From Xanthobacter autotrophicus (GTDB lineage: Bacteria; Pseudomonadota; Alphaproteobacteria; Rhizobiales; Xanthobacteraceae): 39,812 nt of DNA. Shown piece after piece: positions 1-39,812 of this stretch. Position 1 is the first letter of the stretch; each line of letters starts with the position of its first letter. The position numbers and the translations under genes are program-made. Location of the stretch: positions 1-39,812 of the forward strand of contig NZ_VAUP01000013.1 of NCBI RefSeq assembly GCF_005871085.1. The letters run 5' to 3'. Under the pieces are notes generated by a model. That model was given only the letters and a program-made list of their open reading frames with translations. It was not told the origin of the DNA and made no database searches.

Positions 1-1
1 G

Positions 2-106
2 GGCGGCGCCGAGGACAAGATCGCGGCCATGGAGGCGGCGGGCATCCGCGTGTCGCCGTCCCCGGCCCGCCTCGGCAAGACCCTCGTCGAGGTGCTCAAG
101 GGCTGA
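2..106 (+). CDS. sucD: Succinyl-CoA ligase (ADP-forming) alpha subunit, 3' end only
   Basis: Only the last 34 residues and the TGA stop are inside the window; the gene begins upstream. The visible tail contains AEDKIAAMEAAGIRVSPSPA and then a GKTLVEVL end, which is the typical C-terminus of the alpha subunit of succinyl-CoA synthetase, the TCA-cycle enzyme that interconverts succinyl-CoA and succinate with nucleotide formation. The alpha subunit carries the phosphohistidine loop, which lies outside this window. A malate-CoA ligase alpha subunit (serine-cycle relative) has a similar tail and cannot be excluded. The next gene on the same strand starts about 250 bases later, behind a palindromic repeat, so co-transcription is uncertain. 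Confidence 0.85.
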   Translation, partial: GGAEDKIAAMEAAGIRVSPSPARLGKTLVEVLKG

Positions 107-167
107 GGCTCTCGGGCTGAGCGATCGAATACGCCTGTTCTCTCGTGTCCCCGATCGCGTCCACCGC

Positions 168-269
168 CATGCTCGGGCTCGTCCCGGGCATCCACGCCGG
201 GCAGCTTGTGACGTTCGGCGAGGTCATCCCGGTCGATCCGCGTGGATGGCCGGCACAAGGCCGGCCACG
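168..269. repeat. Pair of inverted alphaproteobacterial palindromic repeat units
   Basis: Two GC-rich units face each other in the sucD-downstream gap. The left one (168-196) reads CATGCTCGGGCTCGTCCCGG followed by GCATCCACG. The right one (241-269) starts CGTGGATGGCCGGCACAAGG and ends CCGGCCACG. Each is itself an imperfect hairpin around a CTCGT or ACAAG loop, and one resembles the reverse complement of the other. Similar units are widely scattered between genes in Rhizobiales genomes (from memory). No coding potential is apparent. They could act as a transcript-end structure for sucD. Confidence 0.55.
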
Positions 270-358
270 ACGAGCCTTCCAGATTCGAGCGTGCCAGATT
301 CGACCGCCCCCGGTTGCGCTGTGCTTCGCGCGCCCAATAGATTTAAGAGGAAACACCC

Positions 359-1132
359 ATGACCACCTGGCTGCGCTTCACCGCCAACGGCACCGCCGGC
401 TTCGGTACCCTCGAGGGCGAGACCATCCTCGTCCACGAGGGCTGCCTGTTCTCCGGCGCCCGTCCCACGGGCGCGCGCATTCCGCTCGCCGAGGTGACGC
501 TGGAAGCGCCCTGCGCGCCGACCAAGATCATCGCACTTTGGAATAATTTCCATCAGTTGGCCGCCAAGCTGAACGTGGCCGAACCGGCCGAGCCGCTCTA
601 TTTGCTGAAGGCCGTAACCTCGGTGGCCGCCCCCGGCGCCACGGTGCGCCGTCCGGCGGCCTATTCCGGTAAGACGGTCTATGAAGGCGAACTGGGCATC
701 GTCATCGGCAAGACCTGCGCCAGCGTGTCCGAAGAAGAGGCCGCCGCCCACATCTTCGGCTACACGGTGGTGAACGACATCACCGCCGCCGACATCCTCA
801 ACCGAGACCCCACCTTCCCCCAGTGGGCGCGCGCCAAGGGCATCGACGGCTACGGCCCATTCGGCCCGTGGATCGTCACCGATTTCGATCCGGCGGCGGC
901 CCATGTGCGGACCATCCTGAACGGGGCGGAGCGGCAGAATTATCCGCTGGCCGACATGATCTTCCCGCCGGCGCGCCTCGTTTCGCTGCTGTCGCAGGAC
1001 ATGACGCTGAACCCCGGCGACCTCATCGCCTGCGGCACCTCCATCGGGGTGGGCGTCATGAAGGAGCCGTCCAACGACATCGCCATCGAGATCGCCGGCA
1101 TCGGCACGCTGCGCAACACCTTCGTGCAGTGA
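359..1132 (+). CDS. Fumarylacetoacetate hydrolase (FAH) family protein
   Basis: 257 residues, the usual size of a single-domain FAH-fold enzyme. These act in the cytoplasm on 2-hydroxy or diketo acids: hydrolysis, decarboxylation or isomerisation of aromatic-ring cleavage products, or acylpyruvate/oxaloacetate chemistry. Visible family features are the ALWNNFHQLAAKLN segment at the position of the usual N-Y-x-x-H motif, the metal-ligand stretch YEGELGIVIGK, the GYTVVNDITAAD segment, GPWIVTDFDP and a C-terminal LNPGDLIACGTSIGVG loop. The start is fixed by an AGAGGAA ribosome-binding site ending about 7 bases before ATG. The exact substrate cannot be read from sequence, and the neighbouring sucD gives no specific clue. 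It ends in a hairpin shared with the convergent gene. Confidence 0.88.
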   Translation: MTTWLRFTANGTAGFGTLEGETILVHEGCLFSGARPTGARIPLAEVTLEAPCAPTKIIALWNNFHQLAAKLNVAEPAEPLYLLKAVTSVAAPGATVRRPAAYSGKTVYEGELGIVIGKTCASVSEEEAAAHIFGYTVVNDITAADILNRDPTFPQWARAKGIDGYGPFGPWIVTDFDPAAAHVRTILNGAERQNYPLADMIFPPARLVSLLSQDMTLNPGDLIACGTSIGVGVMKEPSNDIAIEIAGIGTLRNTFVQ

Positions 1133-1166
1133 GCAGCGCGGGCGCGCGTCGCCCGCCCGCGCTGCT
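1132..1166. terminator. Candidate bidirectional hairpin between convergent genes
   Basis: A perfect 12-base inverted repeat (arms AGCAGCGCGGGC and GCCCGCGCTGCT, 11-base loop) starts at the last base of the FAH-family stop codon and fills the 40-base gap before the stop of the leftward stress-membrane gene. Position and symmetry suit termination in both directions. There is no clear T-run on either side, so intrinsic efficiency is uncertain. Confidence 0.5.
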
Positions 1167-1172
1167 GTCCGG

Positions 1173-1424
1173 CTATGTCCGGACCGCCCGCGCGCCACCG
1201 ATGAGGATGCATGCGCCGACCACGCCGGCGACGAGATAGCCCAGCCAGCCGCCGAAGCTCACGCCCAGAAGCCCGAACAGGAAGCTGGCGATGGCGGCGC
1301 CGATGATGCCGAGAATGATGTTCGTGAAGAGCCCGGTGTCGCTCTTCATGAAGCTGGACGCGATCCAGCCGGCGAAGCCGCCGATGATGATGGCGGCGAT
1401 CCAGCCGATCTGTGCTTGTTCCAT
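1173..1424 (-). CDS. GlsB/YeaQ/YmgE family stress-response membrane protein
   Basis: 83 residues made of three glycine/alanine-rich hydrophobic segments: IGWIAAIIIGGFAGWIASSF, then NIILGIIGAAIASFLFGLLG, then GWLGYLVAGVVGACILIGG. This is the hallmark of the small inner-membrane 'transglycosylase-associated' family that is commonly induced by general stress. The molecular role of the family is not settled. It is monocistronic: it faces the FAH-family gene and has its own upstream promoter of the EcfG (general stress sigma factor) type, which fits the family's usual regulation. Confidence 0.9.
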   Translation of the reverse strand: MEQAQIGWIAAIIIGGFAGWIASSFMKSDTGLFTNIILGIIGAAIASFLFGLLGVSFGGWLGYLVAGVVGACILIGGARAVRT

Positions 1425-1470
1425 GATGTGCCTCGAGCGTTGTTTCCACCGTGACGGTGACGCTCGTCAG

Positions 1471-1495
1471 AACGGGAAAAGGCGCAACTGGTTCC
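1471..1495 (-). promoter_or_regulatory. EcfG-type general stress promoter of the GlsB-like gene
   Basis: Read leftward the sequence is GGAAC (1495-1491), 16 bases, then CGTT (1474-1471). This exactly matches the alphaproteobacterial EcfG/SigT -35 and -10 consensus GGAAC-N16/17-CGTT as I recall it. The -10 element lies about 47 bases before the ATG at 1424, leaving a short untranslated leader. The downstream gene belongs to a family typical of the general stress regulon, which supports the call. Confidence 0.75.
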
Positions 1496-1525
1496 GCCCG
1501 CGAGCAGTGGCGCGGTGAAAACGAA

Positions 1526-1558
1526 GAGGCCGCCCGGACATGGTGTCCGGGCGGCCTC
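1526..1558 (-). terminator. Intrinsic terminator of ppdK
   Basis: A perfect 15-base inverted repeat (arms GAGGCCGCCCGGACA and TGTCCGGGCGGCCTC) with a 3-base loop lies 46 bases beyond the ppdK stop. On the leftward transcript it is followed by TTCGTTTTC, a short U-rich tail. This is the strongest hairpin in the area. Confidence 0.8.
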
Positions 1559-1604
1559 GTTCATTCGGGTGGGAAGGAGCGGGCGTACCCGCCCGGACCC
1601 GGTC

Positions 1605-4265
1605 CTACTTCTTCAGCGCCGCCTGCGCCGCCGCGAGGCGGGCGATCGGCACGCGGAAGGGCGAGCAGGATACGTAGTTCAGCCCCACCTCGTGGCAGAA
1701 GGCCACGGAGGCCGGATCACCGCCGTGCTCGCCGCAGATGCCGAGCTTGATGTCGGGACGCGACTTGCGGCCGCGCTCCACGCCGATCTTCACCAGCTCG
1801 CCCACGCCGTCCACGTCGATGGAGACGAACGGGTCCACCTCGATAATGCCCTTTTGCACGTAGGGGCCGAGGAAGGTGCCCGCGTCGTCGCGCGAGACGC
1901 CGAAGGTGGTCTGGGTGAGGTCGTTGGTGCCGAAGGAGAAGAATTCGGCGCCCTTGGCGATCTCCTCCGCGCGCAGGGCGGCGCGGGGCAGCTCGATCAT
2001 GGTGCCCACCTGGAAGGTGAGCTTCTCGCCGCTTTCCTTCTCCACCGCCTCGGCGGTCTTGCGGATCACGGCGTTCACGATGTCGAACTCCGCCTTGGTG
2101 GCGATGAGCGGCACCATGATCTCGGGCACCACCGCCTCGCCGGTCTTCTTTGCGGCGATGATGGCCGCCTCGAAGATGGCGCGGGCCTGCATTTCCGCGA
2201 TCTCGGGGAAGGCGATGGCGATGCGGCAGCCGCGGAACCCGAGCATCGGGTTGACCTCGTGCAGTTCCTTGTTGCGCCGCTCGATGCGCTCCACGTCCAC
2301 GCCGAGGCTCTTGGCCACCTCCTCGGTTTCCTCCGCGGTGTGCGGCAGGAACTCGTGGAGCGGCGGGTCGAGCAGGCGGATGGTGACCGGCAGGCCCTTC
2401 ATGATCTCGAACAGCTCGACGAAGTCGTCGCGCTGCATGGGCAGCAGCTTGGCGAGCGCCGCGCGGCGGCCGGCCTCGTCGTCCGCGAGGATCATCTCGC
2501 GCACCGCCAGGATGCGGCCGGCATCGAAGAACATGTGCTCGGTGCGGGACAGGCCGATGCCCTCGGCGCCGAACGAGCGAGCCATGCGGGCATCCGCCGG
2601 GGTCTCGGCATTGGCGCGCACCTTCAGCTTGCGCACCTTGTCGGCCCAGCCCATCAGCGTGGCGAACTCGCCCGACAGCTCCGGCTGGAGCATGGCGACC
2701 TCGCCGGACAGCACCTGCCCGGTGCCGCCGTCGATGGTGATGTGGTCGCCCTTCTTGAAGACCTGGCCGTTCACGGTCAGGGTCTGGGCGGCGGCGTCGA
2801 TGCGCAGGGAGCCGGCGCCGGAGACGCAGGGCTTGCCCATGCCGCGGGCCACCACGGCAGCGTGGGAGGTCATGCCGCCACGGGCGGTGAGGATGCCCTG
2901 GGCCGCATGCATGCCGTGGATGTCCTCAGGCGAGGTTTCCACGCGCACCAGGATGACCTTGAGGCCCTTTTCCTTGGCCGCTTCCGCCTCGTCGGCGGTG
3001 AACACGATGGCGCCCGCCGCCGCGCCGGGGGAGGCCGGCAGGCCGGTGGCGATCACCTTGCGCTCGGCCTTGGGGTCGATGGCCGGGTGCAGCAGCTGGT
3101 CGAGGGCGGCGGGATCGACACGGCCGATTGCCTCCTCCTCGGTGATGAGGCCCTCGGCGGCCAGCTCCACCGCGATGCGCAGGGCCGCCTTGGCGGTGCG
3201 CTTGCCGGAGCGGGTCTGGAGCATCCAGAGCTTGCCCTTCTCCACCGTGAACTCGAGGTCCTGCATGTCACGGTAGTGGTTTTCGAGCACGTGGGAGATG
3301 CGCTCGAACTCCTTGAAGGCCTCGGGAAGGGCCAGCTCCATGGAGGGCTTGTCCGAGCCGGCAGCCTTGCGGGCCTTCTCGGTCAGGTCCTGCGGAGTGC
3401 GGATACCCGCCACCACGTCCTCGCCCTGGGCGTTCACCAGGAACTCGCCGTAAAGCGCGTTCTCGCCGGTGGACGGGTTGCGGGTGAAGGCGACGCCGGT
3501 GGCCGAGGTCTCGCCCATGTTGCCGAACACCATGGACTGCACGTTCACCGCTGTGCCCCAGCTCTCCGGAATGGAGTGCAGGCGGCGGTAGGTGATGGCG
3601 CGGGCGTTCATCCACGAGCTGAACACGGCGCCGATGGCGCCCCACAGCTGCTCGTGGGGATCCTGCGGGAAGGGCCTGCCGAGCTCGGCGGCGACCTTCT
3701 CCTTGTACTTGACCACCAGGGACGCCCAGTCGTCGGCGGACAGGTCGGTGTCGAGGGTGTGACCCGCGTGGAGCTTGTAGTGCTCCAGGATCTCCTCGAA
3801 ATGGTGGTGGCTCACGCCCAGCACCACGTCCGAGTACATGGTGATGAAGCGGCGGTAGCTGTCATAGGCAAAGCGCCGGTCGCCGGCGAGCCTAGCCACC
3901 GCTTCCACGGTCTCGTCGTTGAGGCCGAGGTTCAGCACCGTGTCCATCATGCCCGGCATGGAGGCGCGGGCGCCGGAGCGCACCGAGACCAGAAGCGGGT
4001 TTGCGGCATCGCCGAAGGATTTTCCGGTGAGCTGGCCGACCTGGGCCAGGGCGGCTTCCACGTCGCCCTTCAGCTCGGCCGGGTAGGTCTGGCCGTGTGC
4101 GTAATAATAGGTACACACCTCGGTAGGGATGGTGAACCCGGGAGGGACTGGCAAGCCGAGATTGGACATCTCGGCGAGGTTCGCGCCCTTGCCGCCGAGC
4201 AGGTTCTTCATGTCGGCTTTGCCCTCGGCCTTCCCGTCGCCGAAGGTGTAGACCCATTTTGTCAT
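1605..4265 (-). CDS. ppdK: Pyruvate, phosphate dikinase
   Basis: 886 residues, the standard length. The cytoplasmic enzyme interconverts pyruvate + ATP + phosphate and phosphoenolpyruvate + AMP + pyrophosphate, serving gluconeogenesis or reversible glycolysis. Domain order is an N-terminal ATP-grasp region (KNLLGGKGANLAEMSNLGL near the start), a central swivelling phosphohistidine domain with GGMTSHAAVVARGMGKPC, where the catalytic His is residue 468, and a C-terminal TIM-barrel with GICGEHGG, where the catalytic Cys is residue 844. Both are shifted by the same 13 residues relative to the Clostridium symbiosum numbering I remember (455/831), which supports the alignment and the start at MTKWVYTFGDG. 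The open frame continues upstream, but the extra residues are not family-like. A strong terminator follows. No dedicated PPDK regulatory protein gene is visible here. Confidence 0.97.
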   Translation of the reverse strand: MTKWVYTFGDGKAEGKADMKNLLGGKGANLAEMSNLGLPVPPGFTIPTEVCTYYYAHGQTYPAELKGDVEAALAQVGQLTGKSFGDAANPLLVSVRSGARASMPGMMDTVLNLGLNDETVEAVARLAGDRRFAYDSYRRFITMYSDVVLGVSHHHFEEILEHYKLHAGHTLDTDLSADDWASLVVKYKEKVAAELGRPFPQDPHEQLWGAIGAVFSSWMNARAITYRRLHSIPESWGTAVNVQSMVFGNMGETSATGVAFTRNPSTGENALYGEFLVNAQGEDVVAGIRTPQDLTEKARKAAGSDKPSMELALPEAFKEFERISHVLENHYRDMQDLEFTVEKGKLWMLQTRSGKRTAKAALRIAVELAAEGLITEEEAIGRVDPAALDQLLHPAIDPKAERKVIATGLPASPGAAAGAIVFTADEAEAAKEKGLKVILVRVETSPEDIHGMHAAQGILTARGGMTSHAAVVARGMGKPCVSGAGSLRIDAAAQTLTVNGQVFKKGDHITIDGGTGQVLSGEVAMLQPELSGEFATLMGWADKVRKLKVRANAETPADARMARSFGAEGIGLSRTEHMFFDAGRILAVREMILADDEAGRRAALAKLLPMQRDDFVELFEIMKGLPVTIRLLDPPLHEFLPHTAEETEEVAKSLGVDVERIERRNKELHEVNPMLGFRGCRIAIAFPEIAEMQARAIFEAAIIAAKKTGEAVVPEIMVPLIATKAEFDIVNAVIRKTAEAVEKESGEKLTFQVGTMIELPRAALRAEEIAKGAEFFSFGTNDLTQTTFGVSRDDAGTFLGPYVQKGIIEVDPFVSIDVDGVGELVKIGVERGRKSRPDIKLGICGEHGGDPASVAFCHEVGLNYVSCSPFRVPIARLAAAQAALKK

Positions 4266-4377
4266 GTAGCTGATCCCTGTAGCTGGGATGTGCGGAATGG
4301 GCAGATGCTTAGCGTGCAGCGCACAAAGCAGCAACAGGGGCCATCGCCGCAGCCCCTGCCGGCCCGCGGGGGGCGTC

Positions 4378-4518
4378 TCAGTGGCCGACGAGCCCCGTGA
4401 GACCGATGATGATGAGGTAGATCGCCACCAGAACGTTGAGAAGCCGTGGAAAGGCAAGGATAAGAACGCCCGCCGCCAGGGCGACCCAAGGCTGAATGAT
4501 GACGAGGTTGAAAGACAT
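4378..4518 (-). CDS. DUF3096-type small membrane protein
   Basis: 46 residues (MSFNLVIIQPWVALAAGVLI, then a second hydrophobic segment ending in LVGH), consistent with the short two-segment membrane proteins of DUF3096, whose function is unknown. The start is supported by AGGAA 9 bases before ATG; an in-frame ATG 15 codons earlier lacks such a site. It lies about 110 bases upstream of ppdK on the same strand and could share its transcript, but no functional link is known. Confidence 0.75.
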   Translation of the reverse strand: MSFNLVIIQPWVALAAGVLILAFPRLLNVLVAIYLIIIGLTGLVGH

Positions 4519-4874
4519 TGTGAAAGTTCCTAAAGCCGAATGATTTAGTTTTGTCCCGAGCAAATCGTAGAGAATGATCCATTTCCGCGGAAGCGGTGGG
4601 GGCAGGGGGAAACGGGGAATCGCCTTTTACCTTCATCACTGAAGGCATCGGCCTGTTCGGTTCGTGCTGGGTGGATCGGGACGTTCGCCTATAGTGCGGT
4701 GCGGTGGAAGCGTCGGCCCACGCGCGGCTTCCCGGTGGGCGCTCACGCCCCCGTTACGCCGGTCGCCATTGCGCGGGCGCTGCAACTGGCGAAAATCAAC
4801 GCATTCTCGCTTGTTCCTCGCCGCTGGGCCTGTCCGCGCTCTCCGTCGGCGCGCTCCGACCCGAGAGAGGCTCC
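4519..4874. other. Divergent intergenic region between DUF3096 and MBL-fold genes
   Basis: 356 bases separating the leftward DUF3096 gene from the rightward metallo-beta-lactamase-fold gene. The left part (about 4519-4640) is clearly less GC-rich and must hold the leftward promoter. I found no exact GGAAC-N16/17-CGTT stress promoter; a GGAAA-N15-CGAT near-match near 4565-4590 on the minus strand is too degenerate to claim. The right part is GC-rich with no convincing gene, RNA or repeat. Confidence 0.4.
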
Positions 4875-5735
4875 ATGAACGCCTTGCCTTGTCCCCGGTT
4901 GTTTGGCGTGGCTCATGTTGCGATGCACAATTTGTGGCGTGCGGCGCTTGCCATCGTCGCCGCACTGCTCCTGATGCCGGGCCTTGCCGCCGCTCAGCCG
5001 GAGAAATGCCCCCGCATGGTGGCCGATCGTGCTCCCGTCCGCCTCGCGGCGCTCGACGGAGGCGGGCTGCGGTTCGCAGCGGCGGAGGGATTGGTCCGGC
5101 TGGCCTTCCTCGGCCACGCGAGCTTTCTCATCGAGAGCCCCGCGGGTGTGACCATCGTCACCGACTATAACGACTATATCCGGCCGCCCCTGGTGCCGCG
5201 CGTGGTCACCATGAACCACGCCCACGACACCCATTACACCGAGGTGCCCGAGGCCGGGATCGAGTATGTGCTGCGAGGCTGGAACCCGGTCGGCGGGCCG
5301 GAGCACCATGAGCTGACCCTCGACGACGTGTGGATCCGCAATGTGCCCACCAACATCCGGCGGGGCCCGGGCACCGAATATGACGGCAATTCCATGTTCG
5401 TGTTCGAGGTGGCGGGCCTGTGCATCGCCCACCTCGGCCACTTGCACCACCTTCTGACGCCCGCCCACCTGGAGGCCCTGGGGCGCATCGACGTGGTGCT
5501 GGCGCCGGTCGACGGCTCCTACACCCTCGACATCGAGGGCATGGTGGAGACGCTGAAGGCCATCAACGCGCCACTCGTCATCCCCATGCACTATTTCAGC
5601 GCGTGGGGGCTGGAGCGGTTCCTGTCGCGCCTCGGCCGGGAATGGCAGGTGGAGCGCTCCGCCGAGGCCAGCGTGATGCTGTCACGCGAGACCCTGCCGA
5701 AGGCGCCGACCCTGCTGGTGCTGCCGGGGCGATAG
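4875..5735 (+). CDS. Exported MBL-fold (UlaG/COG2220-like) metallo-hydrolase with altered motif
   Basis: 286 residues. A hydrophobic signal segment (ALAIVAALLLMPGLAAAQ, residues about 25-41) points to export to the periplasm. The fold is recognised from LGHASFLIES (His81), a TDYND strand end, the HLGHLHHLLT segment, LAPVDGSYTLD and the late PMHYF histidine, the arrangement of the UlaG-like branch of the metallo-beta-lactamase superfamily. The central motif is unusual: residues 115-120 read H-A-H-D-T-H instead of H-x-H-x-D-H, so the Asp ligand is shifted by one. GAGAGG five bases before the ATG at 4875 supports this start. An internal ATG at 4923 would give a more compact signal peptide. Substrate unknown. 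It is convergent with the YqhA gene, with only 21 bases between stops. Confidence 0.82.
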   Translation: MNALPCPRLFGVAHVAMHNLWRAALAIVAALLLMPGLAAAQPEKCPRMVADRAPVRLAALDGGGLRFAAAEGLVRLAFLGHASFLIESPAGVTIVTDYNDYIRPPLVPRVVTMNHAHDTHYTEVPEAGIEYVLRGWNPVGGPEHHELTLDDVWIRNVPTNIRRGPGTEYDGNSMFVFEVAGLCIAHLGHLHHLLTPAHLEALGRIDVVLAPVDGSYTLDIEGMVETLKAINAPLVIPMHYFSAWGLERFLSRLGREWQVERSAEASVMLSRETLPKAPTLLVLPGR

Positions 5736-5756
5736 GCCCGGCTTTGGACCCCGATG

Positions 5757-6257
5757 TTAATGCTTGTTGTTGGAGAGCTTGTCGGACCAGGCGAGAATGA
5801 GGCTGGAGCCGACGAACACCACATGGATGATCACGAGCCACATCAGCGTGTTCTCGTTCAAGCCCTTGTCGATGTTCATGAAGGCCTTGAGCAGCTGGAT
5901 CGCGGAAATGGCGACGATGGAGGCCAGCAGCTTCTGCTTCAGGCCGGTGAAGTCCACCCGCGTCATCCATTCCGGCCAATCGGGATGGCCTTCGGGATCG
6001 ATCTTGGAGACGAAATTCTCGTAGCCGGAGAAGATGACGATCAGCACCAGGTTGCCGGTCAGCGTCAGGTCCACCAGGGCGAGGATACCGAGGATGGTGT
6101 CGCTCTCGGTGGCGCCGGTGGCATGCAGCACGAAGTGCAGCAGCTCGCTGCCGAACTTGAACAGCAGCACCAGCAGCGAGACGACGAGGCCGAGATAGAA
6201 CGGCGCCATGATCCAGCGGCTGCGGAACAGCACCGACTCGATCGCACGTTCCAGCAT
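5757..6257 (-). CDS. yqhA: YqhA family (UPF0114) inner-membrane protein
   Basis: 166 residues beginning MLERAIESVLFRSRWIMAPF, which is the characteristic opening of the UPF0114/YqhA family (also called TIGR00645), followed by three to four hydrophobic helices and ending in a hydrophilic LSNNKH tail. Conserved pieces include LALVDLTLTGNLVLIVIFSG and VDFTGLKQKLLASIVAIS. Function is unknown; the family is an integral cytoplasmic-membrane protein. GGAGGGG about 8 bases before ATG supports this start over the longer open frame. It lies downstream of the ABC importer genes on the same strand but is separated by about 155 bases including a hairpin, so it is probably a separate unit. Confidence 0.9.
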   Translation of the reverse strand: MLERAIESVLFRSRWIMAPFYLGLVVSLLVLLFKFGSELLHFVLHATGATESDTILGILALVDLTLTGNLVLIVIFSGYENFVSKIDPEGHPDWPEWMTRVDFTGLKQKLLASIVAISAIQLLKAFMNIDKGLNENTLMWLVIIHVVFVGSSLILAWSDKLSNNKH

Positions 6258-6353
6258 CGTCCCATCCCCTCCATATCGGCCCTGCGGGCCACCCCTGCCG
6301 CGCTGCAGCGAAGGCGCAAAGGGGTGCCACGGTCGCGGCCGAAGGGCAAGCGG

Positions 6354-6379
6354 GCAAAGCTTCGCAGGGGAAGCTTTGC
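6354..6379 (-). terminator. Hairpin downstream of the ABC importer operon
   Basis: A perfect 10-base stem (arms GCAAAGCTTC and GAAGCTTTGC) with a 6-base loop lies 33 bases past the stop of the last importer permease on the leftward transcript. No T-run follows, so it may be a terminator, an mRNA-stabilising hairpin or an interspersed repeat. Confidence 0.45.
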
Positions 6380-6412
6380 CGACCGGGGGAGGTCCCGCCT
6401 GCGCGGCGAGGC

Positions 6413-7300
6413 CTATTCCTTCACCGCTCCGGTCATGGATGACACGTAGTAGTCCACGAAGAAGGAGTAGAGGATCACCACCGGCAGCGAGCCCAGCAGC
6501 GCGCCGGCCATCAGCGAGCCCCATTCATAGACGTCCGAGCGCACCAGCTCGGTGAGCACACCCACCGGCACGGTCTTGTTCTCCGACGACTGGATGAAGG
6601 TGAGCGCGTAGATGAACTCGTTCCACGACAGGGTGAAGGAGAAGATGCCCGCCGAGATCAGGCCCGGCACCGACAGCGGCAGCAGCACCTTGATGAGGAT
6701 CTGCCAGCGCGAGGCGCCGTCCACCAGCGCGCATTCCTCCAGCTCGAACGGGATGGAGCGGAAATAGCCCATCAGCAGCCAGGTGGAGAACGGCACCAGG
6801 AAGGTCGGATAGGTAAGGATGAGGGCGAGCTTGGTGTCGTAGATGCCAAGCCCGAAGATCATGATGGCGAGCGGGATGAACAGGATGGACGGCGGCACCA
6901 GATAGGCGAGGAAGATGCCGAGGCCCACCCAGCGTGAGCCGTTGAAGCGCAGCCGCTCGATGGCGTAGGCGGCAAACACCGAGGTAACCAGCGAGATGAT
7001 GGTGGCGGCCACCGAGATGTAGATGGTGTTCCACAGCCAGTGCGGATAGGAGGTCTCGAACAGCAGGTACTTGATGTGCTCCAGCGTCGGCTCCACCACC
7101 CAGAGCGGCGAATAATTGTTGTAGTCGGTGAGCTGGTAGTTCGGCTTGATGGCGGTGATCGCCATCCAGTAGAACGGGAACAGCAGCACGAAGACGAACA
7201 CCAGCAGCGGCAGGATGACCGTGATGAGCCGCCGGGGCAGGCTGTCGAGATAGCTCATGCCCGTGGAATTGTCGGTCATCTGTTCGGAAGATTGGGTCAT
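6413..7300 (-). CDS. ABC sugar-type importer permease, MalG-like
   Basis: 295 residues with six predicted membrane helices. The EAA loop that docks with the ATPase reads ECALVDGASRWQILIKVLLP, and the protein ends with the typical VDYYVSSMTGAVKE tail of MalG-type permeases of the carbohydrate-uptake (CUT1) family. It forms the cytoplasmic-membrane channel with the MalF-like subunit encoded just upstream. The start at MTQSSEQMTD is chosen because the open frame before it is repeat-derived and low in membrane character. It is the last gene of the leftward importer operon, 109 bases after the MalF-like gene. The sugar or polyol transported cannot be read from sequence. Confidence 0.93.
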   Translation of the reverse strand: MTQSSEQMTDNSTGMSYLDSLPRRLITVILPLLVFVFVLLFPFYWMAITAIKPNYQLTDYNNYSPLWVVEPTLEHIKYLLFETSYPHWLWNTIYISVAATIISLVTSVFAAYAIERLRFNGSRWVGLGIFLAYLVPPSILFIPLAIMIFGLGIYDTKLALILTYPTFLVPFSTWLLMGYFRSIPFELEECALVDGASRWQILIKVLLPLSVPGLISAGIFSFTLSWNEFIYALTFIQSSENKTVPVGVLTELVRSDVYEWGSLMAGALLGSLPVVILYSFFVDYYVSSMTGAVKE

Positions 7301-7331
7301 GGGCGGGTCCTCGACGCGGGCGCGGCGCTTT

Positions 7332-7355
7332 CCCTCTCCGGCATGCGGGAGAGGG
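7332..7355. repeat. Intergenic palindrome CCCTCTCC/GGAGAGGG
   Basis: An 8-base stem with an 8-base loop sits in the 109-base gap between the two permease genes. It is a relative of the palindrome at 8443-8466. Such GGGAGAGGG-type palindromes commonly recur between genes in this bacterial group. It could stabilise or punctuate the operon mRNA. Confidence 0.5.
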
Positions 7356-7409
7356 TCGGGGAAAGGAAAGAGCGGAATGGGCCGATGCCGGCCGGGCGTG
7401 GCGTCGCCA

Positions 7410-8351
7410 TCAGTCGGCTCCGCCCTGCTGCCACTTGCGGCGCTGCAGGCCGAAATAGCTGAACAGGATGGCACCCAGCAGGAATGGGATCATGGCCACA
7501 GCGATGGCCGCGCCCTCGCCCAGCGAGCCGCCGGGAATGGCGCGCTGGAAGGAGAGCGTCGCCATCAGGTGGGTGGAGTTCAGCGGCCCGCCGCGGGTGA
7601 GCACATAGATGAGCTGGAAGTCGGTGAAGGTGAACAGCACCGAGAAGGTCATCACCACCGCGATGATGGGCGAGAGCATGGGCAAGGTGATGTAGCGGAA
7701 GCGCTGCCAATTGGTGGCGCCATCCAGCGTCGCCGCCTCATGCAGCGAGGGCGAGATGGTCTGCAGGCCTGCCAGAAGCGAGATGGCGACGAAGGGAATG
7801 CCGCGCCACACATTGGCGGCGATCACCGAGGCGCGGGCGTTGGCCACGTCGCCGAGGAAGTTGATGGGTGCGGAAATCAGCTCCATCTTGATGAGCGCCC
7901 ACGAAATGATCGAATACTGGCTGTCGAAGATCCACCAGAAGGCGATGGCCGAAAGCACGGTGGGCACCACCCAAGGCAGCAGCACCACGGCACGGAAGAA
8001 GGCCTTGAACGGCATGTTCTCGTTCAACAGCAGCGCCAGCCACAGGCCGAGCCCGAACTTCAGGATCGAGGCCGCCACCGTGTAGAGAATGGTGTTGAAC
8101 ACCACCAGCCAGAACAGGCTGTCGCCCATGAGTGACTGGTAGTTCTCCAGGCCGATGAACTCGCCCGCGCGGCCGATCCTGGTGTCGGTGAAGCCGAGCC
8201 AGACGCCGAGCCCCAGCGGGTAGGTGAGGAAGAACAGCAGGAACACGGCGGCCGGCAGCATGAAGACGATGCCGATCACATGCCGGCCCTGGCCGATGCC
8301 GGCCCAGAAGGACCGTGAAGGGGACGGCTCGGTCGCTGTGACGTTGGCCAT
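7410..8351 (-). CDS. ABC sugar-type importer permease, MalF-like
   Basis: 313 residues with a short charged N-terminus, then six membrane helices, the first being VIGIVFMLPAAVFLLFFLTY. The EAA docking loop is EAATLDGATNWQRFRYITLP, as in MalF/UgpA-type permeases. YVLTRGGPLNSTHLMAT is a well-conserved stretch of this family. It pairs with the MalG-like permease encoded next on the leftward transcript and receives substrate from the binding protein encoded upstream. Start chosen at MANVTATEPS, the first plausible cytoplasmic N-terminus. Confidence 0.93.
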   Translation of the reverse strand: MANVTATEPSPSRSFWAGIGQGRHVIGIVFMLPAAVFLLFFLTYPLGLGVWLGFTDTRIGRAGEFIGLENYQSLMGDSLFWLVVFNTILYTVAASILKFGLGLWLALLLNENMPFKAFFRAVVLLPWVVPTVLSAIAFWWIFDSQYSIISWALIKMELISAPINFLGDVANARASVIAANVWRGIPFVAISLLAGLQTISPSLHEAATLDGATNWQRFRYITLPMLSPIIAVVMTFSVLFTFTDFQLIYVLTRGGPLNSTHLMATLSFQRAIPGGSLGEGAAIAVAMIPFLLGAILFSYFGLQRRKWQQGGAD

Positions 8352-8383
8352 GAAAGGATCTCCGGAAAATCTGACGTGCTGTT

Positions 8384-8466
8384 CTCCCCATGGGGGAGGG
8401 GCTGCGGCCGGCCTCGGCCGGCGACACCGCTATCGAACACTGCCCTCCCCCGCGTGCGGGGGAGGG
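8384..8466. repeat. Composite palindromic repeat between binding protein and permease genes
   Basis: The 197-base gap holds a small palindrome CTCCCC/GGGGAG (8384-8398), a GGCCGGCCTCGGCCGGC stretch, and a perfect 11-base stem with a 2-base loop (CCCTCCCCCGC / GCGGGGGAGGG, 8443-8466). In other importer operons such hairpins raise stability of the upstream binding-protein mRNA segment; here that role is inference. The last stem is a variant of the one at 7332-7355. Confidence 0.6.
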
Positions 8467-8548
8467 AAAAGCGGCGGATGAGACTGGGGCGCCCTGAGGG
8501 TACACGGGCACCCTGAGGTACAGGAGGCGCCGGAGCGGCGCCCTCACA

Positions 8549-9862
8549 TCAACGGTAGATGCGTTCCGCGCGCGCCTGGGCGCGCTTGGCGGCTTCTTCC
8601 GGGGTGCGCTGACCAGTGGAGGCTTCCGCCACCATGTCCACCACGATCCAGTCGGCCATGGCCGCGGCCGACTTCGGCCCGAGCGGACCGGCATAACCGT
8701 TCGGCTGCAGGGTATCGGAGGCCCTGGAATAGGCGGCATGGATGGGCTTGGAGGTCCACACCGGGTTGTTGGCGAAGGCCTTCAGCGTCTGGCAGCAATA
8801 GGCGCTCGCGCCGGTCAGCCAGGCGTTGTACTGCGGCGCGTCAAACATGAAGGACAGGTAGGCCTGCGCTGCCTTCGGATACTTGGTGTACTTGAAGATG
8901 CAGGCTTGGGTGGTCTGGTGCAGTTCCACCGATTTGCCCACCGGACCGATGGGGAAGTTGGTGGACCGCATGTCCGCCGCCATGTCGGCGAGCTTGGGAT
9001 CGTTGGCCGCCGCGTAATAAACCGACACGCCATTCGCCGTCACCGACAGGTCGCCGGCGATGAAGGCGCGGTTGTTGTTGACGTCGAGCCAGCTCTCGGT
9101 GCCGGGGATGAAGGTCTTGTACAACTCGGCGGCATAACGCAGGCCGGCGACGGTCTCCGGCGAGTTGAGAACCACCTTGCCAGTTTCGTCCACCATCTTG
9201 CCGCCGTGGCTCCACAGGATCCAGTGGCAGTAATTGTTGCCGTCGCCGACGCCGTGGCCGAGCGTGAAGCCCATGGGGTGGTTGATGGCCTTCAGCGCCT
9301 TGCCCAGCTCCAGCAGGCCCTTGGTGTCCTTCGGGAATTCGCTGAAGCCGGCCTGCTTCACCCAGCTGTCGCGATAGACCACCGCATTGCCGATGGTGGC
9401 CAGCGGCAGGGCGACGAAGCGCTTGTTGACCTGGGCATAGACCTCGTTGCCCGGATAATAGCCGCCGTACTTCGCGGCAAGGCCCTGGGCGAGATCGGTC
9501 ACGTCGAGCAGCTTGTCGGGATATTGCTGGGCGTCGTCGAACCACACCCAGACCATGTCGGGGCCGGAGCCCACGTTCGCAGCCACGGCGGCCTTCGGAC
9601 GGATGTCCTCCCAGCTCTCCTTGTCGATGCGCACCTCGATGCCGGTGGCCTCGGTGAACTTCTTGGTATTGGCGATCCAGGCATCCTCCTCGCCCTTCAC
9701 GAAGGGTGCCCAGCGCAGCAGGCGCAGGGAGGCGCCGGGTTCCGGCTCGAACTTGGGCATGGACTGGCCGAGGGCCTGCGTGCCGCCCAGAAAGGGCAGG
9801 GCCATGCTGCCGGCAGCGAGACCGGCGCCGCCCATAAGCACGTCGCGTCTGGAAAGGGTCAT
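8549..9862 (-). CDS. Extracellular solute-binding protein of ABC importer (Tat-type signal)
   Basis: 437 residues. The N-terminus MTLSRRDVLMGGAGLAAGSM has a twin-arginine motif (S-R-R-D-V-L) followed by a hydrophobic stretch and an ALGQ cleavage-like site, so export in folded form is likely. The body is a family 1 (CUT-type) binding protein: TKKFTEATGIEVRIDKESWE near the start, GSGPDMVWVWFDDAQQ, FVALPLATIGNAVVYRD, GFTLGHGVGDGNNYCHWILW, and a C-terminal lobe with AAQAYLSFMF. It captures a periplasmic sugar, polyol or glycerophosphodiester-like ligand and delivers it to the two permeases. The ligand is not identifiable by eye. It is the second gene of the leftward operon, 110 bases after the ATPase gene. 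Confidence 0.92.
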   Translation of the reverse strand: MTLSRRDVLMGGAGLAAGSMALPFLGGTQALGQSMPKFEPEPGASLRLLRWAPFVKGEEDAWIANTKKFTEATGIEVRIDKESWEDIRPKAAVAANVGSGPDMVWVWFDDAQQYPDKLLDVTDLAQGLAAKYGGYYPGNEVYAQVNKRFVALPLATIGNAVVYRDSWVKQAGFSEFPKDTKGLLELGKALKAINHPMGFTLGHGVGDGNNYCHWILWSHGGKMVDETGKVVLNSPETVAGLRYAAELYKTFIPGTESWLDVNNNRAFIAGDLSVTANGVSVYYAAANDPKLADMAADMRSTNFPIGPVGKSVELHQTTQACIFKYTKYPKAAQAYLSFMFDAPQYNAWLTGASAYCCQTLKAFANNPVWTSKPIHAAYSRASDTLQPNGYAGPLGPKSAAAMADWIVVDMVAEASTGQRTPEEAAKRAQARAERIYR

Positions 9863-9972
9863 CTGTCTTCCTCCCGTGAAGATCCGTTTGTTTGGCGTGC
9901 GGCTGTTCTGGTGCGGCCCTGGCGTTGTGGATTTGGCGTCGCCGGGTCGTCTGTCCTGCCGTCTGGAGTGTG

Positions 9973-11049
<1,077 letters not shown>

Positions 11050-11546
11050 GAAGCGTCCTCTCCCTCGTGTTCGCCAGCGCGCCGGACGGATATCTTCCGC
11101 CTTCAAGGTCGCGCGTGATCTTCGTTCTGTTTCTTGGGTCCCTAACGGAACCACACGTCCTCATCGTGACGCCGGCGCGATCATGGTGAAAGGCGAAGCC
11201 GGGATCAAGAGGAATTTAAAACGATTGAACTTTCATCGAAACACCCTGTGATGGTGCTAAACCGGGCGGGTTCCCCCGCAGGCGCCGGCTTCCCGCGGCG
11301 GAGCTGTGGGGCTGCTTCCCTGCTCTGGGCCTTTTGCCCGGCAGGATTTGCGAGCCTTGCCATAAGGGTTGCCACCCTCCAGGCGGCGACCGATCAGGCC
11401 GGCTCCCCTCCATCCGACGGGCCGGGATGGAGGCCATCGTGGCGCCGCCAGTTCCCGGCGCCTCAGTGGAGTCACAGGGGTTCTCCAGCCGGCAGGCGGC
11501 GTGGCAGACCGACCGTCAGCATGACGAGAGCAGCGGTGCGCTTGCC
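11050..11546. other. Leader region upstream of the ABC importer operon
   Basis: 497 bases with no convincing gene. An AT-richer island at about 11208-11250 (GGAATTTAAAACGATTGAAC followed by TTTCATCGAAA) is the most likely promoter/operator zone for the leftward importer operon. TTTC-ATC-GAAA and AAAACGATTG are weak dyads of the kind bound by LacI-family sugar regulators, but neither is good enough to call. The right half (11260-11546) is GC-rich and I see nothing definable in it. Confidence 0.35.
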
Positions 11547-12395
11547 TCAGGCCGCCGGAATCATCGCAAGATAGCGCGTCATCGCATCGGCCGGGACCGC
11601 GCCGCGGGCGGCCAGTCGGTCCACGCAGTTCAGCGCCAGGTCGTATGAGCGGTAGACGTGATGGGCGATCAGCGCGAGCTGCTTCAGCTGCTCCGCGTTC
11701 ATGGCGTCAGGCACCATGAAGTTGCGCACATAAACGGCGTCGGCCTCGACGATCTGATTGATGGCCGCGAAGCGGTCCGGCCGCCGTAGCGGCAGGATCA
11801 TGCGCCGGCTCATCGCCGCCAGCATGTGCGGGACGAAGCCGCGCGCCCTCAGGGCAAGGTCGATCGCGCCGAAGGCGGGCTGGTTTTTGTAGAGCGGGAT
11901 CAGTGAGACTTCAGCCTGCACGCACACCGCCTGGTCGAGCAGCCCCCCGGCGGTTTCGATGACGGCGAGTTCGCCGCCCTGGAGATCCATCTTCAGGAAA
12001 TCGAGGTTGGCAATTTCCGCCACCGCGGCCAGGGGACGCGTCTCCAACGCCACCCGGCTGATCACCAGGCCCCATTCGGCCAAGCCAGGAAACGCGGCGA
12101 GGGCAACCGGGTCCGGTTCGAAGAGGCTGGTCATGCCCTGGGACTGGCAGACATGGAGGACCTGCCACCCGCCGGCACCGATGGCATAGGGCAGGTAGGT
12201 CTCCAGCGGACCCTTGGCTGCGTTGAGCCGGGCAAGGGCGTCCGGCTGCGGTTCGAAGCCGACCACGCAGCAGAGCCCGCCTTCCAGCATGACCTTGTAG
12301 GGAGGCTCGCCGTCGATGGGGTTCGCGCCCACATCCACCACGGCGGTCAGACGCTCGGGCGCGAGCAGGGCGCGCAACTGGCAGGGAGTGGTCAA
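11547..12395 (-). CDS. FkbM family methyltransferase
   Basis: 282 residues. The AdoMet-binding start is VVDVGANPIDGEPPYK (from about residue 19), followed by VVGFEPQPDALARLN, SQGMTSLFEPDP, then FLKMDLQGGELAVIETAG, the arrangement of FkbM-type O-methyltransferases. These methylate hydroxyls on sugars or natural products and are often linked to surface polysaccharide or glycoprotein decoration. The C-terminal 80 residues contain a MRILP-like IINQIVEADAVYVR region seen in longer family members. It lies 41 bases after the L,D-transpeptidase gene on the same strand and may be its operon partner, but no other polysaccharide gene is nearby, so the target is unknown. Confidence 0.85.
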   Translation of the reverse strand: MTTPCQLRALLAPERLTAVVDVGANPIDGEPPYKVMLEGGLCCVVGFEPQPDALARLNAAKGPLETYLPYAIGAGGWQVLHVCQSQGMTSLFEPDPVALAAFPGLAEWGLVISRVALETRPLAAVAEIANLDFLKMDLQGGELAVIETAGGLLDQAVCVQAEVSLIPLYKNQPAFGAIDLALRARGFVPHMLAAMSRRMILPLRRPDRFAAINQIVEADAVYVRNFMVPDAMNAEQLKQLALIAHHVYRSYDLALNCVDRLAARGAVPADAMTRYLAMIPAA

Positions 12396-12436
12396 GGCGG
12401 CCTCCGTCGCAAACCGACGCAGGCGCGCCGGCAGTC

Positions 12437-13747
12437 CTATTGGGAGAAACTGCTCGTAGGCATGCTGGATGCTGCGCCGGGAAGCGTGCCGGACGGCATC
12501 AGGCTGGCTGCGGAGGCGACCGTTGCCGGCTTGGCTGCCACCGCGGCGGACTTGTCCGAGCGGGCCGGAGCCGAGGACCCGGACGGTTGGGCGGCGGCGG
12601 GCCGGACCGGTGGAACGGGGGCACCCTTGGGCTGGGCCGTGGCGGCCGGCACCGAACCGGCGATGTTGGCGGGGCTAACCTGGGCCACCGCCGTCTCGTT
12701 GTCCAGCGCGACCTTCTCCGGGGTCATCTTGGGCGGGTTCACATATTCGGGCAGCGTGCCCGGCGCCGCGGCGAAGGACATCTGGCCGCTCTCGCGCTCC
12801 TTGAGCTTGGCGAGGAAGACCGGATGCATGCCGCCGTCCGCATTGGTGCGCACGGGCGCCAGCGGCGCGGAAGGCGTGAGCGCCGCAACTTGCGCGTCGT
12901 CGCTGCGCTGCTTCTCGGCCACGGCGGAGGCGACCTGGGGCGGCACCTGGTAGGGCGGGCAGGAGGCATTGGCATCGAAGCCGCGGCCGGGCAGGGCCTC
13001 GGCGTCGAACACATAGGCGCGCCCGCAGACGTTGACCTTCGGCTCCTGTTTGGTCACCTCGAAGTGGTCGTAGCCCTGCTTCAGGTTGCGCCAGAACGCC
13101 ATGTTGGGGTTGTTACGGTGCCGGGCGAGGTTCTTCGGCGTCATGCGGAAGGGATAGGCCTGCACCTGGAACGCCCGCTGGCCGCCGGCGAAACTCTCAC
13201 GGGCCAGGGAGAAGATCTCGGAGATCTGCTCGTCCGTCATGGCGTAGCAGCCGGCCGACGAGCAGTCGCCGTGCACCATGAGGAACTCGCCCGTCCGCCC
13301 GTAGGAGCGATCAAAGGCGTTGGGGAAGCCGAGGTTGAAGGACAAATAGTAATTGGAGTTCGGATTCATCTGCCCGGGCGTGATGGTGTAGAAGCCCTCC
13401 GGCGCCTGCCGGTCACCCACCCGCACCTTGGGGCCCAGTTCGCCGGACCAGCGGCAGATGGGGTAGGTCTTCAGCAAGGCATAGGAGCCGTCGGAGGTGG
13501 CCTTCCACACTTCCAGCTCGGCTTCCTGCTTGAAGATGCGCACCAACATCGGGCTCGCGGGCGACATGTCCTTCTGCGAGATCAGGGACACCATCTCCGG
13601 CGTCAGCGGCTTGTTGGCCCTGCGCGCCGCCTCGGAATCGGTCTGATTGCAGGCGGCGAGCGCGAGCGCTGCGGTGGCGGCAAGGGCCACCATGCGGACG
13701 CGGGACGATACCTTCGCCCACGGACGGTTCGACGCGAAACGGTTCAC
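12437..13747 (-). CDS. YafK-type L,D-transpeptidase lipoprotein with long Ala/Pro-rich tail
   Basis: 436 residues from a GTG start, chosen because AGGAG lies about 9 bases upstream and the resulting N-terminus is a lipoprotein signal (ALALAAC, lipidated Cys33). The catalytic YkuD-type domain spans about 60-250; the active-site motif HGDCSSAGCYAM has His159 and the nucleophile Cys167. These periplasmic enzymes make or cleave 3-3 peptidoglycan crosslinks or act on protein-peptidoglycan links; YafK relatives cleave Braun-lipoprotein links (family knowledge). After about residue 260 the protein is a low-complexity Ala/Pro/Val/Ser tail, probably a wall-spanning or disordered extension absent from the E. 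coli protein. It precedes the FkbM gene. Confidence 0.9.
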   Translation of the reverse strand: MNRFASNRPWAKVSSRVRMVALAATAALALAACNQTDSEAARRANKPLTPEMVSLISQKDMSPASPMLVRIFKQEAELEVWKATSDGSYALLKTYPICRWSGELGPKVRVGDRQAPEGFYTITPGQMNPNSNYYLSFNLGFPNAFDRSYGRTGEFLMVHGDCSSAGCYAMTDEQISEIFSLARESFAGGQRAFQVQAYPFRMTPKNLARHRNNPNMAFWRNLKQGYDHFEVTKQEPKVNVCGRAYVFDAEALPGRGFDANASCPPYQVPPQVASAVAEKQRSDDAQVAALTPSAPLAPVRTNADGGMHPVFLAKLKERESGQMSFAAAPGTLPEYVNPPKMTPEKVALDNETAVAQVSPANIAGSVPAATAQPKGAPVPPVRPAAAQPSGSSAPARSDKSAAVAAKPATVASAASLMPSGTLPGAASSMPTSSFSQ

Positions 13748-13953
13748 CGCGCAACTCCTGGGTCCGTATCGGCCACGGGGACCGACAGGGTTAGCCCCTT
13801 CACCTTGACGACGCGTTAGCATCATCGCCAAGGCATCATCGCCAGCCACGCGGAGCGTTGCCGCGACCGCCCAAGCCGACTTGGAGAAAATAAGGCAAAT
13901 GCGGCCAAGATGAGATGTCAGGCCGGCAGCCGCCGCCTGTCGTGCGTTCATGG

Positions 13954-14907
13954 TTAAAGCGAACGGCCGATTGCGAGAAATTTGTCACGCCGTGCCTTGC
14001 GCACGGCAGGGCCATCAAGACCGGCCAATTGCGACAAGGCATCGGCGATGGCATCCCCGGCGGCGCCGATGGTGGCCTCCGGATCGCGATGGGCGCCGCC
14101 GGGCGGCTCCTTCACGATGGCATCGATGATGCCGAACTTCAGCAGGTCCTGCGCCGTGATCTTCATGTTGGTGGCGGCGTCCTGCGCCTTCGCGGTGTCA
14201 CGCCACAGGATGGAGGCCGCGCCTTCCGGCGAGATCACGCTGTAGATGGCGTGCTCCATCATCAGCACCTTGTTGGCGGTGGCGATGGCGATGGCCCCAC
14301 CCGAGCCACCCTCGCCGATTACCAGCGCCACATTGGGCGCGCCCAGTGCGAGGCAGGCATCGGTGGAACGGGCGATGGCCTCGGCCTGGCCGCGCTCCTC
14401 GGCACCGATGCCGGGATAGGCGCCGGCGGTATCCACCAGCGAGATCAGCGGAATGCCAAAGCGGTCGGCCAGTTCCATGATGCGCGCCGCCTTGCGATAG
14501 CCCTCGGGGCGCGCCATGCCGAAATTATGCCGGATGCGGGTTTCGGTGGTGGAGCCCTTCTCGTGGCCCAGCACGCACACCGCCTCGCCACGGAAGCGGG
14601 CGAAGCCGCCGATGATGGCCTCGTCCTCGCCGAACTTGCGGTCGCCGGCGAGCGGGGTGAAGTCCTCAAACAGGCCCTTGGCGAAATCGGCGAAATGCGG
14701 CCGCTGCGGATGCCGCGCGACCAAGGTCTTCTGCCAGGGGGTGAGGTTTGCGTAGAGGGCGAGGAGCGCCTCGCGGGCCTTGGTCTCGAGCCGCTGCACC
14801 TCGTCGGTGATGGTCACGCCATCGCCCGCAGAGGCAAGCGCGCGCAGCTCTTCCACCTTGGCCTCGAGTTCGGCGACCGGCTTCTCGAAGTCCAGATAGC
14901 TGCGCAT
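13954..14907 (-). CDS. accA: Acetyl-CoA carboxylase carboxyltransferase alpha subunit
   Basis: 317 residues starting MRSYLDFEKPVAELEAKVEE, the standard N-terminus. AccA with AccD transfers carboxyl from carboxybiotin to acetyl-CoA, making malonyl-CoA, the first step of fatty acid synthesis, in the cytoplasm. Diagnostic segments: GDRKFGEDEAIIGGFARFRG, the acyl-CoA site around LISLVDTAGAYPGIGAEERG, and the oxyanion-hole region ALVIGEGGSGGAIAIA followed by MMEHAIYSVISPEGAASILW. The length is normal. It stands alone on the minus strand, 206 bases before the L,D-transpeptidase gene. Its product malonyl-CoA is also what the matA/matB genes at 35-38 kb handle, though there is no sign of shared control. 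Confidence 0.97.
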   Translation of the reverse strand: MRSYLDFEKPVAELEAKVEELRALASAGDGVTITDEVQRLETKAREALLALYANLTPWQKTLVARHPQRPHFADFAKGLFEDFTPLAGDRKFGEDEAIIGGFARFRGEAVCVLGHEKGSTTETRIRHNFGMARPEGYRKAARIMELADRFGIPLISLVDTAGAYPGIGAEERGQAEAIARSTDACLALGAPNVALVIGEGGSGGAIAIATANKVLMMEHAIYSVISPEGAASILWRDTAKAQDAATNMKITAQDLLKFGIIDAIVKEPPGGAHRDPEATIGAAGDAIADALSQLAGLDGPAVRKARRDKFLAIGRSL

Positions 14908-15200
14908 GAGGGTCCGTAAAGGTTGGAGGAGGCCCGTTGCCGACGCCGCCCACGGGGCCGGAAGCTGCCTGCGACGGGTCGGCAAGTCAAGGTCGGCAGC
15001 TCAATTCCGCCATGCCGATTCCGACATGTCGTGGAGAGGTGAGGCACCGACATCGAGAACGGCAACCCACGCCGGCGTTGGCCGGCGAAGAGGCCACTCC
15101 AAAACGTGAAGGCCGCACCGCCCCTTTCGCGCTGCAAACTGCAACGGAAGGCACGGGGAGAGCGTTGTCCCCCAATCATGGTCACATCATGGAGGCAGCC

Positions 15201-15428
15201 ATGGCCGCCCAGAAACGCCCAGCTCCACGACCGCGCGCGCCCAAGGTCGCAAAGCCCGGCCGCGCCCCGATTTCCAGCGTCCCCGCCGCGACCGAGCCGG
15301 CGCCGGACTATGATTTTCCCGCGGCCGGTCCCCACGCCCGGCCCCATCTGATGGATCCCGAGCGCACGCCCGGCGCCGGCGCCCTCTCGGAGCCGGGCTG
15401 CTCGCGGGACGCAGACGCGACGGGCTGA
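15201..15428 (+). CDS. Small hypothetical proline/alanine-rich protein
   Basis: 75 residues beginning MAAQKRPAPRPRAPKVAKPG, basic and proline-rich, then an acidic stretch PAPDYDFPAAGPHARPHLMD and a short tail. I do not recognise a family. Evidence for a real gene is the textbook GGAGG six bases before the ATG, the shift from a basic to an acidic half, and its place in an otherwise empty gap upstream of yggT on the same strand. There is no signal peptide or membrane segment; it looks intrinsically disordered. It could be a spurious frame in GC-rich DNA. Confidence 0.5.
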   Translation: MAAQKRPAPRPRAPKVAKPGRAPISSVPAATEPAPDYDFPAAGPHARPHLMDPERTPGAGALSEPGCSRDADATG

Positions 15429-15541
15429 CGCAGGCTGGGCGAGAAACCGGCCTCAGGCCGGCCGCGACGGCGTGCGGCCTTGTTCAGGAGCACCTCGGGG
15501 GGCTATTGCTGGCGCGCAACTCCCCGGGGACCTTTCCTGCG

Positions 15542-15832
15542 ATGCGTGCGCTGCTCGACGTCATCCTTCTCGTTCTTCAGCTTTATGTCTGGCTGCTCAT
15601 CGCCGCGGCGGTGCTGTCCTGGCTCGTGGCGTTCAACGTCGTGAACCCCCACAACTCGTTCGTCCGCAGCGTGGGCGACTTCCTCTACAGGATCACTGAG
15701 CCGGTGCTCGCGCCGATCCGCTCCGTGCTGCCCAACCTGGGCGGCCTCGATCTGTCGCCCATGGTGCTGATCCTGATCATCTTCTTCATCCAGCAGGTCA
15801 TCGGCTACTACATCTACCCCAACGTCTTCTGA
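15542..15832 (+). CDS. yggT: YggT family membrane protein
   Basis: 96 residues with two hydrophobic regions (ALLDVILLVLQLYVWLLIAA and a C-terminal PMVLILIIFFIQQVIGYYI) flanking the conserved RITEPVLAPIRSVLPNLGGL loop. This is the YggT family, small inner-membrane proteins linked in different bacteria to osmotic-shock tolerance or to division-site and cell-shape genes (family knowledge). The ATG at 15542 is preferred; an upstream in-frame start would add an unlikely hydrophilic leader. It is followed after 16 bases by the DUF167 gene, a pairing seen across many bacteria. Confidence 0.93.
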   Translation: MRALLDVILLVLQLYVWLLIAAAVLSWLVAFNVVNPHNSFVRSVGDFLYRITEPVLAPIRSVLPNLGGLDLSPMVLILIIFFIQQVIGYYIYPNVF

Positions 15833-15848
15833 CCGGCGGGCGGGCTTC

Positions 15849-16181
15849 TTGTCGTACCTGAAGACCCTGCCCGACGGGGTGGAGGTGACCGTGCGCGCCA
15901 CTCCGCGGGGCGGGCGCGATGCGCTCGACGGCGTCGTGGCATTGTCGGACGGTCGCGAGGTTCTGAAGATCCGGGTCAAGGTCGCGCCGGAGGACGGCGC
16001 GGCGACGGCGGCTGTTGCCCGCGTGCTGGCGCAGGCGGCAGGCGTAGCCGCATCCCAGGTCAGGCTCACGTCGGGGGCCACAGCGCGGGTGAAGACCTTC
16101 CGCATCAGCGGAGACGCGGCGGCGCTGGTCGCCGCCCTGACCCAGGCCGTATCGGCGCCCGCCGGCAAGGCGCGAAAGTAG
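15849..16181 (+). CDS. DUF167 (YggU-like) protein
   Basis: 110 residues with the DUF167 core: VTVRATPRGGRDALDGV, then VLKIRVKVAPEDGAATAAVA and VRLTSGATARVKTFRISG, where the last piece corresponds to the family's usual G-x-x-S/A-R-x-K motif. It is a small cytoplasmic alpha/beta protein of unknown function. No ATG is available before the conserved core; a TTG at 15849 behind a GGCGGGCGGG purine stretch is the best start. It directly follows yggT (16-base gap), so the two are probably translated from one mRNA. Confidence 0.87.
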   Translation: MSYLKTLPDGVEVTVRATPRGGRDALDGVVALSDGREVLKIRVKVAPEDGAATAAVARVLAQAAGVAASQVRLTSGATARVKTFRISGDAAALVAALTQAVSAPAGKARK

Positions 16182-16623
16182 AGCCTTGGGGGGCGGCGTC
16201 CGGCGAGGGGCCGCTGATCAAGTTGGCTTGGTGCTTGAGCAGGTCGCTGTCGGCGCTGTCAAACCTCAGGCCAATTCGGCGATCAGGCGCGGCCGGATCA
16301 TGCTCTCGATCGCGGCCTATCCGTTTCCTGATCAGGCCCTGAGGTGGCCCGTCGTGCCGGGTCGTCTGTGTGTCGGGGTGTCTTCCCGAAGCGTCTGGCA
16401 GGGGCGCGCCAAGGGACCTCGCCGAGCCGGGCGCGATCAGGTCCTGCTCCCCAAACCCTTCCCATCCGATCGACATCTGCGGCTGATCAGCCCCGCCACG
16501 GACGGTTGTGCACTGGCGATGCGCGGGCATGGCGTATGGCAGATCGGGCGCGAGGCTGTCCCATTCGGGATCATCCTGGCCCGTCCTCCCCGGCCACATG
16601 GGGGCCGCGCGGCGGACAAAGAA
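16182..16623. other. Gene-free stretch unusually rich in GATC
   Basis: About 440 bases between the DUF167 gene and the porin terminator. Open frames exist in several registers, but none has family motifs, a ribosome-binding site or sensible composition. By eye I count ten GATC tetramers between about 16214 and 16571, many as TGATCA-like units, against about one and a half expected by chance. No tRNA, repeat array or clear promoter is visible. Confidence 0.4.
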
Positions 16624-16654
16624 GAAGGCGCCGCGCGGGGAGCGCGGCGCCTTC
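16624..16654 (-). terminator. Intrinsic terminator of the porin gene
   Basis: A perfect 13-base stem (arms GAAGGCGCCGCGC and GCGCGGCGCCTTC) with a 5-base loop lies 24 bases beyond the porin stop on the leftward strand. It is followed by TTCTTTG, a short U-rich stretch. Confidence 0.8.
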
Positions 16655-16678
16655 TGGCGTCAGGAACGTCGGCTCAGA

Positions 16679-17596
16679 TCACTTCAGGGCGTTCAGCGAC
16701 GTCGCGAACGACAGGGTCGCGAGGAACTTGTTGCCGCAGGAGTTGGTGTTGCTGATCATGAAGCCGCAGTCGGCATCGCTCAGGTCGGTGCCGGAGTAGC
16801 GCAGGTCGAGGGTGGCGGCCTTGTAGGTGAAGGCGACGCCCACGTTCCACCAGTTGTAGCCAGGGATCGTCTGCAGGTAGGTCAGGTCGGTGAAGGCGTA
16901 GTTGACTTCATAATTGTACGCGCTGGTGGACAGCCACTGATGGCCGAACTCGCCCGAGGCATACCAGCCGAAAGCTTCGCCAGGACCGAAGGAAGGGAGC
17001 GGAACCTTCACGGTACCAGACAGGGCGGTGCCGTCCGTGCCGGTGGAGGCGAAATCGCTGGTCCAGTAGAGGTTCAGGCCGAGGGTCAGCCAAGGCGCAA
17101 CCGTGTAGCTCGGCTTGGCGTAGATTTCCCAATAATTGTAGTCGCTCGAACCGGGTCCGGTGTTCAGCCCGGTGATCGGGTCACGGCTGGAGCTGCTGCC
17201 GGGATAGGTGTAGTAGACCGCGCCGACGTCGAGGGCGAAGTTGCCCCAAGTGTGACGCAGGCCACCCGAGAAGTCGACTTCAAGCGAGCTGTTGCCGTCG
17301 GTGTAGCCCAGGCCGTCAATGGTGGTGTTCACCCAATTCTGGTTGGACGCCCACACGTTGAAGTACACCCAGTCGAACAGCTGCAGCTCGACGAAGCCCT
17401 GGATGGCGGGGTTGTTGTTGGTCTGGCTGATACCGCGGAACAGGTAGTCCGACGTGCCGGTCACGCCGAAGGCCAGATCCCAAAGGGGAGCCTCGGGAGC
17501 CGGGACAGCCTTCACCGGCATCGGCGAGCTGAGGTCGGCCGCGGAAGCGGCTCCGGCCAGGAGCAGAGAGGCGGCGACGACTGCAAACTTCTTCAT
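16679..17596 (-). CDS. TorF family putative outer-membrane porin
   Basis: 305 residues. The N-terminus MKKFAVVAASLLLAGAASAA is a clear Sec signal peptide with cleavage after ASA. The mature part has alternating aromatic-rich beta strands and the family opening LAFGVTGTSDYLFRGISQTN followed by NPAIQGFVEL, with repeated W-x-N-V-W and tyrosine girdle patterns, and ends in a strand LATLSFATSLNALK. This fits the TIGR02001/TorF group of beta-barrel proteins, thought to be outer-membrane channels of unknown specificity. The protein is tryptophan-, tyrosine- and asparagine-rich, unlike the Ala/Arg-rich cytoplasmic proteins around it. It has its own terminator, and its leader carries an FNR-like dyad. 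Confidence 0.9.
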   Translation of the reverse strand: MKKFAVVAASLLLAGAASAADLSSPMPVKAVPAPEAPLWDLAFGVTGTSDYLFRGISQTNNNPAIQGFVELQLFDWVYFNVWASNQNWVNTTIDGLGYTDGNSSLEVDFSGGLRHTWGNFALDVGAVYYTYPGSSSSRDPITGLNTGPGSSDYNYWEIYAKPSYTVAPWLTLGLNLYWTSDFASTGTDGTALSGTVKVPLPSFGPGEAFGWYASGEFGHQWLSTSAYNYEVNYAFTDLTYLQTIPGYNWWNVGVAFTYKAATLDLRYSGTDLSDADCGFMISNTNSCGNKFLATLSFATSLNALK

Positions 17597-17620
17597 AACG
17601 GTACCCCGCAGCGATTTAGA

Positions 17621-17634
17621 TTGATAAAAATCAG
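17621..17634 (-). promoter_or_regulatory. FNR/FixK-like dyad in the porin leader
   Basis: The + strand reads TTGAT-AAAA-ATCAG, one mismatch from the FNR/FixK consensus TTGAT-N4-ATCAA. It ends 25 bases before the porin ATG on the leftward transcript. That is too close to the start codon for classic activation from -41.5, so if used it would more likely repress or modulate. A possible TTGGAC -35 element lies just upstream of it on the minus strand. Confidence 0.45.
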
Positions 17635-17988
17635 GTCCTTGCCTCATGTCCAATGGGAAAATTAAGGCAGCACCTGCTACCGATTTGTGCAAACCCGCAT
17701 GAATGCTGGATTCTTGTGTTGCGAAGATGCAACGCACCTTGGCCAAACGGTGATTTGCCCCGTTCCTGTCACGAAAATCATCTGACGCAGGAGGAGTTCA
17801 GGCACCTCTCTGGAGGTGTAAAAATACCATCATGCAGTTCAGGTGACGCGTCCACGCCACACCGACTCGCCGCCGCAGTCCGACCGTGGCGGGCAACCTG
17901 GAAACAGGTATGGGAAGGGGAGGGCGGCCGCCTCGGCTGGCGCGGTCTACCGCCGTCCCGATCTTGAGCGCGCCGATCCAGCGCGGTC
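17635..17988. other. Upstream region of the porin gene
   Basis: The rest of the gap between the porin start region and the stop of the inhibitor-like gene. The first 200 bases (to about 17840) are notably AT-richer than the surroundings and should hold the leftward porin promoter. No gene, tRNA or repeat is seen. The remainder is GC-rich and featureless. Confidence 0.35.
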
Positions 17989-18807
17989 CTAGGGCCGGTT
18001 CATGAGCAGCGGGCGACCGCGCTCCGGGGTCCGCGCCCAGCCGCCGTCTTCCTGCCGCGCGAAGCGGATCACGGCGGCGTCGGTATCGCCACGCACCAGG
18101 ATGTTGCCGCCCTCGATGTCCCAGGCCACGGGACCGAAGCGCAGCAGGGCCGGATCGCAGCCCGCTGCGATGGCCAGTGCCTTGCCCTTCCCGTTGGTCG
18201 CAGGCTGGTCGAGCAGGGTCCAGCGGCAAATCGGGGTTCCGGCCTGCCGGGCGAGATCCCATTCGCCCACCACCTCATCCACCTTGATCTCGGTGTCTTC
18301 GTCGGCAGCGGATGGATTGGTGAGGAAATAGACCCCGTCGCCTTCCCTGAGCGCCTCGAAGCTGCCGTTGGCGCCTTCCGTGAACTCGGCCACCGTGCGG
18401 CCCTGCGCGTTCAGCAGCCGCAGCGAGCCGGACGGGTCTGGCAGCCAGGCCACAACCTGCGCGGAAAAGGCGATGATGGCGCAGGCCGGCCGGTCGAAGT
18501 CCACCGCGAGGCCCGGCCCGGCGGGCTCCGCCTTCAGCGCGAAGGGACAGGACCGTGAGCCGTCGGCATTGCCCAGCCTGAAGGGCGCGGCGAGGCGCGC
18601 ACCGGCATCCCGCACCGCCGGATCGAGCCGGGACGGCGCCGGTGGACGCGGCGCCGTGGCGGGGCCGGGGGGCACATCGCCGCGCTGGACCAGCTGAACG
18701 CCGGTCACGGTCGTGCCGACGCTTGCGGGCGCGGCACCCGGTTGCGTCACGCCCATCTGCGCGCCCAGCACCAGCGCCGCCGCCAGACCCATATGCCGTC
18801 GAGCCAT
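17989..18807 (-). CDS. Tandem AprI/Inh-type (omp19-like) protease-inhibitor domain protein
   Basis: 272 residues. After a signal-like N-terminus (MGLAAALVLGAQMGV) and a proline-rich linker to about residue 70, two related small beta-barrel domains follow. Domain 1 (about 73-165) has Cys87/Cys109, APFRLGNADGSRSCPFALKA and FSAQVVAWLPDPSGSLRLLN. Domain 2 (about 180-262) has VGEWDLARQAGTPICRWTLL with Cys194/Cys217 and GPVAWDIEGGNILV. Each matches the pattern of the AprI/Inh metalloprotease-inhibitor fold (paired Cys plus W-x-x-D/P). Family members usually have one domain and protect the periplasm from a secreted serralysin-type protease; no such protease gene is in the window. The start at MARRHMG follows AGGGCAGG; the longer frame is less likely. 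Confidence 0.8.
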   Translation of the reverse strand: MARRHMGLAAALVLGAQMGVTQPGAAPASVGTTVTGVQLVQRGDVPPGPATAPRPPAPSRLDPAVRDAGARLAAPFRLGNADGSRSCPFALKAEPAGPGLAVDFDRPACAIIAFSAQVVAWLPDPSGSLRLLNAQGRTVAEFTEGANGSFEALREGDGVYFLTNPSAADEDTEIKVDEVVGEWDLARQAGTPICRWTLLDQPATNGKGKALAIAAGCDPALLRFGPVAWDIEGGNILVRGDTDAAVIRFARQEDGGWARTPERGRPLLMNRP

Positions 18808-19055
18808 CCTGCCCTCGAAGCCGAACACGGGCCGAAACGCTAGCACCTTCCGGGGAGCGGTTCATCCCCGGCGCAAGCGCGCATCCCTCCGGAGGCGGGA
18901 AAAGAGCGCACCGTCAAATTCGGGAATGAAGCGCGTCAGCCCCAGGGCGCGACCTCACGCGGCGCGCCGCCGATCCCGGGCCTTCCGGGCCGGATGGCCT
19001 TTGCCACGAGCGTGTGGATCGGCCGCCCGGTCGCCGTGCGGCCAGTGGTCCCGCC

Positions 19056-21851
19056 TCAGGCGAAGCGGCCGTGGCAGTGCTTGTATTTCTTGCCGGAGCC
19101 GCAGGGGCAGGCCTCGTTGCGGCCCACCTTGCCCCAGCTCTCGGGATCGTTGGGATCGCGCTCGGCGACAGCCAGGTCACCGGACAGGAGCGGTTCCGGC
19201 CGGCTGCCCAGCGCCGCGCCAGCGAACGCCATCTCGTCTTCCCCGGTGAAGGGGTCGGCGTGGTGGGCCTCCATCAGCGGCAGTTCTTCCGGCGGCGGCT
19301 GCTGGGTCACGATCTCCACCCGCATGAGCTGGGCGGTGACCACCTCCCGCAGCCGGTTCAGCAGCGCGGAGAACAGGTTGAAGGCTTCCGACTTGTATTC
19401 GTTGAGCGGATCGCGCTGGGCATAGCCGCGAAGGCCCACCACCTGCCGCAGGTGGTCCAGCATGCCGATATGCTCGCGCCAGAGATGGTCGAGGGTCTGG
19501 AGAAGAATGGACTTCTCCACATAGCGCATGATGTCCGGCCCATACTGGGCGGTCTTGGCGGCCATCAGCTCGTCAGCGCGGCGGATGATGCGCTCGGTGA
19601 CCTCGGGACCGGCGATGCCCTCTTCCTTAGCCCAATCCTTCACCGGAAGGTCGAGAGCCAGCATCTCCTTCAGCGCGGCGTCGAGGCCGTCCACGTCCCA
19701 CTGCTCGGGATAGGCGTTCTCGGGGATGAACTTGGCCACGGTCTCGGTGATGAGGGCATGGCGCATGTCCTCCACCGTCTCGGCCACGTCCTCGTCGTTC
19801 ATCAGCTCGACGCGCTGCTCGAACACCACCTTGCGCTGGTCGTTCAGCACGTCGTCATACTTGAGCACGTTCTTGCGCATGTCGTAGTTGCGCGCCTCGA
19901 CCTTCTGCTGCGCCTTCTCCAGGGCCTTGTTGATCCAGGGATGGATGATGGCCTCGCCCTCTTTGAGGCCGAGGCGCTGCAGCATGCCGTCGAGCCGGTC
20001 CGACCCGAAGATGCGCATCAGGTCGTCTTCCAGCGACAGGAAGAACTTGGAGTGGCCGGGGTCGCCCTGGCGGCCGGAGCGGCCGCGCAGCTGGTTGTCG
20101 ATGCGCCGGCTCTCGTGGCGCTCGGTGCCGAGCACATAAAGGCCGCCAGCCTCCAGCGCCTTCTGCTTCAGCGCTTCCACCTCGCCGCGGATCTTGGCTT
20201 CCGCCGCAGCGCGTTCGGCGCCCTCAGGGAGGTCCTTCAGCTCGATCTCGATACGCATGTCGGCGGAGCCGCCGAGCTTGATGTCAGTGCCGCGGCCGGC
20301 CATGTTGGTGGCGATGGTGATCGCTCCCGGGACGCCCGCCTGGGAGACGATGTAAGCCTCCTGCTCATGGTAGCGCGCGTTCAGCACCGCGAACGCCTTG
20401 CCGGAGTTCTCGCTGGTGAGAAGCTCCCGGCCGCTGAAGGCGGTCGGATCGGAGAAGTCCTTCTGCTTGAAGCCGGCCTGCTTCAGCAGTTCGGCCAGAA
20501 GCTCGGACTTCTCAATGGAGGTGGTACCCACCAGAACCGGCTGGCTGCGCGCCGCGCATTCCTTGATCAGCTCGATGATGGCCGCGTACTTCTCGCCGGC
20601 GCTGCGGTAGACCTCGTCATCGTCGTCGATGCGGGAGATCTGCACGTTGGTGGGGATCTCCACCACCTCGAGCTTGTAGATGTCCGCGAATTCCGCCGCC
20701 TCGGTGTTGGCGGTGCCGGTCATGCCCGACAGCTTCTCGTAGAGCCGGAAATAATTCTGGAAGGTGATGGAGGCCAGCGTCTGGTTCTCAGGCTGGACCT
20801 GGACGCGCTCCTTGGCCTCCAGCGCCTGGTGCAGGCCTTCCGAATAGCGCCGGCCCGGCATCATGCGGCCGGTGAACTCGTCGATGATCACCACTTCATC
20901 GTTGCGGACGATGTAGTCCTTGTCGCGCTGGAACAGGGTGTGGGCGCGCAGGGCCTGGTTCACGTGGTGGACCACCGAGACGTTCTCGATGTCGTAGAGG
21001 GAGTCCGACTTCAGCACCCCGGCGGCGCTGAGCATCTGCTCCATCTTCTCCATGCCGGCTTCGGTCATGGAGACGGAGCGCTGCTTCTCGTCCACCTCGT
21101 AGTCTTCCTTGCTGAGGCGCGGAATGTAGGTGTCGATGGTGTTGTAGAAGTCCGAGCGGTCGTCGAGTGGCCCGGAGATGATGAGGGGCGTGCGCGCCTC
21201 ATCGATGAGGATGGAGTCCACCTCGTCCACGATGGCGTAGAAATGCGGGCGCTGGACCATCTGGCCGCGCTCGTACTTCATGTTGTCGCGCAGATAGTCG
21301 AAGCCCAGCTCGTTGTTGGTGGCATAGGTCACGTCGCTGGCATAGGCCGCGCGGCGTTCGTCGTCGTCGAGGCCGTGGACCACGATGCCGGTGCTGAGGC
21401 CGAGGAAGCGGTACAACCGGCTCATCCATTCGGCGTCGCGCTTGGCGAGGTAGTCATTTACCGTTACCACGTGCACGCCCTTGCCGGCCAGAGCGTTGAG
21501 ATAGACCGGCAGGGTGGCGACGAGGGTCTTGCCTTCGCCGGTCTTCATCTCGGCGATGCCGCCTTCATGCAGCACCATGCCGCCGATCAGCTGCACGTCG
21601 AACGGGCGCATGCCCAGGGCGCGCTTGGCGCCCTCGCGCACGGTGGCGAAGGCGGGCACCAGCAAGTCGTCGAGGGACCTGCCCTCGGCGACCTGGCGGC
21701 GGAAATCGTCGGTGCGGGCCCGGAGCGCCTCGTCGGAGAGGGCTTCCAGCTCCGGCTCCAGCGCATTGATGGCCTGAACGCGGGGACGGTATCCCTTCAC
21801 CCGGCGATCGTTCGCGGAGCCGAAGAGCTTGCGGGCAAGTCCACCTAACAT
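19056..21851 (-). CDS. secA: Preprotein translocase ATPase SecA
   Basis: 931 residues, full length. SecA drives Sec-dependent protein export across the cytoplasmic membrane with SecYEG. Motifs in order: start [20 protein letters not shown], Walker A KTGEGKT (residues 103-109), [25 protein letters not shown], the DEAD-type box [66 protein letters not shown], and a C-terminal zinc-binding SEC-C motif [12 protein letters not shown] for SecB/phospholipid contact. It is transcribed alone to the left. The 195-base gap upstream separates it from a hypothetical membrane-protein gene on the same strand. Confidence 0.99.
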
Positions 21852-22046
21852 GAGTTGTGTCTCTGTTCCGATCCGTCAGGTCTCAGGGAGGGCGGAGACG
21901 AGCCGCCGGACCCTCCGGGAAATGATGCGCCGTTGGACGCCTTCAATGCGGCGTCAGCAAGTCCGAAGGGACGGGGCGGGCGCAGCGGCAAAGCGCGCAG
22001 CCACCTCCGCGGGTCCCTCTGGGGGCAGCGAACCATGCGGGGACAC

Positions 22047-22529
22047 TTATGAACGGGTCGCGGCAATGTCAATGCGGGGCGGTGGAGCTTGCCGCCCATT
22101 GGGCTCTGCCCACCACCATCCCGCGCCCCAGGCCGCGCCTGGAATGATGAACATGGTGTGCCATAACCCGATGACACGGGGGTCCTGAAGAAGGACGACA
22201 AGAGGCTCATCGGAGCGCTCGAACAAGTACACGACAATGACGGAGGGAATGCCTCCCAGAAGCAGGCCGACGAGGTCTCCGTAACGGATGGGCCACGCCG
22301 GATGCCTGAGCACGAGGCGCCGGGCCGTCACCTTGAGGCCCCAGGCCGGCAGGGCGCCCAGCACCAAGATCGCGATGCAATAAGGCGCAGGCACCATCAT
22401 CACCATCCCTGCTGCGAACATCATTTCTCGCCAGGGGCGGAACGCGATCGTCGACGAAAGGATGGGCAAGGCAAGCAGGAGCGCCATGACCGTGGTCGCG
22501 CAGGCGGTCCCGGCCAGGTGACCTTTCAT
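22047..22529 (-). CDS. Hypothetical four-helix membrane protein
   Basis: 160 residues starting MKGHLAGTACATTVMALLLA. Four hydrophobic segments are visible: about 10-30, 37-62 (MMFAAGMVMMVPAPYCIAIL), 82-103 (YGDLVGLLLGGIPSVIVVYL) and 122-142 (LWHTMFIIPGAAWGAGWWWA), with a charged loop KVTARRLVLRHPAW between the second and third. I do not recognise a family. GGGAGC lies about 9 bases before ATG. The steady membrane-protein pattern argues that it is real. It is divergent from the RND adaptor gene and upstream of secA on the same strand. Confidence 0.7.
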   Translation of the reverse strand: MKGHLAGTACATTVMALLLALPILSSTIAFRPWREMMFAAGMVMMVPAPYCIAILVLGALPAWGLKVTARRLVLRHPAWPIRYGDLVGLLLGGIPSVIVVYLFERSDEPLVVLLQDPRVIGLWHTMFIIPGAAWGAGWWWAEPNGRQAPPPRIDIAATRS

Positions 22530-22682
22530 AGGGTTCGCTCCCGAGCCTTAGGGAAGGGCGTTGCGACTGTGCACTGGTAGCGGCAATTCGAGCCGTGCCG
22601 CAAGGAATCGCTCTTGCCTTCGTGGACACGCCGGAGCCCGGTGCTTAGTATCCGGCGCAATTGCAAAATCGGGGGATATGGC

Positions 22683-23987
22683 ATGGTGGGGGGTATCCGG
22701 GTGTCCGGCGTGGCCCGTGGCGGTCTTGCACTCTGCGCGGCCTTGGTCCTGTCGGCTTGCGAGGAAAAGAACACCTACGTACCGCCGCCGCCCGCCGCCG
22801 TTACCGTTGCCCCGGTTCTGGAAAAGCCGGTCACGCGCTTCCTTGAGCTGACCGGCAACACCGCTGCCATCAATTCGGTGGATCTGGAAGCCCGCGTCCA
22901 GGGCTTCCTCACGCAGATCAACTACAAGGACGGCCAGTTCGCCAAGAAGGGCACTGTCCTGTTCGTGATCGAGCAGGACCAGTACAAGGCCCAGGTGGAC
23001 CAGGCCAAGGCCCAGCTCGCCGCCAACCAGGCCGCGCAGGTGCAGGCCGAAGCCGAGTACAATCGCCAGGCGCAGCTTGCCAAGCAGGACTTCGCCTCCC
23101 AGGCCACCCTCGACCAGGCCCGCGCCAAGCGCGATTCGGCGGTTGCCGAGGTGGCGAACGCCCAGGCCTCCCTGGTGCTTGCCCAGATCAATCTCGGCTA
23201 CACCCAGATTACCGCGCCCTTCGACGGCGCCGTCACCGCCCATCTTCAGGACGTGGGCGCGCTGGTGGGCTACAGCGGCCCGACCAAGCTTGCCACCGTG
23301 GTCCAGGTCAACCCCATTTGGGTCTGGTTCACCTTGAGTGAGCAGGAGGTGCTGCGGATCAAGGAGCATCTGGCCAAGCAGGGCCGTTCGCTGGTCTCCA
23401 TCACCCGCGACGTACCGGACCTCGACGTCCAGATCGGCCTTCAGACCGAGACCGGTTATCCGCACAACGGCAAGATCGACTATGTGGCCCCGCAGGTGGA
23501 CCCCAACCTCGGCACGCTGACGGTGCGCGGCATTTTCCAGAATGACGATTTCGCGCTGCTGCCGGGCCTGTTTACGCGGGTGCGGGTTCCGCTGGGCGCG
23601 GCGCAGACCACCGTGCTGGTGCCGGATGCTGCCCTCAACGCCAACCAGCTGGGACCCTATGTGCTGACCGTGAACGCCGACAATGTGGTCGCACAGACCC
23701 AGGTGACCCTGGGCCAGCTCCAGGCCGACGGCCTGCGCGCCATCCAGAGCGGGCTGAAGGCCGGCGACCGCATCATCATCAACGGCATCCAGCGCGCGGT
23801 GCCGGGCTCGAAGGTGAAGGTGGAGGAGGGCACCATCGTCGGCATCGCGGCACCCGCCATCGACCAGGGGAACAAGCCGCTGGCCAAGCCCGCGGGTGTG
23901 GCCCCCGCTGATGCTCCCGCCGTGGCCGCCCCCTCGGTCGCGCCGTCCGTGGCGCCGTCGCCGGCGCCTGCGACACCGAAGAACTGA
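22683..23987 (+). CDS. RND efflux periplasmic adaptor (membrane fusion) lipoprotein
   Basis: 434 residues. The lipoprotein signal ends LCAALVLSAC, with Cys at about residue 26. The body follows the MexA/AcrA plan: lipoyl-like half VDLEARVQGFLTQINYKDGQ, an alpha-helical hairpin rich in Ala/Gln (about 110-175), second lipoyl half TAPFDGAVTAHLQDVGALVG, beta-barrel domain, and membrane-proximal domain with GLKAGDRIIINGIQRAVPGS. A 60-residue Ala/Pro/Val low-complexity tail follows. It links the inner-membrane RND pump encoded 28 bases downstream to an outer-membrane channel that is not encoded nearby. GGGGAT precedes the chosen ATG; the longer upstream frame is not signal-like. Confidence 0.95.
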   Translation: MVGGIRVSGVARGGLALCAALVLSACEEKNTYVPPPPAAVTVAPVLEKPVTRFLELTGNTAAINSVDLEARVQGFLTQINYKDGQFAKKGTVLFVIEQDQYKAQVDQAKAQLAANQAAQVQAEAEYNRQAQLAKQDFASQATLDQARAKRDSAVAEVANAQASLVLAQINLGYTQITAPFDGAVTAHLQDVGALVGYSGPTKLATVVQVNPIWVWFTLSEQEVLRIKEHLAKQGRSLVSITRDVPDLDVQIGLQTETGYPHNGKIDYVAPQVDPNLGTLTVRGIFQNDDFALLPGLFTRVRVPLGAAQTTVLVPDAALNANQLGPYVLTVNADNVVAQTQVTLGQLQADGLRAIQSGLKAGDRIIINGIQRAVPGSKVKVEEGTIVGIAAPAIDQGNKPLAKPAGVAPADAPAVAAPSVAPSVAPSPAPATPKN

Positions 23988-24015
23988 CCCGCTCTCGAAG
24001 AAAGAGGCTGCGCCC

Positions 24016-27000
24016 ATGATATCGCGCTTTTTCATCGAGCGGCCGGTCCTCTCGAACGTCCTCGCACTCGTCTTCGTGCTGATCGGCCTGGTCTCGCTGA
24101 CCCGGCTGCCGGTGTCGCAGTATCCGAACATCGTGCCGCCTACGGTGTCGGTGTCGACCTCCTATCCCGGTGCGTCCGCCAAGACCATGATCGACACCGT
24201 CGCCCTGCCCATCGAGCAGCAGGTGAACGGCGTCGAGGGCATGTTGTACATGCAGTCTTGGTCGGCCTCCGACGGCACCTACACGCTCATCGTCACCTTC
24301 GACATCGGCGCCGATCCCAACATGGCGCAGGTGCTGGTGCAGAACCGCGTCAACATCGCCCTGGCCTCGCTGCCCACGGCGGTGCAGGCGCAGGGCGTCA
24401 CCATCCTGCAGAAGGGCACCTCGATCCTCGAGTTCGTGACCCTGATCTCGCCGGATGGGCGCTATGACGGGCTGTACCTCAACAACTACGCCATCATCAA
24501 CATCCAGAACGAGCTGGCCCGCGTGGCGGGCGTTGCCAACGTGGGCATCTTCGGCACCGGCACCTATGCCTTGCGCATCTGGATGGACCCGGACCGCATG
24601 CAGGCCTTCGGCCTGACCCCCCAGGACATTTCCAACGCCATCCAGAAGCAGAGCCAGATCGTCACCCCCGGCCAGCTCGGCATCCCGCCGGCGCCGGACA
24701 ATGCCTCCTTCCAGTATACGGTGAACATCGCCGGCCGCCTCGACGACGCCAAGGACTATGAGAACATCATCGTCAAGGTGGACAATTCGGACGGCGGCCG
24801 CATCGTCCGCATCCGCGATATCGGCCGGGTGGAGCTGGGCGCGCAGAGCTATTCCAAGGACTTCACCCAGGACAACAAGCCCGCCGCTGGTATCGGCATC
24901 TTCCAGCTGCCCGCCGCCAACGCCCTCGACGTGTCGGCGCGCGTGGCCAAGAAGATGGAAGAGCTGAAGAAGGACTTCCCCGAAGGCCTCGAATACAGCA
25001 TCCCCTTCAACACCACCCTGTTCGTGACGGCCTCCATCGACGAGGTCTGGAAGACCCTGTTCGAGGCGGCGATCCTGGTGCTGGTGGTGATCCTGCTGTT
25101 CCTCCAGGACTGGCGGGCCACCCTGGTGCCGGCCACCACCGTGCCGGTGACCATCATCGGCGCGTTCGCGGCCATGGACGCCATGGGCTTCACCATCAAC
25201 CTGTCGACGCTGTTCGCCATCATCCTGGCCATCGGCATCGTGGTGGACGACGCCATCGTCATCGTGGAAGGCGTGGCACGCCACATCGAGGAGGGTATGG
25301 CGGGCCAGCCCGCGGCCGAGAAGGCCATGGACGAGCTGTTCGGCCCGGTGGTGGGCATCACGCTGGTGCTCATGAGTGTGTTCCTGCCGGCCTCGTTCAT
25401 TCCGGGCCTGACCGGGCAGATGTTCAAGCAGTTCGCGTTGGTCATCGCCGCCACGGCCTTCATTTCGGCCATCAACGCGGCGACCCTGAAGCCCACCCAG
25501 TGCGCCCTGTGGTTGCGCCAGCCGGTGCCGCCGGAAAAGCGCAACTTTATCTTTCGCGGCTTCAACAAGATTTACGCCAAGGCGGAGCATTGGTATACCG
25601 GCGTCATCTCCCGCATGGTGCACCATTCCAAGGTCATGGTGATCATCGCCCTGGCGCTTATGGGCGTGGCCGCCTACGGCCTCACCCGCGTGCCCACCTC
25701 GTTCCTGCCCATCGAGGACCAGGGTTACTTCCTCGCCCACGTGCAGCTGCCGGACGCCTCGAACCTCAATCGCACCAAGAAGGTGATGGCGGACGTCAGC
25801 GAACGCATCCGCAAGGTGCCGGGGGTCGAGACCGTGCTCGCCATCTCCGGCATTTCGGTGCTGGACAATTCATCCACGCTGTCCAATGCGGGCGTCACCT
25901 ACATCACCCTGAAGCCGTGGTCGGAGCGCTACGCCACTACCGGCCAGGACCTGCTCTCGCTCTATGAAAACCTCAACAAGGCGGTGGCGGACGTGGTCCA
26001 GGCGGAGGTGCTGATCCTCGTGCCGCCGGCCATCCAGGGCATCGGCAACGCCGCCGGCTTCACCATGCAGCCGCAACTGCGCAACGGCAATTTCGACTAC
26101 CGGCTGCTGGAGCAGATCACCACCTCGATGGTGGACAAGGCGCAGGCCCAGTCCGCTCTCGCGCACGTCTCCTCGTCGTTCCGCGCCGGGGCGCCGCAGC
26201 TCGAGGTGGAGGTCAACCGCATCAAGGCGGAGACGCTGGGGGTCACGGTGGGGCAGGTGTTCGACACCATCTCGTCCTATCTGGGCTCGACCTACGTCAA
26301 CCAGATCAACAAGTTCGGCAACGTGTTCCAGGTCTATGTGCAGGCCGAATCGGGCTATCGCGTCACCCCGACCGACCTTGCCAACCTGAAGGTGCGCACG
26401 CCCAAGGGGCAGATGGTTCCGCTTGGCACCCTCGTCACCGTGAAGATGGTGCAGGGCCCGCCGCTCATCTCGCTCTACAACCTGTATCCCAGCTCCACCG
26501 TGGTGGGCGGAACCGCTCAGGGCTTCTCTTCGGGGCAGGCACTGTCCCTCATGGAGCAGATCGCCACCGCGACCCTGCCGCCGGGCACGGGCTTCGAGTG
26601 GACCGCCATGTCCTACCAGGAGAAGGCGGTCGGCAATCAGATCTACTACGTGTTCGGCCTCGCCATCCTGCTGGTCTATTTCGTGCTGGCCGGCCAGTAT
26701 GAGAGCTGGATCCAGCCCATGGCGGTGATCCTGGCGGTGCCCCTGGCTCTGCTCGGCACGGTCGGCGCGTTGGTGGGCCTCGGCATCTCCAACAACCTCT
26801 ACACCCAGATCGGACTGGTGCTCTTGATCGCCCTTGCCTCGAAGAACGCCATCCTCATCGTGGAATATGCGCGCGAGAAAAGGGCGGAGGGCATGGACAT
26901 CATGGATGCGGCGGTGGAGGCCTCGCGCCTCCGGTTCCGGCCCATCCTCATGACCTCCTTCGCCTTCATCCTGGGCGTGTTGCCGCTGGTTTTCGCCACC

Positions 27001-27225
27001 GGCGCCGGTGCCAATTCCCGCAAGTCCATCGGCATCGCCGTGGTGTCGGGCATGCTGGCGTCCACCTGCCTCGCGGTCCTGTTCGTGCCGTCTTTCTATA
27101 CGGTGCTGCAGCGGTTCGAGGAGAAGCTGAAGGGCAAGAAGAAGCCCGCGGGCCATGCGCCGCCCGAGCCGCCGGAAACCCCGGAGGCCGATGTCGGCGT
27201 GCCACCCGCGCCCGCATCTGCCTGA
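24016..27225 (+). CDS. RND multidrug efflux permease, HAE1 (AcrB/MexB) family
   Basis: 1069 residues, typical of proton-driven hydrophobe/amphiphile efflux pumps. It starts MISRFFIERPVLSNVLALVF, the family N-terminus. Twelve membrane helices in two repeats flank two large periplasmic loops. The proton-relay residues are present: Asp411-Asp412 in IGIVVDDAIVIVEG and Lys943 in ASKNAILIVEYAREKR. PSSFLP-like VPTSFLPIEDQGYF marks the second half. The C-terminal 25 residues are a charged and Pro-rich tail. It forms a tripartite pump with the adaptor encoded just upstream and presumably a TolC-like channel from elsewhere. Substrate range is not predictable; neighbouring genes give no clue. GAGG lies nine bases before the ATG. 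Confidence 0.97.
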   Translation: MISRFFIERPVLSNVLALVFVLIGLVSLTRLPVSQYPNIVPPTVSVSTSYPGASAKTMIDTVALPIEQQVNGVEGMLYMQSWSASDGTYTLIVTFDIGADPNMAQVLVQNRVNIALASLPTAVQAQGVTILQKGTSILEFVTLISPDGRYDGLYLNNYAIINIQNELARVAGVANVGIFGTGTYALRIWMDPDRMQAFGLTPQDISNAIQKQSQIVTPGQLGIPPAPDNASFQYTVNIAGRLDDAKDYENIIVKVDNSDGGRIVRIRDIGRVELGAQSYSKDFTQDNKPAAGIGIFQLPAANALDVSARVAKKMEELKKDFPEGLEYSIPFNTTLFVTASIDEVWKTLFEAAILVLVVILLFLQDWRATLVPATTVPVTIIGAFAAMDAMGFTINLSTLFAIILAIGIVVDDAIVIVEGVARHIEEGMAGQPAAEKAMDELFGPVVGITLVLMSVFLPASFIPGLTGQMFKQFALVIAATAFISAINAATLKPTQCALWLRQPVPPEKRNFIFRGFNKIYAKAEHWYTGVISRMVHHSKVMVIIALALMGVAAYGLTRVPTSFLPIEDQGYFLAHVQLPDASNLNRTKKVMADVSERIRKVPGVETVLAISGISVLDNSSTLSNAGVTYITLKPWSERYATTGQDLLSLYENLNKAVADVVQAEVLILVPPAIQGIGNAAGFTMQPQLRNGNFDYRLLEQITTSMVDKAQAQSALAHVSSSFRAGAPQLEVEVNRIKAETLGVTVGQVFDTISSYLGSTYVNQINKFGNVFQVYVQAESGYRVTPTDLANLKVRTPKGQMVPLGTLVTVKMVQGPPLISLYNLYPSSTVVGGTAQGFSSGQALSLMEQIATATLPPGTGFEWTAMSYQEKAVGNQIYYVFGLAILLVYFVLAGQYESWIQPMAVILAVPLALLGTVGALVGLGISNNLYTQIGLVLLIALASKNAILIVEYAREKRAEGMDIMDAAVEASRLRFRPILMTSFAFILGVLPLVFATGAGANSRKSIGIAVVSGMLASTCLAVLFVPSFYTVLQRFEEKLKGKKKPAGHAPPEPPETPEADVGVPPAPASA

Positions 27226-27255
27226 TCGGGGCGCGCCGGCCCTGCCGAAACCCGT

Positions 27256-27284
27256 GACATCTGCCCATTATGCGGGCAGATGTC
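27256..27284. terminator. Perfect hairpin after the RND operon
   Basis: A perfect 11-base stem (GACATCTGCCC / GGGCAGATGTC) with a 7-base AT-rich loop begins 30 bases past the pump stop codon. Position suits a terminator, but no T-run follows. It could equally be an operator dyad for the following gene, whose likely promoter region (CCTATAACGG near 27307) lies just downstream. Confidence 0.5.
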
Positions 27285-27399
27285 GCCGCAAAGTCGCGCT
27301 TTCTCCCTATAACGGCCTTGTCTAACCTTGGCCGGAAACCGCCCACCCCACCCCTTGGGCTGCCCGTAGGGCCAATGCCCGCAGGACCAGGTGCCATAT

Positions 27400-30300
27400 A
27401 TGTCGATCCTCGCGAGCCTGCATCACGTTACGAGCTACAAGTACGAGCGCCCGGTCACGATGGGGCCGCAGACCATCCGCCTGCGTCCGGCGCCGCACAG
27501 CCGTACCGAGATCCCCGCCTATTCGCTCAAGATTTCACCAGCTGAACATTTCATCAACTGGCAGCAGGACCCGTTCGGCAACTGGCTCGCGCGCATCGTG
27601 TTCCCGGAGAAGGTGGAGGAGTTCAAGGTCGAGGTGGACCTCCTCGCCAAGCTCGACGTGCTCAATCCGTTCGACTTCTTCGTCGAGGAATATGCCGAGA
27701 ATTTCCCCTTCACCTACACCCCCGAGCTGAAGGCGGAGCTGGCCCCCTATCTCGAGCTGGAGAAGGAGGGCGCCCCGTTCGACGCCTTCGTCGCCGGGGT
27801 ATCGCTTGAGCCGCGCCGCATCGTGGATTTCCTGGTGGAGATCAACCAGCTCCTCCAGAAGGAGATCGGCTACGTCATCCGCATGGAGCCGGGCGTCCAG
27901 ACCCCGGACGAGACGCTCACCAAGAAGCTCGGCTCCTGCCGCGACACCGGCTGGCTCTTGGTGCAGGTGCTGCGCCATCTCGGCCTCGCCGCGCGCTTCG
28001 TCTCCGGCTACCTGATCCAGCTGAAGCCCGACGTGGCGGCCCTCGACGGTCCCTCCGGCACTGACGTGGACTTCACCGACCTCCACGCTTGGTGCGAGGT
28101 CTATGTGCCGGGCGCGGGCTGGATCGGCCTCGACCCCACCTCGGGGCTGCTGTGCGGCGAGGGCCACATCCCGCTCGCCGCGACCCCGCACTATCGTTCC
28201 GCCGCCCCCATCACCGGCTATCTGATGGAGAAGACGGAGACCGAGTTCGGCTTCGACATGAGCGTCGCCCGCGTGGCCGAGGCGCCGCGCGTGACCCTGC
28301 CGTTCTCCGACGAGACCTGGGCCGCCCTCGACGAGCTGGGCCAGAAGGTGGACGTGGACCTCAAGGCCGGCGACGTGCGCCTGACCATGGGTGGCGAACC
28401 CACCTTCGTCTCCATCGACGACTATGAATCTCCCGAGTGGAACACCGAGGCGCTCGGCCCGCAGAAGCGGGTGCGCGCGGATGACCTCATCCGCCGCCTG
28501 CGCAAGCGCTTCTCCACCGAGGGCGTGCTGCATTACGGCCAGGGCAAGTGGTATCCCGGCGAGACGCTGCCGCGCTGGTCGTTCGACCTGTTCTGGCGCA
28601 AGGACGGCCAGCCCATGTGGCGGCGCGAGGACCTGATCGCCGACGAGAAGACCAATTACGCCCCGACCCCGGCCGACGCCGAGCGTTTCTGCCGGGCGGT
28701 GGCCGAAAAGCTCGCGGTGGGCTCGCAGTTCGTGCTGCCCGCCTACGAGGACAACATCTATTACATGTGGAAGGAGCAGTGCCTTCCCGAGAACATCGCC
28801 CCCGGCGACGAGCGCATGGCCGACGAGGTGCAGCGCCGCATGCTGGCGCGTACCTTCAACCAGGGCCTCGCCAATGCCACCGGCTCGGTGCTGCCCCTGC
28901 GCCGGGTGTGGACGCCCGAAGGCTTTGCCTGGCGCTCTGAGCTGTGGACCTTCCGCCGCGAATTCCTGTTCCTGATCCCCGGCGAAAGCCCCATGGGCTA
29001 TCGCCTGCCGCTGGAATCGCTGCAGTTCCTCGCGCCCACGCGCTACCCCTATGTGGTGCCCACCGACCCGTTCGAGCCGCGCGGGCCGCTGCCGGACGCC
29101 GATGAGCTCGCCGCCCGCTACCGCGCCGGCGGTGAAGGCACGGCCGGTACCGACGGCGCCACGCCGGTCGATGCCCGCGAGCGCTATTCCGTCGCCCCGC
29201 GCCGGGAAGCCTACGGCACCGGTGAGCGGGCGCAGGAGCTGGTGCGCCAGTATCTGGCCCAGAACGACACCCAGGTGTTCACCGCCGACACACGCACCGC
29301 GCTTTGCGTGGAGCCGCGCAACGGCCGCCTCTGCGTGTTCCTGCCCCCGGTGGAGACGCTGGAGGACTATGTGGACCTCATCGCCGCCGTCGAGCAGGTG
29401 GCGATTGAGCTAAACACCCCTCTGCACCTGGAGGGCTATCCGCCGCCCTTCGACTACCGCCTCAACCTCATCCGGCTCGCGCCTGATCCGGGCGTGCTGG
29501 AGGTGAACGTCCATCCGTCCGACACCTGGTCCGGCTGCGTGGAGATCACCCGCATCCTCTATGAGGAAGCGCGCCTCGCCCGCCTCGGCACCGAGAAGTT
29601 CATGGTGGACGGCCGCCACACCGGTACCGGCGGCGGCAACCACGTGGTGGTGGGCGGCTCCACACCGGCCGACAGCCCCTTCCTGCGCCGGCCCGACCTG
29701 CTGAAGAGCCTGCTGCTGTTCTGGCAGCGCCACCCCTCCTTGTCCTACATGTTCTCGGGCCTGTTCATCGGCCCGACCTCCCAGCATCCGCGGGTGGACG
29801 AGGCCCGGCACGACAGCCTTTACGAGCTGGAGATCGCGCTTTCCAAGATCGGCCTGCCCGGAGCGGCCGAGGGGCCGACCCCGCCGTGGCTGGTGGACCG
29901 CCTGCTGCGCAATCTGCTGGTGGACGTCACCGGCAACACCCACCGCACCGAAATCTCCATCGACAAGCTCTATTCGCCGGATGGCCCCACCGGCCGCCTG
30001 GGCCTGGTGGAGTTCCGCTGCTTCGAGATGCCGCCGGACTGGCGCATGAGTCTGGCCCAGCAACTGCTGCTGCGCGCCCTCATCGCCCGGCTGTGGCACA
30101 AGCCGGTCACCGGCAAGTGCGCGCGCTGGGGCACCATCCTCAACGACCGCTTCATGCTGCCCCATTACGTCTGGGCCGACTTCGTGGACGTGCTGGAGGA
30201 CCTCTCGGACGCCGGCTACAGCTTCGATCCGGAATGGTTCCGCGCCCAGTTCGAGTTCCGCTTCCCGCACTACGGCAAGGTGCAACGGGGCGGCGTCGAC

Positions 30301-30810
30301 GTGGAGATCCGCCAGGCGCTCGAATGCTGGCACGTGCTGGGTGAAGAGGGCGTCGTCGGCGGCACCGCCCGCTACGTGGACTCCTCGGTGGAGCGCCTGC
30401 AGGTGAAAGTGGAGGGCTTCAACCCCGCCCGTCACATCGTCACCTGCAACGGGCGGCGGCTGCCGCTGGCGCCCACCGGCCGCAACGGCACCTTCGTCGC
30501 CGGCGTGCGCTACAAGGCGTGGCAGCCCTGGTCGGGCCTGCATCCCACCATCCCGGTCCAGGCGCCCCTCACCTTCGACGTGGTGGATACCTGGAGCGAG
30601 CGCTCGCGCGGCGGCTGCCGCTATTACGTGTCGCATCCGGGCGGTCGCAGCTACGAGACCTTCCCGGTGAATTCCTATGAAGCCGAGGCCCGCCGCCTCG
30701 CCCGCTTCCAGGATTACGGCCACACGCCCGGCACCACTCCCGTTCCCGAGGAGAACGCGCCGGACGAGTTCCCCACCACCCTCGACCTGCGCCGTCCCAT
30801 CGGCGCGTAA
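27400..30810 (+). CDS. Transglutaminase-like protein fused to DUF2126 putative amidoligase
   Basis: 1136 residues. Residues 1-85 are the bacterial transglutaminase N-terminal domain (LHHVTSYKYERPVTMGPQTI). The transglutaminase core follows, with triad Cys180 (LGSCRDTGWLL), His229 (LHAWCEVYVP) and Asp245 (GLDPTSG). From about 320 to the end lies DUF2126: RLTMGGEPTFVSIDD, LEVNVHPSDTW, GRHTGTGGGNHVVVGG, HRTEISIDKLYSP and GLVEFRCFEMPPDWRMS, a Glu/His/Arg-rich pattern like glutamate-cysteine ligase/glutamine-synthetase-type amidoligases. The likely role is amide-bond making plus peptide-bond handling on an unknown peptide or protein in the cytoplasm; no signal peptide is seen. A GTG nine bases upstream, better spaced from AGGA, is an alternative start. 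The next two genes belong to the same predicted pathway. Confidence 0.92.
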   Translation: MSILASLHHVTSYKYERPVTMGPQTIRLRPAPHSRTEIPAYSLKISPAEHFINWQQDPFGNWLARIVFPEKVEEFKVEVDLLAKLDVLNPFDFFVEEYAENFPFTYTPELKAELAPYLELEKEGAPFDAFVAGVSLEPRRIVDFLVEINQLLQKEIGYVIRMEPGVQTPDETLTKKLGSCRDTGWLLVQVLRHLGLAARFVSGYLIQLKPDVAALDGPSGTDVDFTDLHAWCEVYVPGAGWIGLDPTSGLLCGEGHIPLAATPHYRSAAPITGYLMEKTETEFGFDMSVARVAEAPRVTLPFSDETWAALDELGQKVDVDLKAGDVRLTMGGEPTFVSIDDYESPEWNTEALGPQKRVRADDLIRRLRKRFSTEGVLHYGQGKWYPGETLPRWSFDLFWRKDGQPMWRREDLIADEKTNYAPTPADAERFCRAVAEKLAVGSQFVLPAYEDNIYYMWKEQCLPENIAPGDERMADEVQRRMLARTFNQGLANATGSVLPLRRVWTPEGFAWRSELWTFRREFLFLIPGESPMGYRLPLESLQFLAPTRYPYVVPTDPFEPRGPLPDADELAARYRAGGEGTAGTDGATPVDARERYSVAPRREAYGTGERAQELVRQYLAQNDTQVFTADTRTALCVEPRNGRLCVFLPPVETLEDYVDLIAAVEQVAIELNTPLHLEGYPPPFDYRLNLIRLAPDPGVLEVNVHPSDTWSGCVEITRILYEEARLARLGTEKFMVDGRHTGTGGGNHVVVGGSTPADSPFLRRPDLLKSLLLFWQRHPSLSYMFSGLFIGPTSQHPRVDEARHDSLYELEIALSKIGLPGAAEGPTPPWLVDRLLRNLLVDVTGNTHRTEISIDKLYSPDGPTGRLGLVEFRCFEMPPDWRMSLAQQLLLRALIARLWHKPVTGKCARWGTILNDRFMLPHYVWADFVDVLEDLSDAGYSFDPEWFRAQFEFRFPHYGKVQRGGVDVEIRQALECWHVLGEEGVVGGTARYVDSSVERLQVKVEGFNPARHIVTCNGRRLPLAPTGRNGTFVAGVRYKAWQPWSGLHPTIPVQAPLTFDVVDTWSERSRGGCRYYVSHPGGRSYETFPVNSYEAEARRLARFQDYGHTPGTTPVPEENAPDEFPTTLDLRRPIGA

Positions 30811-31322
30811 GGCCGCATCGGCGCCCGCCCTTGGTTCCCTCCGCCTCCCTCTCGGGAGGGGAGGGGCGAGGGCAGAGCCGTCGGGCCGCGCCTGCGGCCC
30901 GGTTTCGGCCGGATCAGGCGGATGGCATGAAGGGCGACCTTTCAGGCCTGGATGAAATCCATTTGGAATCAAGCCCCTGGTGCAGGTGAGCCGGTCTGGG
31001 CCGAAGGGCCCCGGCGCGCGGGAAGGCGGCTTAAGCCAGGCCTCCGTCGCCTCTGCGAAGGCTGGGCGAGATTGGAGTCGGCGGAGGAGCCCCGTGGAAG
31101 GGGCGTTCCGACCTATTCCAAAGAAGAGTGCATCCGGCGCCGGTCCGGTCATAATGGGGCGTTCGGGAATGCCGGGCACCTCGAGGGCGTTGCCATTGGA
31201 TTGCGCGGCAATTCGATGGATAAAACGGTCTCTTCTCTTAGGCTTAGAGGCGGGTTCAGATTTTGGACGGGATCGCTGCGCACATTCCGCCCAAAACGAA
31301 TCCGGCCGTGGAAGGGGTAGTC
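30811..31322. other. Intergenic region upstream of the ATP-grasp/alpha-E gene
   Basis: 512 bases. Its left part has a CCCTCTCGGGAGGGGAGGGG palindrome-like element (about 30847-30868), akin to the repeats at 7332 and 8443, which may end the preceding transcript. The middle is GC-rich without a credible gene. The right end (31140-31260) is AT-richer and contains the candidate promoter listed separately. Confidence 0.4.
31196..31224 (+). promoter_or_regulatory. Candidate housekeeping-type promoter for the ATP-grasp/alpha-E gene
   Basis: TTGGAT (31196-31201), a 17-base spacer, then GATAAA (31219-31224), within an AT-richer island about 100 bases before the chosen GTG start. Both hexamers are only partial consensus matches, so this is a candidate only. 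Confidence 0.35.
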
Positions 31323-33830
31323 GTGTCGGGGGCCGAGCAGCGGAGCGAGGTGTTTGAACGGGCGGCCGCGGAAAGCCTCATCGGAGGCTACCGGACCTTG
31401 CCCGGCATCCGCGACGAGATGATGGATCAGGACGGCCAGCCGCGCCGCCACTGGATGCCATTTCTCGCTGCCCTTGCGGAGCTCGGTTCCGACGAGCTGC
31501 GCCGGCGCTTTTCCGCCGCCGATCGCTATCTGCGCGATTCGGGCGTCTTCTACCGCGTCTATGACGATACCGGCGGCGGCGAGCGGCCCTGGTCGCTCAG
31601 CCACATGCCGCTGCTCATCGAGGACGCGGACTGGCAGGTGCTCTCCGCCGGCCTCATCGAGCGCGCCGAACTGCTGGAAGTGGTGCTTCAGGACCTCTAT
31701 GGTGCCGGGCATCTGGTCGCCGATGGCGATTTGCCCGCTGCGGCCGTGGCCGGCAGCCCTGAATTCCTGCGGCCGCTGGTGGGCATCAAGCCCGAGGGTG
31801 GGCGCTTCCTGCGGGTCTATGCCGCCGATGTGGGGCGTGGACCGGATGGCCGCTGGTGGGTGCTTGCCGATCGCACCCAGGCGCCATCGGGCGCCGGCTA
31901 CGCGCTGGAGAACCGCCTCGCCTCCACCCGCGCCCTGCCGGACGTGTCGCGCAATCTCAACATGCAGCGCGTCGCATCCTTCTTCCAGGCATTGCGCACC
32001 TCGCTGATGAAGCTGGACCGGACCGGGGAGGGGCGCATCGGCCTGCTGAGCCCGGGCCCGCTCAACGAAACTTATTTCGAGCACGCGCTGCTCGCCCGCT
32101 ATCTCGGCTTCCTGCTGGTGGAGGGCGAGGACCTGACCGTGCGCGGCGATACGCTCCACGTGCGCACGGTGGCGGGGCTGCGGCGCATCGACGTGCTGCT
32201 GCGCCGGCTCGATGCCGACTTCGCCGATCCTCTGGAGCTGAATGCCGGCTCGCGCCTCGGCGTGCCCGGCCTCGTTCAGGCGGTGCGCATGGGCGGCGTG
32301 TCGCTGGCCAATGCGCTGGGCACCGGCCTCATCGAGGCGCCTGCGCTTCTTGCCTTCCTGCCGCGCATCGCCACCCGCGTGTTCGGCCGGCCGCTCAAGC
32401 TGCCCCATGTGGCCACCTGGTGGTGCGGCCAGCCCGCCGAGCGGGCGCAGGTGATGGAGCATCTGGACGAACTGGTCATTTCCTCGGCCTTCGGGCGCGC
32501 CCTGCCGGGCCTGCCGGACGGGGGATCGGTGCTGGGCGCGGACCTGACCGCCACCGACCGGCGGCGCCTGTCCACCCTGCTGGCCCGGCGCGGCGGCGAC
32601 GTGGTGGGCCAGGATATCGCCCGCCTGTCCACCACCCCGGTGTGGACGGGGGAAAAGCTGACGCCGCGCCCGTTCATGCTGCGCGTCTTCCTTGCCGCCA
32701 CCGACAAGGGCTGGACGGTGATGCCCGGCGGCTTCTGCCGCATCTCCTCCGCCCCCGACGCCCGCGCCGTCTCCATGCAGAAGGGCGACCGCTCGGCGGA
32801 CGTGTGGGTGCTGGCGGACGCCGAGGTGGCGGACACCACGCTGCTGCCAAGCTCGGCCAACGTGAAGGTGCGGAGGTCCTCCGGCACGCTGCCGAGCCGG
32901 GCGGCGGACAATCTGTTCTGGCTCGGGCGCTATGTGGAGCGCGCCGAGGCGACGCTTCGCCTGTCGCGGGTGCTGGTGGGCCGGCTCGCGGAAAGCGGCG
33001 ACAGCGGTACCAGCCCCCTCGTCACGCGTCTGCTGGGCCTTCTGGGCGCCTGGGGCGCCATGCCGCGTGACCTTGCCCGGGCCACCCCGGCCCGCTATGC
33101 GGTGGCGGTGCTGACCCGCCGCGACGTGCCCGGCGCCTTGCCGCAACTGGTGCAGGCGGCCCGGGCCTCGGCCTCGGTGATCCGCGACCGTTTCTCGCCC
33201 GACGCCTGGCGGGCGCTGGTGGATCTTGAGGCCTGCGTGGATGCGCCCATCGCCCCCGCCCCCTCCGAGGCGGATGCGGCGGAGCGGGCGGATGCCGCCT
33301 TGCGGATCATTGCCGCCTTCTACGGCCTCGCCTCGGAAAACATGAACCGGCTGACCGGCTGGCGGTTTCTGGAGCTGGGCCGGCGCACCGAGCGGGCCAT
33401 CGGCACCCTGCGCTTCGCCCGCACCTTCGGCGAGGTGGGGGCGCCGCTCGGCTCCCTTGATGCGCTGCTGCAGGTGGCGGACAGCCTCATCACCTACCGC
33501 ACCCGCTATGTGATGATGGAGGCGCGCGGACCGGTGCTCGACCTGGTGCTGCTCGATCCGGACAATCCGCGCTCGGTGGCGTTCCAGGTGCATCGCATGG
33601 CCAATCACCTGAAGGTGCTGCCGGGCCGCGACCAGGATGCGCCGCCGCCGCTCTGGGAGCGCCTTGTCGCCCGCATGCAGGCGGAACTGGCCGCGAGCAC
33701 GGCGGAGAGCTTCGAGCCGGCCTGGTTCGACGCCATGGAGAAGATGCTGATGGAGCTGTCCGACGAGATCGCCGCCCATTACTTCCTCCAGGGCCACGCC
33801 CCGGAGATGACGCACTCGCTTTCCATGTGA
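31323..33830 (+). CDS. Circularly permuted ATP-grasp protein fused to an alpha-E domain
   Basis: 835 residues. The N-terminal ~510 residues form a circularly permuted type 2 ATP-grasp domain (formerly DUF404/DUF407): SGVFYRVYDDTGGGERPWSL, VVLQDLYGAGHLVADGDLP, RFLRVYAADVGRGPDGRWWV, ADRTQAPSGAGYALENRLAS, GLLSPGPLNETYFEHALLAR and LPHVATWWCGQ. From about residue 520 comes a helical alpha-E domain (LPSRAADNLFWLGRYVERAE, ending DEIAAHYFLQGHAPEM). In many genomes these are two adjacent genes; here they are one chain. The ATP-grasp part probably ligates an amino acid or peptide at the expense of ATP; the alpha-E role is unknown. The GTG at 31323 is preferred, with GGAAGGGG five bases upstream; a TTG 20 codons earlier is possible. 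It sits between two transglutaminase-like genes. Confidence 0.92.
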   Translation: MSGAEQRSEVFERAAAESLIGGYRTLPGIRDEMMDQDGQPRRHWMPFLAALAELGSDELRRRFSAADRYLRDSGVFYRVYDDTGGGERPWSLSHMPLLIEDADWQVLSAGLIERAELLEVVLQDLYGAGHLVADGDLPAAAVAGSPEFLRPLVGIKPEGGRFLRVYAADVGRGPDGRWWVLADRTQAPSGAGYALENRLASTRALPDVSRNLNMQRVASFFQALRTSLMKLDRTGEGRIGLLSPGPLNETYFEHALLARYLGFLLVEGEDLTVRGDTLHVRTVAGLRRIDVLLRRLDADFADPLELNAGSRLGVPGLVQAVRMGGVSLANALGTGLIEAPALLAFLPRIATRVFGRPLKLPHVATWWCGQPAERAQVMEHLDELVISSAFGRALPGLPDGGSVLGADLTATDRRRLSTLLARRGGDVVGQDIARLSTTPVWTGEKLTPRPFMLRVFLAATDKGWTVMPGGFCRISSAPDARAVSMQKGDRSADVWVLADAEVADTTLLPSSANVKVRRSSGTLPSRAADNLFWLGRYVERAEATLRLSRVLVGRLAESGDSGTSPLVTRLLGLLGAWGAMPRDLARATPARYAVAVLTRRDVPGALPQLVQAARASASVIRDRFSPDAWRALVDLEACVDAPIAPAPSEADAAERADAALRIIAAFYGLASENMNRLTGWRFLELGRRTERAIGTLRFARTFGEVGAPLGSLDALLQVADSLITYRTRYVMMEARGPVLDLVLLDPDNPRSVAFQVHRMANHLKVLPGRDQDAPPPLWERLVARMQAELAASTAESFEPAWFDAMEKMLMELSDEIAAHYFLQGHAPEMTHSLSM

Positions 33831-33913
33831 AGGTTTGGAGCACCCATTAGAGGGCGATTGAGCCAGAAGATCCCGGATGCGTCGCATCCGTGGGATCCAC
33901 GAGGAAGGGACAG

Positions 33914-34798
33914 ATGCTCTACGACATCCGCCAGACCACCACCTACAGCTATCAGGTGCCCGTGCGGGTGGTGCGGCAGGTGCTGCGCATGACGCCGGTG
34001 GACCGCATCGGCCACCAGCACGTCATCGCCCACATCCTCGACATCGATCCCGATCCGGCGGAGCTGGAGCACGGCATCGACTTCTTCGGCAATGGCCTCA
34101 CCTGGCTCACCATCGACCAGCCCCACGGCCATCTCTCGCTCACCACCCGCAGCCGGGTGGACGTGACCTCCACCGCTTTGCCGGACCCGGCCGAGACGCT
34201 GCTGGTGGACGATGTACGGGCCGCGGCGCTGGAGGAGGCCGACCTCGGGCCGGACGCGGCTGCCCACGGTCTGTTCCCGAGCCGCGCCGTGCCGCTCGAT
34301 CCCGAAATTACCGAGTGGACTGCCACCAGTTTCCGCGGCGACCGCCCGGTGCTGGAGGCCGGGCTGGAACTGATGCATCGGGTGTACGAGGATTTCACCT
34401 ACCAGCCCGGCGCAACCCATGTGGCCACCCCGCCCCATGAGGCGTTCGCCGCCAAGGCCGGGGTGTGCCAGGACTTCGCCCAGGTGATGATTGCCGGGCT
34501 GCGCGGCCTCGGCCTGCCGGCGCGCTATGTGTCGGGCTATCTGCGCACCATCCCGCCGGAAGGCCAGCCGCGCCTTGAGGGGGCGGACGCCACCCACGCG
34601 TGGGTGGAGATCTGGTGCGGGCCGGAGGCCGGCTGGATCGGCCTTGATCCCACCAACGCCATTCCGGTGGGGGACGACCACATCATCCTCGCCGTCGGCC
34701 GCGACTATGCCGATGTGGCGCCGGTGGACGGGGTGATCGTCACCTCCGGCGACCATCGCCTGTCCGTGGGCGTGGACGTGGCCCCCGTGGTGCGGTGA
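33914..34798 (+). CDS. Transglutaminase-like family protein (alpha-E/ATP-grasp associated)
   Basis: 294 residues starting MLYDIRQTTTYSYQVPVRVV, the bacterial transglutaminase N-terminal domain. The core has a complete papain-like triad: Cys185 in AGVCQDFAQVMI, His228 in THAWVEIWCG and Asp245 in GLDPTNAIPVGDDH. The last 50 residues are the usual short beta tail (DYADVAPVDGVI). Such proteins are cytoplasmic here (no signal peptide) and may cleave or transfer peptide/isopeptide bonds. GAGGAAGGGA a few bases before ATG decides the start. The 83-base gap after the ATP-grasp/alpha-E gene suggests one operon. It is convergent with matB, with 87 bases between stops. Confidence 0.93.
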   Translation: MLYDIRQTTTYSYQVPVRVVRQVLRMTPVDRIGHQHVIAHILDIDPDPAELEHGIDFFGNGLTWLTIDQPHGHLSLTTRSRVDVTSTALPDPAETLLVDDVRAAALEEADLGPDAAAHGLFPSRAVPLDPEITEWTATSFRGDRPVLEAGLELMHRVYEDFTYQPGATHVATPPHEAFAAKAGVCQDFAQVMIAGLRGLGLPARYVSGYLRTIPPEGQPRLEGADATHAWVEIWCGPEAGWIGLDPTNAIPVGDDHIILAVGRDYADVAPVDGVIVTSGDHRLSVGVDVAPVVR

Positions 34799-34799
34799 C

Positions 34800-34874
34800 G
34801 CCAACCACCCGTTGCCGCGAGCCTGTGCGGCGCCTGAGCGCTCACGGCGCCGGTCAAAGACCGGGACCGTTGGC
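34800..34874. terminator. Candidate bidirectional terminator zone between convergent genes
   Basis: The 87-base gap between the transglutaminase-like stop and the matB stop contains nested dyads: outer arms GCCAAC / GTTGGC, an inner GGCGCC-TGAGCGCTCA-CGGCGCC palindrome, and a short CCGGTC-AAA-GACCGG hairpin. No T-run is present, so this rests on position and symmetry. Confidence 0.35.
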
Positions 34875-34885
34875 ATGAGAGCGCT

Positions 34886-36415
34886 TCACGCCACGGCGCG
34901 GAAGATGTCCTTGTAGGTGTCGCGCAGCACGTTCTTCTGCACCTTGCCCATGGTGTTGCGCGGCAGCTCGGCCACGAAGAACACCCGCTTGGGCTGCTTG
35001 AACTTGGCGAGCCGGTTCTCCAGCGCGGCGTTGATATCCGCCTCGGTCAGGCTGGCGCCCGCCACCGGCACCACCACGGCGGTGACCCCCTCGCCGAAAT
35101 CCGGGTGGGGCACCCCGATCACCGCGCTTTCCGCCACGCCGGGAATGGCGTCGATCTCGCCTTCCACTTCCTTGGGATAGACATTGAAGCCGCCGGTGAT
35201 GACGAGGTCCTTGCCCCGGCCGACGATGTGCACATAGCCCTTGGCGTCGATCTTGCCGAGATCGCCGGTGATGAAGTAGCCGTCGCGAAATTCCGCCGCA
35301 GTCTTCTCCGGCATGCGCCAGTAGCCCTTGAAGACGTTGGGTCCCTTCACCTCGATCATGCCGATGTCGTCGGTGGGCAGCACCCGCCCGCTCTCCGGAT
35401 CGGTGACGCGTAGCGAGATGCCGGGCAGGGGGAAGCCCACGGTGCCGGCTATGCGCTCGCCATCATAGGGATTGGAGGTGTTCATGCCGGTCTCGGTCAT
35501 GCCGTAGCGTTCGAGAATGGCGTGGCCGGTGCGCTCGAAGAAGGCGCGGTGGGTCTCCGCCAGCAGCGGCGCCGAGCCGGAGACGAACAGGCGCATCTTC
35601 GCCGTCGCCTCCTTGGTGAGGCCCGGCTGGTCGAGGAGGCGGGTGTAGAAGGTGGGCACGCCCATCAGGCTCGTCACCTCGCCCGCCGCCATCAGCTCCA
35701 GCGCCTCGCGCGGGTCGAACTTCGCCCGGAAGATCATGGCGGCGCCGGCCAGGAGCACGATGTTGGACGCCACGAACAGCCCGTGGGTGTGGAAGATGGG
35801 CAGGGCGTGGAGCAGCACGTCGTCGCCCGTGAACCGCCATTCGTCCTTCAGCGTCAGGGCGTTGGACAAGAGGTTGTCGTGGCTCAGCATGGCGCCCTTG
35901 GCGCGGCCCGTGGTGCCCGAGGTGTAGAGGATGCCGCCGAGGTCTTCCGGCCCGCGTAGGACGTCGGCAAATTCCGTGGGCAGGTGGGCCGACCCGTCCG
36001 TCAGCGATCCGGTACCGTCGGCACCCAGCGTCTCGATGGAAGGCACGCCAAGCCGCGTCGTCAGGGCGCGGGCCTCGGCCTCGATGTGAGGCGGGCAGAT
36101 GAAGAGCGTCGGCTCCGCATCCGAGAGGAAATACTCCACCTCGTTCAGGGTGTAGGCGGTGTTGAGCGGCAGGTAGACGCCGCCGGCGCGCACCGTGGCG
36201 AGATAAAGGGCGAGGGCCGGCCAGGACTTCTCCACCTGCACCGCCACCCGGTCGCCGGGCTTCACGCCGCGCGCCACCAGCAGATGGGCCAGGCGGGCGG
36301 AGAGCGCCAGCGCGTCGCCATAGGTCTCCACCCGTCCGTCGGCGAGGGTGGCGAGCGGGGTGTCGAGGGCGGGCATGGCGGCGCGGATGGCGCCGAAGAG
36401 ATGGTTCTCGCTCAT
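34886..36415 (-). CDS. matB: Malonyl-CoA synthetase (malonate-CoA ligase)
   Basis: 509 residues of the acyl-adenylate-forming (ANL) superfamily. It converts malonate + CoA + ATP to malonyl-CoA in the cytoplasm. Visible motifs are the P-loop YTSGTTGRAKGAMLSHDNLL, HALPIFHTHGLFVASN, LFVSGSAPLLAETHRAFFER, ERYGMTETGMNTSNPYDGER, the hinge/ATP Asp in YFITGDLGKIDAKGYVHIVG, and a C-terminal catalytic Lys in RNTMGKVQKNVLRD. The MTETGMNTSNP stretch and the SENHLFGAIRAAM N-terminus are typical of Rhizobium-type MatB rather than general acyl-CoA ligases. It is the second gene of the matAB operon, 61 bases after matA, which fixes the substrate assignment well. Without that context a methylmalonate-CoA ligase activity would also be possible. 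Confidence 0.95.
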   Translation of the reverse strand: MSENHLFGAIRAAMPALDTPLATLADGRVETYGDALALSARLAHLLVARGVKPGDRVAVQVEKSWPALALYLATVRAGGVYLPLNTAYTLNEVEYFLSDAEPTLFICPPHIEAEARALTTRLGVPSIETLGADGTGSLTDGSAHLPTEFADVLRGPEDLGGILYTSGTTGRAKGAMLSHDNLLSNALTLKDEWRFTGDDVLLHALPIFHTHGLFVASNIVLLAGAAMIFRAKFDPREALELMAAGEVTSLMGVPTFYTRLLDQPGLTKEATAKMRLFVSGSAPLLAETHRAFFERTGHAILERYGMTETGMNTSNPYDGERIAGTVGFPLPGISLRVTDPESGRVLPTDDIGMIEVKGPNVFKGYWRMPEKTAAEFRDGYFITGDLGKIDAKGYVHIVGRGKDLVITGGFNVYPKEVEGEIDAIPGVAESAVIGVPHPDFGEGVTAVVVPVAGASLTEADINAALENRLAKFKQPKRVFFVAELPRNTMGKVQKNVLRDTYKDIFRAVA

Positions 36416-36476
36416 TGTTTCTCTCGTGCCATCGGCCCCTTCTTCCGGGGACCGATCTGGTTTGGTCCGTCCTGCC

Positions 36477-37847
36477 TCAGGAGGTGGGAACGAGCGCGCG
36501 GCTGGCGGCCTCGGCCTTCAGCAGCTTTTTGACGGGTCCGCTCGCTACCACCTCGCCCTTGCCGAGGAAGGCTTCGTGGTTCTTCTCGATGTCCGCCAGC
36601 ACATAGCGGTAGTTCACCATCAGCCCGGCGGCCTGGGCGATGCCCTTGGACGAGAGGTCGCCCATGGGGTTGATGCGCTCCAGCCGCGCCCCGTTGCCGA
36701 GGTGGAAGCGGGCCACCGGGTCCACCGGCTTGCCCTTGGTGGTGCGGGCGACAAGGAAATAATAGGCCGCTGCCGCCGAGAGCACCGGCACCAGCGCCTC
36801 ACGCGTCTCCGGCTTCTCGGCCCAGTCCGGAGCATCGAGCGCGGCCAGCGCCTCGCGATCGAGGGGGGTGAGGGCGGGGGAATTCTCCGCCTTGCGCTCG
36901 GCATCCAGCCAGGCACGGAAGCCGGGCACCGGCGAAAGCGTTACGAAGGTGGAGAGCGAGGGGATCTCGCGGGAGATCTCCTCCACCACCTGCTTGATCA
37001 GGAAATTGCCGAAGGAGACGCCGCCGAGCCCGCGCTGGCAGTTGGAGATGGAATAGAACACCGCGGTGGTGGCCTTTTCCGGCTCCAGATGGGCGCGGGA
37101 CTGGTCGAGCACCTGGGCGATGCCGCCGGGAATATCCTTCGTCAGCGCCACTTCCACGAAGATCAGCGGTTCGTCCACGAGGGCGGGGTGGAAGAAGGCG
37201 TAACAGCGCCGGTCCGGCGTATCCACGCGGGCGCGCAGATCGTTCCAGTCGCGGATGGCATGCACCGCCTCGTAGCGGATGATCTTTTCCAGCACGTTGG
37301 CGGGCGTCGACCAGTCGATGCGGCGCAGCACGAGAAACCCCCGGTTGAACCAGGACGAGAAGAGATGTCCGAAATCCCGGTCCACCGCGGCAAGATCGTG
37401 GCGATGGACGAGGGCGTCCATCAGATTCTCGCGCATGCGCACCAGGGAGAGGGTGGCGCCGGGGCCGAGATTGAACCGGCGGAACAGCTCCTGCCGGCGC
37501 GGCTCGCTGGCGAGATGGAGTTCTGCGGCCGCCGCGTCCGAGCCGGTGCGGCCATAGCTCTCGATGGCTTTTTCAAGCCGTGCGCGATCCGGCCCGAATG
37601 TCTCTGCCAGCGCTTCGAAAAAGGCGATGCGCTCGCCGGTCTTCATGCGGGCGTAGCGATCCAGGATGTCGGAGGCCAGCGCAACGCCGGAAGCCTCGCC
37701 CCGACCAGAGAGAAGCTGCTCGCAGCGCTCCACCAGGGTCGCCGCCTTGGTGGCGCCGGATACCCTGCTCGACCGGTCGAGCAGGGAGCGCCCCCGTTCC
37801 GCGATGGAGGTGAGGAGGTCGCCGAAGAAGGAAGTATTGGAACTCAT
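36477..37847 (-). CDS. matA: Malonyl-CoA decarboxylase
   Basis: 456 residues, full length for the malonyl-CoA decarboxylase family shared with mammalian MLYCD. It decarboxylates malonyl-CoA to acetyl-CoA, so with MatB it lets the cell use malonate as carbon source. A helical N-terminal domain (about 1-140) precedes the GNAT-like catalytic domain, with HLEPEKATTAVFYSISNCQR, GLGGVSFGNFLIKQVVEEIS, FVTLSPVPGFRAWLDAE, and the late catalytic-His segment ARFHLGNGARLERINPMGD. It is the first gene of the leftward mat operon. A promoter and a MatR-type operator lie about 190-240 bases upstream, next to the divergent regulator gene. Confidence 0.95.
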   Translation of the reverse strand: MSSNTSFFGDLLTSIAERGRSLLDRSSRVSGATKAATLVERCEQLLSGRGEASGVALASDILDRYARMKTGERIAFFEALAETFGPDRARLEKAIESYGRTGSDAAAAELHLASEPRRQELFRRFNLGPGATLSLVRMRENLMDALVHRHDLAAVDRDFGHLFSSWFNRGFLVLRRIDWSTPANVLEKIIRYEAVHAIRDWNDLRARVDTPDRRCYAFFHPALVDEPLIFVEVALTKDIPGGIAQVLDQSRAHLEPEKATTAVFYSISNCQRGLGGVSFGNFLIKQVVEEISREIPSLSTFVTLSPVPGFRAWLDAERKAENSPALTPLDREALAALDAPDWAEKPETREALVPVLSAAAAYYFLVARTTKGKPVDPVARFHLGNGARLERINPMGDLSSKGIAQAAGLMVNYRYVLADIEKNHEAFLGKGEVVASGPVKKLLKAEAASRALVPTS

Positions 37848-38038
37848 CGCATCGCCCCGCCGTGGTCCCAGAGCCCGCTGCCGGAGCGCCTATGGGAAAG
37901 CCGGAAGCTGGCGATGGCAAGGCGCGCGTGCACCGCACGCCCCATCTCTTTCGGCTGAGAGCCGACCGGCGCTGCGGAGCGCGGACAGTTCCCGGCGGTC
38001 GGATGGAGCATGGCATCCTCGGTGGTCATTATGCATGT

Positions 38039-38067
38039 ACTAAAATCTCGATTGGATTTTTTGTCAA
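38039..38067 (-). promoter_or_regulatory. Candidate sigma-70-type promoter of matAB
   Basis: Read leftward: TTGACA (38067-38062), a 17-base spacer, then TTTAGT (38044-38039). The -35 is a perfect consensus, the -10 a 4/6 match. The MatR-type operator sits immediately upstream of the -35, an activator-like position. It leaves an untranslated leader of roughly 185 bases before matA. Confidence 0.6.
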
Positions 38068-38070
38068 CAA

Positions 38071-38084
38071 TCTTGTATACAAGA
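38071..38084. promoter_or_regulatory. MatR operator (perfect palindrome)
   Basis: TCTTGTATACAAGA is a perfect 14-base palindrome (16 with the flanking A/T), typical of the GntR/FadR group (TTGTATACAA core). It closely matches the Rhizobium MatR site TCTTGTATACACGA as I recall it. It lies between divergent matA and matR: directly upstream of the matAB -35, and overlapping a possible matR -10 (TATACA at 38076-38081, with TTGGAT 18 bases upstream). This fits activation of matAB and autoregulation of matR. Confidence 0.8.
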
Positions 38085-38142
38085 TCTGTTGGTTGCACCG
38101 AGAGCGCCGTCGCGGTGTTCTGGGATCGGACGGAGGCGGACA

Positions 38143-38817
38143 GTGCGCGGCGAGCAGACCCCGAGGCTCAGGGAGGCGCTGGAAAACGATATCGTCTCCG
38201 GCCGGCTGCGGCCGGGCCAACGGCTTGACGAGGTCGGTCTCGCCGCGCGCTTCGGCGTCTCGCGGACGCCGATCCGCGAGGCATTGATCCAGCTGTCCGC
38301 CTCGGGCCTCATCGAGATTCGCCCGCGCCGGGGCGCCTTCGTGGTGCTGCTCGGCCCGCGCGAGTTGCTGGAATCCTTCGAGCTGATGGCGGAGCTGGAG
38401 GCCGCCTGCGCGCGCCTCGCCGCCCAGCGCATGGCGGCTTGCGATCGCGCCGCCCTCGCCGAGGCCCATGCCGCCTGCGGCGCGGCGGTCGAGGCGGGGG
38501 ATGTCTGCGCCTATTATCCGGCCAACGCGGCCTTTCACGCCGCCATCTATGCCGCCACCGGCAACCGGGTGATCCATGGCGAGGCCTTGCGGCTGCAGCG
38601 GGCGTTGCAGCCCTATCGCCGGCTCCAGCTCAACGTGCCACGCCGTATGGAGGCCTCCTTCGCCGAGCATGAGGCGATCATGGTCGCGCTTTGTGCTGGC
38701 GATGGCATTGTCGCCGCAGAACGGGCGCGAACCCACGTTCTGGTTCAGGGTGAGCGCTTCATGGCCCTGCTCGCCGCCCTGCAGGCTGAGACCGAGGCTT
38801 TGGCTGAAGCCGGCTAG
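38143..38817 (+). CDS. matR: GntR/FadR-family regulator of malonate genes
   Basis: 224 residues. The N-terminal winged helix (about 5-70) has LENDIVSGRLRPGQRLDEVG, then LAARFGVSRTPIREALIQLS and IRPRRGAFVV, the classic GntR pattern. The all-helical FCD ligand-binding domain (about 80-215) contains ELEAACARLAAQRM, FHAAIYAATGNRV and FAEHEAIMVAL, supplying the usual Asp/His metal-acid ligands of this class. It probably senses malonate or malonyl-CoA and controls matAB from the palindrome 60 bases upstream. GTG is taken as the start because GGAGG lies 6 bases before it; a TTG further upstream would add 18 residues without GntR character. Confidence 0.9.
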   Translation: MRGEQTPRLREALENDIVSGRLRPGQRLDEVGLAARFGVSRTPIREALIQLSASGLIEIRPRRGAFVVLLGPRELLESFELMAELEAACARLAAQRMAACDRAALAEAHAACGAAVEAGDVCAYYPANAAFHAAIYAATGNRVIHGEALRLQRALQPYRRLQLNVPRRMEASFAEHEAIMVALCAGDGIVAAERARTHVLVQGERFMALLAALQAETEALAEAG

Positions 38818-38980
38818 GGGATGCAATGGGAGCGGCGGCCGAGATGCCCCGCTCGCCTGTGCTTATGCCGAATCCGGAAGGTCCAATCACCACGATGGGG
38901 ATGCCGCGACCGCGCGTTCCAACACCTGTTGCCGCCCGCGTCTGCTTCCAGTATGAAGGCCGAGCCGGCGTCCGCGACAC

Positions 38981-39022
38981 GCACCCGTATCTCAGCTGGC
39001 TAGAGCGCTGCCCTCCGAAGGC
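38981..39022 (+). pseudogene. Decayed 5' half-copy of tRNA-Arg(CCG)
   Basis: 42 bases match the 5' half of the intact tRNA-Arg gene at 39147 with three mismatches, from the first acceptor-stem base through the anticodon loop CTCCGAA into the 3' side of the anticodon stem; after that all similarity stops. The T-arm, acceptor 3' strand and CCA are missing, and the anticodon stem is broken. It is a relic of tandem duplication or of recombination at the anticodon loop. The surrounding 38818-39146 stretch has no credible gene. Confidence 0.75.
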
Positions 39023-39146
39023 ACGTGTCAAGCCGGCCGATGCGAAAGGTGGGAAGAAAAGCGTTATTGAATTCAAAGGCTTGCGGGCGTGTGGCCGAGG
39101 GCTTCACTTTCGCAAAAATTCCGAGTAAGCACTGCGTAAGCAGCAG

Positions 39147-39223
39147 GCACCCGTAGCTCAGCTGGATAGAGCGCCGCCCTCCGAAGGCGGAGGCCACACG
39201 TTCGAATCGTGTCGGGTGCGCCA
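39147..39223 (+). tRNA. tRNA-Arg (anticodon CCG)
   Basis: 77 bases including an encoded CCA. It has a seven-pair acceptor stem (GCACCCG / CGGGTGC), D-arm GCTC...GAGC, anticodon stem CCGCC/GGCGG with loop CTCCGAA (anticodon CCG at 39181-39183, reading CGG codons), T-stem ACACG/CGTGT with loop TTCGAAT, and discriminator G. All stems pair fully. It is a lone tRNA gene between a decayed half-copy and an IS630-type element. Confidence 0.97.
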
Positions 39224-39471
39224 TTGCAATCAGAAGTTGCTTTGGTATTTGCGCGGAAGTTGCGTTTTTCCATTCTGGCGGCGGAATCTCATTCGCCGAC
39301 CTAGTGTGACCGGGTGCTGCTCGCACCTGCATCCAAATCTCTCCAAAATTCGACCATGTATGAGACGCTCGGCTAGCTCGGCCCGCTTCTACGGTGGGCC
39401 TCTAGGGCGCGGAAGTCGGCAGATGTCCGATGCCTCCCCCGTCGCGCTGAAATCGTCATTTGCAAAAACTA

Positions 39472-39812
39472 GAGCATTTTCCGCTCATAATGGCTCATAT
39501 CCTGCGGCCATGAAGAAGTTCTGGCATTCCTTTGACGTGAAGCAGTCGATGAGGCGACCGATGGCGTCCCACAGGCCGGCGACGGAGCGCTCGGCGTCTT
39601 TGCGCAGGAGCGCCTTGAGCTTTGAGAATGCCTTCTCGATGGGATTGAAGTCGGGGCTGTAGGGCGGCAGATAAAGCAGACCGGAGCCGGCAGCCTCGAT
39701 GGCGGCGCGGACCTGAGGCCCCTTGTGGGAGCCGAGATTGTCCATCACCACCATGTCGCCTGGCGAAAGCTCGGGAATGAGAACCTGTTCCACATAGGCC
39801 AGGAACGCCACG
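39472..39812 (-). mobile_element. IS630-family insertion sequence, one end only
   Basis: The element runs off the right edge. Its visible end is placed just after a TA at 39470-39471 (IS630 elements duplicate TA), where AGAGCATTTTCCGC, a plausible terminal repeat, begins 13 bases outside the transposase stop. The other end and the repeat partner lie outside the window, so the boundary is approximate. Confidence 0.65.
39485..39812 (-). CDS. IS630-family transposase, C-terminal part
   Basis: About 109 codons up to the window edge; the N-terminus lies beyond it. The fragment holds the second half of the DDE catalytic core: MVVMDNLGSHKG (second Asp), then LLYLPPYSPDFNPIEKAFSK, where the N-P-I-E glutamate is the third catalytic residue. 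A helical tail AGLWDAIGRLIDCFTSKECQ and a GYEPL end follow, as in IS630 orfB proteins. No frameshift or stop interrupts what can be seen, so the element may be intact. Many members split the transposase over two frames, which cannot be checked here. Confidence 0.92.
   Translation of the reverse strand, partial: VAFLAYVEQVLIPELSPGDMVVMDNLGSHKGPQVRAAIEAAGSGLLYLPPYSPDFNPIEKAFSKLKALLRKDAERSVAGLWDAIGRLIDCFTSKECQNFFMAAGYEPL

Follow-up and report, generated by a model that had tools for sequence, protein, structure and literature searches.

The window, a stretch of 39,812 nucleotides of DNA from Xanthobacter autotrophicus, a soil bacterium (contig NZ_VAUP01000013.1), carries three consecutive genes on the + strand, hereafter P1, P2 and P3. 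Open reading frames and Pfam confirmed the gene order and domain content proposed in an initial annotation of this DNA. The genes and the features discussed below are:

27226..27399, +: region upstream of the trio
27400..30810, +: P1, a transglutaminase-like N region and core fused to DUF2126 (putative amidoligase), 1136 aa (Pfam)
27937..28134, +: span of the P1 transglutaminase triad, Cys180 (27937-27939), His229 (28084-28086) and Asp245 (28132-28134)
28228..30792, +: DUF2126 domain of P1 (PF09899)
30811..31262, no strand: intergenic gap between P1 and P2, 452 nt
31263..33830, +: P2, a circularly permuted (CP) ATP-grasp fused to Alpha-E, 855 aa (Pfam, model)
31866..31874, +: P2 residues 202-204, A-D-R, where unfused ATP-grasps carry E-D-N
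32481..32537, +: P2 residues 407-425, site of the lost K...GGYG lid loop
32889..33785, +: Alpha-E helical domain of P2 (PF04168)
33890..34798, +: P3, a stand-alone transglutaminase-like protein, 302 aa (Pfam)
within 33890..34798, +: P3 triad, Cys193 (34466), His236 (34595) and Asp253 (34646)

P1, which starts with an ATG at 27400 (a GTG at 27391 is a possible alternative), matches Bact_transglu_N (7e-26), Transglut_core (3.5e-16) and the entire DUF2126 model (1328 bits, positions 1-826 of 826). P2, with a TTG start codon at 31263 and its true start uncertain, matches CP_ATPgrasp_2 (452 bits) and Alpha-E (231 bits), and P3, which begins with a GTG at 33890, matches Bact_transglu_N (3.5e-21) and Transglut_core (7.4e-20); NCBIfam returned zero matches for P1, P2 or P3. 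The trio is a known, common cassette, widespread among bacteria, biochemically unexplained and with a presumed role in making or modifying small peptides. The initial annotation had described the association of these families as known from comparative genomics, and the neighborhoods of Iyer et al. 2009, as cited in excerpts of PMC6376114, PMC5666114 and PMC3597751, indeed hold the same families (amidoligase, ATP-grasp, alpha-E, transglutaminase) in the same association. Our literature search found no paper using the term DUF2126.

At least 583 stretches encode relatives. Matches to DUF2126 and to a CP ATP-grasp were also found in Synechococcus elongatus. After dereplication, the order DUF2126, fused ATP-grasp/alpha-E, transglutaminase was found in 86 of 123 loci, consecutive among detected family members and counted with no gap limit (the largest gap, in one locus, was 3855 nt); because the same consecutive order recurs in so many loci, the trio is not a chance association. 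Neighborhoods were drawn from 78 of the 120 genomes with DUF2126 and from the window itself, and the other 80 loci came from a scan of the at least 583 stretches. In relatives, at most 60 nt separate the counterparts of P1 and P2 in 63 of 88 loci; in the window this gap is 452 nt, contains no inverted repeats of 10 nt or more and gave zero matches in an Rfam search.

Both transglutaminase-like parts have the Cys-His-Asp triad of this class of cysteine enzymes, as the initial annotation had claimed: Cys180, His229 and Asp245 are kept in 120/120 homologues of P1, and Cys193, His236 and Asp253 in 98/98 homologues of P3. Their best solved structural match is 3isr. The DUF2126 domain is likewise conserved, with many acidic, Arg and His residues invariant among the 120 P1 homologues; from these we picked E333, E701, N703, H748, R849, E851, E871, R873 and E876, each invariant in 120/120, as a candidate active site. 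The P1 alignment comprised 57 sequences, and the predicted model of P1 has a mean pLDDT of 80.6. Foldseek matched it weakly to GS chains (E about 0.1-0.4, probability at most 0.75) and to the gamma-glutamylmethylamide synthetase 9qur (probability 0.25). Profile comparison of DUF2126 with GS, GshA and YbdK was null, in a test whose controls were mixed (GshA against YbdK gave 97.9%, GS against YbdK was also null). A GS-like fold for DUF2126 is thus weakly supported, which we count against our preferred explanation; we infer the fold and regard DUF2126 as a putative GS-like amidoligase.

The ATP-grasp half of P2 departs from this pattern of conservation. Among 130 fused homologues, a set that was not dereplicated, the E-x-N motif occurs in none (E at position 202 in 1/130, N at 204 in 0/130), versus E and N in 41/41 each at the same position of the unfused paralogues. 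The GGYG lid motif is present in 0/130 fused copies, 2 of which have no letters there, versus 41/41 unfused copies, and the lid Lys is present in 38/130 of the fused; one fused copy, L143, reads SGGRG in the lid region. These counts follow the reassignment from unfused to fused of L007, L050 and L077 (cut by the end of their stretches) and L072 (984 aa, no alpha-E match), which was not blind, as all four were spotted through the absence of the motif; before it, the unfused class had E and N in 41/45 each and the fused class held 126 sequences. A tree built from 112 sequences separates the fused from the unfused copies with support 1.0. Motif loss is confined to the fused clade, where it extends to the fused copies from 11 genomes that lack DUF2126, of which one has the E and none has the N, and the residues of P1, P3 and DUF2126 are retained.

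We take the E and N of E-x-N to be metal ligands, by analogy with glutathione synthetases; a literature search for these residues in that role found no supporting paper. Judged by its sequence, the ATP-grasp half of P2 probably does not work as a ligase and is a predicted pseudo-ligase. The initial annotation had counted two ATP-dependent bond makers in the trio; since the fused ATP-grasp lacks the elements that would be expected to bind ATP and metal, there would be one. The same annotation had named loss of catalytic residues across homologues as grounds for rejecting its proposal, and because E-x-N and GGYG are gone from all 130 fused copies those grounds exist in part, in the ATP-grasp, with the transglutaminase triads and the DUF2126 residues conserved.

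The fold of P2 has outlasted these motifs. Its predicted model (mean pLDDT 88.2) has as its top Foldseek match 3n6x (E 6e-31, TMt 0.87), a putative glutathionylspermidine synthase (CP ATP-grasp) of Methylobacillus flagellatus and the closest solved fold to the ATP-grasp half, and it matches eukaryotic glutathione synthetases from E 1e-10, so that the overall fold is glutathione-synthetase-like. Many further residues are shared with the unfused type, and the Alpha-E residues W553, R556, Y557 and R560 are invariant in 47 sequences. Moreover, position 204 is R in 120/130 fused copies and position 206 is Q in 113/130, and this conservation of the replacement residues implies that the site is under constraint. 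The retained fold, the shared residues and the conserved replacements would all be expected if the fused ATP-grasp were still an ATP-dependent ligase that works through other residues, leaving a two-ligase pathway standing, but with E-x-N and GGYG missing throughout and the lid Lys from most copies we find this quite improbable. Indeed, 3n6x retains VLEDN...PSG and KEVQGSGGYG, and P2 has neither. The E. coli bifunctional glutathionylspermidine synthetase/amidase 2io7, also matched by P2 (E 4e-6), we take to couple a ligase with a cysteine amidase and to be a works-like precedent for the trio. The trio is not a member of that system, as its cysteine enzyme is of the transglutaminase type and is fused to DUF2126 rather than to the ATP-grasp. 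Foldseek also matched P2, at 13% identity, to Cp1B (9cjn), the ATP-grasp ligase of E-64 biosynthesis, described in the available text of PMC12568646 as a characterized pseudodipeptide-forming ATP-grasp that is an active ligase in fungi.

An ATP-grasp with intact motifs is encoded elsewhere in the same genome. Contig 9 carries an unfused ATP-grasp with both E-x-N and GGYG, together with alpha-E and a transglutaminase. Across 398 sampled Pseudomonadota genomes, DUF2126 was found in 120, and 218 had a match to the CP ATP-grasp. A match at the level of the unfused type (E below 1e-155) was present in 120/120 genomes with DUF2126 versus 91/278 without, in raw genome counts that ignore kinship and with the type called by match score, E-x-N itself having been read in the 41 unfused copies above and a handful of others. 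The fused ATP-grasp occurred without DUF2126 in 11 genomes and six genomes with DUF2126 showed a single CP ATP-grasp; the trio is therefore not obligate. We read the trio as an add-on, a DUF2126 ligase with cysteine enzymes, to the unfused ATP-grasp set.

The three genes grouped on contig 9 are also the non-Anbu genes of the Anbu operon (ATP-grasp, alpha-E, transglutaminase, Anbu), and all three are homologous to parts of the trio, which differs in having DUF2126 and a fused, degenerate ATP-grasp and no adjacent Anbu. According to the available text of PMC6376114, the ATP-grasp of the Anbu operon releases Pi from ATP, with no stimulation by Glu or Gln, a result that does not tell ligation from hydrolysis. 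In the window's genome Anbu lies on contig 23 (470685-471266), far from the trio, and is absent among the ORFs adjoining either the trio or the contig 9 operon. Excerpts of PMC6376114 and PMC5666114 quote a protein-tagging proposal by Iyer et al. 2009, in which DUF2126 and a partner ATP-grasp would attach a short peptide to proteins, and the transglutaminases and Anbu would remove the tag or degrade the tagged proteins. An Anbu-like ORF cluster in 8/123 loci, mostly beside DUF2126, and the presence of Anbu in this genome agree with that proposal; its distance from the trio does not, and neither does the report, in the same excerpt of PMC6376114, that specific interactions were not found and that Anbu had no amidase activity on the substrates tested. 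No recurrent carrier gene was recognized among the ORFs surveyed below, and we consider tagging unlikely.

The search for a substrate or carrier gene covered ORFs of at least 60 aa. Across the 123 loci, 35 ORF clusters recur in at least 5 loci each, and Pfam was run on representatives of 28 of them, 17 of which gave no match. The named clusters comprise alpha-E, Anbu, RND permease, ABC ATPase, HlyD, sensor kinase, response regulator, ComEC-like, AMP-binding, GGDEF and RidA/YjgF; the ABC ATPase and RND permease did recur beside the cluster. Several nameless clusters were rejected as carrier genes, being antisense to alpha-E (10/10, 19/20 and 7/7 members in three clusters), and others were common only to close relatives. 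Restricting the clusters to those with a median below 260 aa, on the DUF2126 strand and nearby in more than 3 loci left two antisense-of-alpha-E clusters and the RidA-family gene. No recurrent small substrate or precursor gene was recognized among these ORFs, and the inner gaps of the loci are mostly 60 nt or less; the survey thus bears out the remark in the initial annotation that no substrate gene was obvious.

Published work links these families to nitrogen control. The available text of PMC5491218 describes in B. cenocepacia an NtrC- and sigma-54-dependent cluster with DUF404/407, DUF403, a transglutaminase and a 'large TG protein'. In P. putida, according to the available text of PMC8050072, PP_2688, a CP ATP-grasp, and PP_2685, an Anbu-type proteasome beta subunit, increase by about 4 log2 on nitrate. 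Nitrogen depletion induces the PP_2688 promoter 3.7-fold, and in the reporter test the PP_2685 promoter did not respond to nitrogen. The region upstream of DUF2126 had a sigma-54 motif scoring 9/11 or better in 34/122 loci, and that upstream of the unfused ATP-grasp in 16/35, versus 43/1201 control ORFs, a set that includes spurious antisense ORFs (promoter loci were dereplicated at 85%). Regions upstream of the fused ATP-grasp had the motif in 6/98, and shuffling the DUF2126 set gave 6.0% at 9 or better and 0.7% at 10 or better. NtrC-box matches were not enriched before DUF2126 (43/122 vs 354/1201, p 0.11); before the unfused operon, p was 0.015. The enrichment of sigma-54-like motifs before both operons fits the published nitrogen control. 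It lies mostly outside Alphaproteobacteria, with the motif at 3/26 named loci that we classed as alphaproteobacterial by record title, and the window does not share it: the region upstream of the trio holds no -24/-12 motif (best 7/11 within 26900-27460); the promoter of the contig 9 operon also lacks it.

Gamma-glutamyl-amine synthetases cap amines. DUF2126 might do the same in a scavenging route in which, after further steps, the transglutaminase-like enzymes would hydrolyze the amide and free its nitrogen. The nitrogen-limitation control of the linked operon (PMC5491218 and PMC8050072, as excerpted) and the sigma-54 motif enrichment would suit such a route, as would the weak Foldseek likeness of P1 to GS and 9qur, a RidA/YjgF-family gene immediately following the P3 homologue in 7/123 loci and, in the available text of PMC3597751, the marine co-occurrence of transglutaminase and ATP-grasp domains with urea metabolism. 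Yet no dehydrogenase, oxidase or dedicated transporter was recognized beside the cluster in the 28 of 35 clusters scanned (17 of them without a Pfam match), and amine or amide scavenging seems to us a doubtful account.

The reading we prefer, at a probability of roughly one half, is that the trio is a module for making and breaking amide bonds, with one ATP-dependent ligase and a pseudo-ligase subunit, that extends the unfused operon. DUF2126 would use ATP to activate a carboxylate and join it to an amine, probably in the cytosol, and the fused transglutaminase-like domain of P1 together with P3 would apply Cys-His-Asp chemistry to the same bond, whether by hydrolysis or by transfer. The fused CP ATP-grasp/alpha-E, its use of ATP and Mg lost and its fold retained, would most likely hold the substrate or product, and the second operon (unfused ATP-grasp, alpha-E and transglutaminase) would supply the other ligation step. 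The pathway would be turned on by nitrogen limitation in many bacteria, in Xanthobacter probably not via sigma-54, and given such a switch its likely role would be in nitrogen economy, through the handling of a small peptide or amine conjugate. More tentatively, the pseudo-ligase, with the Asn of E-x-N replaced by the conserved Arg, may have been repurposed as a non-catalytic carrier or allosteric subunit for the pair of DUF2126 ligase and cysteine hydrolase; together with the unfused operon they would then make up a two-ligase conjugation cycle that responds to nitrogen and is of a biochemically undescribed type. Should the fused ATP-grasp indeed be no ligase, should DUF2126 rely on the unfused operon, and should nitrogen limitation be the right condition, it would be clear which proteins to combine in an experiment, which to omit and when to sample.

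Relative to Iyer et al. 2009 as quoted in the later papers, the differences seen here are the absence of the E-x-N and lid motifs from the fused ATP-grasp (130/130) and the occurrence of DUF2126, among the genomes sampled, only in those with an unfused-type paralogue. The overall interpretation in the initial annotation is partly supported; it did not include the unfused ATP-grasp set on contig 9, the Anbu gene on contig 23 or the unfused-type match in every genome with DUF2126.

Open reading frames and Pfam matches bore out the three consecutive genes and domain contents named in the initial annotation, and NCBIfam searches of P1, P2 and P3 returned zero matches. The trio and its flanks, in the window (contig 14, bases 1–39812, of a 5.0-Mb genome), are as follows:

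23896–27225, + strand (as P1): RND efflux permease, ending 174 nt 5' of P1
27400–30810, + strand: P1 (Bact_transglu_N, Transglut_core, DUF2126)
31263–33830, + strand: P2 (CP_ATPgrasp_2, Alpha-E)
33890–34798, + strand: P3 (Bact_transglu_N, Transglut_core)
34886–37847, minus strand: malonyl-CoA synthase and malonyl-CoA decarboxylase, directly after P3
39147–39220: tRNA gene; nothing else in the window passed Rfam's gathering threshold

Long antisense ORFs of up to 912 aa cross the cluster (e.g., 31149–33887, minus strand) and look like high-GC shadow ORFs.

A genome scan found relatives encoded in at least 583 stretches, of which 80 were retained; judged by record titles, these 80 are from Proteobacteria, Verrucomicrobia, Bacteroidota and Phycisphaera. 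The closest among the matches listed was Xanthobacter autotrophicus AM3 (96% protein identity over the DUF2126 gene). We examined 160 stretches: these 80, 78 from the DUF2126 genomes of a Pseudomonadota draw (120/398 genomes) and two from the present genome. DUF2126 was encoded in 158, of which 123 were left after dereplication at 85% identity. The cluster type is already known from comparative genomics, and the association recurs here: in 86/123 loci DUF2126, fused ATP-grasp/alpha-E and transglutaminase-like (TG) genes are consecutive family members, and 25 lack a fused copy by our script's rule, four of these carrying a cut or divergent one. Measured from the longest possible starts, so that true gaps may be longer, the gap was at most 60 nt between DUF2126 and the fused ATP-grasp in 63/88 loci (452 nt in the window) and between the latter and TG in 84/89. 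The trio thus recurs as an operon-like unit, and its mostly short inner gaps leave scant space for a gene encoding a precursor. DUF2126 is in two frames in locus L177 (genome G389) and in several pieces in G267 (C1:3612606-3614702), possibly through gene breakage or sequencing errors.

The trio had been credited with two ATP-dependent bond makers, a count not supported for the fused ATP-grasp, which is without the E-x-N and GGYG motifs in 130/130 copies. P2 reads V-L-A-D-R-T-Q-A-P-S-G where unfused paralogues and 3n6x read V-L-E-D-N...P-S-G. Glu at P2 position 202 was present in 1/130 fused copies versus 41/41 unfused, Asn at 204 in 0/130 (Arg in 120) versus 41/41, the GGYG lid loop in 0/130 (two without letters in this region) versus 41/41, and Lys 407 in 38/130 versus 41/41; the unfused counts, 41/45 beforehand, follow reassignment of four cut or long sequences to the fused type. 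A tree of 112 sequences, with 60 of the 129 non-window fused copies drawn at random, split the two types with support 1.0. One fused copy, L143:1995-4529, is alone in having SGGRG in the lid region, the nearest to an intact loop, and is possibly an intermediate. We take the Glu and Asn to be metal ligands, as in glutathione synthetases, a point for which a literature search found no usable support. Because these presumed ligands are gone and the lid is lost, P2 is predicted from its sequence to be a pseudo-ligase rather than an ATP ligase. Eleven sampled genomes without DUF2126 have a second CP ATP-grasp, fused to alpha-E (G194, G197, G024, G223, G229, G241, G259, G291, G329, G114 and G126), with Asn 204 in 0/11 and Glu in 1/11. 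The pseudo-ligase may have a role independent of DUF2126. The literature searched, which did not extend to the 2009 source paper, yielded nothing on a degenerate fused ATP-grasp, nor the term DUF2126; the pseudo-ligase may thus be a new observation on the known cluster type.

Loss of catalytic residues was confined to the fused ATP-grasp. Both transglutaminase-like proteins keep the complete Cys-His-Asp triads ascribed to them: Cys180, His229 and Asp245 of P1 are invariant in 120/120 sequences including the window's, and Cys193, His236 and Asp253 of the P3 type in 98/98. Within DUF2126, E333, E678, D696, E701, N703, H748, R798, R803, R834, R837, H848, R849, E851, D855, E871, R873 and E876 are invariant (120/120), and N846 (119/120), D341 (111/120) and D340 (98/120) are partly kept.

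AlphaFold models (mean pLDDT 88.2 for P2, 80.6 for P1) were compared with solved structures using Foldseek. The ATP-grasp half of P2 matched 3n6x (E 6e-31, TMt 0.87), with eukaryotic glutathione synthetases, Cp1B and glutathionylspermidine synthetase/amidase lower down, and P1 matched the TG protein 3isr (E 4e-13). Glutamine synthetases and a gamma-glutamylmethylamide synthetase matched P1 at E 0.1–0.4 at best, and sequence-profile comparison gave no decision, so the GS-like fold of DUF2126 stays putative, helped by its Pfam name, 'putative amidoligase'. The best-supported reading of the trio is a one-ligase module, in which the putative ligase DUF2126 is joined by a pair of cysteine enzymes and by the ATP-grasp pseudo-ligase with its alpha-E domain as partner. 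Ligases paired with a cysteine amidase, such as glutathionylspermidine synthetase/amidase, are the nearest functional precedents, although the trio does not belong to that family.

The same genome encodes an unfused ATP-grasp operon (contig 9, 26184–30074; L118:8184-12074) and further related genes:

L118:8184-10013, contig 9: unfused CP ATP-grasp with both motifs
L118:10110-11060, contig 9: alpha-E, next in the row
L118:11091-12074, contig 9: TG, next in the row
L119:9230-10102, contig 16: stand-alone TG-like gene, nearer the TG domain of P1 than P3 (127 vs 84 bits)
470685–471266, contig 23 (L305), minus strand: proteasome-like gene Anbu, remote from the two ATP-grasp operons

The contig 9 operon has no Anbu beside it and is followed by a gene for an ABC ATPase that by eye resembles PstB; the contig 23 Anbu matches solved Anbu structures (E 4e-66 to 2e-49). 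CP ATP-grasp matches occurred in 218/398 drawn genomes (213 above cut-off), and matches at E < 1e-155 in 120/120 DUF2126 genomes versus 91/278 others (Fisher p 9e-44, uncorrected for kinship). The unfused type is read here from this score level, outside which the window's fused copy falls (E 3e-136), and the motif itself was read in a minority. Two or more copies were found in 114/120 DUF2126 genomes and one in G345, G036, G049, G064, G097 and G267; DUF2126 matches are fragmentary in G097 (contig end) and G267 (pieces). It thus seems that DUF2126 was added to the unfused operon, not the reverse, and the one-ligase module would work together with that operon.

A sigma-54 -24/-12 motif (score at least 9 of 11) preceded DUF2126 in 34/122 loci versus 43/1201 control ORFs (p 2e-17; 6.0% of shuffled DUF2126-set upstreams reach this score), the unfused ATP-grasp in 16/35 versus the same controls (p 2e-13) and the fused ATP-grasp in 6/98. 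Among named loci it occurred in 3/26 from Alphaproteobacteria versus 18/33 others. Neither the window trio nor the contig 9 operon reaches this threshold (best score 7 for each), and eleven close relatives score 7–9 (L002–L011, L029); the nitrogen link therefore belongs to other lineages and is not supported for Xanthobacter. The enrichment there agrees with published nitrogen control. In P. putida, nitrate versus ammonium raises both the CP ATP-grasp type 2 gene PP_2688 and the gene for a proteasome beta subunit, PP_2685, by ~4 log2; nitrogen depletion induced the PP_2688 promoter 3.7-fold, whereas the PP_2685 promoter was nitrogen-agnostic in that test (PMC8050072). Anbu is also reported to be upregulated in P. 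putida when nitrogen is limiting (PMC5666114). An NtrC- and sigma-54-dependent cluster of B. cenocepacia comprises DUF404/407, DUF403, one TG protein and another described as a 'large protein containing transglutaminase-like domain' (PMC5491218); judging from its name, the last is probably a DUF2126 protein.

Finally, 35 ORF clusters recur in at least 5 of 123 loci. Pfam matched 11 of the 28 representatives scanned and left 17 without a match; recognised neighbours were alpha-E in 24 loci, RND permeases in 12 and Anbu in 8, besides various ABC, kinase, response-regulator and AMP-binding genes. The permeases, related to the window's, lie a median of 137 nt upstream, which may reflect synteny or a transport link. 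A filter for small genes (median length < 260 aa; no more than 600 nt away and on the same strand as DUF2126 in over 3 loci) passed two clusters antisense to alpha-E and one RidA/YjgF-family gene, in keeping with the earlier remark that no substrate gene is obvious (28/35 clusters scanned). The RidA/YjgF gene lies directly 3' of the P3 homologue on the same strand in 7/123 loci (L073, L051, L141, L074, L069, L157 and L136), and the single representative scanned has PF01042/PF14588. As a member of an enamine/imine deaminase family it would fit nitrogen metabolism, and we regard it as a candidate fourth member in particular lineages rather than a peptide precursor.
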